A stretch of DNA of 64,000 nt from Oscillospiraceae bacterium. Lineage in GTDB: Bacteria; Bacillota; Clostridia; Oscillospirales; Ruminococcaceae. The DNA lies in assembly GCA_017427265.1 (NCBI GenBank), contig JAFRTG010000027.1:1-64000 (forward strand). The letters run 5' to 3'. The notes below the pieces were generated by a model. It made no database searches, was not told the origin of the DNA, and saw only the letters and a list, made by a program, of their open reading frames with translations. The translations under genes were made by a program, and so were the position numbers. This document shows positions 1-64,000 of the stretch, piece after piece. Numbering within the stretch: position 1 is the first letter of the stretch; each line of letters starts with the position of its first letter.

Positions 1-3000
1 CCGGACAGAGGAAGGAATATCGACAGCCGTAATGCCGAGACAGTTGTTGAATGCCTGTAAGCCGATGACGGTCAGCTTATCCGAGAAATTCATTTCGCCA
101 AATTGTGCAGCAGAGCAGTTGTAGAATGCATAATGACCAATGCTGGTAACAGTCTCCGGAATCGGCAGATTCGGAACCTTGCTGCAGTTATAGAATGCGT
201 ATTCGCCGATGCTTGTGATGTTATCCGGATAGATGATCTCTTCGAGATTGATCATGTTGCTGAAGCTGTTGTCCGGAATGATGCTGCCGCCGGTCACTGT
301 GATGCTGGTGAGGCCTGCGGGGATGCCGTGACCGTTTGCATTGTAGTAGCCTTCCGGCGCATATGCGCCGTTGAAGAACCAGCTGTAAACAGGCTCTGCA
401 GAGCCGTCGTTTGTGGTTTTCAGCGTGTTGCCGGCGTAAGGGATTGTCAGTGATTCAAGCGAAATACACTCATTGAAGGTATAACGTCCGATCTCGCCGA
501 CTCCGTCGTGGATCACAGCTTCTGTCAGGTTTTGACACTTGTGGAACGCCTGCGCGCCGACAGCGGTGACAGAACCGGGAATCTCAATATACGTGAGCCC
601 CTGGCAATTTCTGAATGCTGCCGTGCCGACATATGTCACAATGTCGCTGATCACAACATCGCCGAAGTTCGCGGATGAGCAGTTCTCGAATGCGTAGTTT
701 CCGATGTACTGCAGATCAGTCGGGAGCTTGAGTACATTGGATTTGTCTTTCTGGCCGCCGTAGCGGAATCCCGGCAGCGAAGAGCAGTTCCGGAATGCCC
801 AGTCACCGATTCGACGGATCTTGTTGGTCAGATAGATTTCTGTCATGTTGGAGGCGCCGTCAAAGACATAGTCGCCGATCGAAGTGATGTAGAGATTGTG
901 CTCCGGATCATAATCATCAAATTCGACAGAACGGATCAGCTTCGGATTATTGAACGGCGAACTTGTGAAGTTATACATATCGCCGTATCCGATGACAGAA
1001 AGCGTTCCGTCTCCGGAGAGCGTTCCGTCAATGTGGTCGCCGAGCTTGATATACTGTTCGTTCTTCTGTGTTTTCAGAATCTGATAGTGTGTCACGGTCG
1101 TATTGGGTCTTGCTGTTGTTGTATAGGGCGGTGCTGTTGTTTCTTCCGGTCCATCCACCTGTTTGTCGGAAGGATCATGAGGCTGACTGTTATCCGGATT
1201 CGCATTTGCATTGACAGTAACTGCGGATTTTCTGATCACATATGTGCCGCTGTCTGTGCATGTTCCGTCTACCACGACGGAATAAGAATGTGTACCGGGT
1301 TTGGAATAGATACTCAAAGCGGCGTATCTCATGTCATAGGTGTTGGAATCAACATGAAGCTCGATCGTGTGGCCGCTCGGATCAAACCATCCGTCGCCGT
1401 CCTTCAGATTGAAGGTTGTCTTATAAGCGATGCGCGGGCATTTGCCGAGACCGAAATACGGTGTGCCGCCTTCGTCAAAGCAGCAATGCCAGTCGCAGAT
1501 CTTCAGGTTTATCTTGAATATGTTTTTGTCAACCCGGAAGTGCAGGGTTTCCCATTTCTTGAATCCGACATCCAGATAAATCGTACCTGTCATTTCAAAG
1601 AAGAGCTCGCCTTCCAGACTGGTATCACAGCTGTGCTTGGTGTTTCCGGATGTGTCAATACACAGGAACGTGTCGGTTGTCGTGATTTTGCCGTCCTTGA
1701 TTTTTGCAGTATCTTTGAGCTGAACCGTAACGGTAAAGCCGACTGAGAAGGAAATGCCGAGCTTAACCAGCTTCACAAGTTCTGCTTCGATGCTGACTGT
1801 GACTGCGATCGTGATTTTGCCTTCGAGCTTGAAGGTGTCTTCCGTCGTGTATTCCGCACTCTGTTTCTGGAAGCGGTCATCCTTCGGTCTGTCGCTGTCA
1901 TAGCTGAAACCGGCGACGATTTTCTTTGTTTCACTCAAAGTGATCGAGCCGGAAATAAGCAGCTTTACGCCGACCGTGATTTTGAAGTCTACGCCGGGAA
2001 TACCGGTCGGAATCGTAACACTGCCGAGATCCTTTTCGATGTCGTCGGTGTTGTCGGTAAGATATTTTGCAAGCTGCTCCGCAGATTTCAGGCTCTTGTG
2101 CGTTGCGGTTTCCTCATTGGAGGCAGTTGCGGTGACACCGTAAGTCAGAGTGGTTTCGGTGTTCAGTGTAATGTTCAGATAGCCGAACGATTTGTAAAAG
2201 TTCAGTTTGTGCGCGATCGAGAACGAGATGCTCGGCGTGACTTTGAGAATTTTTTTCTTGCCCTTGAAATCATGCTTGAGTGTAAAGGTATTGCTTTGTG
2301 ACAGATCACCTGTCCAGTAGGGATCAGGCAGCGGATCTAGTTCTGCAGCATGCATACCGAGATATTTCTGATTTGCAGTTTCCATTTCAGTTTCCGCATC
2401 ATCAGAAAATTCTTCGTCCTCTGTCGGAGCGGCGTTTTCCGCCTGTGCGGGATCGGCTGCTTCGGCGTTTTCGGATTCCGTTCCGGCCGATTCTTCTGCC
2501 GGATCATCCGAAGTCGCTTCTTCGGGTTCAGTCACAAGCGTTTCATCTTCGGAATCGCTTTCTTCCGGCAGAATGGGGTAATCCTTGAGAAGCTCGTAAT
2601 TGTCGTCGCTGGATTCGATTTTGATGAAATCGAACATTTCATCCACGGCATCCTCACCCGAAAGAGTTGCGGTATCGCCGTCGATTTGAATATCATCGAC
2701 AATCAGTGCGACGATTTCTTCCGGACAGGGCTGTGCAAAGAAATGTGCGCCGGATTCAAGATTTCTGACGGTATCGTCAATGTTGTCAAAGACATAGATA
2801 TTGTTGTCATAGTCAGCGGAAACAAGGGTATTGACCGTGTCCGTGGATTCCGCTTTGACGGTGTTCTCATTCAGAACAAGGAAGTTGGTGTCATTGCTGT
2901 CATCGAGGTTGACGACCTGTTCCTGATCGAAAGCGGTGATGTCAGTATCGCGGATTTCCTGCACCTGTCTGGTATGGTCGCTGACGAGATAGCTGTCACC

Positions 3001-3499
3001 GATCGGGAGTCCGAGCGCGTTGACAAGTTGTGCCTTAATGGTGTAGAATTCCGGAATTCTTGAAAGGTCGGCGGTCAGCTCTGTCATGACGCTTTCACCG
3101 GCCTTGACATCTGCTTCGACCGTGTAAACATCTGAAGGATCGTCCTGGTTGATGAACGATACAAGCAGTCTGCACGCTGCCGACTGTGTGGACGCAGCCA
3201 GAATGTCACCGGTCTCGCTGTTGAAATCGACAAAGGTGACGGCATAGACCTGTTCCTGAGACTGCGGCGCAGACTGTGAAAGCGGAACTGCCTGCTGACC
3301 GCTGCGGTTTTCGGGGTTTGCAGCTTTTTGGGCAATGTAGTCCGAAAGGGAGTTTTTCCCCTGCAGACCGGAATCCCCGTTGTCAGCTGTCTGACCGGCA
3401 GCCGTCTCCGGAGATCTTGTACTGAAGGAATCCGCTTCCGACAGTACAACCGATGTGCACATGACAGCACTGAGCACACCGGCGATGAATTTCTTCATC
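1..3499 (-). CDS. BspA-like LRR surface protein, C-terminus beyond the window
   Basis: This reading frame runs open from an ATG at 3497-3499 through the left edge, so only about 1166 residues are visible. It begins with a signal peptide (MKKFIAGVLSAVMCTSVVLS), then a non-repetitive region of about 800 residues closely similar to the start of the 9952-17349 protein, including shared motifs such as YFGLGKCPRI and WHCCFDE. An acidic Glu/Ala/Asp-rich linker follows near residue 320, a short TTT-rich linker near 790, and then treponemal/BspA-type leucine-rich repeats (motifs like TSIGEYAFYNCS). The ribosome site AGGAG lies 12 bases before the ATG; a TTG directly before it is an alternative start. 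A C-terminal dockerin cannot be checked because it would be outside the window. Role: probably a secreted or surface adhesion or scaffold-bound protein. The family call is firm, the function is inferred. Confidence 0.9.
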
Positions 3500-3562
3500 A
3501 AACTGAATCACTCCTGTTCTGTATAATGTGGTAATATCCGCTGCATATATTGCAGTAAGTAT

Positions 3563-3591
3563 ATTATATCATATTCAGGGCTAACTGTCAA
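3563..3591 (-). promoter_or_regulatory. Sigma-A promoter for the leftward LRR gene
   Basis: On the minus strand TTGACA (3586-3591) is followed after 17 bp by TATAAT (3563-3568), with TG one base before the -10. It would give a leader of about 60 bases. The second LRR gene has a promoter of the same design at 17424-17452, so the two upstream regions look homologous. Confidence 0.8.
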
Positions 3592-3740
3592 TCAATCTTA
3601 TTATATATAATAGTATGTGATAAGATTGAAATAGAAAACGGAAAAATTTTGATTGGGACATGCAGAAGTAGTTTTACAGAATGTAAAGAAATTGCAAAAA
3701 TAACCATATAGTCAAATGAATAGAAGATGTCTGTATGTGC

Positions 3741-3769
3741 TTGACACCAAGTTGTCTGTATGCTATAAT
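3741..3769 (+). promoter_or_regulatory. Near-consensus extended -10 promoter with a long leader
   Basis: TTGACA (3741-3746), a 17-bp spacer and TATAAT (3764-3769), preceded by TGC, form a perfect extended -10 promoter. The next start codon is at 3990, so the predicted leader is about 214 bases. The leader is A+T rich in its first half and G+C rich near 3905-3935. No known riboswitch class was recognised in it. The region 3592-3740 is A+T rich and shows no gene. Confidence 0.85.
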
Positions 3770-3989
3770 ATTGCCAGTGTCAATTTTTTGAAGGGGAGGG
3801 CAGAGGACTTTTTGCCTTGTGCAAGAACATATACACTAAAATTTATATTCTTAAATATTCAGCTGATTCTTTTTATTTTACTCAGGATATAACTGTGGCA
3901 GAGGTGCGGCAGCCGCGGAGCTGTACCGATGCAGCAGTTTATCATATCAACAACATTCCACAATCTAACTACGAAAGGAAAAGAAAATC

Positions 3990-4394
3990 ATGAAAAAGAT
4001 CAAGAAAATCGCCGCAGGCCTGATGGCAGCGGCAATCGCTGCTGCCGGAATGGGCAGTTTGACTGCGAGTGCTACTCTAAGAATGAAGCCGATTTATTTG
4101 CCGACTGGAGAAACAGCTATGGCTTCGCTTGATTATACTCTGAGGCAGCGTTATTACGCGGAAACAAAAGGAACGTGCTCAGGTTATAAGGCGGTAAGAG
4201 TTTATGCTGAAGGCATGTGGAACAACGTGACACTATGGGGGTATGGTTATGATAACCGCCCTGCATGGGCTGAGGTAGTACCCATTGGCAATACTTATTC
4301 GATTGGATATATAAATTACTTTTATTCATCGCATTCTGCAACAACAACAGGCGCAAATGGTTTGGGAAGTACTTATTTTGAAATTAGATCGTAA
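3990..4394 (+). CDS. Small secreted protein of unknown function
   Basis: 134 residues. A typical Sec signal peptide is visible (KKIKK, then an Ala/Gly-rich hydrophobic stretch ending at SASA near residue 28), leaving a mature protein of about 106 residues with many Tyr, Gly, Ser and Thr and one Cys, which looks like a beta-rich extracellular fold. No family is recognised with confidence. The ribosome site GAAAGGAAAAG sits just before the ATG. It is the first gene after a near-perfect promoter and precedes two lipoproteins and an ABC exporter, which would fit an exported peptide or bacteriocin-like product, but the similarity seen to lactococcin-972 type proteins (a short SSHSATTTG-like stretch) is too weak to name it. 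Confidence 0.75.
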   Translation: MKKIKKIAAGLMAAAIAAAGMGSLTASATLRMKPIYLPTGETAMASLDYTLRQRYYAETKGTCSGYKAVRVYAEGMWNNVTLWGYGYDNRPAWAEVVPIGNTYSIGYINYFYSSHSATTTGANGLGSTYFEIRS

Positions 4395-4419
4395 GCCGGT
4401 TTGATTGTATGCTTTTTTA

Positions 4420-4458
4420 TTCCGGTGAAGCACCTTATTTGATTGTGTTTCACCGGAA
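4420..4458 (+). terminator. Hairpin between secreted protein and lipoprotein
   Basis: TTCCGGTGAA (4420-4429) pairs with TTCACCGGAA (4449-4458) around a 19-base loop. The following T-run is poor (TGGTTTTC), so it may be an attenuator or a partial terminator that sets the small secreted protein above the downstream genes, rather than a full stop. Confidence 0.5.
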
Positions 4459-4484
4459 TGGTTTTCAAGATAAATGGAGGGAAA

Positions 4485-5666
4485 ATGGATAAACGTCTTT
4501 GTAAATTCATGCGAATACTTCTAACAACAAATATAGTTCTGTTTCCTTTTTGCGGGTGTAAATCTGATTCTTTCAAACAAGATGCGTCCGGAGATTCGTA
4601 TTCAAATATTCAAATGAATATTGGACAGGATATGCTTGCATATTGCAAGGAGGATAACCGCTTTTATGTTTTGGATTATGAAAATATGGAGCAATCCTTG
4701 TTATGCAACAAGCCGAACTGTCGGCATACGGGCAATGATTGTATCATGACGCGGTTGTACCGGAACGCTCCTGTTTTCCATGATACCTGTGCATATTACT
4801 TTGTGGATGATAAGCCGGAAATGGTTCAGGATAAAGATTTGAATGTGAAACTGAAGCAAGGTTCTAACTTATGCTGCTATGATTTTACAACGCAAACAGA
4901 GAAGCAGCTGCTTCACATAGAAGATGCCTCTGTATCAGATGGTAACGGCGAGCTTCTGCTGCATGATGATACGCTTTATTATTCCAAAACAGTTTTCCAT
5001 CCTGCGACAGATGAAAATGGCGCTGCAGTCGGTTTTGTGGGTGCAGGAGGAGATGTCAGTCTTGCGGCAATTCATTTGCCGGATTTAAAGCAAGAGGATC
5101 TTGGCTCTTTGTACAACTATGTAGAATTAACAAAATATTATCCAATGACGCCGAATTCAGCTCATATCTTTATGGCTGGATTGTTTGATAATCGAATTTA
5201 TTATAATGTTGCATTTGTGCAGGGGAGCGGAGATCCGACTGTAGCGGGTAATTACTATTATAATTTTTATGTGACATACTATGACCTGTCGGACGGTACC
5301 TATCACGGAACGCCGGAGGACTATGAACACATTGATTTTGCTCAGGTCATGTATTTGTCAGATGATTATCTTGTAATCCGCAGGGATAATCAGATTTCTG
5401 TGACGAAAAAAGGCTCTGATCAGCAGGTAACTCTAACGGATGAGAGCATTAACGATTGCAGTTCGATATCTGTTTTTGATGATAAGGTCTTTTGTGATGG
5501 GAAAATATATGATCTGAATTCAAAAGAGGTTCGGGAGTCAAAACTTCTGAAACCAGACCCGGAATTATTGGCGAAAGAAGTTATTACGAAATACAAGAAT
5601 AGTTTTATTCTGCGCGATGTATCACAGAACTTTGAAAAAATCCCCGCGGAGGAACTGCTGAAATAA
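4485..5666 (+). CDS. Lipoprotein with Cys/His motif, first of a tandem pair
   Basis: 393 residues from the ATG at 4485, chosen because GGAGG lies 4 bases upstream; an in-frame TTG at 4443 is upstream but has no site. The start is a lipoprotein signal (FPFCGC, modified Cys near 25). Near residue 70 there is a compact motif C-x4-C-x-H-x4-C (CNKPNCRHTGNDC), and the rest has repeated aromatic strands (YYFVDDKPE, YYDLSDGTYHGTPEDY) as expected of a beta-propeller-like fold. It is about the same length as, and clearly paralogous to, the next gene. Likely anchored on the outer face of the cytoplasmic membrane and working with the ABC proteins downstream; substrate unknown. Could be a sensor, an immunity protein or a processing factor. 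Confidence 0.8.
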   Translation: MDKRLCKFMRILLTTNIVLFPFCGCKSDSFKQDASGDSYSNIQMNIGQDMLAYCKEDNRFYVLDYENMEQSLLCNKPNCRHTGNDCIMTRLYRNAPVFHDTCAYYFVDDKPEMVQDKDLNVKLKQGSNLCCYDFTTQTEKQLLHIEDASVSDGNGELLLHDDTLYYSKTVFHPATDENGAAVGFVGAGGDVSLAAIHLPDLKQEDLGSLYNYVELTKYYPMTPNSAHIFMAGLFDNRIYYNVAFVQGSGDPTVAGNYYYNFYVTYYDLSDGTYHGTPEDYEHIDFAQVMYLSDDYLVIRRDNQISVTKKGSDQQVTLTDESINDCSSISVFDDKVFCDGKIYDLNSKEVRESKLLKPDPELLAKEVITKYKNSFILRDVSQNFEKIPAEELLK

Positions 5667-5670
5667 CCGG
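5628..5670 (+). repeat. 43-bp direct repeat, copy 1
   Basis: Covers the last codons of the first lipoprotein (FEKIPAEELLK), its stop and 5 bases beyond. The identical 43 bases recur at 6821-6863 at the end of the second lipoprotein, 1193 bp away, which marks the unit of a tandem duplication. Confidence 0.9.
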
Positions 5671-5680
5671 GTAAGTGCGT

Positions 5681-6859
5681 ATGAAACGAACCAAAACTGC
5701 GATGCTGTTATCGGTGCTGCTTTCCTTTTGTCTGCAAGGCTGTGCAGAAAAGTATTCAGAAGACAGCAATTTGATCCGGCAAGAAAAAGAAAGCATGGTT
5801 TATTCTTTTGCGGATGCCTTTCAAAACTGTTCTGCAAAAGACTACTATTGTTATTGTTCCCTTGAAGGTGAAACAATGGTGCTGGAGTATGAAAGCATGA
5901 AAAATGCTTCGCTGTGCAGCAAACCAAACTGTAATCATAAAGGGGATGATTGCATCGCGCACCGCCTGGATGGAAAAAATCCGATGTTTGGAGAAAACTG
6001 TGCATATTATTTTGTGGATGATAAACCGGACATAATTTATGATAATGATGAGAAAAAACAAAAGCTCAAACTCGGTTCGTCACTCTGCTGCTATGATTTT
6101 CAGACCAACACCGAAAAAAAACTACTGCATGTTGACGCTTCTGTGTCCGATTCGTGCTATGGTTGGATGCTGTATGGTGAAACAATCTATTATATTGAAA
6201 ACATTTACGGCGTAAACCGTGATGAGGCAGGAAATGATCTCAGCTACGGCAACACCGGCGGAACTCTGTCGCTGCACGCGCTCCGGCTGTCAGATCTGCA
6301 AAATGAGAAGCTGTGCGACTTATACGATGTTGATAAACTAACACAATATTATCCGCTGACGCCTAATTCCGGCGAAGTGTATATGAAAGGATTGTTTGAA
6401 AACAAAATCTATTTTAATGTATGCTTTGTTGATGACGCAGATGGACAGAATAATCCAAAATACCGCGTGTACCCCACATATTATGATCTGAATGACGGCA
6501 CTTATCACGGAACGCCGGAGGACTATGGAAACATTGATTTTTCCAGTGTGACGTATTGCTCGGAGGATTACCTTGTAATCTGCAAAGAGGGACAGGCTCA
6601 TGTATGGGAACGCGGGAACAATCAGGCGATTGTTTTGATGGATGAACGCTTTGATCAGGACACCTTTTCATTAACTGCTTTTGACGGTATGCTTTTCTGT
6701 TTTGACTGTGCATTTGATCTGAACACAAAAGAAGACAGAAAAATGCCGAAATTACAGGGAAAATCTGTCGTTGCAAAATACGGCGATTCCTATATTATTT
6801 CAGACTACGGTATGCAGGGTAACTTTGAAAAAATCCCCGCGGAGGAACTGCTGAAATAA
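5681..6859 (+). CDS. Lipoprotein with Cys/His motif, second of a tandem pair
   Basis: 392 residues from the ATG at 5681 (a GTG six bases upstream is in frame). Signal peptide with lipobox LQGC near residue 19. The motif C-x4-C-x-H-x4-C (CSKPNCNHKGDDC), the YYFVDDKPD strand, YHGTPEDYGNIDFS and the C-terminus FEKIPAEELLK are shared with the preceding protein, so this is a tandem duplicate that has diverged in the middle. It starts 14 bp after its neighbour and ends 13 bp before the ABC ATPase, so all are probably one transcript. Function unknown; a partner of the transporter is the best inference. Confidence 0.8.
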   Translation: MKRTKTAMLLSVLLSFCLQGCAEKYSEDSNLIRQEKESMVYSFADAFQNCSAKDYYCYCSLEGETMVLEYESMKNASLCSKPNCNHKGDDCIAHRLDGKNPMFGENCAYYFVDDKPDIIYDNDEKKQKLKLGSSLCCYDFQTNTEKKLLHVDASVSDSCYGWMLYGETIYYIENIYGVNRDEAGNDLSYGNTGGTLSLHALRLSDLQNEKLCDLYDVDKLTQYYPLTPNSGEVYMKGLFENKIYFNVCFVDDADGQNNPKYRVYPTYYDLNDGTYHGTPEDYGNIDFSSVTYCSEDYLVICKEGQAHVWERGNNQAIVLMDERFDQDTFSLTAFDGMLFCFDCAFDLNTKEDRKMPKLQGKSVVAKYGDSYIISDYGMQGNFEKIPAEELLK

Positions 6860-6863
6860 CCGG
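6821..6863 (+). repeat. 43-bp direct repeat, copy 2
   Basis: Exact second copy of 5628-5670, at the end of the second lipoprotein gene. The identity of synonymous positions and of bases beyond the stop suggests recent duplication or gene conversion. Confidence 0.9.
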
Positions 6864-6872
6864 AGAACAATC

Positions 6873-7622
6873 ATGAATCAACTGGAACTTGTGAAGCTGA
6901 ACAAGCACTACGGAACCAAACATGCACTTGCGGACTTCTCGTTTACATTCACGGACGGCGTTTACGGTCTGCTGGGGCCGAACGGCGCAGGCAAAACGAC
7001 GATGATGCATCTGATCACGGACAATCTTGCGCCGGACAAAGACGGCGGACACATTCTGTGGAACGGCAAACCGATCGGGAAGCTCGGCCGGGATTACCGG
7101 AAGCAGCTCGGCTTTATGCCGCAGCAGCAGGAGCTTTACGGCAATATGTCGGCGTGGGATTTTCTGGGGTATCTTGCTGCGCTGAAGTGCATCCCGAAGA
7201 AAGAAGCCGCCTTGCAGATCCGCAATATACTGGAACAGGTTGAGCTTTCCGATGCTGCGGATAAAAAGATCGGCGGCTTTTCCGGCGGCATGAAGCAGCG
7301 CGTGCTGATTGCCGGCGCGATGCTCGGCGATCCTGCATTGATTATCATGGATGAGCCGACTGCCGGTCTGGATCCCAAGCAGCGCGTGATGATCCGTCAT
7401 CTGACGCAGCAGCTCGGGCAGAACAAGATCATTCTGATTTCCACGCATATTGTCTCGGATATCGAGCATATTGCAAAGGAGGTTGTCATGATCCGCGACG
7501 GCAGACTGCTGACGCACGGCAGCGTGCCGGAGCTTGTGCAGCAGGTCACGAAAGGCGAGCAGACGCTTGAAAATCTCTATATGCAGTATTACGGAGGGGA
7601 TTATGCGGATACTTCGGTATGA
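6873..7622 (+). CDS. ABC transporter ATP-binding protein
   Basis: 249 residues. Walker A GPNGAGKT near residue 36, Q-loop in MPQQQELYG, signature SGGMKQR, Walker B LIIMDEPTAGLDP and the switch His in STHIVSD are all intact, so it should hydrolyse ATP. It belongs to the ABC-2 type exporter ATPase group (CcmA-like). GGAGA lies 9 bases before the ATG. It follows the two lipoproteins at 13 bp and overlaps the permease start by 20 bp, so translation of the pair is probably coupled. Confidence 0.95.
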   Translation: MNQLELVKLNKHYGTKHALADFSFTFTDGVYGLLGPNGAGKTTMMHLITDNLAPDKDGGHILWNGKPIGKLGRDYRKQLGFMPQQQELYGNMSAWDFLGYLAALKCIPKKEAALQIRNILEQVELSDAADKKIGGFSGGMKQRVLIAGAMLGDPALIIMDEPTAGLDPKQRVMIRHLTQQLGQNKIILISTHIVSDIEHIAKEVVMIRDGRLLTHGSVPELVQQVTKGEQTLENLYMQYYGGDYADTSV

Positions 7623-9750
7623 GTGGAAAAAGCTCTGCGGGTTCCGGCTGCTCTGGATTCTGCTGCTTTGTCTGCTCGGCCTGAACGGATACATCCAGAT
7701 TTCGACTGCAAATGCGCGCGGATTCTCCGGCCGGGATTACCGGATCCTGATTCAGCAGGTTAATGCGAGAACGCCGGAGCAGGCGGATAAGTTTCTTGAG
7801 AAGCAAATGGAGGAGTCGTTTTCCGGCAGCATGTCCTACGAACGCTATGCACTTGTTGCGGAGGTGCAGGATGCGCTTCAGCAGGTGCGGGAGTATCCGG
7901 ATTATCTGGATCGCATTGATGCGCAGAAGGAGCAGCAGCTCGGCCTTTCGATCTGGGGCGGAAAGGACACGTTTTCTTACCGGAATATTGAAAAAACGCC
8001 GGAGGCATACCGGGCGCTGCACGGAACAGTGCTGCGGCTGGAACCCTCACTGGGAATGGAGGATGCCCTGCAGCATCCGGTGACGGATTTTCTCGGTGTG
8101 ATTCTGCTGTTTTTTATTGTGACGGCTGTGGTGCTCCGGGACAGGGAGCAGGGGATGATGCCGCTGCTCTGCGCCATGCCGAACGGCCGCGGTGTTCTGC
8201 TGCGCGCAAAGCTGCTGCTGATTGCAGGCTGCACGGCAGGGATTGTTCTGCTGCTGTTCGGAGAGAATCTGCTCATCGGAGCAGCCATGTACGGACTGGG
8301 AGATCTGTCCCGTCCGGTGCAGTGTGTTCTGAGCCTGTATACCTGTAATCTTCCGGTTTCTGCCGGTGTTTATCTGGTTTTGTTTTTCGCGCTGAAATTT
8401 GCTGCCCTTCTGGTATTCAGCATGGTGTTTGCCGCAGTCTGTACGGCGTCGGGCAGCAATCTGGCCGTTTACGGCATTTCCGGCGTGTTCTGCGGCATTT
8501 CGTATCTGCTTTACAAGCTGATACCGGAGATGTCGGTGTGGAGTATGCTGCGTGATCTGAGCCCGGTTCAGCTTCTGCGTGTGAACGATATCATCGGAAC
8601 CTACCGCAATGTGAATGTGTTCGGGATGCCGTTTTCCTTAAAGGCGGCGGCTCTGATTGCGGCCGGTATCTTTTTGCTGGCTGCGGTCGTGTTTACTGTG
8701 GTTTTCAGTCTCAGGCACAGCGTATTGCAGTATCGCCGGTTTATGCTTCCGTTCATGCGGAAGCGGCGTCACCGCGTGCACAGTCAGTTTTATTATGTCT
8801 GTTACCGCTCGCTGATTTTGCAGAAGGGAATTGTTCCGGTTCTGGCCGTCGGAATTGCCGCGGCCTTCTGGTCGTCCGGCTTTGTACGGATCTGTTCCGC
8901 ACATGATCTGTATTACGAAAAATTTACCACGGAGCAGGCGGGGGCTGTAACGGAGCAGACCTATCAGTTTATCATGCAGAAGCAGGTCGAATATGCGAAA
9001 ATCGAAAAGCAGATTCAGGCCCTGCAGATGACCGAGGAGCCGAATATGTTTGCAATCTCCGAGCTTTACAGTCAGATGAATGACCGGTCGGCATTTGAGC
9101 AGTTCCGTGCAAGATGCAATGCGATCCGCGTGAGCGGCGCACCGGGAGAGCTGTTCTACGATTCCGGCTATGCGCGGCTGTTCGGAACGGACGGCAACAC
9201 GGACGATCTGATTATGAACCTTTGTATTCTGGTGTTTTTGTGTCTGCTGCTGCTGCCCTATGCTGCGCAGGATCAGAAAACGGGTATGGTGAAGATTCTT
9301 TATGCATCCGCTGCCGGAAAACGCGGCTACTGGAAAAAGCTGCTGTTCTACAGTGCGTTCTGCGGCGCTGCGGTTTGTCTGGCCTTTCAGCTGCCGTATA
9401 TCTGGCATATTTTCAGCCGGTACGGTACGCAGGGGCTTTCCGCACCGCTGCAGAGCATGACAGAGTTTTCCGACTGCCGTTTGATCCGCTCAATCCGGAC
9501 GGAGATCATTCTGCTTCTGCTTGTGCGGACGGTCAGTGCCGCAGTCACTGCGATGCTGCTCTGTCTGCTTTCAGCATTCTGCCGGACGCCGCTGACGGCA
9601 TATATCGCCGGTTTCAGCCTGACGGTGCTTCCCGCTGCGCTTGCCGTGATCGGGGTGCCGGTCATGGGTTACATCGGCGCCAATCCGTTCCTGAGCTATA
9701 ACCGGCTGATGCAGATGTTCTGTCATATTTCAGGCAGAAGCCCGATATAA
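7603..9750 (+). CDS. Large ABC permease with two membrane halves
   Basis: 715 residues from the ATG at 7603, behind GGAGGGG; the frame extends upstream to 7534 but that part lies inside the ATPase. About eleven to twelve hydrophobic segments are visible in two similar halves: an N-terminal segment, a large extracytoplasmic loop of about 120 residues, and a 5-helix bundle (residues 1-400), then the same order again (410-715). This fused ABC-2 architecture means one chain may form the full membrane channel with the ATPase dimer. The context points to export of, or protection from, a peptide; substrate unknown. Confidence 0.85.
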   Translation: MRILRYEWKKLCGFRLLWILLLCLLGLNGYIQISTANARGFSGRDYRILIQQVNARTPEQADKFLEKQMEESFSGSMSYERYALVAEVQDALQQVREYPDYLDRIDAQKEQQLGLSIWGGKDTFSYRNIEKTPEAYRALHGTVLRLEPSLGMEDALQHPVTDFLGVILLFFIVTAVVLRDREQGMMPLLCAMPNGRGVLLRAKLLLIAGCTAGIVLLLFGENLLIGAAMYGLGDLSRPVQCVLSLYTCNLPVSAGVYLVLFFALKFAALLVFSMVFAAVCTASGSNLAVYGISGVFCGISYLLYKLIPEMSVWSMLRDLSPVQLLRVNDIIGTYRNVNVFGMPFSLKAAALIAAGIFLLAAVVFTVVFSLRHSVLQYRRFMLPFMRKRRHRVHSQFYYVCYRSLILQKGIVPVLAVGIAAAFWSSGFVRICSAHDLYYEKFTTEQAGAVTEQTYQFIMQKQVEYAKIEKQIQALQMTEEPNMFAISELYSQMNDRSAFEQFRARCNAIRVSGAPGELFYDSGYARLFGTDGNTDDLIMNLCILVFLCLLLLPYAAQDQKTGMVKILYASAAGKRGYWKKLLFYSAFCGAAVCLAFQLPYIWHIFSRYGTQGLSAPLQSMTEFSDCRLIRSIRTEIILLLLVRTVSAAVTAMLLCLLSAFCRTPLTAYIAGFSLTVLPAALAVIGVPVMGYIGANPFLSYNRLMQMFCHISGRSPI

Positions 9751-9769
9751 AAACGAAATCAAATAAAAA

Positions 9770-9809
9770 ACGCTGTCGCTTGCATGAAACAGAGCGGCAG
9801 CGTCTTTTT
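9770..9809 (+). terminator. Terminator of the secreted-protein/ABC operon
   Basis: ACGCTGTCGCT (9770-9780) pairs with AGCGGCAGCGT (9793-9803, one G-T pair) and is followed by TTTTT. It lies 19 bp after the permease stop. Confidence 0.9.
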
Positions 9810-9877
9810 ATATCGGTGCATCTGAATTCCGAAGCATAACATCCGGCAGCGTCGCCGGGAACGGGTCTGTACGCCTG

Positions 9878-9919
9878 CAAAAAAAAGTGTATCTGCCGCC
9901 GAAGCAGCAGATACACTTT
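9878..9919 (-). terminator. Terminator of the rightmost LRR gene
   Basis: Read on the minus strand, AAAGTGTATCTGC pairs with GCAGATACACTTT (arms 9907-9919 and 9884-9896) and is followed by a run of nine T. It lies 32 bp after the LRR gene stop, convergent with the plus-strand terminator at 9770-9809. Confidence 0.92.
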
Positions 9920-9951
9920 GAGATTTGCGCGGTCAGCGGCGAACCGGACCG

Positions 9952-12900
9952 TTACGATTTTCCTGTGATCGTGCTCCACGGAATATTCAGGTGCGCGATC
10001 GTGTTGACAACGTAGTAGACGAGGATGTACTGTGCATCCCTGAGCGTGATTCTGCCGTCGCCGTCGACATCGGCCGCCTCGCGCTCTGCGTCAGAGAGGT
10101 TCGGCTCAAGCCCGATAAACGATTCTGTGTAGTACGTCAGAACCTTCATCGCATCGTCGATCGAGACGATACCGTCGCCGTCAATGTCTCCGGCTTCGTG
10201 CGGCTGTTCAGGCTCGGTGTGCTGTGTCGGCTCTGTGGTGACCGGTGCAGTCGTTTCGGTTACGGCTTCGGTCGTCACGGTTGATGTCGTTGTTTCTGTC
10301 GCAGACTCCTCTGTTGTTGTCTTTGCGGAGGTCGTGGTTGTTTCAGTGGTTGTTGTGGTTGTGGTAGTTGTTGTGGTTGTGGTAGTCGTTGTGGTGGTAG
10401 AAGTCGTTGTGGTGGTCGAAGTCGTTGTGGTGGTCGAAGTCGTTGTGGTGGTCGAAGTCGTTGTGGTGGTCGAAGTCGTTGTGGTAGTAGAAGTTGTTGT
10501 GGTGGTCGAAGTCGTTGTGGTGGTCGAAGTCGTTGTGGTGGTCGAAGTCGTTGTGGTGGTCGAAGTCGTTGTGGTGGTCGAAGTCGTTGTGGTAGTAGAA
10601 GTTGTTGTGGTAGTAGAAGTTGTTGTGGTAGTAGAAGTTGTTGTGGTAGTAGAAGTTGTTGTGGTAGTAGAAGTTGTTGTGGTGGTAGAAGTTGTTGTGG
10701 TAGTAGAAGTTGTTGTGGTAGTAGAAGTTGTTGTGGTAGTAGAAGTTGTTGTGGTAGTAGAAGTTGTTGTGGTGGTCGTAGTCGTTGTTGTCGTGGTATC
10801 TGTTGTGGTTTCGGACGTTGTAGTAGTCTCGACGGTCAGCTTTGCAGCATTGGAATCAGCCTGCTTCTGATAGCGGTTCTTCACGATGCAGCGGTACTGA
10901 TTGCCGTCCTGAGCGGTTTCTGCCTCAAACTGCAGGAGCGGTTCGGTGCAGTCGGTGTTTGTCCAGTTTTCGCCGTTGTCAGAGGAAATCTGCCACTGAT
11001 AGGTCAGACCCTTTCCGGCAGCCTCGATGCGGAATGCAGCGGTTTCGCCTTCCGTGACCGTGACATCCTCCGGCTGAATCAGAATGCAGACTTCATTGAA
11101 GTGCTTGATCGCATTCAGAAGCGGTTCGTTGTTGGCCTCGATCTCGACGTTATCCCAGTTGTCCTCTTCGTTCATGATGTACGCATCGGTCAGACCGCTG
11201 CAGCCGGCGAATGCGCCGTTGCGCACGACGGTTACGGAAGCGGGCAGCACGATCGTCGTCATGCTCGACATGTTCTTGAAGCAGTTTGCCGGAATCTCGG
11301 TTCCGCCGGTCACGGTGATGACCTTCAGGGATTTCGGAATGACATAGCTGTTTGCGTAGTAGAATGCTTCCGGTGCATAGTACTGATTGCTGTTGAAGAA
11401 CCATGCATAAACAAGATTGTTTTCAGCAGCATCTGCTGTTTCACCGGTAAACGGAATGGTCAGGCACTCCAGCTTGGAGCAACCCCAGAACGGATAGCGT
11501 CCGATTGTTTCCACGCCGTCGCTGATGACAGCGCTCTTCAGATTGGCGCAGCCGTTGAAGACGCGCTCGCCAAGTGTTTTGACAGTATCCGGAACACAGA
11601 TCTCTGTAAGTCCGCTGCAGCTGTCGAATGCGTAACCGCCGATTGTCCTGAGTGAAGCCGGGAACGGAATGCTTTCCCAGGTCAGACCGTTGCAGCCAGC
11701 GAAGCAGGATGTGCCGATGCTTTCAACAGCTGCAGGAATGTCAAAGCTCTTAAAGCCGGTGCAGCCTGCAAATGCAGAATCACCGATGCTGGTGATTGTT
11801 GCCGGAAGTTCAACTGTCTTCAGCGAAGACATGTTCTTGAAGCAGGTATTCGGTACAAATGTACCCTGTGTGATATGAATGGTTTTCAGTGCACTCGGAA
11901 TGACATAGCTGTTTGCGTAGTAGAATCCATCCGGCGCATAGTACTGGTTGCTGTTGAAGAACCAGGAATAGACCTGATTTTCACCTGCTTCCGCAGCTTC
12001 CATTGTTCCACCCATGTACGGGATCGTGAGGTTTGTCAGCTTGATACAGCCCCAGAACGGATAACGGCCGATTGTTTCGACCTCATCACAGATGGTTGCA
12101 TCCGTGATGCTGGTGCAGCCGTTGAAGATACGTTCGCCGAGTGCCTTGACAGTACCCGGCACGGTGACGACAGTGAATCTGGTACAGCTGTTGAAGGCAT
12201 AGTCGCCGATTGTCGTGAGTGCCTCCGGGAGCGGAATGCTTTCCCATGTCAGGCCTGTGCAGCCGGAGAAGCAGTAATTGCCGATGCTTTCGACTGTGGC
12301 CGGAATGGTAAAGCTGCTGAACCCGGTGCAGCTTTCAAAGGATGAATTACCAATTTTTGTTGTTGTCGGCGGCAGAATGATACTGGTCAGGGAGGACATG
12401 TTCTTGAAGCAGGAATCCGGAACAAAGGTGCCCTGTGAAATCTTGATGGTTTTCAGTGCATTCGGAATGACAAAGCTGTTTGCGTAATAGAACCCATCCG
12501 GTGCATAATACTGATTGCTGTTGAAGAACCAGGAGTAAACCTGATTTTCACCCGCTTCTGCAGCTTCCAGTGTTCTGCCCATATACGGGATGTTCAGCTC
12601 AGTCAGCTTAATGCAGCCCCAGAACGGGTAGCGTTCGATGGTTTCAACTTCATCTGCGATGGTAGCCTTTGTGATATTGGTGCAGTTGTTGAAGACACGC
12701 TCGCCGAGTGTTTTGACAGTACCCGGAACGGAGATGACGGTAAACCCTGTGCATCTATCGAATGCATAATTGCCGATTGTTTCCAGTGCAGCCGGGAATG
12801 GAATGCTTTCCCATGTCAGACCGGTGCAGCCTGCGAAGCAGGAATTGCCGATGCTTTTGACATTTTTCGGAATGGTGAAGCTATCAAAGCCGGTGCAGTT

Positions 12901-15900
12901 TTCAAAGGCGGAATTACCGATCTTTGTCGTTGTGGGCGGCAGAACGACATTGGTCAGGGAGGACATGTTCTTGAAGCAGGAATCCGGAACGAAGGTGCCC
13001 TGAGAAATCTTGATGGTTTTCAGCGCATTCGGAATCACAAAGCTGTTTGCGTAATAGAACCCATCCGGTGCGTAGTACTGATTGCTGTTGAAGAACCAGG
13101 AGTAAACCTGATTTTTGCCCGCTTCAGCATCTTCCAGTGTCTCGCCCATGTACGGGATGTTCAGTTCTGCAAGCTTGACGTTGCCCCAGAACGGATAGCG
13201 GCCGATCTTCTCAACCTTATCGTCGATCGTGGCTTTTTTGATATTGGTGCAGTCATTGAAGACGCGTTCACCGAGTGTTTTGACGGTGCCCGGTACAGTG
13301 ATCTCCGTAAAGCCGGTGCAGGCGTTGAAAGCATATTCGCCGATATCTGCAAGAGCAGCCGGGAACGGAATACTCTTCCATGTCAGCCCGGTACAACCGG
13401 AGAAACAGTATTTGCCGATGCTCTTGACGTTTTTCGGAATATCGAAGGACTTGAACCCTGTGCAGTTCTCGAAGGAGTTGTTTCCGATCTTGACAATTGT
13501 TTCCGGCAGTTCGACTGTCTTCAGATAAGCCATGTTTTTGAAGCAGCTATCTGGGACAATCGTACCCTGTGTGACATGAATGGTTTCCAGTGCGCGCGGA
13601 ATCACGAAGCTGTTTGCGTAATAGAATCCATCCGGTGCATAGTACTGATTGCTGTTGAAGAACCAGGAATAAACCTGATATTCGTTGGATTCTGCATCCT
13701 TCAGCGATTTGCCCATGTACGGAATGGTCAGCTCTTTCAGTGCGATGCAGCCCCAGAACGGATAACGGTTGATTGTTTCAACTTCATCCGCAATGGAAGC
13801 GATAGTTACATTGGAGCAGTTGTTGAAGACGCGCTCGCCGAGTGTCTTGACAGTACCCGGCACATGGATTTCCTCAAAACCGGTGCAGCCGCTGAAAGCA
13901 TAGTCGCCGATGGTTTCGAGTGCAGCCGGGAACGGAATGCCGTCCCATGTCAGACTGGTACAACCGGCAAAGCTGGAATTGCCGATGCTTTCGGTTTTTG
14001 GTGGGATGCGGAATGCTTCTATGCCGGAGCAGTTCTCAAAGGAAGAAACGCCGATTTGGGTAATGCTGTCCGGCAGGGTGACTGTCTTCAGGGTAGACAT
14101 GTTTTTGAAGCTGTTGTCAGAAACGATGGTGCCCTGTGTTACAGTAATGTTTTTCAGTGCGCAGGGAATGACATAACTGTTAGCGTAGTAGAAACCTGTC
14201 GGTGCATAATACTGATTGCTGTTGAAGAACCAGGAGTAAACCTGATATTCGCCGGATTCAGCGTCCTCAAGTGTCGGACCCATGAACGGGATTGTCAGGG
14301 ACTCCAGAGATGTGCAGCCCCAGAACGGATAGCGCTCGATGGTCTTGACGCCGTCACAGATGATGGCTTCGGTCATGCCGGAGCAGCCGTTGAATGCGCG
14401 TTCCTTGATTGTTTCGACAGTACCCGGAATGTAGATCAGACCGGTGCCTGCGCACTCAGAGAATGCGTATGTGCCGATGGTCTTGACCGATGCCGGGATG
14501 GTGCGCTCGCAGATCTGCAGAGACTTGCAACCTGCAAAGCAGTGTGTCGGGATCTCGGTGATGCCGTTCGGCAGAATGAGCTCCTCACGGTCATCGTGCT
14601 GATCGTAGCGGAAGATTTCGAGGCTGCTGCAGCCGTTGAAGGCGTATTCGCCGAATGTCTTGACCGAATTGGTCAGGTAGATCTCCTTCAGGTTGGAGGC
14701 TCCGTCAAAGACATGGCTGCCGATGGAGGTGAGAACCAGTCCGTGCTCAGGATCCTGATCGTCCATTTCGACAGTTTTAATCAGCTTCGGATTCTTGAAC
14801 GGTGAACTTGCGAAGTTATACATATCACCATATCCGACAATAGAGAGATAACCGTCTTCAGAGAGAACAGAATAAATATTCTCACCAAGTCTGAGCAGGT
14901 TGCCTTCTGCATCCTTATTCATGGCTTCGACATTATTTTGCGATTTCAGAATTTGGAAATGTGTGATTGTAGTTTTGGGCCCTGCCGTCGTTGTATACGG
15001 AGCTTCTGTTGTGACCTCAGGACCTTCCTCATGAGAAGATCCGTCGCCTTCCGGTTCATAATGCTGATTATCCTCCGGGCCGACAAGGATCATTCTGACT
15101 CTCGAGTCAATCGTGATCGGGGAACTTCTAACAGTATATGAGCCGCTGGCAACACGTTTGCCGTCAACATCAACAGAATAGGAATGTGTTCCCGGTTTGG
15201 AATAGAGCTCCAGAACGGAGTGTTGGAAGTCAACTGTGTTGGAATCGACATGCAGTACTGCAGTGTGTCCGCTCAGATCAAAGAAGCTGGCACCGTCTGC
15301 ATTTTTCAGATTGAAAGTTGTCTTATAGCCGATGCGCGGGCATTTTCCGAGTCCGAAATACGGTGTGCCGCTTTCATCAAAGCAGCAGTGCCAATCACAT
15401 ATCTTTAAACTTAATTTATATAAGTCTATTTTTTCTTGGAAGCATAGATCCTTCCATTTTTCAAATCCAATGTTCAGATATACTGATAAAGTTATTTCAA
15501 AGAGCACTTCGCCCTCTAAACTGGCATCACAGGCGTGCTGCGTGTTGCCGGAGGTGTCTACGCATAAGAATGTATCCGTTGAAGTGATTTTACCGTTTTT
15601 GATTTTTTCTGTCGATTTGAGCTGAACTGTAACAGTAAACCCGATTGAGAAAGACACACCGAGCTTGACCAGCTTTATGAGCTGCGCCTCGACACTGACA
15701 GTGACAGTCAGTGAGAGTTTACCCTCGAGCTTGAACGTATCTTCTACGGTGTATTCAGCACTCTGCTTCTGGAATTTAGCTCCGTCCGGACGGTCACTGT
15801 CATAGCTGAATCCGGAAACGATTTTTTTGGTTTCGGTCAGGGAGATAGAGCCGGATACACCTATGTTAATGTCAACCTTGATTTCAAAGCTTACGCCGGG

Positions 15901-17349
15901 GATGCTGGTCGGAATAGTGACACTTGCAACCTCTTTCTTGATGTCATCTGTGTTTTCCGCGAGATGTTTAGCAAGATCCTCCGCTAAATCCACGCTATGA
16001 ATCGTGGGAGTGGAAGCTGATACGGTAACTCCGTAGGTCACTGTAAATTCTGTGTTCAATGTAATATTCAGGTAACCAAACGATTTATAGAAGTTCAGTT
16101 TGTGTCCGAATGAAACAGAAATGCTGGGGGTGAATTTAAGGATTCCTTTTTCACCCTTGAAATCCTTCTTGAGGGAAACAACCCGACTGGTGGACAGATT
16201 ACCTGTCCAGTAGGGATCCGGAAGCTCATCTGTTGCTTCTGCCTTCATACTGAGATAATCCTGATCTGCAGTCTGCATTTCAGATTCTGTGTTTTCATCT
16301 GTCTCTGCAGTCTGAGTTTCATCAGATGCATCTGCAGCAAGAGCAGTCTCTGCGTTTTCAGTACCAGCAGTATTCTCAGTTTCTGCCGGGAGTGTTCCGT
16401 CTTCTAAAATGGTTTCATCTGCCGGAATCGGGACATCTTTCATGAGCTCATAATCGTCATCACTTGTCTCGATCTTGATAAAATCAAACATTTCATCAAC
16501 GGCGTCCTCACCGGAAAGGGTTGCGGTATCGCCGTCGATCTGAATGTCATTGACAATCAGCGCAACAATTTCTTCCGGACACGGCTGCGCGAAGAAATAG
16601 GAGCCGGATTCCAGATTGCGGACTGTGTCGTCGATGTTGTCAAACACATAGATGTTGTTGTCATAGTCCGCGGAAACGAGCGTGTTGACGGTGTCAGTGG
16701 ATTCTGCCTGAATGGTCTCCTCATTCAGAACAAGGAAGTTGGTGTCATTGCTTTCGTCAAGGTTGATGACCTGTTCCTCATCAAATGCAGTGATGTCCGT
16801 TGCGCGGATTTCCTGCACCTGTCTGGTGTTGTCGCTGACGAGATAGCTGTCGCCGACCGGCAGGCCGAGACGGTTGAGCAGTTGTCCCTTTATCGTGTAG
16901 AATTCCGGGATTCTGGAGAGGTCAGCTTTCAGCTCCGTCATGATGCTTTCACCGGCCTTGACATCCGCTTCGACGGTGTAAACATCCGACGGATCGTCCT
17001 GGTTGGTGAACGAAATGAGCAGCTTGCAGTCTGTGGACTGTGTGGAAGCAGCCAGAATATCACCTGTCTCACTGTTAAAATCGACATAGGTGACAGCGAA
17101 GGTCTGCTCCAGTGCGGGACCGGCAGGCTGTGCGAGCGGAACGGCCTGCTGACCGCTGCGGTTCGCCGGATCAGAGGCCTTTTTGGCAATGTAGTCTGCA
17201 AAGGAATTCTTTCCCTGCAGGCCCTCTTCTCTGCTTGCGGCCTGACCCGCAGCAGATTCCGGAGAACGTGTACTGAAGGAATCGGCTTCCGACAGTACGA
17301 CCGATGTGCACATGACTGCGCTGAGCACACCGGCGATGAATTTCTTCAT
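9952..17349 (-). CDS. Giant BspA-like LRR protein with Thr linker and dockerin
   Basis: 2465 residues from the ATG at 17347-17349 (a TTG just before it is an alternative and fits the GGGAG site at 9 bases). Order: signal peptide (1-21), unique region shared with the protein at 1-3499 (to about 790, with an acidic Glu/Thr/Ala linker near 310-370), short TTT linker, BspA-type LRRs (about 830-2130) including six copies of a 189-residue module, an Ig-like segment (TVTEGETAAFRIEA...YQWQ), a Thr/Ser tract of about 170 residues, and a C-terminal dockerin with two calcium loops (DIDGDGIVSIDDA and DVDGDGRITLRDA). The dockerin predicts binding to a cohesin on a cell-surface scaffold; the LRRs predict protein or carbohydrate binding. 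Promoter and terminator are both visible, so it is a single-gene transcript. Confidence 0.95.
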   Translation of the reverse strand: MKKFIAGVLSAVMCTSVVLSEADSFSTRSPESAAGQAASREEGLQGKNSFADYIAKKASDPANRSGQQAVPLAQPAGPALEQTFAVTYVDFNSETGDILAASTQSTDCKLLISFTNQDDPSDVYTVEADVKAGESIMTELKADLSRIPEFYTIKGQLLNRLGLPVGDSYLVSDNTRQVQEIRATDITAFDEEQVINLDESNDTNFLVLNEETIQAESTDTVNTLVSADYDNNIYVFDNIDDTVRNLESGSYFFAQPCPEEIVALIVNDIQIDGDTATLSGEDAVDEMFDFIKIETSDDDYELMKDVPIPADETILEDGTLPAETENTAGTENAETALAADASDETQTAETDENTESEMQTADQDYLSMKAEATDELPDPYWTGNLSTSRVVSLKKDFKGEKGILKFTPSISVSFGHKLNFYKSFGYLNITLNTEFTVTYGVTVSASTPTIHSVDLAEDLAKHLAENTDDIKKEVASVTIPTSIPGVSFEIKVDINIGVSGSISLTETKKIVSGFSYDSDRPDGAKFQKQSAEYTVEDTFKLEGKLSLTVTVSVEAQLIKLVKLGVSFSIGFTVTVQLKSTEKIKNGKITSTDTFLCVDTSGNTQHACDASLEGEVLFEITLSVYLNIGFEKWKDLCFQEKIDLYKLSLKICDWHCCFDESGTPYFGLGKCPRIGYKTTFNLKNADGASFFDLSGHTAVLHVDSNTVDFQHSVLELYSKPGTHSYSVDVDGKRVASGSYTVRSSPITIDSRVRMILVGPEDNQHYEPEGDGSSHEEGPEVTTEAPYTTTAGPKTTITHFQILKSQNNVEAMNKDAEGNLLRLGENIYSVLSEDGYLSIVGYGDMYNFASSPFKNPKLIKTVEMDDQDPEHGLVLTSIGSHVFDGASNLKEIYLTNSVKTFGEYAFNGCSSLEIFRYDQHDDREELILPNGITEIPTHCFAGCKSLQICERTIPASVKTIGTYAFSECAGTGLIYIPGTVETIKERAFNGCSGMTEAIICDGVKTIERYPFWGCTSLESLTIPFMGPTLEDAESGEYQVYSWFFNSNQYYAPTGFYYANSYVIPCALKNITVTQGTIVSDNSFKNMSTLKTVTLPDSITQIGVSSFENCSGIEAFRIPPKTESIGNSSFAGCTSLTWDGIPFPAALETIGDYAFSGCTGFEEIHVPGTVKTLGERVFNNCSNVTIASIADEVETINRYPFWGCIALKELTIPYMGKSLKDAESNEYQVYSWFFNSNQYYAPDGFYYANSFVIPRALETIHVTQGTIVPDSCFKNMAYLKTVELPETIVKIGNNSFENCTGFKSFDIPKNVKSIGKYCFSGCTGLTWKSIPFPAALADIGEYAFNACTGFTEITVPGTVKTLGERVFNDCTNIKKATIDDKVEKIGRYPFWGNVKLAELNIPYMGETLEDAEAGKNQVYSWFFNSNQYYAPDGFYYANSFVIPNALKTIKISQGTFVPDSCFKNMSSLTNVVLPPTTTKIGNSAFENCTGFDSFTIPKNVKSIGNSCFAGCTGLTWESIPFPAALETIGNYAFDRCTGFTVISVPGTVKTLGERVFNNCTNITKATIADEVETIERYPFWGCIKLTELNIPYMGRTLEAAEAGENQVYSWFFNSNQYYAPDGFYYANSFVIPNALKTIKISQGTFVPDSCFKNMSSLTSIILPPTTTKIGNSSFESCTGFSSFTIPATVESIGNYCFSGCTGLTWESIPLPEALTTIGDYAFNSCTRFTVVTVPGTVKALGERIFNGCTSITDATICDEVETIGRYPFWGCIKLTNLTIPYMGGTMEAAEAGENQVYSWFFNSNQYYAPDGFYYANSYVIPSALKTIHITQGTFVPNTCFKNMSSLKTVELPATITSIGDSAFAGCTGFKSFDIPAAVESIGTSCFAGCNGLTWESIPFPASLRTIGGYAFDSCSGLTEICVPDTVKTLGERVFNGCANLKSAVISDGVETIGRYPFWGCSKLECLTIPFTGETADAAENNLVYAWFFNSNQYYAPEAFYYANSYVIPKSLKVITVTGGTEIPANCFKNMSSMTTIVLPASVTVVRNGAFAGCSGLTDAYIMNEEDNWDNVEIEANNEPLLNAIKHFNEVCILIQPEDVTVTEGETAAFRIEAAGKGLTYQWQISSDNGENWTNTDCTEPLLQFEAETAQDGNQYRCIVKNRYQKQADSNAAKLTVETTTTSETTTDTTTTTTTTTTTTSTTTTTSTTTTTSTTTTTSTTTTTSTTTTTSTTTTTSTTTTTSTTTTTSTTTTTSTTTTTSTTTTTSTTTTTSTTTTTSTTTTTSTTTTTSTTTTTSTTTTTSTTTTTSTTTTTSTTTTTSTTTTTTTTTTTTTTTTTTETTTTSAKTTTEESATETTTSTVTTEAVTETTAPVTTEPTQHTEPEQPHEAGDIDGDGIVSIDDAMKVLTYYTESFIGLEPNLSDAEREAADVDGDGRITLRDAQYILVYYVVNTIAHLNIPWSTITGKS
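10390..10779 (-). repeat. 18-bp tandem repeat encoding Thr5-Ser linker
   Basis: About 21 in-frame 18-bp units give the repeating peptide S-T-T-T-T-T. Two unit types alternate in blocks: type A has GTCGAAGTC, type B has GTAGAAGTT. From low to high coordinate the order is one hybrid, four A, one B, five A, ten B. Such blocks show spread by slippage or unequal crossing over. Copy-number change would lengthen or shorten the linker without breaking the frame. Confidence 0.93.
11381..14233 (-). repeat. 567-bp higher-order repeats in the LRR gene
   Basis: The stretch coding for SNQYYAP begins at 11381, 11942, 12509, 13076, 13643 and 14210. The spacings are 561, 567, 567, 567 and 567 bp, so the LRR domain is built from 189-residue super-modules, each with about eight LRR-like strands and the conserved blocks RYPFWGC, VYSWFFNSNQYYAP and KTLGERVFNNC. 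Confidence 0.93.
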
Positions 17350-17423
17350 CAAATTGAATCACTCCCATCTGTAATAATATGATAAGCCTTTGTAGAATCT
17401 CCCACGGATTCTGCAATAAGTAT

Positions 17424-17452
17424 ATTGTAACATACTTTTATATGTTTGTCAA
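17424..17452 (-). promoter_or_regulatory. Promoter of the 9952-17349 LRR gene
   Basis: Minus-strand TTGACA (17447-17452), 17-bp spacer, TACAAT (17424-17429). Leader about 70 bases. The arrangement matches the promoter of the paralogue at 3563-3591. 17453-17611 is A+T rich with no gene seen. Confidence 0.8.
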
Positions 17453-17611
17453 TCATAGTTTATTCATGATACAATCATACTTAGCGATTGGGGAAGAAGC
17501 TGTGAAAAATGATGAAAATGTATGATTCTGCTTCCTTGCAGCAATACATCTTAATAAACAAAAAAATTGAAATTTCAGTCGGTTTAAGCTGCATCGGGCG
17601 CATCGTTTAAG

Positions 17612-17662
17612 TGCGCAATTTTTTGCGCATAGCTTGACGCCGCGGCGGTTTTGTGGTATGAT
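17612..17662 (+). promoter_or_regulatory. Promoter with upstream palindrome for FAD oxidoreductase
   Basis: TTGACG (17634-17639), 17-bp spacer, TATGAT (17657-17662) preceded by TGG, an extended -10. Five bases before the -35 is a perfect palindrome TGCGCAA-TTTT-TTGCGCA (17612-17629), placed where an activator or repressor dimer could bind. Leader about 95 bases. Confidence 0.75.
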
Positions 17663-17764
17663 GAAAAACAGAAATGTGAACGCCATTCTTCCCAACCGAT
17701 ACAGACGCTCATCTTTCCAGTAATCAAAGCAAACGGCAAGGCCGAAAAGAAAGGAATGGTTTAC

Positions 17765-19423
17765 ATGTCAGAACAGAACATGAACTGTACGCTTCCGGAG
17801 GGACTGACGCAGCCGGAGGTTGCCGGCTCGCGCTGCGAGCTGCAGCAGATTACGCCGGACCGCACCGCAGAATATGATATCGTGGTTGTCGGTGCAGGTG
17901 CATCGGGCGTACCGGCGGCCGGATTTGCCGCAGAAGCAGGCGCAAGGGTGGCGCTGCTGCAGAAGGAGCCGAATGTTGTCTCGCAGGGTAACTGCGGTTC
18001 TGCGATTATCCGTTCCCGTTCGACGGAAGCGGGCATCGCAAAGTGGATTCACCATACGAACAGTCTCTGCGACTGGCGTGCGGATACCGGGCAGCTGCGT
18101 GCGTATGCGGAGCATTCCGAGGAGGCGATGATCTGGTTTCTGAACCGTGCCGGTCTGACTTCGGAGACCGAATACGGAGACGGCAGCAAGGTTGACAGCA
18201 ATACGGAAAGCGCAAAGCTGCTGAATGACGGCGATAAACTCTGCGCATTCCGGAGCACGAGCGGCGATTTCACCGGGCTCTGGCAGGATCGCGGCAGCAG
18301 CTATGATTACGGTGATGACCACTGCTATTTCTGGGCGCCGTGGATCGGGCCGAAGCCGCTGAATGTCGGCAATGCGCTCCGCAATGTTGTGGACAATGTC
18401 TCGAAGGCGCATCCGAATTTCAAGGTGTTTTATTCGACGCCTGCTGTTCAGCTGGTGACGGAGAACGGCCGCGTGACCGGTGTCATCGGCAGGAATGCTG
18501 CCGGAGAATATGTGCAGTTCCTTGCAAAAAAGGCTGTGATTCTCGCAACCGGTGACTATACGAACAATCCGGCGATGGTTGCGCGCTGGTGCCCGGATAT
18601 TGCAGCGTTTGACAAGAAGCAGTTCGGCAAGACCGGCGACGGCCATATCCTTGCAATCAGTGCGGGCGCGCAGATGGAGAATCTCGGCCACACCAAGATG
18701 ATGCACGACTTTGATTCCGCGCTCATGTTTGAGGAGCCGTTCCTTTATCTGAATATGGAAGGAAAGCGCTTTACGAACGAATACACGGGCTTTGTCTACA
18801 TGGGCAACCTGCTGAAGTTCCAGCCGTCCTACAAGGGATCCATGCTGGATGCCGACCATAAGGACGGCTCAAAGGGCTGGTACTGCACGATCTATGACAG
18901 CGACTATGTTAACTGGCCGAAGGATGAATTTGTGGACGGCATGGTGCCGCCTGTTGTGATGGAGAAGTTTATTCCGGGTGCGGTGGAAAATCCGCAGGGC
19001 GTGTTCCGGAACCTGATTGACCTGCACCGCTGCGATACGCTGGAGGAGCTGGCGGCAGAGCTGGATCTTCCGTGCGACGCCGTGCTGGAATCGGTTGCGC
19101 GGTACAATGCGCTTTGTGAGCAGGGCTGCGATACGGATTTCGGTAAGCCTGCAAAATATCTGCACAAAATCAGCAAGCCGCCGTTCTGGGGCGCACGCAA
19201 GCATATCCGCGTATCTGCGGGCTGCTCCGGCGTGCGGATCAATGCAAACGGACAGGCGCTGGACGGCACCGGTGCAGCGATTCCGGGGCTGTACTGTGTC
19301 GGCAATCTCGGCGGCCCGTTCTACGGCGGCGCCGACTATCCGTTCCATCAGACGGGACTTTCGCTCGGCCGCTGCTACACCTTCGGCATGATTGCAGCCA
19401 AGCACGCGCTCGGACTGCTCTGA
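17765..19423 (+). CDS. FAD-dependent oxidoreductase, fumarate reductase flavoprotein type
   Basis: 552 residues from ATG 17765 behind AAAGGA. The dinucleotide fold VVVGAGASGVPAAG (residues 41-54) and the C-terminal FAD contact region (GLYCVGNLGGPFYGGADYPFHQTGLSLGRC region, residues about 510-540) identify the FAD_binding_2 family, which includes fumarate and urocanate reductases and ketosteroid dehydrogenases. No heme or FMN-binding domain is fused, and no Tat or Sec signal is clear, so it is probably cytoplasmic. It has its own promoter and no operon partner. The electron acceptor or substrate cannot be told from sequence; an alpha,beta-unsaturated acid or a steroid-like compound would be typical. 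Confidence 0.85.
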   Translation: MSEQNMNCTLPEGLTQPEVAGSRCELQQITPDRTAEYDIVVVGAGASGVPAAGFAAEAGARVALLQKEPNVVSQGNCGSAIIRSRSTEAGIAKWIHHTNSLCDWRADTGQLRAYAEHSEEAMIWFLNRAGLTSETEYGDGSKVDSNTESAKLLNDGDKLCAFRSTSGDFTGLWQDRGSSYDYGDDHCYFWAPWIGPKPLNVGNALRNVVDNVSKAHPNFKVFYSTPAVQLVTENGRVTGVIGRNAAGEYVQFLAKKAVILATGDYTNNPAMVARWCPDIAAFDKKQFGKTGDGHILAISAGAQMENLGHTKMMHDFDSALMFEEPFLYLNMEGKRFTNEYTGFVYMGNLLKFQPSYKGSMLDADHKDGSKGWYCTIYDSDYVNWPKDEFVDGMVPPVVMEKFIPGAVENPQGVFRNLIDLHRCDTLEELAAELDLPCDAVLESVARYNALCEQGCDTDFGKPAKYLHKISKPPFWGARKHIRVSAGCSGVRINANGQALDGTGAAIPGLYCVGNLGGPFYGGADYPFHQTGLSLGRCYTFGMIAAKHALGLL

Positions 19424-19432
19424 GTCAATATG

Positions 19433-19467
19433 AAAAAAGCCGCCGCAGAGTATGTGCTCTGCGGCGG
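19433..19467 (-). terminator. Terminator for metalloprotease, shared with convergent gene
   Basis: GCCGCCGCAGAG (19439-19450) pairs with CTCTGCGGCGG (19457-19467). On the minus strand the stem is followed by TTTTTT (complement of 19433-19438), so it ends the protease gene stopping at 19508; it may also stop the FAD gene that ends at 19423. Confidence 0.88.
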
Positions 19468-19507
19468 TAAGTTTGTGTTGAATAAAGTGTTTCGGGCGTC
19501 TGCGGAA

Positions 19508-20704
19508 TTACAGGCCAACGTCGCTGAATGCGTTGAATACCTTGTACATTGCTGTCCAGTAATCGTTCGGATTGGTATTGTACTTATTGATGAAGTATTC
19601 ACTTGCGGCAGAGCAGACGGCATTTGCAACGACCGGCATTGTGATGCTGTAATTGGTGTTGATCAGATTCAGAGAATTGTTCCAGATCTTTGCAAGTTCA
19701 TTTTTGCTGATGCCGTTATAATACATTTTGTATGCGGCGTGAGAAAGCACAGTGGAGCCGAGTGCATATGCATTGCTTACATTGTTCAGGCTGCCGTTGT
19801 TGACAGCAGTAATGAAGGTATTATAGTTCGAGTAGTATGCGGAGCCTGCTGTGCCGTTGGGTGTGTTGGTGTTCTGCGGGTTGACCAGATTTCTGACGCA
19901 GTACGGTGCATAGTGGTTGCCGCTGGAGCCCTTGTAGGTCTGAGCACCGACATACCAGTCTGGGGTATCCTCACTGAGCTCACCGAGAATGTCAGAATAT
20001 GCTTCTGTGACAGCACCCTTTTCAATGGATACGCCGGTCTGATTCCAGCCCAGCTTTTTCATTGTGTAGAGGTGTGTGAATTCATGTCCGACAACACCTC
20101 TGTCAACACCCATGCAGTAACGGGTGCTGTCTGCCATGCCGAATCCGATACAGCCGTAGCCGTTGCTGTTATTGCTTTTTGCATCTCCGGCATGATCGAA
20201 AATAGAAACATAAATTGTCTGATCGCTGGAGCTGCCGAATGCAAAATTCGTGACACCGAGCGTATTTTGATAGTAATTACGGACAGCTTCGACGTTTTGC
20301 ATGGTCTCGGCATAATCATTCCAGGTGCCGTAAATATAATTTGTCGGGTTTGAAGAACTCCAAAGCCAGGAATTCCATTCTGCATTGGATTTCGGCTTGG
20401 GGATTGTCTGGTTCTTATAATATGTTACAGAGTTGAGCCGGGAGCTGTAGCTGGAAGTAATGAGGCGGATTTTCTTGTTCTTGTTCAGCATCCAGTAGCG
20501 ATTCTGGCTGGAACTGTAGGAAGCGTTCACAGAGGAGGAATAGCCTCTGTGATTCGTAAAGCTGACACTTCTGCTTGTCAGGCTGGAGTCACTGGGGCAT
20601 GTCGGATAGCTGGCAGCCGATGCACTGATTGCTGCCGGTGCAGCAGCTGCAAGTGTGCAGACGGACATGACCGCTGCAAAGGCCTTTTTCATGGTGTGTT
20701 TCAT
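19508..20704 (-). CDS. Secreted M4-like zinc metalloprotease without dockerin
   Basis: 398 residues. The ATG at 20704 is preferred because AAGGAG lies 8 bases upstream. Signal peptide MKHTMKKAFAAVMSVCTLAA, cleaved near ASAAS. The zinc site HEFTH (in VGHEFTHLYTMKK) and the downstream EAYSDILGE, which supplies the third ligand in thermolysin-like (M4) proteases, are intact; a catalytic His lies probably in STVLSHAAYKMY. The usual M4 pro-domain is short or absent. It shares about the whole catalytic region with the next protein but ends right after it, so it is free rather than scaffold-bound. Role: extracellular protein degradation. Confidence 0.88.
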   Translation of the reverse strand: MKHTMKKAFAAVMSVCTLAAAAPAAISASAASYPTCPSDSSLTSRSVSFTNHRGYSSSVNASYSSSQNRYWMLNKNKKIRLITSSYSSRLNSVTYYKNQTIPKPKSNAEWNSWLWSSSNPTNYIYGTWNDYAETMQNVEAVRNYYQNTLGVTNFAFGSSSDQTIYVSIFDHAGDAKSNNSNGYGCIGFGMADSTRYCMGVDRGVVGHEFTHLYTMKKLGWNQTGVSIEKGAVTEAYSDILGELSEDTPDWYVGAQTYKGSSGNHYAPYCVRNLVNPQNTNTPNGTAGSAYYSNYNTFITAVNNGSLNNVSNAYALGSTVLSHAAYKMYYNGISKNELAKIWNNSLNLINTNYSITMPVVANAVCSAASEYFINKYNTNPNDYWTAMYKVFNAFSDVGL

Positions 20705-20806
20705 ACTTTCTCTCCTTTTTGAATGTAGTATGGATAAGTGGCGTATATTCGGCATCAATCGGCGTCCGGTTTCACCCCTATGTCCGGCTGCCTGCCGAAT
20801 ACGTTC

Positions 20807-20836
20807 ATTATATCACAAATATAATTTTATCCGCAA
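20807..20836 (-). promoter_or_regulatory. Likely promoter of the shorter metalloprotease gene
   Basis: Minus-strand TATAAT (20807-20812) with TTGCGG (20831-20836) 18 bp upstream. The -10 is perfect, the -35 weak. Leader about 95 bases. The remaining gap to 21032 is A+T rich with only short unconvincing frames. Confidence 0.5.
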
Positions 20837-21032
20837 GGCTTGAATTGCGGAAGTATTTGTGCTGTGATTCCGCTGCAAAAGCAAAAAATAATTGTTTTGC
20901 AATGCGCGATTTCTGAATTTATTGTTGCAACATACGACTTAACTAAAAATATAAGGAAGATGATTTTTGACAAAAGAATTATTACAAACCGCAATATTCA
21001 GCTGCCATTTTCCGTTTCGTAAAAATTGCGGA

Positions 21033-21072
21033 AGCCCCGCTCCGGAGAGGGCACCGGAGCGGGGCTTTTTTT
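21033..21072. terminator. Strong hairpin terminator after dockerin metalloprotease
   Basis: AGCCCCGCTCCGG (21033-21045) and CCGGAGCGGGGCT (21054-21066), a 13-bp perfect stem, followed on the plus strand by TTTTTTT. The only gene ending here is the leftward protease (stop at 21083); in that direction the tail is TTCCGCAATTTTT, poorer but usable. The better T-run faces the plus strand, where no gene ends. Confidence 0.75.
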
Positions 21073-21082
21073 GCTGTTATGC

Positions 21083-22996
21083 TTATTTGATAAAGCCGTA
21101 ATAGGAACGGATACCGCTGGTGTTGCTGATGAGCTTGTTGAGCAGAACCAGATCGTCATTGTTGATCCAGCCGTCGCGGTTGATGTCAGCGGCATAGCGG
21201 CGCATGATGGTGTTGACATAATGTGTGGAAGCCGAATTGTTGATGAGCGCATTCATCATAGTGCGGTCAGCAGAGGTGACAGCACCGTCGGCATTGGTAT
21301 CACCGACCGGAATTGCACGCTCGACCCAGACAAAGCGGTACGTATAGCTGCCCTGGCTGAAGCAGACCTTGCTGTTTTCATCGCGGTACCAGGAAGCGCT
21401 CTGGTCCCAGCGGATGCGGTTATTGCCGTCGTAGTTGCATTCTGCATAGGTCAGAGTGCTGCTGTTTGCCGCAGTCACAAAGACGCTGTGCTCGCTGAGC
21501 AGATGTCCCTTGTAGATCACCTCAAGGCGGAGATGGTCGCCGGCTTTGGGTGTATAGGACGATGCGCGGTCATCCTGTGTGAACATATTGGTATGATAGC
21601 GGTCCATCTGAACTTTCTTGGCAAAGCCCGCGCACTGGAAGTACTCCTCCTCGTCCTGCCAGCCGATTGAACCGAATCCGTAATATACGGTCGGACCCAT
21701 CGGAACGAAGGTGCTGTGATCGTCATAGACCGGCGTATTGCCGCAGGTATCGGGGTTTCCGGTCGTCCAGTATTTGCCGGTCGGGAACTTGATCTTTTCC
21801 TGTGTGACGAAGCTGGCCATGTCATGTGTCAGGGGAGCCTGCCCCTGCGTGAATTCCGGCATCGTTGTGTGCGGGGTGATATCGACGGCATCAAAGGCAT
21901 TTTTGATGATATTCAGTGCCCAGTCGCTGTTGCTGCCGAAGTAATCCTGTGCAGCGTAGATCACAGCATCGCGGCAGTCCATGAAGGAAGCGTTGAGCTT
22001 GGCATCGGACGGATACGAGCTGTAATAGTCAAGCGAGTTGCACCAGATTCTTGCAAGGTCATACTTGGAAATGCCGCCTGTATACATCAGATAGGCAGCA
22101 TGAGAGACGACGGTCGAGCCGTAATAGGCCGGATAGGTACCCTGATCCTGCATATAGATCAGGTTGGACATGAAGCTGGTATAGTTGTCATAATAATAGT
22201 AGTAGCCGTCCTGCAGCGGGTTATTGGTCGCGCCGGGGTTTGCAAGATCGCGCAGAGAATAGCCCTGATTGCTGTTTTTGAAGACGTTTGCAGCGACCTT
22301 CCAGTCCGGGTTATCCTCGCTGAGCTCGCCGAGGATATCGGAGTATGCTTCCATGAGAGCATAGGTCTGCATGTTCATGGAGGTATTCCAGCCCATTTTC
22401 TTCATTGTCAGCAGGTGTGCAAATTCGTGACCGACGGCACCGCGGTCAACGCCCATATTATAGGTGAGGCTGCCTTCCTCGCCGAAGCCGATGAAGTTCA
22501 TGCCGTACATTGTCTCGGAGCGTGCGTCAGCGTCTTTGTTATACTCGGAGACATAGATCGCGGAATCGCCGCTGCCGCTGAAATTGAAATCGGTGACGTT
22601 CAGCGTATAGCGGAAATAATCCCAGACCTTTTCGACATTGTCCATCATTTCGGCTCTGGCATTCCACTTGCTGCCGCAGTCCTGCTTTCTGATCGGCGTC
22701 TTGTCGCTGTAGTCCACGACGAACGGACCCATGCCGTGATAGCTGCCGCCGTGCGAATTGATCACGCGGATGTTGCGGTTTTTGTCCACCATCCAGATGT
22801 TGCCGGAATTGTTCTGTCTGGAGACGACGACATTTGCGGAGCCGCCGTTGTGCCGCTGGTACGATGTGCTGTAGTAGTAGACATTCTGGTCGCCGGGGTA
22901 GGTTGCAGCCTGGGCAATGAGCGCTGCAGGGCAAGCTGCTGCGAAGGTACACACTGCCATGAGGGCTGCTGCGGATCGTTTGACGCGCTGTTTCAT
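21083..22996 (-). CDS. Secreted M4-like zinc metalloprotease with C-terminal dockerin
   Basis: 637 residues, start ATG 22996 behind AGGAGGAG. Signal peptide MKQRVKRSAAALMAVCTFAAA. The catalytic region (to about 390) has HEFAH in VGHEFAHLLTMKK and EAYSDILGE. A beta-rich region of about 170 residues follows (residues 400-560), then a dockerin with two calcium loops (DTNADGAVTSADR and DINRDGWINNDD). It is paralogous to the 19508-20704 protein, but the dockerin predicts attachment to a cohesin-bearing scaffold. A scaffold-bound protease may trim cellulosomal components or dietary protein; this is inference. Confidence 0.9.
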   Translation of the reverse strand: MKQRVKRSAAALMAVCTFAAACPAALIAQAATYPGDQNVYYYSTSYQRHNGGSANVVVSRQNNSGNIWMVDKNRNIRVINSHGGSYHGMGPFVVDYSDKTPIRKQDCGSKWNARAEMMDNVEKVWDYFRYTLNVTDFNFSGSGDSAIYVSEYNKDADARSETMYGMNFIGFGEEGSLTYNMGVDRGAVGHEFAHLLTMKKMGWNTSMNMQTYALMEAYSDILGELSEDNPDWKVAANVFKNSNQGYSLRDLANPGATNNPLQDGYYYYYDNYTSFMSNLIYMQDQGTYPAYYGSTVVSHAAYLMYTGGISKYDLARIWCNSLDYYSSYPSDAKLNASFMDCRDAVIYAAQDYFGSNSDWALNIIKNAFDAVDITPHTTMPEFTQGQAPLTHDMASFVTQEKIKFPTGKYWTTGNPDTCGNTPVYDDHSTFVPMGPTVYYGFGSIGWQDEEEYFQCAGFAKKVQMDRYHTNMFTQDDRASSYTPKAGDHLRLEVIYKGHLLSEHSVFVTAANSSTLTYAECNYDGNNRIRWDQSASWYRDENSKVCFSQGSYTYRFVWVERAIPVGDTNADGAVTSADRTMMNALINNSASTHYVNTIMRRYAADINRDGWINNDDLVLLNKLISNTSGIRSYYGFIK

Positions 22997-23228
22997 AGAA
23001 TTCTCCTCCTGTGTTGAAATGATGATATTGCGATCCGGAATGCCGTCCGTTCTGTTGGGAAGATATTGCAGAGACGGAGCGGCAGCTGTCCGGTATCAGC
23101 CGTGGAAAGCAGAATGCAAGCCGGCAGTCGGGATTGATTCTGCACTGCAGTTTTCGCGCGGTGCATAGCTTTTTGAACCGCGGGATGCTGCGCGATGCGT
23201 TTGGTGCTGTGATGATACTGATATATAT

Positions 23229-23257
23229 ATCATAACACAATATAATTATATTGTCAA
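23229..23257 (-). promoter_or_regulatory. Promoter of dockerin protease with palindromic spacer
   Basis: Minus-strand TTGACA (23252-23257), 17-bp spacer, TATGAT (23229-23234). The spacer contains the perfect palindrome AATATAATTATATT (23240-23253), a possible regulator site that would block polymerase. Leader about 225 bases. Confidence 0.8.
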
Positions 23258-23598
23258 TACGTCTTACCCCTCTGAAAACGCAGCTTACCCCCGAAAAAAT
23301 GCAACTTACCTGTTATTTGAAAAAGACAGACTGTCAAGGGAGGTGCGGCGCAGTCTGCTGCCATTGATGGAAAGCATTCCGGGAGCGCTGCGCGTATCTT
23401 GTGGAATCGCTCCCAATTATCGTGCTTAAAAAACAAAAAGTCTTTCTTCTCACCCCTTGGAACGGGGGTGACAACCAAAGGGGACAGGGGAAAGCGCCGC
23501 TGCGCGGCTTATCCCCCTTTCTCCTTAGGTTTTCGCCCCCGCTTTCCTTACCTCTTTTCTTCTGGCTTCGCAGAACTTTAGTTGCACACAACAGATAA
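23258..23598. other. Gene-free stretch, no feature recognised
   Basis: About 340 bases. Short frames exist on both strands but none has a ribosome site or recognisable product. The segment 23450-23560 is rich in short G and C runs and can fold locally (GCCGC/GCGGC near 23492-23510). It may be a degenerate mobile or dispersed repeat, but nothing shows this directly. Confidence 0.4.
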
Positions 23599-23634
23599 AA
23601 AAGAGCATGTTTGCGAAAACAAACATGCTCTTTT
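23599..23634. terminator. Bidirectional terminator
   Basis: AAAAGAGCATGTTTG (23599-23613) and CAAACATGCTCTTTT (23620-23634) pair perfectly around CGAAAA, with A-run before and T-run after, so it works in both directions. On the minus strand it can end the ABC exporter transcript (last stop at 23791). Confidence 0.85.
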
Positions 23635-23655
23635 CAGTCTGCCGATAAAGAAGTA

Positions 23656-23717
23656 TCTCCGATGGATTGATAATGGGGCGTTGCCCTCAATTCTAATCCG
23701 TCGGAGACACTTTTTTT
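23656..23717 (+). terminator. Plus-strand hairpin with T-run, no known gene
   Basis: TCTCCGATGGATT (23656-23668) pairs with AATCCGTCGGAGA (23695-23707, one mismatch), enclosing a smaller GGGC/GCCC hairpin, and is followed by CACTTTTTTT. It has the form of a terminator for rightward transcription, yet no rightward gene lies upstream, so it could end a small RNA. Confidence 0.55.
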
Positions 23718-23790
23718 ATCTTTGTCACAGGAAGCTGACGGAAACAAGTGATCTGAAAGCGTTCGGTCAACGGGAGCGGGCACTGCCTGC

Positions 23791-25359
23791 TTACTGGCGC
23801 AGCTTAAAGGTTTTGTGTGCGAGGAAATACACGAGAATGCACGCAATGATGCAATAGCTGATGCAGAAGATCATGCAGACAATGCCGAACTGCAGCAGCG
23901 GAAGATGCCGCTGCATCAGGAAGTAACAAGCGATGTAGGTAACCGTGGTCACAACGGAGTAGAGGCCGTTTTTGAGCTCGCTGCCCGCAGTATAGGGCTG
24001 CATCAGATAATAAATCGTCAGATAGTGCACCGAGAAGAAAATGCTCATGCAGACCGGAGCGCCGAGCAGCAGCAGATAATCAATCGGCCGTTCGGTGCCG
24101 CCGGAAAACGCCAGCACGGTCACATAGCCGATGCCGATGATCGCAGCGGGCAGCAGATTGATCTTGATGATCTCACGGAGCCGGATGCGGAACATTCTGA
24201 GAATGTTTTTCGGCTTTTTATAGAACGAGTAGGTCAGCAGGCAGTGGTCGCAGTTCATGAAGCATGCCTGCGTAAAGCTGGTGCCGCGGTTGAGTGCATA
24301 GAGCAAAAACGTAGAGAACGGCAGAATGCCGAGCACGCCGGAATTGAGCGTTTCCTTTGTTTTTGGGTAGCGGATCATAACAATGATTGCGGCAGCCAGA
24401 ATGAACACCAGCACGGCGGAGATAATCAGCGAATTGCTCCAGAGAATCTTGCTGTGCCGCTTGATGAACAGTTCATTGAGGAATTCAAAGCCGCTGCGCG
24501 AGCTGGTGATGCCGGTGTCCGCGGAAATCGCCTTCCGTGAGGCATCCCTCTGTACGTGTTTGGACTTGTTCATAAATTCCTGGTTCTTCCGGAGGCAGCG
24601 GCTCAGCATTTCCTTGTACTTGTCAAATCCGATGAGAACGCGCCAGCAGGCGAGGCCGACGGGAATCATCAGCAGCAGCGCCGAAACAGAAACAAATTTC
24701 GGGATGGTGAGTCCGAATGCAGGCATGACATAGGCGCCGGCCGTCAGAACTATAATATAGAGCAGGCTCAGCTTGGACTGATCCGGCAGAATATCAAACT
24801 TCTGATAGTATTTCAGACTGATTGCAGCAAAGATCATCTTGCAGCCTGCAATGCAGAACGGCAGCAGCAGACAGACCGCAAGCGGCACCTTGCAGAGCAG
24901 ACCGAAGATCAGCGTGAACGGCAGGAAGCCGACGATCACGCGCACGAGCGTATAAAGGAAGTTTGCAAGCGTATACCGGCGTGCATCCATCCGCAGCAGA
25001 TTGACTGCATAATCCGTGATGCGCTTGAGAATCAGAAATTTTCCGTTCGAGATGCCGCCGGCGAGCGTCAGCAGCAGCATGAAATGCAGAAAAACGGAGC
25101 TTCTGTCCATGCCTGCTTCGGAATAGAGCAGCGTCGGAAGCAGAATCATGGCGGCGACATAGAGTGCCTTTACTGCAAACGTGGATGCAATTTCAAAAAG
25201 GATCACCAGCACTCTTGCAACGATTTTGAAGCCTTCCTCGGCGTAAAGATCGCCGGTCAGGAGCTTTTTGAGCAGCGGAACCTGCCGCAGTGCATGGATG
25301 AGCATATTGGTATGCATCGTGCACTTGAGCGAGAAGGACTGCCGGAATGATTTAAACAT
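23791..25359 (-). CDS. ABC exporter membrane protein
   Basis: 522 residues from ATG 25357-25359, behind GGGAGGAAG; the longer upstream frame lies inside the ATPase gene. About twelve hydrophobic segments in two groups separated by a charged cytoplasmic stretch (residues about 270-320, many Lys/Arg) suggest a fused two-half ABC-2 permease. It overlaps the ATPase gene by 8 bp, which supports translational coupling and joint assembly. No substrate clue; similar pairs in Clostridia serve in peptide or drug export. Confidence 0.82.
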   Translation of the reverse strand: MFKSFRQSFSLKCTMHTNMLIHALRQVPLLKKLLTGDLYAEEGFKIVARVLVILFEIASTFAVKALYVAAMILLPTLLYSEAGMDRSSVFLHFMLLLTLAGGISNGKFLILKRITDYAVNLLRMDARRYTLANFLYTLVRVIVGFLPFTLIFGLLCKVPLAVCLLLPFCIAGCKMIFAAISLKYYQKFDILPDQSKLSLLYIIVLTAGAYVMPAFGLTIPKFVSVSALLLMIPVGLACWRVLIGFDKYKEMLSRCLRKNQEFMNKSKHVQRDASRKAISADTGITSSRSGFEFLNELFIKRHSKILWSNSLIISAVLVFILAAAIIVMIRYPKTKETLNSGVLGILPFSTFLLYALNRGTSFTQACFMNCDHCLLTYSFYKKPKNILRMFRIRLREIIKINLLPAAIIGIGYVTVLAFSGGTERPIDYLLLLGAPVCMSIFFSVHYLTIYYLMQPYTAGSELKNGLYSVVTTVTYIACYFLMQRHLPLLQFGIVCMIFCISYCIIACILVYFLAHKTFKLRQ

Positions 25360-26059
25360 GATCTTCCTCCCGCAGTGCTTCGATGATTTTTTCGCGGAAG
25401 CCCTGAATGTCGAGGTTGCTCTTTTCGACGGGCTCCAGCATACCGTGACTGAGCAGAACAATCTCGTCGCAGAGGTCGAGCGCCAGATCGAGGATATGCG
25501 TGGAGAAAATGGTGATCTTTCCGTTCTTCTGGGCGCGGAGCAGCTGCTTCATTTCCTCGGCGACCACAACGTCGAGAGAGGTGAGCGGCTCATCGAGCAG
25601 AAACAGCTTCGGCTCCGAGATGATGTTGGCGATCATCTGCATTTTGTTTTTCATGCCGTGGGAATAATCCTTGAGCAGCTTGTCGCGGTCCTCCGGCAGA
25701 ATGCTCATGTAATCAAAGTAGGCGTCCGGTTCGCGCAGCTGTTTGATGCTCCCCTGATTGATATCGAGGAAAAACTTGATGAACTCGCGGCCGGTGAGAA
25801 ATTCCGGCACGGTCGGAGTTGAGAGCACATAGCCGATATCGTCGGATGCAAGCGGCTGCTGCTGTCCGTCGTTCTCCAGATAAAAGCTGCCGCCGTCTGT
25901 TTTGAGATCGCTGTTGATGCAGTTGAAGAGCGTTGTTTTGCCCGCGCCGTTCCGTCCGAGCAGACCGTAGATTTTGCCCTCCTCGAATGTAAAGTCGATG
26001 TCGCGCAGAACTTCCTTTTTTTCAAAATGTTTGGATAGATGAGAAATTACAAATTTCAT
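25352..26059 (-). CDS. ABC transporter ATP-binding protein
   Basis: 235 residues. Walker A GRNGAGKT (residues 36-43), Walker B LFLLDEPLTSLD, switch His in STHILD. The signature is YSHGMKNK, which departs from the usual LSGGQ, as in several exporter ATPases of this type. GGAG lies 8 bases before the ATG. First gene of a two-gene transcript with the permease. Confidence 0.92.
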   Translation of the reverse strand: MKFVISHLSKHFEKKEVLRDIDFTFEEGKIYGLLGRNGAGKTTLFNCINSDLKTDGGSFYLENDGQQQPLASDDIGYVLSTPTVPEFLTGREFIKFFLDINQGSIKQLREPDAYFDYMSILPEDRDKLLKDYSHGMKNKMQMIANIISEPKLFLLDEPLTSLDVVVAEEMKQLLRAQKNGKITIFSTHILDLALDLCDEIVLLSHGMLEPVEKSNLDIQGFREKIIEALREEDHV

Positions 26060-26121
26060 GAATGGTACTCCAATCTGAATGACGATTCTTTGTCCGGCGT
26101 CAGCCCGGAAAGATTATTTTC

Positions 26122-26150
26122 ATTATAGCACGAATACCGGAAAAAATCAA
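26122..26150 (-). promoter_or_regulatory. Promoter of the second ABC exporter
   Basis: Minus-strand TTGATT (26145-26150), 17-bp spacer, TATAAT (26122-26127) preceded by TGC (extended -10). Leader about 55 bases. Confidence 0.82.
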
Positions 26151-26187
26151 CTGAATATTCGTTTAGGTTCCGCGCAGATACAGAACA

Positions 26188-26213
26188 CCCGCAGCAGAAA
26201 AAACTGCTGCGGG
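26188..26213. terminator. Hairpin between phage head cassette and ABC exporter
   Basis: CCCGCAGCAG (26188-26197) and CTGCTGCGGG (26204-26213) around AAAAAA. It lies 57 bp after the last phage gene on the minus strand. There is no good T-run on either side, so it may be a weak terminator or an RNA-end hairpin. Confidence 0.45.
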
Positions 26214-26270
26214 TCAGCTTATATTGTTTCATACAAAACGGGATCCGGGGATACGTCTCCGGCGGGTTTG

Positions 26271-27191
26271 TCAGCTTGCAGTGTTGCAGAACGGATCGAA
26301 ACAGAAGGTGTCCTCTGTCGTGATGCCGGAGCGGTCGCCGGCAATGACAATTCTGCTGACGCGCCCGCGGACGAAGCTGCAGGACGCAAGATCTTCGAGA
26401 TCCTCGCCGCAGTATCCGGCATAGCGGACGGTTTTGCTGTGCATTCTCCGGTTGCTGACGTCAATGCGGAACTGCAGCGCATCATAAGGGTTATAGAGAT
26501 ACTGTCTGTCGAGCAGAATCTGCCGGACTCTGGTGATGCCGCGGCGCAGAGCCTCCGGATTTGAGCGCGTGAAGCTGCCGTATTCGCCGATCTCATCGGC
26601 CATATCGACCCGGCTGATCATGTCTGCGGTGCTGCCGCCGGTCGATTCGGAGAGGATGGCCTGTTCCGGCAGGATGATTTCATTCTGATCCTGACGCGGC
26701 ATCATGCAAAGCAGATTCGGCAGCCGCACAAACGGATAACTGTGGCAGAGCTTGTAGTTATATGCAACGATGGAATCCCACATGGCAGTGTTGTCCTTGA
26801 CAACGATGTAGTTGATGCTCGGCACATCCTCGCAGGTGATATAGGGCAGGTGATAGGTCTCCAGCAGGGAGGCGAGCGTCACTTGGGTATAGAGCCCCGG
26901 AATCAGCTGGTTTTTCATCAGAGCGGCAGCAAAGCTCTGGGATTCGATCCGCGCCTGCAGCTGTCCGTTTTTCCGTTCGCAGGCCCATGTCTGCACGTTT
27001 CCGTCGTGAACGGCAAAATCGTCCAGAAACAGCCGGATACGCACCGGCTCCTCCATTGCTTCGGGGAGCACGGTGCGGATCCTGAGCACCGCATTCGGCA
27101 GATAGCGGTCGCGCACAAGGACGAACTGCAGGCAGTCCGTCAGCGAGCAGACGGTGCTGTCTGCGGCGGTGCATTCACAGCGAATCTGCAC
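26271..27191 (-). CDS. Phage tail hub-like or late-control-like protein
   Basis: 306 residues. The pattern of an N-terminal beta domain, then a segment AAALMKNQLIPGLYTQVTLASLLETY, resembles the baseplate hub/gpD-like proteins (XkdQ group) that cap phage tails, but the match is from memory and partial. It is the last gene of the head cassette and overlaps the previous gene by 17 bp. Six or more Cys residues are unusual for such proteins. Alternative: an uncharacterised structural protein. Confidence 0.5.
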   Translation of the reverse strand: MQIRCECTAADSTVCSLTDCLQFVLVRDRYLPNAVLRIRTVLPEAMEEPVRIRLFLDDFAVHDGNVQTWACERKNGQLQARIESQSFAAALMKNQLIPGLYTQVTLASLLETYHLPYITCEDVPSINYIVVKDNTAMWDSIVAYNYKLCHSYPFVRLPNLLCMMPRQDQNEIILPEQAILSESTGGSTADMISRVDMADEIGEYGSFTRSNPEALRRGITRVRQILLDRQYLYNPYDALQFRIDVSNRRMHSKTVRYAGYCGEDLEDLASCSFVRGRVSRIVIAGDRSGITTEDTFCFDPFCNTAS

Positions 27192-27561
27192 GGCACATCC
27201 CTCCGATCATCGTGATGCGGTATTTCGCAGTATGTGCATTTCCGCTTCCGGTGAGCTGAATCTCTGTGGGCTGCATATGCTGAAAGCACATATCATCAAG
27301 CGAAAAAGCATATTCTGTATGTGCAGCGAGTGCATCCTGCAGCAGGCCGGCCGCATGACCCGCCTCTGCGCGGAGCATTGTGCCTGAGAGCGTCAGCGTG
27401 CAGGGAATTTCCTCCAGCAGCCGGGTATACGGCTTGCCGTCCGCACAGGTTTTGCGCACAACCGGCACAGAGAGCATCATCTCATAGCTTGAAACAGGCA
27501 GCACGACTGCTCCGAGCCGGACGAAAGTCTCCTGCCGGCTGAGGTCAAGTGTCATCTGCAT
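27175..27561 (-). CDS. Small phage structural protein, unknown role
   Basis: 128 residues behind a strong GGAGGAGG site. Beta-rich with motifs TLTLSGTM and TEIQLTGSG; position between connector genes and the hub-like gene would suit a tail or tail-terminator component. Overlaps both neighbours by 17 bp, so the reading frame is well supported though no family is recognised. Confidence 0.6.
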   Translation of the reverse strand: MQMTLDLSRQETFVRLGAVVLPVSSYEMMLSVPVVRKTCADGKPYTRLLEEIPCTLTLSGTMLRAEAGHAAGLLQDALAAHTEYAFSLDDMCFQHMQPTEIQLTGSGNAHTAKYRITMIGGMCRADSL

Positions 27562-27967
27562 GGTCGTCCTCCTCCGGTCTGAGCAGCCCGCCTATCGTTA
27601 CAAGATACTCCTGTTCGAGCCGGTCAAGCTGCTTCTGCCAGCGGATTTCGCCGCGTTCGGTTTTGCGGACATCGCAGTGCATGTCCTGCAGGGTATCCGC
27701 CGCAGTCTGAGCAGCCGTATCGGAGATTCTGCGGAGATCGGCGTCTGTCCGGGAATGCACGCGCAGCCGCAGCCGAACCGTGACCGGCACTGCAGGGGAC
27801 GTCCGGCCGGAAAAAACCGGTTCATCCGATTCGGTCTGCGCTGCGCTGACGGTGACGAACCATCCGGAAGCGGGAACCGGCGGAAGCTGTGCAGGGAATT
27901 CGGGAAAGGCGGGGATTCCTTTTTCCCGCAGCGCATCCATGATTGCACTGCAGAGCAATTCAGTCAT
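27545..27967 (-). CDS. Head-tail connector-size phage protein
   Basis: 140 residues. Begins MTELLCSAIMDALREKG, then a Pro-rich loop and beta strands (VPVTVRLRLRVHS), with a helical end and an acidic C-terminus (EEDDHADD). The size, fold pattern and position resemble minor capsid or tail-completion proteins that follow the gp6-like connector. GGGGTGAAA lies before the ATG. Not assigned to a family with certainty. Confidence 0.6.
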   Translation of the reverse strand: MTELLCSAIMDALREKGIPAFPEFPAQLPPVPASGWFVTVSAAQTESDEPVFSGRTSPAVPVTVRLRLRVHSRTDADLRRISDTAAQTAADTLQDMHCDVRKTERGEIRWQKQLDRLEQEYLVTIGGLLRPEEDDHADDT

Positions 27968-27979
27968 ATTTTCACCCCT

Positions 27980-28333
27980 TTATGAAGAGATTGCCGCAAA
28001 GACAAAGCCCTCATCGCGGAGCAGCTCAGCCGCCGCACTGCGATAGGCCGCCGCGAGCCGTTCTGCGAGTGTGCACTGCTCGGTATCTGCGCGTGTTCCC
28101 GCCGCAGAGCCTGCATAGGTCGGCGTCACGGTTCCGGCCGCGAGCAGTCTGCGGTATTGCAGATTGGCTTCTGCTGCCGCGTAATAGCACAGCCGGACAT
28201 CATCGGGGTCGGCGTCCGGCTTCAGCATCGCCGTGACGCGCAGCATGGCAGCATCCGCAAGATCCTCATAGGGTCTGGCGTCATCAAGAAAGGCGAACAG
28301 CCGGAACAGCTGCATGACCTTTGCCTTCTGCAT
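27980..28333 (-). CDS. Putative gp6-like head-tail adaptor
   Basis: 117 residues, nearly all helical, Ala-rich (LFRLFAFLDDARPYEDLADAAMLRV...LLAAGTVTPTYAG). Short helical proteins at this position after the capsid genes are commonly the connector that joins the portal to the tail. GGGAGG lies 8 bases before the ATG at 28333. Confidence 0.6.
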   Translation of the reverse strand: MQKAKVMQLFRLFAFLDDARPYEDLADAAMLRVTAMLKPDADPDDVRLCYYAAAEANLQYRRLLAAGTVTPTYAGSAAGTRADTEQCTLAERLAAAYRSAAAELLRDEGFVFAAISS

Positions 28334-28336
28334 ATG

Positions 28337-29236
28337 TTAAGCCTCCCTTCGCGGCGGCGGAACCTGATACGCAGTCATTGTGCCGGCCGGCTCTGCGGCG
28401 GGCGCATCGGAAAGCTGCGGACGGGAGCAAGCCTCCGCCGCCCGGATTCCCGTCATCAGCGACTGCTTCAGCCTGCAGAGCGCGTCGGCGTCCATATGGA
28501 TAGTCGAATTTGCGAGTGCCTTTGCACAGGCGTTGTCCCCGAAGCGATAGCAGAGCCGGATCACGTCCTTCCGCAGATCCTCTGTCAGTTTATCGAGCAG
28601 CAGCGTGGTTTCCTGACAGGCCTTGCGGAGCATTTCCTTTTCGGGATCGCAGGGGGCGCCGCCGAGGGTTTTCGTGACGCCGGCGCTGCGCTGTGCGGGA
28701 ACGGCGACAAAACTCCACTCATAGACATCCGTGACGGCGTCGAGCGTCGTGTAGCACAGTGTTCCGCCGTAGGTTTTTCCCTTAATGTGTCTGCACGGCG
28801 ATTTCAGGCGGTCGGCGCCGCAGACCGAGCACACCTGTCTGCCGACGGCACAGGAGATGCTGACCTCCTTTTTGATGCCCGCGTCAATTTCGCGGATGAG
28901 ATCGGCATTGCCGTCCGTGCGCACCATATAGGCGTTTGCCTTGAGATACCGGTAGGGCTGACCGGTTTTTGTCTTTCGGTCGGGATCGGTCATGACCTCG
29001 GTGTGAAAAATACGTGCATTCTGATTTTTCGACTGCGGATTATGGTCAAAGATACCGGTCACGCCGACGAACCGCTTCTGCAGCTCGGCGAGTGCGGCAT
29101 CGGAGAAGCAGTCGCCGTCGCGGTCGATTTCGTTGTCACAGAGGATGAGGTCGAAGAGATAGACCTCGTCGATCGTGTGATTTCTGCGTGTAAAGGTATT
29201 GAGCTGCCGGAGCAGCGCATCCTGATTCTGTTCCAT
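28337..29236 (-). CDS. Putative capsid maturation protease or scaffold
   Basis: 299 residues from ATG 29236, behind AGGAGGTC. The first 200 residues carry phrases found in phage prohead proteases (IFDHNPQSKNQNARIF; EVSISCAVGR; DVYEWSFVAVPAQRSAGVTK), and the C-terminal third is a charged helical region that could be a scaffold delta domain. A CSVCG...C cluster near residue 150 hints at a metal site, which is odd for this family. It follows the capsid gene instead of preceding it, the reverse of the common order. Catalytic residues could not be fixed by eye. Confidence 0.6.
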   Translation of the reverse strand: MEQNQDALLRQLNTFTRRNHTIDEVYLFDLILCDNEIDRDGDCFSDAALAELQKRFVGVTGIFDHNPQSKNQNARIFHTEVMTDPDRKTKTGQPYRYLKANAYMVRTDGNADLIREIDAGIKKEVSISCAVGRQVCSVCGADRLKSPCRHIKGKTYGGTLCYTTLDAVTDVYEWSFVAVPAQRSAGVTKTLGGAPCDPEKEMLRKACQETTLLLDKLTEDLRKDVIRLCYRFGDNACAKALANSTIHMDADALCRLKQSLMTGIRAAEACSRPQLSDAPAAEPAGTMTAYQVPPPRREA

Positions 29237-29337
29237 ATCTGACCTCCTTTTATCAAGCATATCTGCAATCATCCGCCCCCGCGCTTTCCCGAAAAAAACG
29301 GGAGAGCGCGGGCAGACGGAACGGCTTGATTCTTCAT

Positions 29338-29540
29338 CCCCGGATTCCAAAGGGCACTGTCCCTTTGGTCGGGTTTGGGCCGAAGGCCCACTATAATATT
29401 GCGCAGCGATGCTGTGGACTGCAACGTATCTGACGTTCTCAAATAATCCCCATCACGGGATTCCAAAGGGACACAGTCCCTTTGGTCGGGTTTGGGCCGA
29501 AGGCCCATTCTCAATCATCGCGCAGCGATACCTTAATAGC
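29338..29540 (-). repeat. Hairpin repeat array, two copies
   Basis: Two imperfect copies (about 29338-29457 and 29458-29540) of a unit that carries GGATTCCAAAGGG...CCCTTTGG, then GGGCCGAAGGCCC, then a GCGCAGCGAT segment. The second copy ends in the terminal variant ATTCTCAATCATCGCGC, as does the last copy of the array at 30556-30853. Fills the gap between capsid and protease-like genes. Confidence 0.88.
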
Positions 29541-29546
29541 GATACC

Positions 29547-30518
29547 TCATTCTGTCTTGATGTTGAGAACGGCGGTAGCGCCGGCCATCAGAGGCTGGAA
29601 GCCGAGGCGGATAGAGACTGCAATGCGGTCGAGCTGGCAGTCGATCAGCCGGTCAGATTCGAGCACGACGTCAGTGCCTTTGAAGCAGGCGAGCGCGAAG
29701 TCTCCGGAGATACCGATGACCGTCTGATTGTCGAGCGAAGCGTCTTTCAGGAGCTTTGCGCCGAACGGCAGATGCACCTGACCGCTGCTGTCGAGGGTAC
29801 GCTCCTGCATTTCGGTCATGGCGAGGATTTTTGCGATATTTGCAGGCGACGCGATGACAGTCGTGAGATCGTAGTCAGAGAATTTGCCGTAGAGCTCCGC
29901 GAGATCGGCGTAGGCGATTTCGGTGCCTGCGGAGTCAAACGGTGTGACCGAATTTTTGAGGACAGTGAGTGCCGCGCCTGCCGCAGCCCCGGCGAGCTTA
30001 TGGCCGACAGCGCGGAGCATAACCGCAAAGACGTCGATGCGCTGCTGCCGGATTGTCTCGTAGGAAGCGGAGATGAGTCTTGCGTATTTGGGCAGCGAAA
30101 CGGCATCGGATTCGGTGATGACGGTCTTTTTCATGACCTCACCCTCATCGGTGGTGACGGAATAGGCGCCGTCGGTCTCGTCGATGGAAAAGCCCTTGCA
30201 GGCGGTTGCGCGGACGCCGGAGACAGCGGCGGTCAGCTCCGGAAGGATGGATTCCTCCATACCGCGGAGAATGGCTCTGCGGACGAATTCCGGGAAGAGC
30301 ACGGCGCTTTCGGTTGTGGTGAAGAACTTTTCGACGGTATCGCAGTGCTCGCCGCTGACGTGGATGTCAAAGCGCTTGAGCTGACGCTCAAAGGCGTCGA
30401 GGGCAGCGAGCTCGGTGCCGGCGTACTGTGCGGAGGGATCGGCGGCCTCAAGTGCCTGTGTGAATGTGCGGTTTGCGAGGTGATACATACCTTTTTCGAG
30501 TTTGATCTGATCGTACAT
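29547..30518 (-). CDS. Phage major capsid protein, HK97-like
   Basis: 323 residues behind AAAGGAG. The order of a helical N-terminus, an E-loop-like strand region, then LLKDASLDNQTVIGISGDFALACFKGTDVVLESDRLIDCQLDRIAVSIRLGFQPLM at the end is typical for HK97-fold capsid proteins of Gram-positive phages. No long N-terminal scaffold is present, in keeping with a separate protease or scaffold gene next to it. Confidence 0.8.
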   Translation of the reverse strand: MYDQIKLEKGMYHLANRTFTQALEAADPSAQYAGTELAALDAFERQLKRFDIHVSGEHCDTVEKFFTTTESAVLFPEFVRRAILRGMEESILPELTAAVSGVRATACKGFSIDETDGAYSVTTDEGEVMKKTVITESDAVSLPKYARLISASYETIRQQRIDVFAVMLRAVGHKLAGAAAGAALTVLKNSVTPFDSAGTEIAYADLAELYGKFSDYDLTTVIASPANIAKILAMTEMQERTLDSSGQVHLPFGAKLLKDASLDNQTVIGISGDFALACFKGTDVVLESDRLIDCQLDRIAVSIRLGFQPLMAGATAVLNIKTE

Positions 30519-30555
30519 AAAAAACTCCTTTCACGGACGGGAAACCTGTCCGAAG

Positions 30556-30853
30556 CGGGATTCCCAAGGGGAATTGTCCCTTTTGCAGATTGGGCCGAAG
30601 CCCACTATAATCTTGCGCAGAGATACTGTGAACCGCACAGTATCCGATACACTCAGATATCCCCATCACGGGATTCCAAAGGGACACTGTCCTTTGGCCG
30701 ATTTGGCCGAAGCCCACTATAATCTTGCGCAGAGATACTGTGAACCGCACAGTATCCGATACACTCAAATATCCCCATCATGGGATTCCAAAGGGACACA
30801 GTCCCTTTGGCGGGTTTGGGCGGAGCCCATTCTCAATCATCGCGCCGCGATAC
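30556..30853 (-). repeat. Hairpin repeat array, three copies
   Basis: Three copies begin near 30557, 30670 and 30781, about 110 bp apart. Each has CCAAAGGGACA/TGTCCCTTTGG, a GGCCGAAGCC hairpin and, in the first two, ATACTGTG-CGGTT-CACAGTAT (read on the minus strand). The last copy ends in the variant ATTCTCAATCATCGCGC and runs into the 3' end of the portal gene, whose last codons (RRDD and stop) come from it. Confidence 0.88.
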
Positions 30854-32002
30854 CTCTTCCGTCCGGAGACGCAGTTCGATTTCGGCGGCCTGCGCGTTTT
30901 TGAGCCGTGCCTCGGCGAGCTCGGTTTCGTCCTGCAGATTGATATTCTCCCATTCGACCTGCGGGACGAGGTCGAAGCCTGCGCCGCGGAGCACCGCCGT
31001 TCCGATCTTCCGGAGCAGCGGGGTCAGGATCCGCCGGAAGTATTCGAGCTCAGAGGTCAGGATATCGGCCTGCTGCGCGGACATCCGTTCGGTTGTTGAC
31101 CATGAAAATCCGAGCAGGAACGGCGGAATCGAGAGCTTTGAGACAATCTGCTCAAGCAGCTGCCGGACAGGAATATTCGTATCGAACAGCTGATTTTCTG
31201 CGCCGATGACCTTGATATCGACATGGCCGACGGCGACAAAATCCTGCACCTCGCCGTATTCGGCGGCACGGATGCCGTCGCGCCATGCCTCTGCGATTTC
31301 CTTTGCGTGATCCTTTGCAAAAGCGGCGGCGTCGCCGTCCGGCTGATAGGTCACGGCATAGCGCACATTGCCCGCACGGGTGTAGTTCTTCCCGATGCAG
31401 TCGTAGATGCGCAGCAGGATATCCGCGACGGCCGGCAGACCGCGCAGCACGGAAACGCCGCAGGCGGAACCGGCGGGGGGATCGAGCGCGGCAAAGAGAA
31501 TCCGTTCGGGATTGCGGAGCGGAACGGGCTTGCCGTCGCCGGCGCACCGCAGCATTCTGCATGAGCCGTCGGGTTCCGGCTCCAGCAGGAGCACGCGGGG
31601 ATGCGCGGTCATCAGTGCGGCGGGGATGCCGTCCTCGTCGGTGAGCATTTCCCCGACCGCATTGCCGTAGGTGAGCAGACTGTCGAGTATCTGATCGGCG
31701 AACAGCTGCAGGGAGCTGCCCGCACCATTGACGGGAACATCGGCAGCAAACGCATCGAGCAGCGCCTGTGCCGCGGGATCGTCTGCGGTCAGGCGGAAGC
31801 CGCCGCTGAGCCGGACGATTTTCCGGAGTGCCGCATCGACGACCGGAACGGTGCAGCGAAGCGCATCATAGAGCGGCCATTCCTGCCGCGGCGCAGCGGG
31901 GACAGGCAGCGTCAGCTGACCGGCGCTGTGCGCAGCAGGCACGAGCAGCGGCGCCGGATGCTGTCCGCGGGATTTTTTGCGGTGAAAGAAGCGGTTTGTC
32001 AA
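30833..32002 (-). CDS. Phage portal protein with TTG start
   Basis: 389 residues from TTG 32000-32002, chosen because AGGAGGTGATAAC lies directly upstream and the terminase stop is embedded in it; the much longer frame upstream is a shadow of the terminase. Motifs LLTYGNAVGEML, KLSIPPFLLGFSWSTTERMSAQQADIL and a C-terminal helical region fit HK97/PBSX-type portals, which form the DNA entry ring of the capsid. The final residues are supplied by a hairpin repeat, so the natural C-terminus may have been replaced. Confidence 0.82.
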   Translation of the reverse strand: MTNRFFHRKKSRGQHPAPLLVPAAHSAGQLTLPVPAAPRQEWPLYDALRCTVPVVDAALRKIVRLSGGFRLTADDPAAQALLDAFAADVPVNGAGSSLQLFADQILDSLLTYGNAVGEMLTDEDGIPAALMTAHPRVLLLEPEPDGSCRMLRCAGDGKPVPLRNPERILFAALDPPAGSACGVSVLRGLPAVADILLRIYDCIGKNYTRAGNVRYAVTYQPDGDAAAFAKDHAKEIAEAWRDGIRAAEYGEVQDFVAVGHVDIKVIGAENQLFDTNIPVRQLLEQIVSKLSIPPFLLGFSWSTTERMSAQQADILTSELEYFRRILTPLLRKIGTAVLRGAGFDLVPQVEWENINLQDETELAEARLKNAQAAEIELRLRTEEVSRRDD

Positions 32003-32006
32003 GTTA

Positions 32007-33281
32007 TCACCTCCTGTTTGATCGCGTGATTCCGGCGGATTCTCTGCGCAGCGATGCGACAAAGAACGCGCCGTCAGCCGGCTGATCGAGCACTGTCGCA
32101 ACAAAGTAGCGGATATCGTCCATCGCGTGATCGTATTCCTTGCGGGGTGCATCCTTCTGCGATTTCTCATCCCAGACATAGAGCGAAAACTCGCGCAGCG
32201 CATCGGTGCAGCATGTCCCGATGCGGATCTCGCCGTTCCGGAGCGCATCTGCGGTGCGCCGGATGCCGGATAGCACATCGTTTTTCGCCGCGACGACCGG
32301 GAACTTTCCGTGTCTGCGGATACAGGCGATAAAGCTGGCCGCAGAGGGATCGACAATGACCTGTTCGATCTGCCTGTCACCGGCGAGCTGTACCAGCGCC
32401 TCGTAGTGCTCCTCATCGGTTCTGGGAACTCCGGTGACCGCGGAATCGTAGTAGCTTTCGCAGAGCCGGTACCAGCAGCCGCGGGAATAGCCCCACAGTC
32501 CGAACGATGCAGGATTGACCGTGCCGTAATCGCAGGAGATGACATAGCGTTCCGGCGTTTCGGGCGGCGAACCTGTGTGGGATTCCGGACGGAACATCGG
32601 GTAAACGAGCCCCTGCGCGGCGACCCAGATGCCTCTGACATAGCGGTCATAGAACACGCCCTGATAGAACCGTTCGTAGCGCCTGCGGATCGCGGGTCTC
32701 AGCGTCAGGTTATCGTCCATCGTAAAATGAAGATAGAGCGCGTGTTTCTCATCCGCCTTGCAGATCCATTCGCGGTAGAACCAGTGGGACGGGCGGTCGG
32801 GATTGCAGGAGAACCAGATTCTGGAACCGGGCACCGAGCATCTTGCAAGCGCCTGATCGACGAACGAACGCGGCATCAGCGCGACTTCATCCAGCAGTAC
32901 ACCCGCAAGCGTGATTCCCTGGATCAGCGAGGCAGAGGCTTCATCCTTGCCGCCGAAGCAGTAGAAGCGGTTGCGATGACCGTGAAATTCGATGTCCGCA
33001 TAGCCCGCACTCGGCCGGTCTGTCACCTGAAATCCGAACGCAGAGAGAAACTGATAGAGCGGCAGCAGCAGATTCCGCCGCAGAGAGGCGCGTGTTTTTC
33101 CGCAGAGGGCAAAGTTCTGCTGATGGAAGCAGGTGCACGCCCAGATCACAAACCCGACGGAGATAGCGGTTGTCTTTCCGGAGCGCACAGCGCCGTCGCA
33201 GATGACGGCATCAAGATTCCGGGTTTCCGGCATTCTCCACCAGTTCATCGCTTTGCGCTGCTTGGGGGAAAAGTTCATCAT
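32007..33281 (-). CDS. terL: Phage terminase large subunit
   Basis: 424 residues from ATG 33281, which has AAGGAGG 8 bases upstream (an ATG two codons earlier is too close). ATPase motifs: Walker A CDGAVRSGKTTA (near residue 30), Walker B GVLLDEVAL (near 120). The C-terminal nuclease part has ISCDYGTVNPASFGLW and VDPSAASF with the expected acidic residues. Both motor and nuclease look intact. It overlaps the small subunit gene by 71 bp. Confidence 0.92.
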   Translation of the reverse strand: MMNFSPKQRKAMNWWRMPETRNLDAVICDGAVRSGKTTAISVGFVIWACTCFHQQNFALCGKTRASLRRNLLLPLYQFLSAFGFQVTDRPSAGYADIEFHGHRNRFYCFGGKDEASASLIQGITLAGVLLDEVALMPRSFVDQALARCSVPGSRIWFSCNPDRPSHWFYREWICKADEKHALYLHFTMDDNLTLRPAIRRRYERFYQGVFYDRYVRGIWVAAQGLVYPMFRPESHTGSPPETPERYVISCDYGTVNPASFGLWGYSRGCWYRLCESYYDSAVTGVPRTDEEHYEALVQLAGDRQIEQVIVDPSAASFIACIRRHGKFPVVAAKNDVLSGIRRTADALRNGEIRIGTCCTDALREFSLYVWDEKSQKDAPRKEYDHAMDDIRYFVATVLDQPADGAFFVASLRRESAGITRSNRR

Positions 33282-33753
33282 CGGCATTCCCTCCTTCCTG
33301 CGGCCCCTGCAGTGCAGCGAGGAGTGCAGCAGCAGCGTCTGCGCCGTCGGCCTCAGCAGCGCATTCGAGGAGCTTTTCCATCGCGTGCTGCCGGTCGGCG
33401 AGCTTGACCTCAAAGCCGTTGCGGTCGCGGCGGATGCTGACGACATGGAACAGGTCGAGCCCGCGGAGCGCATCGTCAGAGAGCTCTTCGGCAAAGCAAA
33501 GTTTGGCCGCATCGTTTGCAGAGCCGAAGGCGAGCCTTGTGAGCCCAGCGGTGACGAGCTGCCGGAGCGGGAGCGGGGGCGCCTCCGCGAGCCGTTTCAG
33601 ATAGCTTCTGCAGTAGGTTGAGTGAAGGAGTTCAAGGCCGTCCTGCTCAGCGGTTTTGGGGTCACAGCCGGCGCGGCGGGCGGCCTCGGCGGGATTGCCG
33701 AGCGCGAGGTACCATCTGCAGAACGGGATGCGTTTGCCTTTGAACCGGTCCAT
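33211..33753 (-). CDS. terS: Phage terminase small subunit
   Basis: 180 residues. The N-terminal helix-turn-helix (YLALGNPAEAARRAGCDPKTAEQDG) matches the terminase_2 pattern, followed by a helical central part and an acidic tail. It would recognise the packaging site and load the large subunit. AAAGGTGG lies upstream of the ATG at 33753. First gene of the cassette. Confidence 0.85.
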   Translation of the reverse strand: MDRFKGKRIPFCRWYLALGNPAEAARRAGCDPKTAEQDGLELLHSTYCRSYLKRLAEAPPLPLRQLVTAGLTRLAFGSANDAAKLCFAEELSDDALRGLDLFHVVSIRRDRNGFEVKLADRQHAMEKLLECAAEADGADAAAALLAALQGPQEGGNADDELFPQAAQSDELVENAGNPES

Positions 33754-33845
33754 AGGAAATCAGCCACCTTTCGTGTTGAAATTCAGATCAGACAGCTGTA
33801 TGCGGGGGGAGCAGTATGCCGTCTGACAACGGTGCAGAAACCGGC

Positions 33846-33873
33846 AAAAGTTGTACGTCCGCGTACAACTTTT
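33846..33873 (-). promoter_or_regulatory. 12-bp palindrome in leader of phage cassette
   Basis: AAAAGTTGTACG (33846-33857) and CGTACAACTTTT (33862-33873) are perfectly complementary around TCCG. On the minus strand it lies just downstream of the likely start of transcription of the cassette and has TTTT at its end, so it may be an operator, an attenuator, or both. Plus-strand reading also ends in TTTTT. Confidence 0.6.
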
Positions 33874-33893
33874 TGAGAAATATTTTTGTTTTA

Positions 33894-33922
33894 ATTATAT
33901 AGCAGCGCGGCGAATGTATGAA
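33894..33922 (-). promoter_or_regulatory. Possible promoter of the phage head cassette
   Basis: Minus-strand TATAAT (33894-33899) with a weak TTCATA (33917-33922) 17 bp upstream. No other good promoter was found before the small terminase. The stretch 33923-34116 holds no other recognisable feature. Confidence 0.4.
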
Positions 33923-34116
33923 AATAATCGTATTTACGCAATATAAGCGTACATCATGCTCCGTAACAAGAATCGTCACAAACCGACAGCAGCCGGCATA
34001 AAATACCATATCAGCAGTGTTTACATCTCTGCAAACCGGTGCAGAATATAGCTGAACCGGAAATGCGGCAGGAGCGCCGCAGAAAAACACATATCCGGCG
34101 GAATGAAAGGAAGCAG

Positions 34117-34512
34117 ATGAATATGCAAACAGTCAAACGCGGAGAAATCTATTACGCGGATCTGAGCCCGGTCGTTGGCTCGGAGCAGGGCGGCGTGCGC
34201 CCCGTGCTCATCATACAGAACGATGTCGGAAACCGCTACAGCCCGACGGTGATTGCCGCAGCCATCACCAGCAGACGGGACAAAGCCAAGCTCCCGACGC
34301 ATATTTCGCTGTTTGCGGCGGGCTGCGGCCTGACCAAGGACAGCATCATCCTGCTGGAGCAGATCCGGACGATTGACAAGCAGCGTCTGCGGGAATGCAT
34401 GGGCGAAATCCCGCGGGATGTGATGAAGCAGGTAGACAACGCGCTGGAAATCAGCTTCGGCCTGATTCCCCGCGGCGCCCGTACCGGCAGCGCGGCGCAG
34501 ATCGGAGCGTGA
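34117..34512 (+). CDS. MazF/PemK-family endoribonuclease toxin, apparently orphan
   Basis: 131 residues from ATG 34117 (AAAGGAAG upstream). Motifs [30 protein letters not shown], the VIAAAITS strand and the TIDKQRL region match the NdoA/MazF group that cuts mRNA at short sequences. In most Firmicutes a MazE antitoxin precedes it; here the 360 bases upstream contain no antitoxin frame. In several Clostridia the gene is a stand-alone housekeeping copy, so the missing partner may be normal or encoded elsewhere. Confidence 0.88.
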
Positions 34513-34576
34513 ATTGCTGCCGCCGGCAATAAAATCCGGTTTGATTGCGGCTGCAAAAACTTCTCCTGCAAATCTC

Positions 34577-34604
34577 TTGACAATCGCAGAAAAAGTGGTA
34601 TAAT
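34577..34604 (+). promoter_or_regulatory. Promoter of first cyclophilin gene
   Basis: TTGACA (34577-34582), 16-bp spacer, TATAAT (34599-34604) preceded by TGG (extended -10). Leader about 70 bases. Confidence 0.88.
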
Positions 34605-34679
34605 AAAGAAGTGTCTGCCCCGAAACGGAAAATGCAGGGGCATTCCCGATGAAAGCCGCAAATCAAAAAGGATGATACA

Positions 34680-35489
34680 ATGAGAGTCAAACCGCCCGTG
34701 CAGAAGACGCAGAAATCGAAGATGGTCAAAGGTCTGATGATTGTCGGTACCATCACGCTGCTGAGCTCCTTCGGTCTCGGACTCTGGTCGAGTCTGACCG
34801 GAAATTATACCGCTGTTCTGGATTATAACGAGATTGAGCTGCTTCAGCTGGAAGCGCCGTCCGCCGGAATGCCCTGCGCAACCGTGCATACGACCGCCGG
34901 AGATATGCAGTTCACGCTGTATCCGGAGCAGTGCCCGGAGACCGTTGCGAATTTCCGCCGGCTGGCTGAGAGCGGATACTATGACAATACGTATGTATAT
35001 GAAACGGCGCCGGAGGTGTTCTTCGCAGCCGGCTCCAAGGAGCTTTCCCCGGAACTGCCGGAGGACTGGGCATCCCGTCCGGAGGAGCATGTTCCGCAGG
35101 AGCTTTCTCCGAAGCTCTGGCCGCTGAGAGGCGCGCTTTGTGCACTGCCGACCGGCACCGAGGGCGGATTCTGGAAGATTCTGACCAAAACGCAGGATTA
35201 TTTTTCCGGCAGCCGGTTTCTGGTCTGCAATTCGATTGAGATGACCGATGAGATTCAGGAAGGACTCCGCGCCGGCGATAATGAGGCGATGCAGCGGATC
35301 GCGGAGGCGTTTATCGAGCACGGCGGCATCCCGAACTATGCGCAGCAGATGACAGTGTTCGGCCAGATGACCGAAGGCTTCGAGGTGCTGGACGCGATCA
35401 CTTCTGCAGAGGTGACAGGTGAGCAGGATGCGACGCGGCCGAAGGAGGATATCCTGATTACATCCGTGGAGATCGGCACGGTTTCCTGA
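34680..35489 (+). CDS. Membrane-anchored cyclophilin-like protein, probably inactive
   Basis: 269 residues. A basic start and one membrane segment (residues 17-37) place the rest outside the cell. The domain follows the cyclophilin order (ATVHTTAGDMQFTLYPEQCPETVANFRRLAESGYYDNT) but where active enzymes have FHR and QGGD this one has VYETAPEVFF and a long insertion (SPELPEDWASRPEEH), so the catalytic Arg and Gln are absent. The end returns to the family pattern (FGQMTEGFEVLDAI). It may be a chaperone or a partner of the active cyclophilin that follows. Confidence 0.82.
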   Translation: MRVKPPVQKTQKSKMVKGLMIVGTITLLSSFGLGLWSSLTGNYTAVLDYNEIELLQLEAPSAGMPCATVHTTAGDMQFTLYPEQCPETVANFRRLAESGYYDNTYVYETAPEVFFAAGSKELSPELPEDWASRPEEHVPQELSPKLWPLRGALCALPTGTEGGFWKILTKTQDYFSGSRFLVCNSIEMTDEIQEGLRAGDNEAMQRIAEAFIEHGGIPNYAQQMTVFGQMTEGFEVLDAITSAEVTGEQDATRPKEDILITSVEIGTVS

Positions 35490-35637
35490 AGCAGCGCTTT
35501 GAATAAAAGGTAAAAATTTTGTGCAAATCTCCAAGACAGAATGCATAAAACGAACGTGTTTTCTCGTTTTTGACATAAAATCCGGAAATTGCGGTTCCGA
35601 AATCTTAGAAAAAGATGACAGAATTATGAATTTCCGC

Positions 35638-35666
35638 TTTACAAATAGCAAAAAACATGCTATAAT
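35638..35666 (+). promoter_or_regulatory. Promoter of the cyclophilin lipoprotein gene
   Basis: TTTACA (35638-35643), 17-bp spacer, TATAAT (35661-35666) preceded by TGC. The 3' flank of the preceding gene shows no clear terminator. Confidence 0.85.
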
Positions 35667-35735
35667 ATACGTATCAAGTGCGGCAGTATGTCCTGAAGCG
35701 AATCTGCCGGCGCAAAACAAGGAGTTTTTCTGGTG

Positions 35736-36560
35736 ATGCGAACACAGCTTCTCAAAAAGCAGACGGCATTGCTGCTCAGCTGCGCGGCGCTCCTCGGAAC
35801 GCTGACGGCGTGCAAGCAGAAGCAGGTCGTGCTGGAAAACGGCGGTGCGGACGGTCAGGTGATCGGTTCGGACCAGATTCTGAATTATACGCTGCCCGAA
35901 AAGGGTGAGGAAATTGTCCTCATGACGATCCGGGATTACGGCGATGTGAAAATCAAGCTCTTTCCGGAGCAGTGCCCCAAGGGCGTTGAAAACTTCAAAA
36001 AACTCGTGGAGACCGGCTTTTACGATGAGCTGATCTTCCACCGTGTCGTGGACGGCTTTGTCATTCAGGGCGGCGATCCCAAGGGCGACGGCACCGGCGG
36101 TGTCGATGCGTGGGGCAGTCAGGAAGGCTTTGCCCAGACGATTTCTCCGCATCTCTGTCATGTCACAGGTGCGCTGGCCTATGCGATCGGGCAGGATAAG
36201 CTGAACAAATCGCAGTTTTATATTGTGACCGGCGAGGAAGTTACGCCGGAGCTGTTCGGTGTGCTGCGCGATCAGTACGGCAAAACCTTTACGCCTGAGG
36301 TCGAGGCGCTGTATCAGCAGAGCGGCGGTCAGCCGTTCCTCGACGGCGGCTATGAGGTGTTCGGTCAGGTCTTTGACGGACTTGACAAATGTCTTGAAAT
36401 CCAGAAGGTCGCAGTGAACAGCGAAACAAGCAAGCCCAAATCTGCGGTCGTAATAGAAAAAGCAGTGATTGCCGAATACGACGGTGAACCGCCGCATTAT
36501 CTGAATGCAGCGGGAGAGGAACTGCAGATCGGTTCCTCGGGATTAAACGACGAAGGATGA
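35736..36560 (+). CDS. Peptidyl-prolyl isomerase lipoprotein, cyclophilin type
   Basis: 274 residues from ATG 35736; a GTG directly before it (35733) fits the AAGGAG spacing slightly better. Lipobox LTAC near residue 26 anchors it outside the membrane. The cyclophilin core is complete: FHRVVDGFVIQGGDPKGDGTGG carries the catalytic Arg and Gln, and FGQVFDGLD the end of the fold. A loop of about 25 residues (ELFGVLRDQYGKTFTPEVEALYQ) enlarges the domain. Likely folds secreted proteins, which fits the large secretome seen here. Confidence 0.92.
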   Translation: MRTQLLKKQTALLLSCAALLGTLTACKQKQVVLENGGADGQVIGSDQILNYTLPEKGEEIVLMTIRDYGDVKIKLFPEQCPKGVENFKKLVETGFYDELIFHRVVDGFVIQGGDPKGDGTGGVDAWGSQEGFAQTISPHLCHVTGALAYAIGQDKLNKSQFYIVTGEEVTPELFGVLRDQYGKTFTPEVEALYQQSGGQPFLDGGYEVFGQVFDGLDKCLEIQKVAVNSETSKPKSAVVIEKAVIAEYDGEPPHYLNAAGEELQIGSSGLNDEG

Positions 36561-36669
36561 TGGAGCCATTTTGGAAACTGAAAAGTGCGCAGTGTCTGTC
36601 ACAAAAAAAGAAAATAAGGCACTGCGGAACACGATTGAAATACAATGTGAAGAACAAGGAGAACATGCC

Positions 36670-37980
36670 GTGAAGACACCGAAAAAATTCGTCATCAAGG
36701 GCGGACGGACTCTGAACGGAGAGGTCGAGATCAGCGGCGCGAAAAATGCAGTCGTCGCGATCCTTCCTGCAACCATTCTCGCGGATGAACCGTGCGTTGT
36801 CGAAAATGTGCCGGATATCAGCGATGTTGAGATCAGTTTCCGGATCCTGCGGGAGCTCGGTGCAACCGTGGAGTATCTGTCGCCCCATACCTACCGGATC
36901 GACACCACCGCGATCCGGAGCCACTGCGTGCCCTATGAGAGCGCCAGAAGAATGCGCGCTTCCTATTATTTCATGGGCGCACTGCTGGGCAAATTCGGCC
37001 ACTGCCGTGTATCCATGCCGGGCGGATGTCCGCTCGGAGACCGCCCGATCGACCAGCATCTGAAGGCGTTTGCCAAGCTCGGTGCAGCCTGCAAGGTTGA
37101 CCGCGGCATGGTCGATATCACCACGCAGGACGGCCTCAAGGGCAACCAGATTTTCTTTGACTGCGTGACCGTCGGCGCGACCATGAATGCGATTCTGGCC
37201 GCCGTCAAGGCAGAGGGTCTGACCGTGATCGAGAATGCTGCCAAGGAGCCGCATATTGTCGATCTGGCGAGCTTCCTCAACTCGATGGGCGCAGAGATTA
37301 TGGGTGCCGGTACCGATACAATCAAGATCCGCGGCGTGAAATATCTCCGCGGTACGGATTATGCCGTCATTCCCGACCAGATCGAAGCCGGAACCTATAT
37401 GGTTGCAGCGGCTGCGACCGGCGGCAATGTGCTCGTCAAGAACGTCATTCCGAAGCATCTGGAATCCATCATCAGCGTGATGGAAAAAATCGGCGTCAAG
37501 ATCGAGCAGTTTGACGATGCCGTCCGTGTTTCGGTGGACGGCCCGCTCGTCAAAACAAGCATCAAAACGCGCCCGCATCCGGGCTTCCCGACGGATATGC
37601 AGCCGCAGATTTCAGCACTGCTCTGTCTGGCGGAAGGCACCAGCATGATCAAAGAGGGCGTGTCCGAGCAGCGCTTCCAGTATGTCGATGAGCTTCGCAG
37701 AATGGGCGCGGATATTCAGGTTGACGGAAAGGTCGCTGTCATTGAGGGAACGGGGCATCTGACGGGTGCGCCGGTCAAGGCATGTGATCTGCGCGCAGGT
37801 GCGGCACTGATGATTGCCGGACTCGCCGCACAGGGCGTTACGACCATCGAGGATATCTACCATATCGAGCGGGGTTATTCCGATATGGAGGGCAAGCTGC
37901 GCGCACTCGGCGCATGCATCGAAAAGAAAGCAATTATCCAGAATGAGACCGGTTCGCAGCCGGATCAGGACGCTGTATAA
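36670..37980 (+). CDS. murA: UDP-N-acetylglucosamine 1-carboxyvinyltransferase (MurA)
   Basis: 436 residues from GTG 36670 behind AAGGAG at 8 bases; the frame runs up to a TTG at 36571 with a weaker site, but the family normally begins at KFVIKGG. It transfers enolpyruvate from PEP to UDP-GlcNAc, the first committed step of peptidoglycan synthesis. The EISGAKNA motif and the loop PGGCPLGDRPID with the PEP-binding and fosfomycin-target Cys are present, so it should be fosfomycin sensitive. 33 bases beyond the first possible start code for a Lys/Glu-rich extra peptide if TTG were used. Confidence 0.95.
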   Translation: MKTPKKFVIKGGRTLNGEVEISGAKNAVVAILPATILADEPCVVENVPDISDVEISFRILRELGATVEYLSPHTYRIDTTAIRSHCVPYESARRMRASYYFMGALLGKFGHCRVSMPGGCPLGDRPIDQHLKAFAKLGAACKVDRGMVDITTQDGLKGNQIFFDCVTVGATMNAILAAVKAEGLTVIENAAKEPHIVDLASFLNSMGAEIMGAGTDTIKIRGVKYLRGTDYAVIPDQIEAGTYMVAAAATGGNVLVKNVIPKHLESIISVMEKIGVKIEQFDDAVRVSVDGPLVKTSIKTRPHPGFPTDMQPQISALLCLAEGTSMIKEGVSEQRFQYVDELRRMGADIQVDGKVAVIEGTGHLTGAPVKACDLRAGAALMIAGLAAQGVTTIEDIYHIERGYSDMEGKLRALGACIEKKAIIQNETGSQPDQDAV

Positions 37981-37990
37981 GAAGTGCAAG

Positions 37991-38024
37991 CAGGGCGGAC
38001 GGTTTGTTTCGCCCTGTTCGTTTT
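37991..38024 (+). terminator. Terminator after murA
   Basis: CAGGGCG (37991-37997) pairs with CGCCCTG (38010-38016), followed by TTCGTTTT. The next gene starts 13 bases later, so read-through is possible. Confidence 0.65.
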
Positions 38025-38036
38025 AGAAAGGGTCAA

Positions 38037-38795
38037 ATGGAATTCCATACATTCGGGGATGTGAATGCGCCGGCGGTCGTGCTGATTCACGGTGTTCTGA
38101 CGCCGTGGCAGGTCTGGGAGCCGCAGATCGCACATTTTCAGGCGCAGTACCGTGTGATCGTTCCCGCGCTGGATGCGCATATCGAGGAGCATCCGAGCCG
38201 CTTTGCATCCGTGCAGGACGAGGCGCGGCAGATTGCGGAATATCTGCAGGCAGAATGCGGCGGAAAGGTCTTTGCGGTCTGCGGCATGTCAATGGGCGGC
38301 CTCATTGCGGACTGCCTTTATGAACGCGGCGATACGGAGATCCGGCATCTCGTTCTGGACGGCGCGCCGCTGCTGCGAGTGCCGGGAATTGCTGTCTCAT
38401 GGATGACGCGGAATTATCTGACGATCATCCGGAAGGTGCAGCAGCGCGACCCGAAAACGCTGGCGCGCTTTTGCCGGGATTTTCTGCCGGAAAAATATCT
38501 GAGCAGTTTTCTGAAATTTGCCGATACAATGGAGCCGGATTCCGTCCGTGCGATGCTGCACTCTGTTTTTTCGACAGTGCCGCAGTTCTGCGCTGTCAAA
38601 CCGCCTGCGCGGATTCTCTTTCTGCACGGTACAAAGGCTGCTGAAAAGCTCTCGCAGAAATCCGCTGCCGCCATGCAGCGTGCGTATCCGGACATGCAGA
38701 TCAAAGCGTATCCGGGAAAGAACCATATCGAGGTTCTGATTTATGAACCCGAAGTATGGCTGAACGACGTCTTGCAGTTCCTTGCGGGCTGCTGA
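38037..38795 (+). CDS. Alpha/beta hydrolase
   Basis: 252 residues from ATG 38037 (AAAGGG upstream). Oxyanion motif LIHGVLTPW, nucleophile elbow GMSMGG (Ser about residue 85) and a C-terminal GKNHIEV with the likely catalytic His are in the right order; an acidic residue precedes it (LFLHGTKAAEK replaces the usual HGxxD, so the acid is not certain). Substrate unknown; short-chain esterase or lipase-like activity would be typical. No signal peptide, so cytoplasmic. Confidence 0.85.
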   Translation: MEFHTFGDVNAPAVVLIHGVLTPWQVWEPQIAHFQAQYRVIVPALDAHIEEHPSRFASVQDEARQIAEYLQAECGGKVFAVCGMSMGGLIADCLYERGDTEIRHLVLDGAPLLRVPGIAVSWMTRNYLTIIRKVQQRDPKTLARFCRDFLPEKYLSSFLKFADTMEPDSVRAMLHSVFSTVPQFCAVKPPARILFLHGTKAAEKLSQKSAAAMQRAYPDMQIKAYPGKNHIEVLIYEPEVWLNDVLQFLAGC

Positions 38796-38826
38796 CATAA
38801 CCGATACCGAAAAGGAGTGATTTTAC

Positions 38827-39147
38827 ATGGATTTCCCGCAGATTCAGGCAACATCCGATGCGATTGCAAAGCTCGGCAGGCCGCTGAAGATCTATCTCAT
38901 CAGTCACAAGACCGATCATGCGACAAGTGAGCTCATCAGCTTCAAGCTGGCGCTGATTGTTCCTGACAAAACGCCGAACATTTCGGAGCTGGAATGCTTC
39001 CTCTATACAGCCGTAGACTGCGATTATCCGTATGATCTCGTGCTTTATAAGGAAACCGAATGGAAAACGCTTTCAGAGGACCCGCGGACCTTTGCGTGGT
39101 CAATCAGAGAAAAGGGGAGGGTGCTGTATGAGCAGAGGCTTTCGTGA
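38827..39147 (+). CDS. Possible degenerate nucleotidyltransferase partner of HEPN
   Basis: 106 residues with a good AAAAGGAG site. Size, place before a HEPN gene and the 20-bp overlap with it suggest a minimal nucleotidyltransferase (MNT). However the GSxxxG and the SDxD catalytic motifs are not visible: the stretch LKIYLISHKTDHATSELISFKLALIVPD occupies that place. If it is an MNT, it is inactive and could act only by binding its partner. The family call is inference from context. Confidence 0.55.
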   Translation: MDFPQIQATSDAIAKLGRPLKIYLISHKTDHATSELISFKLALIVPDKTPNISELECFLYTAVDCDYPYDLVLYKETEWKTLSEDPRTFAWSIREKGRVLYEQRLS

Positions 39148-39568
39148 CGGTGACAGCAAGCGCTATTTCGACTGGCTCTACTATGCCGCGCTCGATCTGC
39201 GTGCGGCCAAGCTCCTGCTCGACGATCCGCGCTGCTACAATATTATCTCATTCCACTGTCAGCAGTGCGTCGAAAAGGCACTGAAGGGCTATCTGCTCTG
39301 GCGGAAGCACCGTCTCTTTGACGGACACAACCTGCCGTTCCTCTGCAAGCAGGCCGCAACGGAGGACAGCAATTTTCTTGCGCGTCTGCCGCTTGCCAGT
39401 GAGATCAACCATTACTACATTGAATCTCGTTATCCGGCAGACTTTCTGCTTTCGCTGAATGAGGAGAACGTGCAGCGGCTGATCGTTGACACGACCGATC
39501 TGCTGACCTTCGTCAACAGCCTTGTCAAGTTTGATTTCACAAGCTATCACGCAAAAAAAGCGGGGTAA
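39128..39568 (+). CDS. HEPN-domain protein
   Basis: 146 residues from ATG 39128, behind GGGGAGG. The helical pattern FDWLYYAALDLRAAKLLLDDPRCYNIISFHCQQCVEKALKGYLL followed by HNLPFLCKQA and YIESRYP is characteristic of HEPN proteins of the HI0074 group. The RxxxxH RNase motif of toxic HEPN proteins is not seen, so it may not cut RNA. Together with the preceding gene it resembles an MNT/HEPN module, known as toxin-antitoxin or nucleotide-signalling pairs. Confidence 0.78.
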   Translation: MSRGFRDGDSKRYFDWLYYAALDLRAAKLLLDDPRCYNIISFHCQQCVEKALKGYLLWRKHRLFDGHNLPFLCKQAATEDSNFLARLPLASEINHYYIESRYPADFLLSLNEENVQRLIVDTTDLLTFVNSLVKFDFTSYHAKKAG

Positions 39569-39577
39569 CACAGGGCG

Positions 39578-40186
39578 ATGGAACGCGAATACAAATGGCA
39601 GATGCCGACGGAGACTCTGGCAGAGTTTGCGGATTATCTGCATGAGATGCCCGGACGTCTTGCGCATGGTATGCTGCGGATGGCGGCCGTCTATTACGAT
39701 ACGCCGGACGATCTGGTTCACCGGAGCGGCGCCGCACTGCGCATCCGGCGGGAAAATGACCGGTCGGTCTGCTGCATGAAGCGCACCGTGATGAAAGCGG
39801 GCGCGCAGGCGCTGCGTGAGGAATACGAGGTTGAGGCGGAAACGCTTGCAGAGGGCTTGCAGAAGCTGCCGGAAGCGGGGGCACCGCGTAATCTTTGTAT
39901 TTTGCTGCAGAACCGGACGTTCCGTGAGCTTGCGCGGACGGAGTTTATCCGGAACTATTATCTGCTGCAGCTGGAGGCGTGGTTTACTGCTGAACTTGCG
40001 ATCGATGTCGGTGCGCTTGGCATCACGGGGCATATGCTGCCGTTTGAGGAGCTGGAGCTTGAGCTGAAATCAGGCGATGCTGTGGCATTTCAGGCGTATG
40101 CGGAGAAGCTGCAGCAGCGTTTTTCGCTGGAGCCGCAGAAGGCCTCGAAGCTCGCCCGCGCCATAGAAGCCGGCTCTGCCCGATAA
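39578..40186 (+). CDS. CYTH-domain phosphatase
   Basis: 202 residues. Begins MEREYKW, the ExExK signature of CYTH/triphosphate tunnel enzymes, and shows alternating charged strands (ALRIRREN, EEYEVEAET, EELELELKSGD) and the end SKLARA seen in such proteins. Members act on inorganic triphosphate or thiamine triphosphate with Mg2+. No CHAD domain is attached. Starts 9 bp after the HEPN gene with a weak ribosome site, so it may depend on upstream translation. Confidence 0.85.
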   Translation: MEREYKWQMPTETLAEFADYLHEMPGRLAHGMLRMAAVYYDTPDDLVHRSGAALRIRRENDRSVCCMKRTVMKAGAQALREEYEVEAETLAEGLQKLPEAGAPRNLCILLQNRTFRELARTEFIRNYYLLQLEAWFTAELAIDVGALGITGHMLPFEELELELKSGDAVAFQAYAEKLQQRFSLEPQKASKLARAIEAGSAR

Positions 40187-40247
40187 ACACATACCGCGAA
40201 CGCAGCTTCCCGTGCTGTTTGTCTCTGAATCGAAAAAGTGAGGAAAT

Positions 40248-40424
40248 ATGAAAAAATCGGATCGAATTATTGCGGGGATCGCAAGCGTCGGCGCATTTGC
40301 CTGCGGCGTATCCTTTCTCATTTCACTGTTCAAAGTGGACAATCTGATTGCGCAGATCGCATTCGGGGCATCGTGCCTGTTCTGTACGACGACTGCCATT
40401 GCGGCAATCAAAATGAAGGACTGA
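40248..40424 (+). CDS. 58-residue membrane protein
   Basis: Starts at ATG 40248 (GTGAGGA upstream) and codes for MKKSDRII followed by two hydrophobic stretches (GIASVGAFACGVSFLISLF and IAFGASCLFCTTTAIAAI) and a Lys-rich end. Two membrane helices with both ends inside are expected. It lies between the CYTH gene and ispE in the same direction. Function unknown. Confidence 0.7.
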   Translation: MKKSDRIIAGIASVGAFACGVSFLISLFKVDNLIAQIAFGASCLFCTTTAIAAIKMKD

Positions 40425-40453
40425 AACGCTTCGCCTCTGGAGGAGGTATTTGC

Positions 40454-41332
40454 TTGGCCAGAAACATAATCCTGAAAATTCCTGCGAAAATCAATCTGTC
40501 GCTCGATATTACCGGCAGACGGCCGGACGGCTATCACACGCTGCGCAGCGTCTTTCAGACGGTCGGCGTCTTTGATACGCTGACGGTGACGGAGACCGCG
40601 CCCGGTGAACCGATGACGCTGACCTGCACGGACAGCGCCGTTCCCTGCGATGCGCGCAACCTCGTCTGGAAGGCGGCGGTGCGTCTGCTCGGCGATGCGC
40701 CCTGCGGTTTCTCGATGCAGCTTGAAAAGCATATTCCCTCGCAGGCCGGCATGGGCGGCGGCAGTGCTGACTGTGCGGCCGCACTGATCGCTTTGCGGGA
40801 GATGTTCTCGCCCGAAACCGATGATGCAGCGCTCCTGCAGACTGCGGCCGGACTCGGTGCGGATGTGCCGTTCTTTCTGCACGGCGGCACGGTGCTCGCA
40901 GAGGGCATCGGTGAGGTGCTGACCCCGCTGGAGCCGCTCAAGCCCTGTCAGCTCGTGATTGCAAAGGGCAGCAGCGGCATCTCAACGCCGGAGGCATACC
41001 GCAGAATTGACACGCTCGGTACGCCGCTGCCGGACACGACCGATGCGGTGCTGGACGCGCTGCACGGGGACGCAGAAGCCCTCTTTGCAGTCTGCGGCAA
41101 CCATTTTGATGCCGTGACCGATTTGCCGGAGGTCTGCACGATCCGGGAGATTATGCGGGCACACGGCATACGTCCTGTGCTTTCCGGAAGCGGCGCTGCT
41201 GTGTTCGGCGGGTGCACCGACCGGGAGCAGGCGGATCGCTGCACCGAAGCACTCCGGAAGGCAGGCCTTCCGTTTGCAGAGACCGTTCTGACCGTGCCGC
41301 ACGGAATCACCGCGGAACGGGTCGGTTTTTGA
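40454..41332 (+). CDS. ispE: 4-diphosphocytidyl-2-C-methyl-D-erythritol kinase
   Basis: 292 residues from TTG 40454; AGGAGG lies 7 bases upstream and the protein then starts as the family does (ARNIILKIPAKINLSLDI). It phosphorylates CDP-methylerythritol in the MEP isoprenoid pathway. The GHMP-kinase ATP loop PSQAGMGGGSADCAAAL and the C-terminal LSGSGAAVFG are intact. No other MEP genes are adjacent. Confidence 0.93.
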   Translation: MARNIILKIPAKINLSLDITGRRPDGYHTLRSVFQTVGVFDTLTVTETAPGEPMTLTCTDSAVPCDARNLVWKAAVRLLGDAPCGFSMQLEKHIPSQAGMGGGSADCAAALIALREMFSPETDDAALLQTAAGLGADVPFFLHGGTVLAEGIGEVLTPLEPLKPCQLVIAKGSSGISTPEAYRRIDTLGTPLPDTTDAVLDALHGDAEALFAVCGNHFDAVTDLPEVCTIREIMRAHGIRPVLSGSGAAVFGGCTDREQADRCTEALRKAGLPFAETVLTVPHGITAERVGF

Positions 41333-41534
41333 CTTTTTTTGAATCGCACGCTGATCTTTAACGAAAAAACCCCAATTTTCACAAAAAAATTTTTTCGCAA
41401 TAAAATTATAAAAAAATCTCGAAAATGTAATATCCAAGCCATATTCTACATACTGCAAAATAGTTTTACTTACCTTCTTTCAAAACGTCATTCTTTTATT
41501 TAATTCAATTCGTCGCACAACATTCCGGAAAAGC
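41333..41534. other. A+T-rich gap after ispE
   Basis: About 200 bases with long A and T runs (for example 41386-41396) and no convincing frame or hairpin terminator directly after ispE. It could be a low-melting stretch or a degraded gene; nothing else is seen. Confidence 0.4.
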
Positions 41535-41577
41535 AAATGAAACCGTACCGGATTGTACGCCGGTACGGTTTCATTTT
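41535..41577. terminator. Bidirectional terminator
   Basis: AAATGAAACCGTACCGG (41535-41551) pairs perfectly with CCGGTACGGTTTCATTT (41560-41576), a 17-bp stem flanked by A and T. Probably ends the ispE transcript 200 bases after its stop. Confidence 0.88.
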
Positions 41578-41659
41578 GTCTTTTGTGCTACAAATATAAC
41601 TATATCCAGTACATATTCACAGTTTGTTCAAAAAATATTTGAAAATGTGTTGTGGAACA

Positions 41660-41688
41660 TTGACATTTTGTGATATCTGTGGTATAAT
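41660..41688 (+). promoter_or_regulatory. Near-consensus promoter of dockerin protein gene
   Basis: TTGACA (41660-41665), 17-bp spacer, TATAAT (41683-41688) preceded by TGG (extended -10). Leader about 147 bases, mostly folded (see 41726-41820). Confidence 0.88.
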
Positions 41689-41725
41689 GTATTTGTAACA
41701 GTTTTAGAACTGATGCAAATGAAAC

Positions 41726-41820
41726 GGAATGTTATGGATAGAATCACGACCGGATGCGTTTTCCCTGAGGTACCCCGAATCTTCAGAACCGCATCCGGTT
41801 TGCTGCCTGTATAACATTCT
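41726..41820 (+). promoter_or_regulatory. Structured 5' leader RNA, class unknown
   Basis: Two long nested stems: P1 GGAATGTTAT (41726-41735) with ATAACATTCT (41811-41820, one G-T pair), and P2 ACCGGATGCG (41749-41758) with CGCATCCGGT (41790-41799). They enclose asymmetric internal loops of 13 and 11 bases and a 31-base terminal loop. A small hairpin CAGTT/AACTG lies just before. No T-run follows, and the ribosome site (GGGGA) begins 8 bases after P1, so the fold could act on translation. Not matched to a riboswitch class from memory. Confidence 0.65.
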
Positions 41821-41841
41821 GCCGAAAGGGGATTTTCATCC

Positions 41842-43218
41842 ATGAAAAGTCGCACCATTTCCGTTCTTCTCTCCGTCGCTGTACTGATGACAGCCGCGCA
41901 TCCGATCTCTGCGGCAGCCGAAGCTGCCGAATCTAACTTTGCGGTTCCGGAGCCCTGTGTGACGGAAGAAACCGCGGAAACTGACACCTGTGATTATACA
42001 TTTGCACAGTTCTTTACCGGCGAGGGCGTTGATATTACGGCGCTGGAAGCTGACGCTGCGCTGAATCCGTCACTGCACAATATCTGGATGGATGAGGCGT
42101 ATACTGCAAAGAGCAGCTACTACGGAAAAGGTCAGCATGCAGTGCTTGTCAACGGCTCGCTGTTTATCGTCGGCAACGGCAAGGCCACGCTGAAAGAAAA
42201 GAATGTCCGCGGCTTTGCGCATATTGAGCCGAAGGATCAGGCCGGAACGGTTATGCCCGCCGATTTGCTGCTTCGCAGTGACGGGACGCTGCTTGTCAAT
42301 GACAAGGCGATCGAGGATGTCAAATTTTCCTCGCTGGAGCGCGATTTTGCTGTCACCTCGGACGGCAGGGCATTTGCGATTCTGCCGTATTACGATAACT
42401 TCTTCCCGATCCTGATTCTGAAAGATTTCAAGTATTTCGTTCCCGATTATCCGGATCAGAATCTATACTATAATACAGACAGGGAAATCTGCTGGTTCGA
42501 GTACGGATATGACGCATCTGAACAGATTTCGATCAATACACGAAAGCTCGGAATCGTGAATCCGACCCGGATCGAGGGCGATCTTTATCTGGACCGGGCG
42601 AACACGCTGTACCGGCTGACGCTGTCAAAGCAGCCAAGCACGGAGCGCATCTGTGCATCGCTTACTTCGTTTGAGTACATCGGTGACAAAAACGGTTACC
42701 GCAATTACGGATACACAAGAGAAAATGATGACAAGCGCTATGAGGTGCTCTCGAATCTGAAAAGCTCGGAGAATGTCCTGAATACGAAAATCGCATCCGG
42801 CACCTTCAAGCTCTCCAACGGTACTTCCGGTACGTATGCCATCAACCGGCGCCGGGTTCTGAGCGTCAGCTGCGGGAACAACAGTTTTTCCGTCTCAAAA
42901 GCCGAGGCCGTGATCTGCGCGGAGTATTCGTCCTCGCAGCGGCAGACCACACTGTATTTTGTCCGCACGGACGGCAGCATCTGGAAATACTGCTTTGAGA
43001 CGAATGACTGCAAGGAGCTTGCGTCTGTTACGGAATCTGCAGTCAAGGGCGATATCAACGGCGACGGTAAATTAGACGTTGCGGATATGACGCTGCTGCG
43101 GAAGTATCTGGATAACGAATCTGTCGAGATTACCAGGTGGAAGGCCGGTGATCTCAACAAGGACTGCATCCTCGATTCCATTGACCTTGCCCTGATGCGC
43201 CGCGAGTTCCGCCTGTGA
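41842..43218 (+). CDS. Secreted protein with C-terminal dockerin
   Basis: 458 residues. Signal peptide MKSRTISVLLSVAVLMTAAHP, cleaved near SAAAEA. The central 350 residues are rich in beta strands with repeated units such as LLLRSDGTLLVND, FAVTSDGRAFAIL and YFVRTDGSIWKY, which suggests a propeller of RCC1- or PQQ-like type. The end has two calcium loops (DINGDGKLDVADM, DLNKDCILDSIDL) of a dockerin; the second has Cys in place of the usual Gly-Asp step. No catalytic domain is recognised. Expected on a cohesin scaffold. Confidence 0.85.
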   Translation: MKSRTISVLLSVAVLMTAAHPISAAAEAAESNFAVPEPCVTEETAETDTCDYTFAQFFTGEGVDITALEADAALNPSLHNIWMDEAYTAKSSYYGKGQHAVLVNGSLFIVGNGKATLKEKNVRGFAHIEPKDQAGTVMPADLLLRSDGTLLVNDKAIEDVKFSSLERDFAVTSDGRAFAILPYYDNFFPILILKDFKYFVPDYPDQNLYYNTDREICWFEYGYDASEQISINTRKLGIVNPTRIEGDLYLDRANTLYRLTLSKQPSTERICASLTSFEYIGDKNGYRNYGYTRENDDKRYEVLSNLKSSENVLNTKIASGTFKLSNGTSGTYAINRRRVLSVSCGNNSFSVSKAEAVICAEYSSSQRQTTLYFVRTDGSIWKYCFETNDCKELASVTESAVKGDINGDGKLDVADMTLLRKYLDNESVEITRWKAGDLNKDCILDSIDLALMRREFRL

Positions 43219-43288
43219 CAGCGGCATCTTCCGCAGGATTGTGCAGAACCTATAATCATCTTCGGGAGGCAATCCCTTTTTGAAAAGC

Positions 43289-43329
43289 AAGCCGTCTGAC
43301 TGCTGTTTGCGGCAGTCAGACGGCTTTTT
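43289..43329 (+). terminator. Terminator of dockerin protein gene
   Basis: AAGCCGTCTGACTGC (43289-43303) pairs with GCAGTCAGACGGCTT (43312-43326), with TTTTT from 43325. It may also serve the leftward cotJC fragment that ends at 43397. Confidence 0.92.
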
Positions 43330-43396
43330 ATTGCATTTTCATTCACATAGATGCTTTTCACGGCCGGATGCTGTCATTGCCTCCGTTTGCTTTCGG

Positions 43397-43966
43397 TCAA
43401 CGGGTGCGGGAACGGGGCTGCGGACGCTGCGGCATCGGATCGAACGAGGTGTTTGTCGCATACGGATTCGACGGGTCACGCGCATATTTTGCAAGCTGCT
43501 CCTGAATCAGACGCAGACCCTCGCCGAACCGCTGATAATGCACGATCTCGCGTTCACGCAGGAACCGGATGACGTCCCGGACGTCCGGATCGTCTGCAAG
43601 CCGCAGAATGTTATCATAGGTGGTACGCGCTTTTTGCTCTGCGGCAAGATCCTCGTTCAGATCGGTAATCGCATCGCCGGTAGACTGGAAGGTCGCCGCT
43701 GTGAACGGCACGCCCGAAGCCGATACCGGATAGATGCCTGCCGTGTGATCGACAAAATAATCCGCAAAGCCCTGTGCTTCCAGCTGTTCCGGCGTGAGCC
43801 CCTTCGTCAGCTGATAGATCACGGCGGAGACAATCTCCATGTGAGACATTTCTTCCGTACCGATATCCGTCAGCAGGCCCTGCAGCTCCCGCAGCGGCAT
43901 GGTATAGCGCTGATTCAGATAGCGCATGGACGCACCGAGTTCGCCGTTCGGTCCGCCGAATACCAA
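43397..43966 (-). pseudogene. cotJC: CotJC-type manganese catalase, 5' end removed by element insertion
   Basis: About 189 codons remain. From GGPNGELGASMRYLNQRYTMP onward it follows the manganese catalase/CotJC family closely (LLTDIGTEEMSHMEIV, YFVDHTAGIYPVSASGVPF, EDLAAEQKARTTYDNILRL, FLREREIVHYQRFGE), with the later Glu/His metal ligands in place. The family has about 30 more residues before this point; here the frame runs instead into the end of the serine recombinase gene 16 bp away. A TTG at 43966 could start translation but has no ribosome site. The missing 5' part should lie at the far end of the element, beyond 64000. If the element excises, a whole gene would be rebuilt. Confidence 0.85.
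43941..43966. other. Candidate left attachment site in cotJC
   Basis: The family resemblance of cotJC stops here. TTCGG-TCCG-CCGAA (43947-43960) is a small dyad whose centre, between 43953 and 43954, has the non-palindromic dinucleotide CC, as serine recombinase sites need. The exact core cannot be set without the right end. Confidence 0.45.
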
Positions 43967-43982
43967 ATAGATATAATCAGCG

Positions 43983-45404
43983 TCACAAATGATAAACGAT
44001 CTCGATGCGACCGCTTGGCTTCATGAATATGATCTGTTCGACGAAGGTGCGCAGCACTTGGTTCTTGATGATTTCGCTTGCGCATGTGTCTGTGAGCGTC
44101 GTCAGGCTCGTTTCTACGCGCCCAATGAATGCAGTGGTATCTGGTGCCGGTGCGACCTCTGCAAGCTCTGTGCGAAGCGCAGAGAGCCGCTCTGTGATGC
44201 GCTGCTTGTTCTGCCTGTATTCGTCCAGCGTGTCGATACCGGCCTCAAATGCTTCTCTGACGCGCTCCAGTTTGCGCTCTTCCTTTTCGATAAGTGCCGG
44301 GATCGGTGATTCAGCCGATTTCGGCACATTTTGTTTTATCACGCGGGATTCAAAATCAGGGTCGGACATATCCTCGCGGATCTTTTCGAGCACTGCTGCA
44401 TTGATCTTGGCGATTGAGATCGAGTGCGAGATTTTGCACTTGCCTCTGCCGTAATTGTGGCATTGCAGGCCGTTGCCGGTCGAGGACATGACCAGCGTGC
44501 CGCCGCAGTTGTCGCAGCGGACCATGCCCTTGAGCATGAACTGCACCGGCTGATCGTGCCGGGCGTATTTCTTGTACATCTTCTTGGTATCGGCGCGCTT
44601 GGCCTGCGCAGCGTCAAAGACTTCCTGTGTGATGATCGGCTGATGCTGACCGTCAACGCACTGGTCCTGCTCATGGTAGCGGTCCGAGCGGTCACCGGTC
44701 ATACTGCGGCGCAGTTTGCCAAGATACACGGGGTTCGTCAGAATGTACTCTACCGTGCGATTCTCGAATGGGTTGCCGTGCCTGGACATGACACCCATCT
44801 CATTGAGCTTGCGCGCGATCTGACGCACAGGAACGCCGCTCAGATAGTCCTCAAAGATCATCTGCACGATCGGAGCAGCTGTCTCATCCGGGAAGAAGAT
44901 GCCGTCCTGCATCCGGTAGCCGAACGGCGGCTGTGAGACGACTCCGCCGCGTGAGAACTTCTCCGACATGCCGCGCCGGACTTCCTCGGCGAGGTTCAGG
45001 CTGTAGTATTCGTCCATAGCCTCAATCAGCGCCTCGATCAGGATAGAGGTCTTGTCTTCGGTGAGCTGCTCGGAGATGCTGATGACCTCGATGCCGCATT
45101 GCTTCCTGAGCATTGACTTATAAACGATGCTGTCCTCACGGTTCCGGGCAAACCGACTGAACTTCCACAGGAGGATGACGTCAAAGGGCTTCGGCTTCAG
45201 CTTGGCGGTGCCGATCATTCGCTGGAACTGCACGCGCTTGTCGGTTTTGCGCCCGCTGATGCCCTCGTCCGCGAAGACGAATTCTTCCGGGAGGATCAGG
45301 TCATGCTCCTTCGCATACTTCCGTATTGCCTTGAGCTGGCTGTCCGGCGAAAACTCGATCTGATCCTCTGTAGATACACGGATATATGCCGCAGCAGTTT
45401 TCAT
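43983..45404 (-). CDS. Large serine recombinase (integrase)
   Basis: 473 residues from ATG 45404 (AAAGGA at 9 bases; a GTG two codons upstream is too close). Resolvase domain with catalytic Ser in AAAYIRVSTEDQ (near 10) and LLWKFSRFARNRED, then the recombinase domain (FGYRMQDGIFFPDE...ILTNPVYLGKL), a zinc ribbon (CDNCGGTL...CHNYGRGKC) and a coiled coil (residues 370-440). This is the complete set for phage-type site-specific integration. Its stop lies 16 bp from the broken cotJC frame, as expected for an integrase beside its attachment site. Confidence 0.95.
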   Translation of the reverse strand: MKTAAAYIRVSTEDQIEFSPDSQLKAIRKYAKEHDLILPEEFVFADEGISGRKTDKRVQFQRMIGTAKLKPKPFDVILLWKFSRFARNREDSIVYKSMLRKQCGIEVISISEQLTEDKTSILIEALIEAMDEYYSLNLAEEVRRGMSEKFSRGGVVSQPPFGYRMQDGIFFPDETAAPIVQMIFEDYLSGVPVRQIARKLNEMGVMSRHGNPFENRTVEYILTNPVYLGKLRRSMTGDRSDRYHEQDQCVDGQHQPIITQEVFDAAQAKRADTKKMYKKYARHDQPVQFMLKGMVRCDNCGGTLVMSSTGNGLQCHNYGRGKCKISHSISIAKINAAVLEKIREDMSDPDFESRVIKQNVPKSAESPIPALIEKEERKLERVREAFEAGIDTLDEYRQNKQRITERLSALRTELAEVAPAPDTTAFIGRVETSLTTLTDTCASEIIKNQVLRTFVEQIIFMKPSGRIEIVYHL

Positions 45405-45420
45405 GCGCACTCATCCTTTC

Positions 45421-46176
45421 TTATGTGTTCAATTTTGCACGCAGTTCATCGGTATTTCTGCACTCATAATGCTGCATAAGGAACTGTACGAACATTAAGC
45501 CGCAGGCCAATGCATCGGATCCGGCTCTGTGTGCATTCCCGTTCACGATTCCATGTGCGTTGCAAAGTGTTGTCAGTTTATGATTAGGAAGTGACGGGCA
45601 CAGTTTTTTGCTCATTGCACAGGTATCATAAACTTTCTTTCCGCTCATAGCGTCATATCCGTTGACGTACATCATCTTTACATCGAACATTGCATTATGT
45701 GCGACAAGAGGATGATTTTGGAACACAAAATCAAACGATGGAATCAGTTCATGGAATAACGGAGCATTTGCTACCATATTATTGCTGATATGATTCACAG
45801 CGGTTACATCAGGTGGAATCAGTCTTCGCGGACGGATCAGCGTTGAGAACTGTAATTTCGGAACAAAATCTACAAAACGGATAGCGGCAACCTCGACCAC
45901 ATCATCACTTAACGTCAGTCCGGTTGTTTCCGTATCGAAGGCTACAAATGTTTGGAATGTACGCAGCGTCGTTCGAGCGGTGATGCTTTTGCATTTGAAG
46001 CTCGCAAGGTCTTTTCCGAAATTTCGTTTGTGCGGAGCCCCGCCGAGTTTAACAGCAAAGCATGGGAGTTCGCGAAGAATAAGTTCTGTGTTCAAAACAT
46101 TCGATTGTCTCACAGAAGAGACGGGCACGTTTTTGTACTGATCCAAAAACTTTTTTGCTTCATCGAAGAATCCCAT
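45421..46176 (-). CDS. DnaQ-like 3'-5' exonuclease domain protein
   Basis: 251 residues, AAAGGAGG before the ATG. The last 170 residues hold the DEDDh motifs FDTETTGL (residues 79-86), HNAMFD (about 160) and HRAGSDA (about 218), so a nuclease of the polymerase III epsilon type. The N-terminal 75 residues (DEAKKFLDQYKNVPVSSVRQSN) are of unknown function. Unusual between integrase and repressor genes; it might act on the host or on competing DNA, but that is speculation. Confidence 0.88.
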   Translation of the reverse strand: MGFFDEAKKFLDQYKNVPVSSVRQSNVLNTELILRELPCFAVKLGGAPHKRNFGKDLASFKCKSITARTTLRTFQTFVAFDTETTGLTLSDDVVEVAAIRFVDFVPKLQFSTLIRPRRLIPPDVTAVNHISNNMVANAPLFHELIPSFDFVFQNHPLVAHNAMFDVKMMYVNGYDAMSGKKVYDTCAMSKKLCPSLPNHKLTTLCNAHGIVNGNAHRAGSDALACGLMFVQFLMQHYECRNTDELRAKLNT

Positions 46177-46193
46177 TGGGGTACCTCCTTTAT

Positions 46194-46817
46194 CTATGAT
46201 GCAGGTGAACGCGAAGAGATGACATTTGCATAATGCGCTTTAATGAACGGTATGAATCTTTGCAGAAGTAGTTGATCTCTTTCGGACACATTCCAAAACC
46301 CTTTGTTATTGAATGTCTTAATTCTTTTTGATGCTGCTTCGTAAGAAACGCCAAATAAACCCATCAGATCAAATGAATCAATACCTTGTGAACAATAGTG
46401 TTGCAAAATATGATAGACCACAATTTCAGGCATCAGGACTTGTGCAGCAAAGAAATTCGCTTCAACTTCCTTAACACTATCTTCAATTCCGTCATCATCA
46501 CGATGTCCACAAAAAATATGCCCCAATTCATGCGTTAGTCCGAATACCGTATGCTCTGTATTATGGTCAAGTGATTCGTCATATAGAATTATATTGAAAC
46601 CATTATATTTTACAACATAGCATCCGTCTATATTCCTCCCTTGAAAGTCAGTTACATTTCCACGGACAATTTTAGCGTAATTTTGAATTGTATCAATGAT
46701 GATTCCGGATGATGAAAAATCATAATCACGAGGCTCAAAAACCAATGATTTAATTCGACATTGTAATAGGAAATCGGTAGCACAGTTTTGCGCTTTTTGA
46801 AAATCAGGTCTGCTCAT
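46194..46817 (-). CDS. ImmA/IrrE-type metallopeptidase
   Basis: 207 residues. Zinc motif HELGHIFCGH (residues about 99-108) and downstream EVEANFFAAQVLMP with the third ligand define the ImmA/IrrE family (PF06114). Such peptidases cleave the phage repressor to induce the element after DNA damage. The adjacent gene is the repressor, its likely substrate. Confidence 0.92.
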   Translation of the reverse strand: MSRPDFQKAQNCATDFLLQCRIKSLVFEPRDYDFSSSGIIIDTIQNYAKIVRGNVTDFQGRNIDGCYVVKYNGFNIILYDESLDHNTEHTVFGLTHELGHIFCGHRDDDGIEDSVKEVEANFFAAQVLMPEIVVYHILQHYCSQGIDSFDLMGLFGVSYEAASKRIKTFNNKGFWNVSERDQLLLQRFIPFIKAHYANVISSRSPAS

Positions 46818-46842
46818 TCTCTGTCCCCCTATTTTAAGTTCC

Positions 46843-47580
46843 CTATTTATTATTTCCAGTCAAACCTTTTGCGCGGAGATAGATATCTATGGTGCTTTCA
46901 AACGAACTAATTAACCGTTCACGGTCTTCTTCTGGTACATCTTCAAGATGCCGTGCGATTAGTTGGAGCCGCTTTTGTTCCGGTGATTGTTGCGATTGTC
47001 GGACATCCCATTCTCTATCTGCTTCTTCGGCTTCATGCTTTCTTTGCAAATATCCTTTTATATCGCCTTGCTCCTCATATGGGATGTCTTCATCTAAAAT
47101 ATATTGACCGTTTTCATAGAGTACTTGTTCGATATTTGTTTCAAGGAATTTGCACAGATCCTCAGCTTGTGCTTGCGTAATTGGCTCAAATCCATCTTCA
47201 CATAACTCGTATTGTTCTTTTGTCAAGCCAATCACATACCCCATTTCAACAGTTGAAACATTCAGTTCCTCACGCAATGGTTTTAACAGGCTACAAAAGT
47301 CGAACGGCGGATTGAAGTTGTCAATACCACTATACTCCCAGCTAGAAAAGCATTGACTCATTTCTTGAATAGTACGAAACTGTGATTTGCCAGTAAGCCA
47401 ATCAGTGGTAACATTGAAATAATCGGCGATTTTTTGAACAACTTCTCCATTAGGAATATTACCACGTTTAGCCCAATCCCCAATGGAATTGATATTCAAA
47501 TTCATTTGATTCAAAAAATCTTTCTGCAATATACCATTACGCTTAATCTCCGATTTCAATCTTTCGGTAAAAATAGACAT
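46843..47580 (-). CDS. Phage repressor, cI/ImmR type
   Basis: 245 residues from ATG 47580. N-terminal helix-turn-helix (LQKDFLNQMNLNINSIGDWAKRGNIPNGEVVQKIADYFNVTTDWLTG). A second helix-turn-helix-like region follows (MGYVIGLTKEQYELCEDG), and the C-terminus is a charged helix. The ribosome site is weak (AAGAG), as is common for self-limited repressors. It should bind the three sites at 47626-47701 and shut the rightward promoter. Confidence 0.9.
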   Translation of the reverse strand: MSIFTERLKSEIKRNGILQKDFLNQMNLNINSIGDWAKRGNIPNGEVVQKIADYFNVTTDWLTGKSQFRTIQEMSQCFSSWEYSGIDNFNPPFDFCSLLKPLREELNVSTVEMGYVIGLTKEQYELCEDGFEPITQAQAEDLCKFLETNIEQVLYENGQYILDEDIPYEEQGDIKGYLQRKHEAEEADREWDVRQSQQSPEQKRLQLIARHLEDVPEEDRERLISSFESTIDIYLRAKGLTGNNK

Positions 47581-47625
47581 AAAATCACTCTTTTCCAGTG
47601 CTGATATTATTAAAAGAACAGAAAT

Positions 47626-47639
47626 CACGAAAATTCTTG
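47626..47639. promoter_or_regulatory. Operator 1 of lysogeny switch
   Basis: CACGAAAATTCTTG, one base from the reverse complement of operator consensus CAAGAATNTTCATG. Centre 30 bp from operator 2, about three helix turns. Nearest to the repressor gene. Confidence 0.75.
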
Positions 47640-47647
47640 ATTTATTA

Positions 47648-47676
47648 TTGACAATCAAGAATATTCATGATAAAAT
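47648..47676 (+). promoter_or_regulatory. Rightward early promoter
   Basis: TTGACA (47648-47653), 17-bp spacer, TAAAAT (47671-47676). Operator 2 lies inside the spacer, so repressor binding would block polymerase. Confidence 0.8.
47656..47669. promoter_or_regulatory. Operator 2 of lysogeny switch
   Basis: CAAGAATATTCATG, a near-perfect dyad in the spacer of the early promoter. Confidence 0.8.
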
Positions 47677-47687
47677 GAAAACACAAA

Positions 47688-47701
47688 CATGAAAATTCTT
47701 G
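47688..47701. promoter_or_regulatory. Operator 3 of lysogeny switch
   Basis: CATGAAAATTCTTG, the reverse complement of the consensus; centre 32 bp from operator 2, just past the start of rightward transcription. Confidence 0.8.
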
Positions 47702-47757
47702 TTTGTATCTCTATTATATCATGCAAATGGAAAAATGTCAAGAGAGGAGGAAAGATT

Positions 47758-47973
47758 ATGCCTAATCAGTACAAAGCACGTCTTGCTATGTTGGGCATGA
47801 CGCAGACAGCCATTCTTCCGGGTGTTAGAGAACTGCTTCGGATGCCTGTCAATGTGACAGAGTTGTCCGCTGCTCTTAATGGCGTCGGTGCGCAGCGCAA
47901 ACACGATCGTATTCGTGAAGCAGTTGAAACACTGCTGACCGAACTTGAAGCAAAACAGAAGGAGGAAACCTAA
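47758..47973 (+). CDS. Small Cro-like regulator
   Basis: 71 residues from ATG 47758 with GAGAGGAGG upstream. Begins MPNQYKARLAMLGMTQTAIL and ends in a charged helix (REAVETLLTELEAKQKEE). First gene on the rightward early transcript, opposite the repressor, the usual place of Cro or Cro-like proteins; the helix-turn-helix is not certain by eye. Confidence 0.65.
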   Translation: MPNQYKARLAMLGMTQTAILPGVRELLRMPVNVTELSAALNGVGAQRKHDRIREAVETLLTELEAKQKEET

Positions 47974-47974
47974 A

Positions 47975-48724
47975 ATGCAAGAACCCGCAATTTTCACAAA
48001 TCCGGAATTCGGAAATATCCGGACACTCGAAACCGAGGACGGCAAGGTGCTGTTCTGCGGTGCTGACATTGCAAATGCGCTCGGATACAGCAATCCGAGA
48101 AAGGCACTTGCAGATCATTGCCGGTGCGTAACGAAACGTGACGCACCTCACCCGCAGTCTTCGGACAAGACCATTGAGATGTCCTTTATCCCCGAAGGCG
48201 ATGTCTACCGCCTGATCGCAAACAGCAAGCTGCCAGATGCAGTTAAATTTGAGGCGTGGGTGTTCGACGAGGTGCTGCCCACTATCCGCAAGACCGGCAG
48301 CTATTCTGTCCGCGACAGCTACCAGATCGAGGACCCGATCGAGCGCGCAAAGCGTTGGATCGAGGAGGAAAGCGAGCGCCGCCAGCTTACCGTACAAGTT
48401 TCGGCTTTGACTGTGGACAAGGCGATTATGCAGCCAAAAGCTGACTACTTCGATCAGCTTGTTGACCGGAATCTGCTGACAAATCTGCGGGATACCGCAA
48501 AGGAGCTGCATATCAAGCAGAATGCTTTTGTCCAGTTTCTGCTTGAAAAGAAGTATATGTTCCGCAATCAGAAAGGCAAGCTCATGCCCTATGCAAAACA
48601 TATTGATACCGGATTGTTTGAGATCAAGGAGTTCACGAATGAAAAGACTGGATTCAGCAGTAATCAGGCTTTGATTACACCGAAGGGGCGCGAAACATTC
48701 CGACTTCTTCTTCTTGGTTCATAA
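47975..48724 (+). CDS. Phage antirepressor, BRO-N and KilAC-like domains
   Basis: 249 residues from ATG 47975, GGAGG upstream. The BRO N-terminal domain (GNIRTLETEDGKVLFCGADIANALGYSNPRKALADHC...FEAWVFDEVLPTIRKTGSY) is clear, followed by a KilAC-type C-terminus (DYFDQLVDRNLLTNLRDTAKELHIKQNAFVQFLLEKKYMFR...KGRETF). Such proteins counter the repressor or regulate early genes. One base after the preceding gene. Confidence 0.92.
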   Translation: MQEPAIFTNPEFGNIRTLETEDGKVLFCGADIANALGYSNPRKALADHCRCVTKRDAPHPQSSDKTIEMSFIPEGDVYRLIANSKLPDAVKFEAWVFDEVLPTIRKTGSYSVRDSYQIEDPIERAKRWIEEESERRQLTVQVSALTVDKAIMQPKADYFDQLVDRNLLTNLRDTAKELHIKQNAFVQFLLEKKYMFRNQKGKLMPYAKHIDTGLFEIKEFTNEKTGFSSNQALITPKGRETFRLLLLGS

Positions 48725-48781
48725 TAACGCGCACCGTCCAAGCCGTTGCCCGCATAGACTACAAGGAAAGGGGCTGATCTT

Positions 48782-49024
48782 ATGAAAAATGGCAAGAAAC
48801 TGGAAGTTGTGAGCTACATCAGAGGAGCGGACGGCAACCTGATAGAGTTTTCGGCGCTCACGCAGGAAGAAAAGCGGCATGTCCGTGAGAAGATCGCGGA
48901 GAATGTCGGCAAGACGATCGGGCGTTACCTCTCGGAGCATCCGGAGGAAATCGAGCCGCTGAGCCGCTGCCAGAGTGTCCGCCTGATCCCGGATCCGCCG
49001 GAGAAAGGAGCAGCAGTATGCTGA
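48782..49024 (+). CDS. Phage hypothetical protein, 80 residues
   Basis: ATG 48782 behind AAAGGGG. Charged, mostly helical (TQEEKRHVREKIAENVGKTIGRYLSEH). Overlaps the next gene by 7 bp. No family recognised; retained for its ribosome site and the overlap chain it starts. Confidence 0.7.
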   Translation: MKNGKKLEVVSYIRGADGNLIEFSALTQEEKRHVREKIAENVGKTIGRYLSEHPEEIEPLSRCQSVRLIPDPPEKGAAVC

Positions 49025-49236
49025 AAATTGAAGCAACGTCCGGGCAGACCGCACTGTCCTGCCTTGGCACACCGAACGAGCTGGCAGAAGAACTCGCGCA
49101 TGTCGTGCAGCATGTTTGCAAGAAGATCATTTCCGCAGCAGCTCCGGAGGACCAGCAGGAAGTTTCGGCCGTGCTCGCAACGGGAATGACGCTTGCTGTC
49201 CGGAACGCTTTTCGGGAGGTGCAGGGCAATGACTGA
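49018..49236 (+). CDS. Phage hypothetical protein, 72 residues
   Basis: Starts inside the previous stop region (ATGCTGA). Predicted helical, with ELAEELAHVVQHVCKKII in the centre. Overlaps the next gene by 8 bp. Function unknown. Confidence 0.68.
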   Translation: MLKIEATSGQTALSCLGTPNELAEELAHVVQHVCKKIISAAAPEDQQEVSAVLATGMTLAVRNAFREVQGND

Positions 49237-49528
49237 CGGCCAGATCATCGCCTGCCTGTTTATCGTCTGCGGCGGTGCGATCGGTGGAGCAGTTGCTTAC
49301 TGCCTGCACATGCGCTCGATCATGCGGGATATTCTGCGCGATGAGCGCTTACAGCTGCGGATCTGGGCGCGAAACCATGCCGAGATGATGGCACAGGAGC
49401 AGCTTGTGGATATGCTGCGGCACCTGCGCGTGACTGTGCCGGTGACGCTCGTAAACGAGAGCGACATCGACTGGGGCGACGGAAAGGAGAAAGCACATGA
49501 CGCCGAACATGAAACGCTGGCTGCATGA
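49229..49528 (+). CDS. Phage single-pass membrane protein, 99 residues
   Basis: Start ATG 49229 (GGGAGG at 11 bases). One membrane helix near the start (IIACLFIVCGGAIGGAVAYCL), then a charged helical cytoplasmic part (ILRDERLQLRIWARNHAEMMAQEQ). Might be a superinfection or membrane-signalling protein, but this is open. Confidence 0.7.
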   Translation: MTDGQIIACLFIVCGGAIGGAVAYCLHMRSIMRDILRDERLQLRIWARNHAEMMAQEQLVDMLRHLRVTVPVTLVNESDIDWGDGKEKAHDAEHETLAA

Positions 49529-49691
49529 GCACGGTTTGACGGCTGTACAGGTCGCTCAGAAGGCCGGGCTGCTGATCCCGGACATGTACCGGCAGCTCAG
49601 CGGTGGTATGGCACCGGATCCGTCACTGCGGGACACGCTTTGCGGGGTGTACGGTATGACGGCGGACGAGTACAGGGAGGCGATGCCGTGA
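49497..49691 (+). CDS. Small helix-turn-helix protein
   Basis: 64 residues. MKRWLHEHGLTAVQVAQKAGLLIPDMYRQLSGGMAPDPSLRDTLCGVYGM reads as a Cro/C1-type DNA-binding domain and little else. Overlaps its neighbours by 32 and 4 bp. May fine-tune early genes. Confidence 0.75.
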   Translation: MTPNMKRWLHEHGLTAVQVAQKAGLLIPDMYRQLSGGMAPDPSLRDTLCGVYGMTADEYREAMP

Positions 49692-49870
49692 AAACTCTGT
49701 CGAATTTCCGCACTGTGACGCTGAAACTAACGCGGCATGAGGTTTGCAGATTACTTGTGCTGCTTGACGCGCTTCCGCCGGATGTGTCTAAAGAATACCC
49801 TGCTATCCGGCTGAAAATGCGAGCTCAGCTCGATGCACACGATGAGAAATGGAAGGAGGTTGACACATGA
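49688..49870 (+). CDS. Phage hypothetical protein with GTG start
   Basis: 60 residues from GTG 49688, which overlaps the previous stop as GTGA. Helical (LTRHEVCRLLVLLDALP). Overlaps the next gene by 4 bp (ATGA). Unknown. Confidence 0.65.
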   Translation: MKTLSNFRTVTLKLTRHEVCRLLVLLDALPPDVSKEYPAIRLKMRAQLDAHDEKWKEVDT

Positions 49871-50148
49871 AAGCACTGAGAATTGACGATGTACCGAAGC
49901 TGATTGAAATGCGCCATAATGAATTTTCTGTTATGTTTGAGCTCGGTTGTGCTTCCGGCAAGGATATTGACATCATCATGCTTGATGACGGCGTGCTGTA
50001 CCACAATCTCAAAGCTCAAGCAGCGGGCATGATGCGCAACGAGCTTGCGTCCCTGATCGCCAGGACGGACGTCTATGGCCCGGCGATTATCGCAGGCCGC
50101 GGCGGGGACGATGTTGCGCAGCAGTATGTCGATGCCTACCTTACATAA
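49867..50148 (+). CDS. Phage hypothetical protein, 93 residues
   Basis: ATG 49867 with GGAGGTTGAC upstream. No motif recognised; alternating strands and helices (MFELGCASGKDIDIIMLDDGVLYHNLKA). Part of the early overlap chain. Confidence 0.68.
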   Translation: MKALRIDDVPKLIEMRHNEFSVMFELGCASGKDIDIIMLDDGVLYHNLKAQAAGMMRNELASLIARTDVYGPAIIAGRGGDDVAQQYVDAYLT

Positions 50149-50167
50149 GAAAAAAAGGAGACAAAGT

Positions 50168-50407
50168 ATGCTCGAAATGAAAGCCGACGGGACAGTTGTC
50201 GAAATTGAGGCAAAAGGCACGATGTCTGATCTTCTCAGCGAGTATGCCTATATGACTGCTTCATTGATGCACAGCTTTCTGAAACCGTGCAACACAGACA
50301 GCGAATACAAGCGCATCGCTGAAATGATGACCGGCGCGTTTTGCGCAGGTATGAAGCAGGCAATGGACAGGCGCAGAAAAGAGGTCTTGCATGAAAGCAC
50401 CGAGTAA
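50168..50407 (+). CDS. Phage hypothetical protein, 79 residues
   Basis: ATG 50168 behind AAAAAGGAG. Mixed strand then helix (GTVVEIEAKGTMSDLLSEYAYMTASLMHSFL). Last gene of the first accessory group. Unknown. Confidence 0.68.
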   Translation: MLEMKADGTVVEIEAKGTMSDLLSEYAYMTASLMHSFLKPCNTDSEYKRIAEMMTGAFCAGMKQAMDRRRKEVLHESTE

Positions 50408-50415
50408 AAGGAAAA

Positions 50416-50482
50416 GCCGCATCCGATCTGGCACATCGGACACGGCCACAAACAAAAATGTCTGTATGCTCATTGTAGCATA
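50416..50482 (+). other. Two hairpins between early gene groups
   Basis: GCCG-N3-CCGAT...ATCGG-N3-CGGC (50416-50446) and TATGCT-CATTGT-AGCATA (50465-50482) lie in the only wider gap of this part, just before the PcfK-like gene. Could be a terminator-like RNA end, a processing site or regulator sites. No T-run. Confidence 0.4.
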
Positions 50483-50499
50483 GAAAGTGAGTTTTGTCA

Positions 50500-50865
50500 A
50501 TGGATAAGAGTTATTTTGATGTGAAGCCGAAAGGCAGGCACGCGCAGGTGATCGCCAAGCCGACGGCGGACGCGCTCATGGAGTTCTGCCGGCAGGAGCC
50601 GGAGTTCGAGCAGGCAATCATGCAGAGCGGCAAGAGTTTTGACCACTGCCTGACTGCGATCACAAAGGGCATCGGTCAGGCAATCAGCGATCTGGAGATC
50701 TACACCCGCGCAGTCAAGTTTTACTTTCCTGTGGCGGCGGTGCGGTTCCACATGACGATCGACCTTTGCGGCGATAACGGTGCGGTCGATCCGCCGATCA
50801 CGATGACGAAGCAGGACAAGCCGGAGCCGATGCAGCTCTCGCTTGATTCTCTGCTGGACTTCTGA
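50500..50865 (+). CDS. PcfK-like protein
   Basis: 121 residues from ATG 50500 (GTGAG upstream). The sequence KSYFDVKPKGRHAQVIAKPTADALMEFCRQEPEFEQAIMQ and FDHCLTAITKGIGQAISDLEIYTRAVKFYFP fits the PcfK family, which is usually followed by PcfJ on conjugative plasmids and phages, as here. Biochemical role is unknown; in plasmid pCF10 the pair is part of the transfer/processing region. Confidence 0.75.
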   Translation: MDKSYFDVKPKGRHAQVIAKPTADALMEFCRQEPEFEQAIMQSGKSFDHCLTAITKGIGQAISDLEIYTRAVKFYFPVAAVRFHMTIDLCGDNGAVDPPITMTKQDKPEPMQLSLDSLLDF

Positions 50866-50874
50866 GGTGAGACC

Positions 50875-52158
50875 ATGAAACAGGCGAGAAAAGATGCACT
50901 GCTGCACAGCTTCCCTGTCATCCCGTCAGACCTCATGGACAAGATGAAGGGCAAGTACGCAGGGAATTATGTTGTGCTCCTGACGAACGGCAACGAGCTG
51001 TTTGCTCGATGTTTTCACAGGTACTTCGGCGGACAGCTGGTAGAGCGTCAGCGGTATGTGTTCGCAAAGGACGGCTCTGTCCGGTACGGCAGGGATGACG
51101 GTCAGCCGTGGACAGTCCGCAAGGAGTTCCGGGAGCCGGTGTTCTGTCAGGCTTGTTACGGGTACAGCTTCGACAACAGCTACACGCTGCTGAACCGCGA
51201 AGCGATTGAGAAATCCTGCCTGAAATATTGCCGATATGATCTCTATACCGGTGATCTGCTGATGGAATACCTGCATTTATATTGCAAGCATCCGAATGTG
51301 GAATACATTATGAAATCCGGATACAGCAATCTGCTCATTGAACGCTGCACCGGCTACTGGGGCGGCAGATATGTCCTTGACACAAACCGGCATATCAACT
51401 GGAAATCGAACAATCTCCTGCAAATGCTCGGCTTGAACCGCGATGAATTCAAGCTGTTCACCGGGCATGAGGATTTGTATGATGAATATGTCATGTGGCG
51501 GGAGCATTATCCGAAGTGCAAGCCGAAAGACTTGCTGCTGATCGGCGGCGTGTTCGGATATGAATACGGCACAATGGAAAGGTTCGTCCAAGCAACCGGC
51601 TTGAAGCCGCAGCGGATCGCACGGTATCTCCTGGAACACGAGGTAGAAAAGCACGACTATGATGATTATCTCCGGCAGTGCATGCAGCTCAAATATAACC
51701 TGCACGATACTGCAATCTCAATGCCGCGTGACTTCATGGCAATGCATGCCCGGCTTTCAGAGATGATCCATTACAACGAAACGCAGGCAGCTCGGCAGCA
51801 GTTCAAGGAGAACATGGAATACCGCAATCAGCTTGAATTCGCATTCGGAGGTCTGTTTATCCGACAGCCGAAGAATATGACCGAGATCATCAACGAGGGG
51901 AAGCGCCTGAATCACTGCGTAGGCGGCTATGCCAAGCGGCACGCAAACGGCAAGCTGCATATCATGTTTATCCGCACAGTGGAAAAGCCCGATGTGCCGT
52001 TCTACACGGTCGAGGTTGACCTGTTCGGGAAGATCGTGCAGGTTCGCGGCCTGCGAAACTGTAAGACAACGCCGGAGGTTGATGCATTCATGGAAGCATA
52101 CAAGGATTATCTTGCCGAGGTATTCGGCAAAAAACAGAAAGTGAGGATTACGGCATGA
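50875..52158 (+). CDS. PcfJ-like protein
   Basis: 427 residues. The C-terminal part with LNHCVGGYAKRHANGK, FYTVEVDLFGKIVQVRG and NCKTTPEVDAFM is the PcfJ family hallmark; the N-terminus has CQACYGYSFDNSYTLL, a possible metal site. It starts 9 bp after pcfK and overlaps the next gene by 4 bp. PcfJ-like proteins are common in mobile elements of gut Clostridia; activity is not established. Confidence 0.82.
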   Translation: MKQARKDALLHSFPVIPSDLMDKMKGKYAGNYVVLLTNGNELFARCFHRYFGGQLVERQRYVFAKDGSVRYGRDDGQPWTVRKEFREPVFCQACYGYSFDNSYTLLNREAIEKSCLKYCRYDLYTGDLLMEYLHLYCKHPNVEYIMKSGYSNLLIERCTGYWGGRYVLDTNRHINWKSNNLLQMLGLNRDEFKLFTGHEDLYDEYVMWREHYPKCKPKDLLLIGGVFGYEYGTMERFVQATGLKPQRIARYLLEHEVEKHDYDDYLRQCMQLKYNLHDTAISMPRDFMAMHARLSEMIHYNETQAARQQFKENMEYRNQLEFAFGGLFIRQPKNMTEIINEGKRLNHCVGGYAKRHANGKLHIMFIRTVEKPDVPFYTVEVDLFGKIVQVRGLRNCKTTPEVDAFMEAYKDYLAEVFGKKQKVRITA

Positions 52159-53105
52159 GCGAGGAAATCATGTTGACCGAAAAGCAGCAGGCAGAAGCCC
52201 TGCACAAGCAGATCACCGGCTACGGTGAAGTGATCTATCAGTCGCTGTACGGGATGTGTACCGCGATCAAGCAGATGCGCGATTCAAAGCTCTATCGTGC
52301 GCTTGGCTTCGATACCTTTGAGGCGTACACCGAGGAAAAGCTCGGTATGAATCGAAATCAGGCTTATAAGTACATTGCTATTGCAGATAAACTTTCGGAA
52401 GAATTTGTATCCTCAAGGATACAAATTGGAATGACAAAGCTGACACTTCTCACCGCCCTGACCGACGACCAGCGTGAGGAGATTACTCAGACGGTTGACC
52501 TTGAAAGCACGACGGTGCGGGAGCTGAAGGCTCAGGTTGAAGCGATGAAGGCCGATGCGGCGAACAAGGACAAGCTGCTGACGCAGGCAAGAGAGGACTC
52601 CCAGAAAAGCTATGAGGAGGTGCAGGAGCGTCAAGAAGAGATCGACGATCTGAAAGCCCGGCTGAAAGAACGGACAAATCAGATGAATGATATGCAGGCT
52701 CAGATTAACGAGCTGGAAAGCCGCCCGGTCGAGGTCGCTGTTCCTGAGCCTTCCCACGAATTGCAGAATATGCAGGACGCGATGCGACGGATCAATCTGG
52801 AGCATGAGCAATGGTCAGCGAAGATTCAGGATGACCACATCAAGCAGGTTCAGGAGATCAACCGAAAGCACCGCGCCGAGACGGATGCCCTGCGTGCGGA
52901 ATACGAGGAGAAACTTGCGGCAGCGCAAGCCGCACCCGCCGAAGCGCCGGAGCCGGACAGCAAGGAGGTTTTCAAAGCCTACCTTGCAAATGCGATTGAC
53001 GCTACAAAACGCATGATGGCATTTCTTGCAGCGCATCCGAACGACGCTTGCAGAGCACAGGCGGAGCGGTTCTTTAGCACGGCCATGAAGGAGGTACAAG
53101 CATGA
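52155..53105 (+). CDS. Phage DNA-binding coiled-coil protein
   Basis: 316 residues. The first 110 hold a helix-turn-helix region of the DUF3102/ParB-like kind (GFDTFEAYTEEKLGMNRNQAYKYIAIADKLS...IGMTKLTLLTAL). Residues 115-260 are a long coiled coil (TVRELKAQVEAMKAD...), and the end is a helical domain. Likely binds element DNA and oligomerises, for partition, replication or regulation. The gene itself contains a perfect 26-bp palindrome (52402-52427). Confidence 0.72.
   Translation: MSEEIMLTEKQQAEALHKQITGYGEVIYQSLYGMCTAIKQMRDSKLYRALGFDTFEAYTEEKLGMNRNQAYKYIAIADKLSEEFVSSRIQIGMTKLTLLTALTDDQREEITQTVDLESTTVRELKAQVEAMKADAANKDKLLTQAREDSQKSYEEVQERQEEIDDLKARLKERTNQMNDMQAQINELESRPVEVAVPEPSHELQNMQDAMRRINLEHEQWSAKIQDDHIKQVQEINRKHRAETDALRAEYEEKLAAAQAAPAEAPEPDSKEVFKAYLANAIDATKRMMAFLAAHPNDACRAQAERFFSTAMKEVQA
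52402..52427. repeat. Perfect palindrome inside the coiled-coil protein gene
   Basis: AATTTGTATCC (52402-52412), loop TCAA, GGATACAAATT (52417-52427). It codes for part of the HTH region. A possible binding site for the protein itself, or an RNA hairpin. Confidence 0.85.
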
Positions 53106-53389
53106 GTGCAAGAAAGAAGCGCAAGCAGCGTCTCGGCCACACCTGCGCGAGCTGCCGTTTTTTCAACACTTATAATGGCAGAGGTATGTGCTATTATGAC
53201 TTTCAGGATGAGTGCCCGACGGATGAAGGCAGTTGGTGCATCAATTATCTGCCAAAGGAATACAGCCCCATTTCACGCCTGATACCCGGCACAAAAGGAA
53301 TGTGCTGTGAAGCGTGCGGGTACACGCCGAAAGAACCGAATGCGACTTGCCCGCTGTGTGGGAGAATTTGGAAGGAGGTGCGAAAATGA
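53102..53389 (+). CDS. Cys-rich zinc-binding protein
   Basis: 95 residues. CASCRFFNTYNGRGMCYYDFQDECPTDEGSWC near the start and a C-terminal zinc ribbon (CCEACGYTPKEPNATCPLCG). GGAGG lies 9 bases upstream; overlaps both neighbours by 4 bp. Role unknown, probably nucleic acid binding. Confidence 0.75.
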   Translation: MSARKKRKQRLGHTCASCRFFNTYNGRGMCYYDFQDECPTDEGSWCINYLPKEYSPISRLIPGTKGMCCEACGYTPKEPNATCPLCGRIWKEVRK

Positions 53390-53925
53390 GCAGACTGTTT
53401 GAGATTGCAAACGACTTCGCGCTGCTGTTCGATCAGCTTGAATCGTTTGACGAGATCGAGGAAGCCGATATGCGTGAGATCGCGCAGCAGGCGTGGTTCG
53501 ATACGCTGGAAGGCGTCGAGGGCGAATTCGAGCTGAAAGCGGAGAATGTCGCGCAGTACATCAAGGCGCTGAAGGCTGAAGCAGAGGACATCAAAGCGGA
53601 GGAACAGGCGTTATCTGCCCGCCGGAAGGCAAAGGAAAAGCGCGTCAAGAGCCTGACCGACTATCTCATGATGTGCATGAAGCGCATTCACCGGGAGAAG
53701 ATCGAGACGGCAAAGTGCAAGCTGTCAATCCGCAGGAACGCTGAGAGCGTGCAGGTTGCGGATGAGAGCAAGCTCATCGGTCAGCTTGTTCTGAATGGCC
53801 GTTCTGATCTGCTCCGCATCAAGACGCCGGAGCTGGACAAGACAGCGCTGAAAAAGTGCTTGCAGGATGGCGCGGAGATTGAAGGAGCATCGCTCGTCAG
53901 AACGGAATCACTGATTATTAAGTGA
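53386..53925 (+). CDS. Siphovirus Gp157-like protein
   Basis: 179 residues from ATG 53386 (GGAGG upstream). Pattern of N-terminal helix, long coiled coil (EDIKAEEQALSARRKAKEKRVKSLTDYLMMCMK) and C-terminal strands (KCKLSIRRNAESVQV) matches the Gp157 family, linked in streptococcal phages to resistance against superinfecting phage. Placed just before the recombination/replication genes, as in relatives. Confidence 0.85.
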   Translation: MSRLFEIANDFALLFDQLESFDEIEEADMREIAQQAWFDTLEGVEGEFELKAENVAQYIKALKAEAEDIKAEEQALSARRKAKEKRVKSLTDYLMMCMKRIHREKIETAKCKLSIRRNAESVQVADESKLIGQLVLNGRSDLLRIKTPELDKTALKKCLQDGAEIEGASLVRTESLIIK

Positions 53926-53933
53926 GGTGCGAT

Positions 53934-54767
53934 ATGGGATTACCGATTCTGATTCTCGGATATTCCGGCAGCGGGAAGTCCGCATCCATGCGAAATTTCG
54001 GCGAGGATGAAATCACGCTGATCAATGTCAACGGCAAGCAGTTACCGTTCCGGACACAGTTCCGGACGGTACTCTGCTCCGACCAGTATCCTGAGATTGA
54101 CCGCTGCATGAAGCAGCAGACACACAAAGTCATTGTTATCGACGACACGCAGTACCTTATGGCAAACGAGTTCATGCGCCGCGCCAAAGAGACCGGCTTT
54201 CAGAAGTTCACCGATATCGGAAAAAACTTCTGGGAACTGGTCAGATCGGTGCAGGATCTTCCGCCGGATGTAATTGTATACTTCCTGAACCACATTGACA
54301 CGGATGAGGACGGGCGGCAGAAGATCAAGACGATCGGCAAGCTGCTCGACGAAAAGATCACTGTCGAGGGTATGTTCACAACAGTCCTGAAAACGGTTGT
54401 CGTTGACGGTCGGTATCTGTTTGCAACGCAGACAGACGGCCGCGACAGCTGCAAGTCCCCGATCGGGCTGTTCCAGTCTATGTATATCGACAACGACCTA
54501 AAAGCAGTTGACGGTGCGCTACGCGTTTACTACGGCATGGAACCGGAGATCCTCTGTGGAGATTGTGGGAGACCGGTACAGGCATTCAGCGGAAAGACCG
54601 CCGGCCAGATTGCCGAAGGTACTGCACGGACCTACGGAAGGCCGTTGTGCTGGGGTTGTGCCTGTAAGCGCATGAAGCAGAGAAAGGAGGGTGCAAATGC
54701 CGGAGCTCAGGCCGTATCAGACGGAGCTGGTACAGCGGGTCAGCAGGTCATGGCGCACAGGGCATAA
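53934..54767 (+). CDS. Phage AAA-type ATPase
   Basis: 277 residues from ATG 53934 (GAGGTG upstream). Walker A GYSGSGKS (residues 8-15), Walker B VIVIDDTQY. RecA-like core of the AAA_24/Sak4 sort, plus a C-terminal Cys cluster (CGDCGRPVQ...CWGCACK). Probably involved in recombination or loading of replication proteins. Overlaps the helicase gene by 71 bp. Confidence 0.82.
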   Translation: MGLPILILGYSGSGKSASMRNFGEDEITLINVNGKQLPFRTQFRTVLCSDQYPEIDRCMKQQTHKVIVIDDTQYLMANEFMRRAKETGFQKFTDIGKNFWELVRSVQDLPPDVIVYFLNHIDTDEDGRQKIKTIGKLLDEKITVEGMFTTVLKTVVVDGRYLFATQTDGRDSCKSPIGLFQSMYIDNDLKAVDGALRVYYGMEPEILCGDCGRPVQAFSGKTAGQIAEGTARTYGRPLCWGCACKRMKQRKEGANAGAQAVSDGAGTAGQQVMAHRA

Positions 54768-56052
54768 AGCTCCGTGCATCGTCCTGCCGTGCGGCGGCGG
54801 CAAGTCTGTAATCGTTGCAGAAATGGCGAAGCGCACGGCATACGGCGGCAAGTACATCCTCTTTCTGGTGCATCGCAAGGAGCTGTGCGAGCAGATTCTC
54901 CGTACCTTCCTCTGGTGGGGCGTCGATATGCGCTTTGTCCGCATCATGATGGTGCAGACTGCCTGCCATAGATTGGGCAAGATTCCGCCTCCTGCGCTGA
55001 TCATCACGGACGAGAATCACCACAGCAAGGCGAGCAGCTACCAGAAGATCTATGACTATTACCATGATGCATACCGTGTCGGTGTGACGGCAACGCCGGT
55101 CAGACTGGACGGCAGCGGCCTCAGCGATGTCAATGATGATCTGGTGGTCGGCGTCAGCGCGAAATGGCTGATTGAAAATCATTGCCTTGCGCCGTATGAC
55201 TACTATGCGCCGGATGTTGCCGACCTCTCGACCGTCAAGGTGCGGCGCGGTGAATTCGATGCGAAATCCGCCGAGAAAATCATGCTGGAAAGCAAGGTCT
55301 ACGGCGATGTCATCAGCTACTACCGCAAATTTGCGAATGGGCAGCAGGCGGTCTGCTACTGCACAACGGTCAAGCACTCGCAGGCAATGGCAGCGCAGTT
55401 CCGCGAAGCGGGCATTGATGCTGCACACATTGACGGGCAGATGAAAAAGGCGGAGCGTGCGAAAATTGTTGAGGAATTCAGACAGGGCGCGATCGACATT
55501 CTCTGCAATGTTGACCTGATCTCCGAGGGCTTTGATGTCCCGGACTGCTCCTGCGTCATCATGCTCCGTCCGACGCAGAGCCTCACGCTGTTCATCCAGC
55601 AGGCAATGCGCTGTATGCGGTACCGCAAGGGCAAGCGTGCTGTGATTCTCGATCATGTGGGCAATTACGCACGGCACGGAATGCCGGACGATGACAGAGA
55701 GTGGACGCTTGCCGGAAAGCCGAAGCGAAAAGGCATGAAGCAGGAGCAGGTTGAGGACGAGGACAAGTTTTACACCTGCAAGGAATGCTTTGCGGTGTTC
55801 CCGCTGGTAAAGAACGGCGAGCCGGTTGAATGCTGTCCGCAGTGCGGCGCAGAGGTTGAACACAAGGCACGCAGGGAGATCGAGCAGGACATCAAGACAG
55901 AGCTGACAAAGATCACCGGCTTCACCGTCAACACCAAAACACCGGCGGAATGCCGCAGCTATCAGGAATTGCTTGAATACGCGAGAATGATGGGATACAA
56001 GCCCGGATGGGCGTATTATCAGGCAAAGCAAAGGGGGCTGCTAACAGGATGA
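54697..56052 (+). CDS. Phage superfamily 2 helicase
   Basis: 451 residues from ATG 54697 (AAAGGAGGG). Motif I LPCGGGKSV, motif II DENHH, motif III VTATP, and motif VI QAMRCMRYRKGK are in order; a C-terminal zinc finger (CKECF...CCPQCG) follows. Probably unwinds DNA during replication or recombination. It overlaps the nuclease gene by ATGA. Confidence 0.92.
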   Translation: MPELRPYQTELVQRVSRSWRTGHKAPCIVLPCGGGKSVIVAEMAKRTAYGGKYILFLVHRKELCEQILRTFLWWGVDMRFVRIMMVQTACHRLGKIPPPALIITDENHHSKASSYQKIYDYYHDAYRVGVTATPVRLDGSGLSDVNDDLVVGVSAKWLIENHCLAPYDYYAPDVADLSTVKVRRGEFDAKSAEKIMLESKVYGDVISYYRKFANGQQAVCYCTTVKHSQAMAAQFREAGIDAAHIDGQMKKAERAKIVEEFRQGAIDILCNVDLISEGFDVPDCSCVIMLRPTQSLTLFIQQAMRCMRYRKGKRAVILDHVGNYARHGMPDDDREWTLAGKPKRKGMKQEQVEDEDKFYTCKECFAVFPLVKNGEPVECCPQCGAEVEHKARREIEQDIKTELTKITGFTVNTKTPAECRSYQELLEYARMMGYKPGWAYYQAKQRGLLTG

Positions 56053-56402
56053 CCGAAGAACACGCAATACAGAACCGCATCCGCGCTGCTGTGTCTCCAC
56101 AATGTGCGATCTTCCGGACAAACAGCGGCGACTTCTGGCAGGGAGACAGAGTGTACTGCGCCGAATACGGGCAGTATGTTCTCATCAATCTGCGGAAGGT
56201 TGACGGTCTGCCGAAGGGCTTTGCCGATCTCAGCGGCGTGCGGAAGTCTGACGGACGGGCGGTCTACATTGAGGTGAAAACGGCATCCGGCAGGGTGTCG
56301 AAGGAGCAAAAGAAATTCCTCGCAAAGATGCGTGAGTACGGCGCAATCGCCGGTGTTGCGCGGTCTGAGGAGGAAGCAATCAAACTCATACAGGAGGGCT
56401 AA
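56049..56402 (+). CDS. VRR-NUC domain nuclease
   Basis: 117 residues from ATG 56049. Core GLPKGFADLSGVRKSDGRAVYIEVKTASGRVSKEQKKFLAKMREYGA has the D...ExK catalytic set of the VRR-NUC family of Holliday-junction or flap nucleases found in phages. Confidence 0.9.
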   Translation: MTEEHAIQNRIRAAVSPQCAIFRTNSGDFWQGDRVYCAEYGQYVLINLRKVDGLPKGFADLSGVRKSDGRAVYIEVKTASGRVSKEQKKFLAKMREYGAIAGVARSEEEAIKLIQEG

Positions 56403-56406
56403 AACA

Positions 56407-57069
56407 ATGGCATTTGGTACGAATTACGAAGACATCCCGCAGGGCGGCAGTCTGGTGCCGGAGGGCAACTATGAGTGCATCATCACGAACGCCGAAATCA
56501 GGCAGACGCAGAACGGCAAGTATAAGGTCAGCTTTATGCTGACGATCCGCAACGACATCCAGCAACAATGCGCGAACCGTGTGCTGTTCCTGGATATCTG
56601 GCGGAAGAAAGAACCGACACCGGCAGACGATCAGGTTGACGGCTTCAACTTCGCGCAGCTCATGGCAGTCAGCCGTGCTACACGGATCCCAAGCGGACAG
56701 AACTTTGAATCACTGGAACAGTTCCTGAAAGCATTGACCGGCAGGCTCCTGATAGCCGAAGTTAAGCACGAGGAATACAACGGCAAACCGGTTATCAGGG
56801 TGGATTCTCTCAATACTGCACCGACACAGTTCCCGGATTGCCGCCATGTACAGAAACAGCGTCCGCAGGCACAGACACCTGCATACGGTTCGTCTGCGCC
56901 TCGCCAGCAGCATGGCAATACGCAGAGGCCGCCGCAGCAGTCCTATCAGCAGCAGCCGATGCAGCAGGGTTATACGCAGCTCCAGCAGGCTGCTCCGTCT
57001 GCGCCGCCGATGAATCTGAATCCAGACGAGTTTGAAGCGATTCTTGCAGACGGAGAGGTTCCGTTTTGA
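56407..57069 (+). CDS. SSB-like protein (DUF669)
   Basis: 220 residues from ATG 56407. N-terminal 145 residues look like an OB-fold (GNYECIITNAEIRQTQNGKYKVSFMLTIRND), then a Gln/Pro-rich flexible linker and an acidic tip ending DGEVPF, which imitates the SSB tail that recruits partners. Located between nuclease and primase genes, consistent with single-strand DNA binding at the fork. Confidence 0.85.
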   Translation: MAFGTNYEDIPQGGSLVPEGNYECIITNAEIRQTQNGKYKVSFMLTIRNDIQQQCANRVLFLDIWRKKEPTPADDQVDGFNFAQLMAVSRATRIPSGQNFESLEQFLKALTGRLLIAEVKHEEYNGKPVIRVDSLNTAPTQFPDCRHVQKQRPQAQTPAYGSSAPRQQHGNTQRPPQQSYQQQPMQQGYTQLQQAAPSAPPMNLNPDEFEAILADGEVPF

Positions 57070-57129
57070 TCGGAATGATACGGGCGGGAGAAATCCCGCC
57101 TCCGTATCACAAAGACAGGAGGAATGCGA

Positions 57130-59436
57130 ATGTATGAGCTGATCCCAGACGAAATGAAAGCTATGCCGCGCTGGATATGCTGGCGAGCTGTCCCGGACCC
57201 GAAAGCTCACTCCGGCATTTCCAAACAGCCGGTAAACCCGCGAACCGGCGGAATGGCTCAGTCAAACAATCCGCAGACATGGACGGACTTTGAAACTGCT
57301 GTCGCCGCGTCGGTTGATTATGCCGGCATCGGGTTCATGTTTTCCGGCTCCGGATATGTCGCTATTGACATTGACGATCGTCCTGGTGAAATCGAGGACT
57401 ACCGGCATGGAAGCTATGATAACATCTTCGGGCAGATGAACGACGCACTGCAAACCTATGCAGAATTTTCGCAATCCGGTAACGGCATTCATTTCATAGG
57501 CCGCGGAACACTGCCCGACAAGGATTTCAATAACCGCGACATGGGCGTTGAAATGTATACCGGCGCACGGTTCTTCGTTATGACCGGAAATCTCTGCACT
57601 GATTATGTGGATATCAGTGATATCACAGAAGCGGTCAAGCCGTTTTATGAAAAATACCGCACGAAATCAAAAAGCAAGACACAATCCGAGCCGGTCGGTC
57701 AGTATCAGCTCTCTGAGCGTTCAATGACTGCTGCGGAGATCATCGACCGTGCAAAGGCATCGCGCCAGGGCGCCAAGTTTGCGGCACTGTATAGCGGTGA
57801 TACATCAGACTACACTTCACCGTCAGAAGCGGATATGGCATTCTGTAATATGCTCGCATTCTGGTGTCAGGGCGATATTCAGCAAATGGATGAGATCTTC
57901 CGAAGCTCCGGCCTGATGCGCGAAAAGTGGGACCGGAGGCAATCCGGAACAACATACGGCGCAATTACTTTGCAGAAGGCGATCGACGGTCTGTCAACAG
58001 TATACAGCGGCAATGGCAGCAGCGGAGACACCGGCTATTCGATCAGCATCAGGCAGACAGCAGAGACCGCTGCTCCGAGCGTGCGCGGCAAAATGTACCG
58101 CTTCGACGATACCGGCAACGCTGAGCGCCTGTTTGATGCATTCGGAGACATGCTGCGGTTTTGCTACACTGACAAGAAATGGCTCTATTATTACGAGGGC
58201 AAATGGTACACCGACAATATCGGCTATATCAGGCAGCTGGCGGACAGTGCGACAATGCTGCAAGAGCAGGAGCGCGTGCTGTATGCGCATGATGATGATA
58301 TGCTGAAAGCGTTTGACAGACATCTGAAGAAATCCCGCAGCTTTGCAGGCAAGACCAACATGATCCGGGAGGCGGAGCACTATGCTCCGATCCTGCCGCA
58401 GAACCTCGACAGAAACCGGAGCGTGATCGGCGCCAAGAACGGCATTATCGACCTGAAAACGGGTGAGCTGCTCCCGCATGACCGTGAGGCGTATATCACC
58501 AAGCAGACCACAGTGCCGTATAATCCGGATGCGCCTGATCCCAAGCTCTGGCTCTCGTTCCTTTCTGACATCTTCGGCGGAGATCCTTACATGCTCGACT
58601 ACATCCAGAAGTGCGTTGGGTATTCGCTGACAGGCTCGACATCCGAGCAGTGCGCGTTCTTCCTGTTCGGCACAGGGCGCAACGGCAAGTCCACTTTTCT
58701 GGAGATCGTGCGCGGCATCCTCGGCGACTATGCAACCAATATCCAGCCGCAGACGATCATGGTGAACCCGAAGTCCGGCAATGCGCCGTCCTCGGACATT
58801 GCGCGATTAAAGGGTGCGCGACTGGTGACATCGGTCGAACCGAATGAGGGGATGCGGCTCGATGAGGGACTCCTGAAGCAGCTCACCGGTGACGATGTCG
58901 TGACCGCTCGAAAGATGTTCTCAGAGGAATTCGAGTTCAAACCAGAGTTCAAGCTTTGGATGGCCACAAACCACAAGCCTCTGATCCGCGGCACCGATAC
59001 CGGTATCTGGAGACGTATTCACTTGATCCCGTTCGAGGTTCAGATCCCGATCGAGCGCGTTGACAAGAAGCTGAAGTACAAACTGGTCAAGGAATCAGAG
59101 GGTATTCTGAAATGGGCTGTGCAGGGCTGCATCAAATGGTCAAACGAGGGTCTGTCCATGCCGGCTAAAGTCCTGGACGCGGTCAGAGAGTACCAGCATG
59201 AGATGGATGTGATTTCCGCATTCCTCGATGCCTGCTGTGTGCTCGGGGAGGGTGAAACGAAAGCGTCAAGGCTTTACGCAGTATATGCGAAATGGGCAGA
59301 GGAGCACAATGAATACCTGATGTCCAGCACAAAATTTGGCACGGAGCTGAAGCGCAAGGGCATTGTGAAAAAGAATATGCCGGACGGTCGGTATTATGTC
59401 GGCATCACGCTCGATGCAGACTTTTATCAGGAGTAA
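57130..59436 (+). CDS. Primase-helicase, P4/D5 type
   Basis: 768 residues from ATG 57130 (GGAGG at 7 bases; an ATG two codons earlier is too near). N-terminal primase-polymerase-like part (VAIDIDD, FSQSGNGIHFIGRG, residues 1-180). C-terminal helicase with D5_N region, Walker A FGTGRNGKST (near 515) and motif B/C (ARLVTSVEPNEG, LWMATNHKP). Initiates and drives element replication. The candidate origin lies directly after its stop. Confidence 0.93.
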   Translation: MYELIPDEMKAMPRWICWRAVPDPKAHSGISKQPVNPRTGGMAQSNNPQTWTDFETAVAASVDYAGIGFMFSGSGYVAIDIDDRPGEIEDYRHGSYDNIFGQMNDALQTYAEFSQSGNGIHFIGRGTLPDKDFNNRDMGVEMYTGARFFVMTGNLCTDYVDISDITEAVKPFYEKYRTKSKSKTQSEPVGQYQLSERSMTAAEIIDRAKASRQGAKFAALYSGDTSDYTSPSEADMAFCNMLAFWCQGDIQQMDEIFRSSGLMREKWDRRQSGTTYGAITLQKAIDGLSTVYSGNGSSGDTGYSISIRQTAETAAPSVRGKMYRFDDTGNAERLFDAFGDMLRFCYTDKKWLYYYEGKWYTDNIGYIRQLADSATMLQEQERVLYAHDDDMLKAFDRHLKKSRSFAGKTNMIREAEHYAPILPQNLDRNRSVIGAKNGIIDLKTGELLPHDREAYITKQTTVPYNPDAPDPKLWLSFLSDIFGGDPYMLDYIQKCVGYSLTGSTSEQCAFFLFGTGRNGKSTFLEIVRGILGDYATNIQPQTIMVNPKSGNAPSSDIARLKGARLVTSVEPNEGMRLDEGLLKQLTGDDVVTARKMFSEEFEFKPEFKLWMATNHKPLIRGTDTGIWRRIHLIPFEVQIPIERVDKKLKYKLVKESEGILKWAVQGCIKWSNEGLSMPAKVLDAVREYQHEMDVISAFLDACCVLGEGETKASRLYAVYAKWAEEHNEYLMSSTKFGTELKRKGIVKKNMPDGRYYVGITLDADFYQE

Positions 59437-59439
59437 GAA

Positions 59440-59550
59440 TTGAGGGTAGTTGAGGGTTTGAGGGTTATTCCTATTCTATCATATGAAAAATTGAAGTGAA
59501 ATTATATATATACTCCTATAGAAACCCTCCAAACCCTCAATAACCCTCAA
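59440..59550. repeat. Inverted iteron-like array, candidate replication origin
   Basis: Left arm 59440-59466 carries three GAGGGT units in direct order (TTGAGGGT twice); right arm 59523-59550 carries the same in reverse orientation (ACCCTCAA). The arms are nearly perfect inverted repeats of each other and flank 56 bp of A+T-rich DNA with ATTATATATATA. This lies just after the primase-helicase gene, a usual place for phage and plasmid origins. It could instead be a strong RNA hairpin. Confidence 0.72.
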
Positions 59551-59568
59551 GTACAAAGGAGTGAGAAC

Positions 59569-60171
59569 ATGAAAATCGACCTGAGAGACCCTACGGTCTG
59601 GTCGGCACTCGAACGGCAGGCGTATGACGGGACTGTGAATCTGCTCCCTCTGCCGCCGCCCGCCTACAAGTATTTCTCCGAGCTGCAAGCCGTATATCGC
59701 GCATTCCGCTTTGAGGGGATGCCGAAGGAGGATGCGGAGAACCGCAAGCGGCTGCTCCGCAAGGCGTATGACGAGCAGGTCAAGGAGATTCACCGCGCGC
59801 GGGAGATCTACGCCGAGTATCAGACCGCTGTTCGCACTGCTGGCACGCTGACCAGTGAGATCGAGAAAACGAGTTCTGTATTCGAGCTTGCTGAAAAGGC
59901 TTGCAAGGCTGTCGGGCTGCTGATCGGCGACACCAGCTTCTACAGCAGGCAGATCCGCAAGATCACATGCGAGGGAACCGAAATTAAAAGCCAGACGGCT
60001 CACAACGAATATGATATGCTGCAAGGCTGCATGAACCGGATGTTTGTGACAGACGATCCGGAAGAGATCCCGCGGATGTATCAGTCGGCGATCCGGCTGA
60101 TTGATATCATTCGCAAATATAATACGGTACGGCTTGCAAGGAAGGAGGCCACCAATGAAAACAATACCTGA
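59569..60171 (+). CDS. Phage hypothetical protein, 200 residues
   Basis: ATG 59569 with AAAGGAGTGAG upstream. Charged, mostly helical; a Pro-rich start (NLLPLPPPAYKYFSELQ), then ENRKRLLRKAYDEQVKEIHRAREIYAEYQ. No family recognised. First gene after the candidate origin, so it might take part in replication control. Confidence 0.72.
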   Translation: MKIDLRDPTVWSALERQAYDGTVNLLPLPPPAYKYFSELQAVYRAFRFEGMPKEDAENRKRLLRKAYDEQVKEIHRAREIYAEYQTAVRTAGTLTSEIEKTSSVFELAEKACKAVGLLIGDTSFYSRQIRKITCEGTEIKSQTAHNEYDMLQGCMNRMFVTDDPEEIPRMYQSAIRLIDIIRKYNTVRLARKEATNENNT

Positions 60172-60271
60172 TATCATGAAAGCTATCATCAGCGGCCTGA
60201 TGCCGAAAGATGAAACCGGCATCCGTATGGAGCTGCTCGCCTACGCTATGGCCTACGACGGGAGGTGCTGA
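60155..60271 (+). CDS. 38-residue phage peptide
   Basis: ATG 60155 has a strong GAAGGAGG site; the peptide MKTIPDIMKAIISGLMP...MELLAYAMAY is amphipathic. It overlaps the previous gene by 17 bp and ends just before the next start at 60274. Small but well placed. Confidence 0.55.
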   Translation: MKTIPDIMKAIISGLMPKDETGIRMELLAYAMAYDGRC

Positions 60272-60273
60272 GA

Positions 60274-60612
60274 ATGTCTGATTTTATTGATAAGGATACA
60301 TTCCTGGAAGATGTGCTGCCGAACTGTCAATTTCCGACATCGCTGCTTGCAGCGGTCGAGCGTCAGCCGATTGTTCACATTGACGATATGGCGTTTAAGA
60401 TTCAGCACGAATTGCAAAAAGCAAATCCGTCTGGAATCATGGAAATCACGTTTGTTCGGCATGGGCGGTGGATAGATGTGCCGGTTGGAAACTTAAAATA
60501 TAAATATTGCTCAGAATGTGGCAGCTATCTTTTTGATCCGAGCAGCAGGATTAAGTTTTGCCCGTATTGCGGCGCGAAAATGGATGGAGGTGCGGAGGAT
60601 GACCAGATATGA
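60274..60612 (+). CDS. Zinc-ribbon protein
   Basis: 112 residues from ATG 60274 (GGAGG upstream). C-terminal CSECGSYLFDPSSRIKFCPYCG is a four-Cys zinc ribbon; the N-terminus is helical. Common among phage early or middle genes; role unknown. Confidence 0.78.
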   Translation: MSDFIDKDTFLEDVLPNCQFPTSLLAAVERQPIVHIDDMAFKIQHELQKANPSGIMEITFVRHGRWIDVPVGNLKYKYCSECGSYLFDPSSRIKFCPYCGAKMDGGAEDDQI

Positions 60613-60817
60613 AAGAATCAAATCACTGTCTATTGACGAAATGGCTGTCGTTATGGCAGCGCAGTTCCTTTCCGGAAATCTGCTCGGCTGCGGTTTGATT
60701 GACTCGAAGGACGAAGGCGAGAAGTATGTAAATGTCTTACTGGATACAGAAGAGGGACACGCTGCTATCGAGGAAACGAAACAGCATCTTTTGGAGGAGG
60801 TAGACAACGATGCCTGA
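60599..60817 (+). CDS. Phage hypothetical protein, 72 residues
   Basis: Start ATG 60599 overlapping the previous gene by 14 bp (GGAGG in its 3' end). Helical and acidic (YERIKSLSIDEMAVVMAAQFL). Unknown. Confidence 0.68.
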   Translation: MTRYERIKSLSIDEMAVVMAAQFLSGNLLGCGLIDSKDEGEKYVNVLLDTEEGHAAIEETKQHLLEEVDNDA

Positions 60818-61019
60818 AAAGCTGATCGCAATCAAGGGCTTTCAGATGCCGTACAACTGTATCGAGTGTCCGCTTCAGTTCGGAGGCTGGTGCGGAGCAT
60901 CGCCGCCGGAGATCGACGAGCGTGTCGCTCCGACAGTCGATGAAGCAGTGAAACAGGGCAAGCCGAAATGGTGCCCGCTTGTGGAAATTGAATATGGAGG
61001 CAAAAATCATGGGACATGA
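60810..61019 (+). CDS. Cys-rich phage protein, 69 residues
   Basis: CIECPLQFGGWCG near the start and a later WCP may bind a metal. GGAGG is 9 bases upstream of the ATG; overlaps both neighbours. Unknown. Confidence 0.68.
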   Translation: MPEKLIAIKGFQMPYNCIECPLQFGGWCGASPPEIDERVAPTVDEAVKQGKPKWCPLVEIEYGGKNHGT

Positions 61020-61185
61020 GAAGTTTTGGTACGCAGTCGGAATTATCGGCAAGGAGATCCTCAGCGCAATCCTGTGGGCATGGATTATTCTCGCCTGCAT
61101 CGCAAGAGACCCGGACACGGCACTGATGATCCTGGTGCTGAAGTCGCTGGTATGGGCAGTCGTTGACAAGGAATTCAGGAGGTGA
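61009..61185 (+). CDS. 58-residue membrane protein
   Basis: ATG 61009 behind GGAGG. Two hydrophobic stretches (AVGIIGKEILSAILWAWIILACIA and ALMILVLKSLVWAVV) suggest a small holin-like or helper membrane protein, though its place among early genes does not support a lysis role. Confidence 0.68.
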   Translation: MGHEKFWYAVGIIGKEILSAILWAWIILACIARDPDTALMILVLKSLVWAVVDKEFRR

Positions 61186-61192
61186 CGCGGAA

Positions 61193-61477
61193 ATGACACT
61201 TGACGACGAAACGCAAGAGCGGATCCGCAATCTTCTCAATGCATGCACAGAAATCGCCAAGGCGTTTGCAGAGCAGGCGGCGGATGCTCTTGGAAAGTTG
61301 TCGGATGCAATCCGTCAGGCCGCAGGCATCGTCGTTGATCTGATTCCGGATATTGTCGATGTCGTGAAGGAACAGACCAGGACAAAGCCGCCGAGAGCTC
61401 TGGTTCGCTGCATTGGATGCAGACCCAAAACGACTTTACCTCACATGAAAATTCACCGATCTCAAAGGAGGTTGTAA
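61193..61477 (+). CDS. Phage hypothetical protein, 94 residues
   Basis: ATG 61193 (GGAGG upstream). Helical region (IRNLLNACTEIAKAFAEQAADALGKLSDAIRQA) followed by a basic end. Unknown. Confidence 0.65.
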   Translation: MTLDDETQERIRNLLNACTEIAKAFAEQAADALGKLSDAIRQAAGIVVDLIPDIVDVVKEQTRTKPPRALVRCIGCRPKTTLPHMKIHRSQRRL

Positions 61478-61480
61478 AAA

Positions 61481-61663
61481 ATGATGGATTCAACGCATAG
61501 ACCGACAGACACGCCGTTATACCGGCTGTGTCCGGATTGTAAGCAGCGGACAGACTGGGATACAATGTTCTGGCTCAATGGCCGGTGCTATTGCCCCAAG
61601 TGCTATGAACGCCGAAGAGCGGAGGAAAAGATCGAACGTGCAATGAAGGAGGCTAAGACATGA
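61481..61663 (+). CDS. Small zinc-finger-like protein
   Basis: 60 residues. CPDCKQRTDWDTMFWLNGRCYCPKC forms a four-Cys site, followed by a charged helix. AAAGGAGG lies before the ATG; overlaps the activator gene by ATGA. Confidence 0.72.
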   Translation: MMDSTHRPTDTPLYRLCPDCKQRTDWDTMFWLNGRCYCPKCYERRRAEEKIERAMKEAKT

Positions 61664-62073
61664 CACCGAAAGAATATCTGTTGCAGTACCGTGATGCAGT
61701 ACGACGGGCATCCGCTGCTCAGGAACACCTTGCGGAGCTGCGGGCAATGGCCGAGCGCATTACGCCGAATTACGGCGCCAGTGGCGGCGGAACACATCAG
61801 ACCGGCGACCGTCTCGGTGCAGCCGTCGCAAAGATCGTGGATGCAGAAACGAAAGTCGATTCTGAAATCGAACTGCTGATTGCAACCGAACGCGAAATCA
61901 AACGGGCGATTGATTCCGTGGAGGATGAGCGGCTGCGCAATATCCTTTACCGCCGTTACATTTGCGGCGATAAGTGGGAAGTCATTGCGGTGGCACTGAA
62001 CATCGAGTATCGCTGGCTTCTCAGACTGCACGGAAGAGCCTTGCAGGAAGTACAGAATAAAATTGACCATTGA
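61660..62073 (+). CDS. Sigma-like late transcription activator
   Basis: 137 residues. The end (LRNILYRRYICGDKWEVIAVALNIEYRWLLRLHGRALQEV) is a sigma-70 region 4-like helix-turn-helix of the RinA/ArpU/DUF1492 type that turns on phage late genes. Position before the structural genes fits. Confidence 0.85.
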   Translation: MTPKEYLLQYRDAVRRASAAQEHLAELRAMAERITPNYGASGGGTHQTGDRLGAAVAKIVDAETKVDSEIELLIATEREIKRAIDSVEDERLRNILYRRYICGDKWEVIAVALNIEYRWLLRLHGRALQEVQNKIDH

Positions 62074-62099
62074 AAGCCACATAAAAAGTGTGCTATGAT
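62070..62099 (+). promoter_or_regulatory. Possible late promoter
   Basis: TTGAAA (62070-62075), 18-bp spacer, TATGAT (62094-62099) preceded by TGC (extended -10). It overlaps the end of the activator gene and faces the portal gene. Confidence 0.6.
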
Positions 62100-62323
62100 T
62101 AAGCTGAGAAAAGCGACGGAGCTTGAAGTGCTTTTCCGGCGGTACAGCCACAACCCCTGTGCCGCCCTTTTCCTTCTCCGTCACTCAGACGCTCGGCTCA
62201 GGCCGGGCGTTCGGTGTATACGGGGGGAGGGGTACCCCTTGCGGGCCTGCCCCAGGACTACCCGGCTCATTGCTCGTTTTCTCTCGCTGAGGTGCGATAT
62301 GATGGATAGAAGGAAGTGAAAAG
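62100..62323. other. G+C-rich gap before portal, possible packaging site
   Basis: No gene is seen. Around 62220-62240 lies GGGGGGAGGGGTACCCC, with palindrome GGGGTACCCC, of the kind found at phage cos ends. A terminase pair would normally follow, but the portal gene starts directly at 62324. Confidence 0.45.
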
Positions 62324-63550
62324 GTGAAGGAATACGGTTTGGAGTACCTGCGGGGAAAGCTCGCCGCAAAGCGGGATCGTGCAAACCTGCGGTACCAGTT
62401 CTATGAGATGAAGAATCAGATGCGGAAAATCAACGCGCTGATTCCTCCGGAGTTTGCGACGCTGACCTATGCACTCGGATGGTGCGCGAAGGCTGTGGAT
62501 TCCATTGCGGACCGTCTGATCTTTGCGGGGTTTGAGAATGACGATTTCTTATTTGACGAGATCTTCAAGATGAACAACCCCGATGTGCTGTTTGATTCGG
62601 CAGTGCTCTCCGCGACGATCTCCGCCTGCTGCTTCCTCCACATCAGCTATGGCGACGGTGATTACCCGGTGATCGAATGCATTGACGGTACAAGCGCGAC
62701 CGGCATCATCGACACCGCGACCAATCTGCTGACGGAAGGCTATGCGATCCTGGAGAATGATCCTGCGACCGGCGCGCCGCTGCGTGAGGCATATTTTCTG
62801 TCGGACCGCACTGAATACTATGTGTCCGGCGATCTCTATGATACGGTGGTGCATCCGGCGGGTGCGCCGCTGCTCGTGCCGGTGATCTACCGGCCTGACG
62901 CAATGCGTCCGTTCGGGCATTCCCGGATCAGCCGGGCGTGCATGGATATCGTGCAGACCGCAAGGCGCACACTGCTGCGCTCCGAGGTCGGCGCTGAGTT
63001 TTACAGTGTACCGCAGAAGTACATTGTCGGCATCTCGCAGAAGACGGAGTTCGACAACAAAAAGGCTTCGCTTTCCTCGTTCCTGAAAATCACGAATGAC
63101 GGCAATGCAGACAAGCCGACGCTCGGACAGTTTGAGCAGCAGAGCATGGCGCCGCACATGGAGCACATGAAAATGCTTGCATCCATGTTTGCAGGCGAAA
63201 CCGGTCTGACGCTTGACGATCTCGGATTCACGACTGACAACCCGGCGAGTTATGACGCAATCCGCGCCTCGCACGAGAGCCTGCGCCTGACTGCACGCAA
63301 GGCACAGCGCAGCTTCGGCACCGGCTTCCTCAATGCCGGTTACCTCGCAGCGTGCCTCCGTGACAATGAAACGTATAACCGCAGCGCATTCCGGGAAGTG
63401 AAGCCGGAATGGATGCCGATCTTTGAGCCGGATGCAGCTGCGCTCGGAGCGATCGGTGACTCGATCCTGAAAATCAACCAGGCGTCTGAGGGCTTCCTCG
63501 GCGCAAGGAATATCAAATCTCTCACGGGTCTGGAGAGTGATGCCGAATGA
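62324..63550 (+). CDS. Phage portal protein, SPP1 gp6-like
   Basis: 408 residues from GTG 62324 (AAGGAAG upstream). Typical features: N-terminal LRGKLAAKRDRANLRYQFYEMKN, GWCAKAVDSIADRL, RTLLRSEVGAEFYSVPQKYIVG and the LTLDDLGF...NPASYDAIRASHESLRLTARKAQRSFG region of portals. It is unrelated in sequence to the portal of the 26-33 kb cassette. Overlaps the next gene as ATGA. Confidence 0.9.
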   Translation: MKEYGLEYLRGKLAAKRDRANLRYQFYEMKNQMRKINALIPPEFATLTYALGWCAKAVDSIADRLIFAGFENDDFLFDEIFKMNNPDVLFDSAVLSATISACCFLHISYGDGDYPVIECIDGTSATGIIDTATNLLTEGYAILENDPATGAPLREAYFLSDRTEYYVSGDLYDTVVHPAGAPLLVPVIYRPDAMRPFGHSRISRACMDIVQTARRTLLRSEVGAEFYSVPQKYIVGISQKTEFDNKKASLSSFLKITNDGNADKPTLGQFEQQSMAPHMEHMKMLASMFAGETGLTLDDLGFTTDNPASYDAIRASHESLRLTARKAQRSFGTGFLNAGYLAACLRDNETYNRSAFREVKPEWMPIFEPDAAALGAIGDSILKINQASEGFLGARNIKSLTGLESDAE

Positions 63551-64000
63551 CAGTACAGGAAGAAGTCCGGCAGCGCATCGAGAGTGATGTTCTGCTTGCC
63601 AGGCTCCGGAAGAAGATCGACAGCGGCAATGGCACGTTCGATGATTCGTTTGCGTACAGCGACCGCGCCGGCAGGCTGCTCGGTGAGATCTTCGCGCAAC
63701 GTCTTCCCGGCATCCCTCTGGCAGAGCGTGAGGCGCTGTGTGTGGAGCTGCTGCGTGACCGGTACACGGACATCAACAATCTGTGCGATGCCGTGCAGAA
63801 AGCGCTGGATCAGGCAAACGGCCTGCATCTGAAACCGCAGCGTGCTCCGTTTGAGGAAGCGCGTGCGCACAAGATCGGGCACTCGACTGCTGATCAGACC
63901 GTCCCGGAGAAGACGCAGCAGCGCAGGAGCAGGTCGGCAACCGAAACCATGACCAGATCCATGCACGACGACAGGATGCAGGCCGAGGCGAAGTTCCGCA
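63547..64000 (+). CDS. Phage minor head protein, C-terminus beyond the window
   Basis: 151 codons are visible from ATG 63547, open at the right edge. Charged and helical (TVQEEVRQRIESDVLLARLRKKIDSG, FAQRLPGIPLAEREALCVELLRDRY). Its place after the portal suits a minor capsid or internal protein. Family not fixed. Confidence 0.7.
   Translation, partial: MTVQEEVRQRIESDVLLARLRKKIDSGNGTFDDSFAYSDRAGRLLGEIFAQRLPGIPLAEREALCVELLRDRYTDINNLCDAVQKALDQANGLHLKPQRAPFEEARAHKIGHSTADQTVPEKTQQRRSRSATETMTRSMHDDRMQAEAKFR

Follow-up and report, generated by a model that had tools for sequence, protein, structure and literature searches.

The cotJC gene of the window (the whole 64,000-base stretch of DNA analysed here, which forms the initial part of a 342,075-base contig) is split by an integrated prophage of 35.4 kb that separates codons 1–28 from the remainder and interrupts the cotJABC gene run. 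The explanation we favour, at a probability of about 0.7, is that the large serine recombinase of a temperate phage integrated at a conserved site inside cotJC, the gene for a spore-coat manganese catalase, and that the same recombinase, together with a putative directionality factor, would excise the phage at a 7 bp core to give an uninterrupted gene. Such excision would most likely happen, or matter, in the sporulating mother cell, where cotJC would then work, and the prophage would stay in the forespore lineage, as it does with SP-beta and with skin, an element reportedly found in sigK of C. difficile also. The mother cell is suggested because sigma-E is given as the regulator of cotJC in B. 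subtilis (PMC3416734), which makes cotJC a mother-cell gene there, and because the mother cell dies. We infer the excision of the window's own phage, as well as its timing and cell type.

A prophage inside cotJC

The 3' part of cotJC occupies 43397..43959 on the minus strand (residues ~29 to the end of the composite protein). Its Mn-catalase ORF, 43397–43966 (-), is without an N-terminus, matching PF05067 over profile positions 28–198 (E 3.2e-43) and a CotJC profile over 23–204 (E 1.7e-98). The latter profile was built with the window protein included, so that neither this E-value nor the score of 379.5 given below is independent. A first-pass annotation, made from the letters alone, had described cotJC as lacking its first 30 or so codons and as split by a phage element beside its serine recombinase, and both statements were borne out: a whole-genome search found profile positions 1–31 in a 5' part on the same contig, at ~79397–79489 (-) and thus outside the window, with the prophage between the halves and the recombinase abutting the break. 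At an E-value of 0.001 these two pieces were the genome's two PF05067 matches and there was no third. The 5' piece reads MFQYEKALQYPVKIARPNARLAKMVMSQLGG, followed by LNSKKI and a stop as it runs into the element. Upstream of it lie cotJB (PF12652, E 8e-23) and cotJA (PF11007, E 1.7e-17). A CATACAAT box is located 5' of this cotJA; the same scan found no box of this type in L289–L291 or in the scanned part of L090.

Both break points carry the sequence TCGGCGG (minus-strand reading), at 43953–43959, the recombinase-end att site of the prophage, and at contig positions 79398–79404, outside the window. Joining the two parts at this core yields an uninterrupted, in-frame CotJC of 209 residues, with MSQ-LGGPNGELGASMRY spanning the junction and a score of 379.5; the 5' part on which the reading of an interrupted gene depended is present at the right end. 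From the symmetry of the two ends, the centre of the core would be its central GG. The joined flanks match the cotJC of two genomes of the same genus, G108 and G246, at 75 and 82 of 97 bases, and the gene is uninterrupted in both of these as well as in G374, the CotJC profile being continuous in all three. The recombinase stop had been placed 16 bp from the break, which holds when the distance is measured to the nominal TTG start of the catalase ORF (43966); the shared core is 23 bp away from the same stop.

The insert is a prophage. The part inside the window spans 43953..64000 and continues to contig position 79404, through terminase, tape measure and endolysin genes, before the 5' part of cotJC, cotJB and cotJA are reached. 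A PHROGs scan of 38 insert ORFs returned integrase, primase, helicase, portal, terminase large subunit, tape measure and anti-repressor among the 25 families listed of 133, and ten ORFs scanned singly gave exonuclease-like, metallo-protease, repressor-like, anti-repressor, primase, portal, minor head, terminase and endolysin matches and one of unknown function. Recombination directionality factors share little sequence. The recombinase itself (43983..45410, minus strand, 475 aa; phrog_95 integrase, E 3.2e-109) has the Resolvase, Recombinase and Zn_ribbon_recom domains of Pfam (PF00239, PF07508, PF13408), and S13 of its YIRVST motif, which we take to be the catalytic serine, is invariant in the eight-row recombinase alignment A1. 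It ends a run of minus-strand genes headed by a phage repressor-like regulator (46843..47658; phrog_8, E 2.1e-22), followed by a metallo-protease presumably of the ImmA/IrrE kind (46194..46817; phrog_87, E 4.4e-14, the best match being phrog_1914, which is without function) and, directly upstream of the recombinase, by a gene resembling a phage DNA polymerase exonuclease subunit (45421..46176; phrog_192, E 2.2e-42). On the plus strand are an anti-repressor (47945..48724; phrog_130, E 2.8e-70), a phage DNA primase (57124..59436; phrog_1829, E 2.5e-247) and a portal protein (62324..63550; phrog_104, E 4.5e-102). A scan of the element for mother-cell promoters gave six loose matches (in four places, as two pairs overlap) against 1.3–1.6 expected, and none was judged to stand before a likely gene.

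Sporulation genes, which the first-pass annotation had proposed looking for in the host, are present, the programme being assessed from SigE-like, SigK-like and SpoIVA genes. SpoIVA scores 681.8 bits, above its cutoff; one sigma factor exceeds the SigE cutoff of PRK08301 (345.6 vs 339) and a second the SigK cutoff of PRK05803 (269.1 vs 252), and in the matched stretches scanned the two fall below the stricter TIGR02835 and TIGR02846 cutoffs. The SigK-like gene is in one piece, its frame without an internal stop. Beside cotJC, a gene at 41842–43218 (+) ends, as judged by eye, in a dockerin-like repeat, which would fit a Ruminococcus-type host.

Break sites and sequence joins of cotJC across Clostridia

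Among 396 genomes of the host's family, PF05067 found matches in 277, and 80 of the 98 with weak best scores were searched again (18 were left out), breaks being called by a written rule on profile ends. In 72 of these 80 selected genomes cotJC is cut at one of three sites (74 by the rule, less G300 and G341, whose breaks are at contig ends): S1 in 28, S2 in 45 and S3 in 20 genomes, with two or more sites in 21. From other families of the class we took 46 genomes that had two or more matches and weak best scores (G726 was left out). Five of these proved contiguous (G461, G585, G640, G658, G708), leaving 41 with breaks, and removal of G545 (contig ends) leaves 40 of the 46, spread over 25 family groups; in 13 more than one site is seen, for which a single gene copy was not always demonstrated. 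These counts describe selected genomes rather than prevalence, and genomes rather than gene copies (G403 seems to hold two copies), and since contig-end exclusion was partial some of them may be contig-end breaks. A fourth site, S4, was confirmed once, in G190, where a piece ends ...VHFQRFGE and the C-terminal piece FGEGLRIVQDNLNSKNFYAFNPSFD follows ~5.9 kb on, on the same strand; profile ends suggest it in 12 of the 80 host-family genomes.

The motifs at the four sites are, in composite numbering, GGPNGE (30–35), GTEEMSH (62–68), AAEQKA (134–139) and VHYQRFGE (168–175). When the window composite was aligned with the solved Mn catalase 1jku (E 4.4e-17), its residues E35, E65, H68, E136 and H169 fell on the ligand positions of that structure, presumably E35, E66, H69, E148 and H181. 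The break-site motifs are among the most conserved stretches of CotJC; TYDNILRL scores higher and no break was seen there.

Some genes hold more than one element. Two elements in a row, with three ordered pieces on one contig, occur in G338, G239 and G190, and coordinates indicate the same in G531 and G570. A third break is indicated in G239 by an S4 end next to which lies a third recombinase, and in G554 by four consecutive pieces on three contigs. As a control, spoIVA was found in 340 of the same 396 genomes and exceeded the full-length cutoff in 331, so that fragmented assembly does not in general account for the splitting. The one-contig genomes G338, G531 and G587 likewise have a split cotJC.

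We examined 27 junctions in 22 genomes, the window included, and 25 rejoin in frame with the motif intact across shared cores of 3 to 14 bases; for 20 of these 25 the two pieces share a contig and stand in the expected order. The join script accepted in-frame joins sharing at least two bases and listed in-frame candidates only, so frame alone is weak evidence and the weight is carried by the restored motif and the core. The two junctions that do not rejoin are the S3 junction of G219, where both sides are contig ends, and one in G194, whose 3' piece fails to rejoin sensibly.

Five genomes (G145, G100, G132, G131 at its S1 junction, and G368 at its S2 junction) have pieces that rejoin by sequence despite a reverse order, opposite strands, a distance of 675 kb or different contigs. 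The loci concerned include L076 on contig C83 of G100, L109 on C1 of G145, and L079 and L080 on C1 of G132; here the pieces are found on opposite strands or in reversed order or, in a one-contig genome, 675 kb from each other, and yet they rejoin in frame. That displaced pieces still rejoin suggests that larger rearrangements have used these sites.

Recombinases and insertion orientation

To the genome collection we put an alignment of eight recombinases, all first found beside cotJC, and took the best 80 of 496 relatives. A cotJC piece lies in the flanks of 75 of these best 80 loci, and as the loci were fetched by recombinase similarity, the association is more than chance. In 71 of the same best 80 (of 496) the 3' end of the recombinase abuts the piece: in 35 loci, which share the arrangement of the window, this is the cotJC 3' part on the recombinase's own strand, and in 36 it is the 5' part on the opposite strand. 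Among the 35 forward loci, 13 reach the gene end and 18 have a 3' part that ends again inside the locus (at S2 in 12, S3 in two and S4 in four); three more end at a contig edge and one, L164, appears frame-broken. L179, one of the nine loci outside the 71, appears frame-broken too. Short elements are seen, for example, in Faecalispora jeddahensis JCD (L176), whose two cotJC pieces flank a recombinase at a distance of ~4.6 kb, and in Ruminococcus flavefaciens SAb67 (L114). The closest recombinases listed come, according to their record titles, from Ruminococcus-like rumen and gut genomes. A cotJC piece is held by just 12 of 80 viral loci; the recombinases thus often occur without cotJC, as expected of free or trimmed phage contigs.

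We built a FastTree phylogeny of 111 recombinases that lie beside breaks (S1 83, S2 22, S3 3, S4 3), in which long branches were flagged and support consists of local SH-like values alone. S1, S3 and S4 recombinases each fall on one side of a branch and those of S2 on two; the four site labels need three changes, the minimum possible, against a mean of 26.2 when shuffled. Several recombinase lineages thus appear, on this tree, to target cotJC independently.

One and the same recombinase clade (L110–L189) inserts either way round in cotJC. Forward and reverse insertion at S1 require at least 24 changes on the recombinase tree, and the window's insertion is forward and that of its nearest relative, L110, reverse, with recombinases 96% identical. 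At the inferred centre, with the reading started at the recombinase end, forward insertions show the cotJC bases GG and reverse insertions CC, as cotJC itself dictates. Independent evidence comes from the viral loci: beyond the 12 with a cotJC piece, 15 of the 80 were too short and nine were without a clear inverted repeat, and the attP-like centres of the remaining 44 were CC in 17, GG in 16 and other in 11, some of these 11 probably being terminators. We had considered that the recombinase might flip the element in place, and set this aside, free attP sites occurring in both GG and CC types. In one pair, the window and viral contig L190, the inner core matches at 13 of 16 positions when flipped vs six of 16 the same way round, and the outer arms match at 17 of 17 and 12 of 17 the same way vs nine and ten when flipped. 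For Bxb1, orientation is set by the central dinucleotide alone, according to the title of reference 43 in PMC3783163. From these comparisons, insertion orientation appears to have switched often in nature.

L190 is also informative about the excised state. Its recombinase is 96% identical to the window's (93% in DNA), and the recombinase end runs straight into an 82.5% match to the far end of the window element. It is a free attP form of a close relative, with the appearance of a circularised or replicating phage, and it shows the excised form, not its timing.

Selection, competing explanations and known systems

The strongest evidence that a split cotJC stays useful is selection on the gene in G140 and G350, two species of one genus (not the window's) that carry colinear elements of ~9.2 kb in cotJC at S2 (L098, L108). 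The elements share 80.8% nucleotide identity over 7,558 bases, and the flank 83%. In the rejoined cotJC, compared over 205 codons, dN is 0.014 and dS 1.55 (dN/dS 0.009), which corresponds to ~6.5 replacement vs 93.5 silent differences. Composite codons 1–60 give dN 0.015 and dS 0.73, codons 61–205 dN 0.014 and a saturated dS of 3.0, and the raw ORFs of the pieces, with element-derived codons included, dN 0.051 and dS 1.98 (3') and dN 0.030 and dS 0.66 (5'). The recombinase has diverged more than the rest of the element (62% amino acid identity; dN 0.26, dS 2.2). A split cotJC that is still useful would be one that is reassembled. For the window's own gene, comparison with the cotJC of G337, split at another site, gives dN 0.094 and dS 1.18, values that do not date the insertion.

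Eight cargo ORFs of the G140/G350 element were scanned: peptidase M20, CN hydrolase, a D-serine dehydratase-like enzyme, aspartate dehydrogenase, DUF3100, a YheO-like regulator, an L-PSP/RidA-like protein and one without a family. No phage family was found among these eight in the scan; what is conserved between the two species is a gene cluster for amino-acid catabolism.

A recent, dead insertion, considered as a general explanation, is disfavoured by this colinear element and by the purifying selection. The first-pass annotation had left a choice between a new gene-interrupting case with regulated excision and simple disruption. The former is supported in part: the interruption stands, the regulated excision would fit it, and simple dead disruption fits the cross-species pattern poorly, given the mostly open frames, the purifying selection on a split gene common to two species and the repeated insertion into one gene; 'a new case' proved too modest, as the pattern recurs in many genera.

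The most serious competitor is ordinary integration of a temperate phage into a gene dispensable for growth, with excision on induction only, cotJC off in lysogens, and open frames that reflect young insertions of fast turnover. The window element is indeed an ordinary prophage with lysis and packaging genes, its recombinase sits after repressor-type genes, and the site differs between the same-genus genomes G000 and G337, three other members of the genus being uninterrupted; for the window genome alone, with G108, G246 and G374 intact, a recent insertion without retained function is possible. As an account of the whole we nevertheless consider it unlikely: non-phage elements also occupy cotJC, one of them colinear in two species at a dN of 0.014 vs a dS of 1.55, and frames are kept open in genes with two elements in a row.

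Purifying selection would also be expected if the pieces acted without excision, separately made fragments reassembling into an active catalase, and some 3' pieces do offer a possible start codon close to the break (the TTG at 43966 in the window). However, the 5' pieces at S1 and S2 comprise ~30 to 70 CotJC residues and run into element sequence, the breaks fall in or beside metal-ligand motifs, and the leader sequence of the 3' pieces varies widely, all of which makes such reassembly very improbable. Still harder to credit is an assembly or binning artefact that puts phage sequence inside cotJC. Many of the genomes are metagenome-assembled, apparent breaks at contig ends were seen in G300, G341, G545, one G219 junction and three of the 35 forward loci, and pieces are oddly ordered or distant in G100, G145 and G132; but both pieces lie within one long contig here and in the one-contig genomes G338, G531 and G587, the breaks cluster at the same few sites, and spoIVA exceeded its full-length cutoff in 331 of the same 396 genomes.

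Integration into cotJC followed by excision, most likely in the mother cell, is the reading we retain, and we think it fairly probable, with somewhat less assurance, that it extends beyond the window. The cotJC gene would then be the equivalent, in sporulation, of the nif genes that are interrupted in cyanobacteria, split into two to four pieces across many families of Clostridia by unrelated prophages and non-phage islands, at four Mn-ligand-motif sites with recombinase clades of their own; up to three independent excisions would be needed in a mother cell, some interruptions would be long inherited, and programmed excision would be normal in a considerable fraction of the spore formers of the gut. 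In spore formers, a handful of genes are known to carry elements that are excised during development, and here one gene is cut at conserved catalytic motifs in 25 family-level groups beyond the host's family, sometimes by two elements in a row. One can now test whether gut Clostridia routinely rely on programmed excision when they sporulate, why mother-cell genes act as safe harbours, and with what frequency an interruption turns permanent. These recombinases and the sites matched to them lend themselves to work on site choice, and the repeated switches of orientation to a test of the central-dinucleotide rule.

In the literature collection that we searched, no report of cotJC as a target of intervening elements was found, and in a survey of recombinases neither cotJ nor catalase appears in the main text, the supplements of which may list the gene (PMC10083194). 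In C. difficile R20291 a CotJC homologue is adjacent to the prophage phi027, deleted in the study concerned (PMC11222575).

Like the elements known to intervene in sporulation genes (skin, SP-beta, vfbin and gin), the window element lies inside a coding sequence, is flanked by a short direct core repeat at which joining restores the frame, carries its own recombinase and resides in a host with SigE-like, SigK-like and SpoIVA genes. A close parallel is SP-beta in spsM of Bacillus subtilis, where a prophage with a large serine recombinase likewise splits a spore-envelope gene and precise excision rebuilds it (PMC4191935); the window differs in its target, cotJC, and in its Ruminococcus-like host. 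There SprA is expressed whatever the state of the host, and SprB, made in the mother cell, sets the timing (PMC4191935), so that by analogy the timing of excision here would rest on a factor other than the recombinase. Skin in sigK of B. subtilis likewise interrupts a sporulation gene of the mother cell, with a serine recombinase to excise it (PMC3416734), but the gene it interrupts encodes a sigma factor and the one split here a coat enzyme, and the sigK-like gene of the window's host is in one piece. The G140/G350 element, with no phage genes among the ORFs scanned, resembles gin in gerE of Bacillus cereus, a non-phage element that carries serine recombinases and splits a sporulation gene; gin has three recombinase genes (PMC5595907), the G140/G350 elements have one by recombinase profile, and host gene and lineage differ. 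Finally, the heterocyst interruption elements of cyanobacteria, of which up to four occur in one nifD (PMC4874684), resemble those of cotJC in that several elements can occupy one gene that is needed only in a specialised cell, although the cell type and the host phylum differ.
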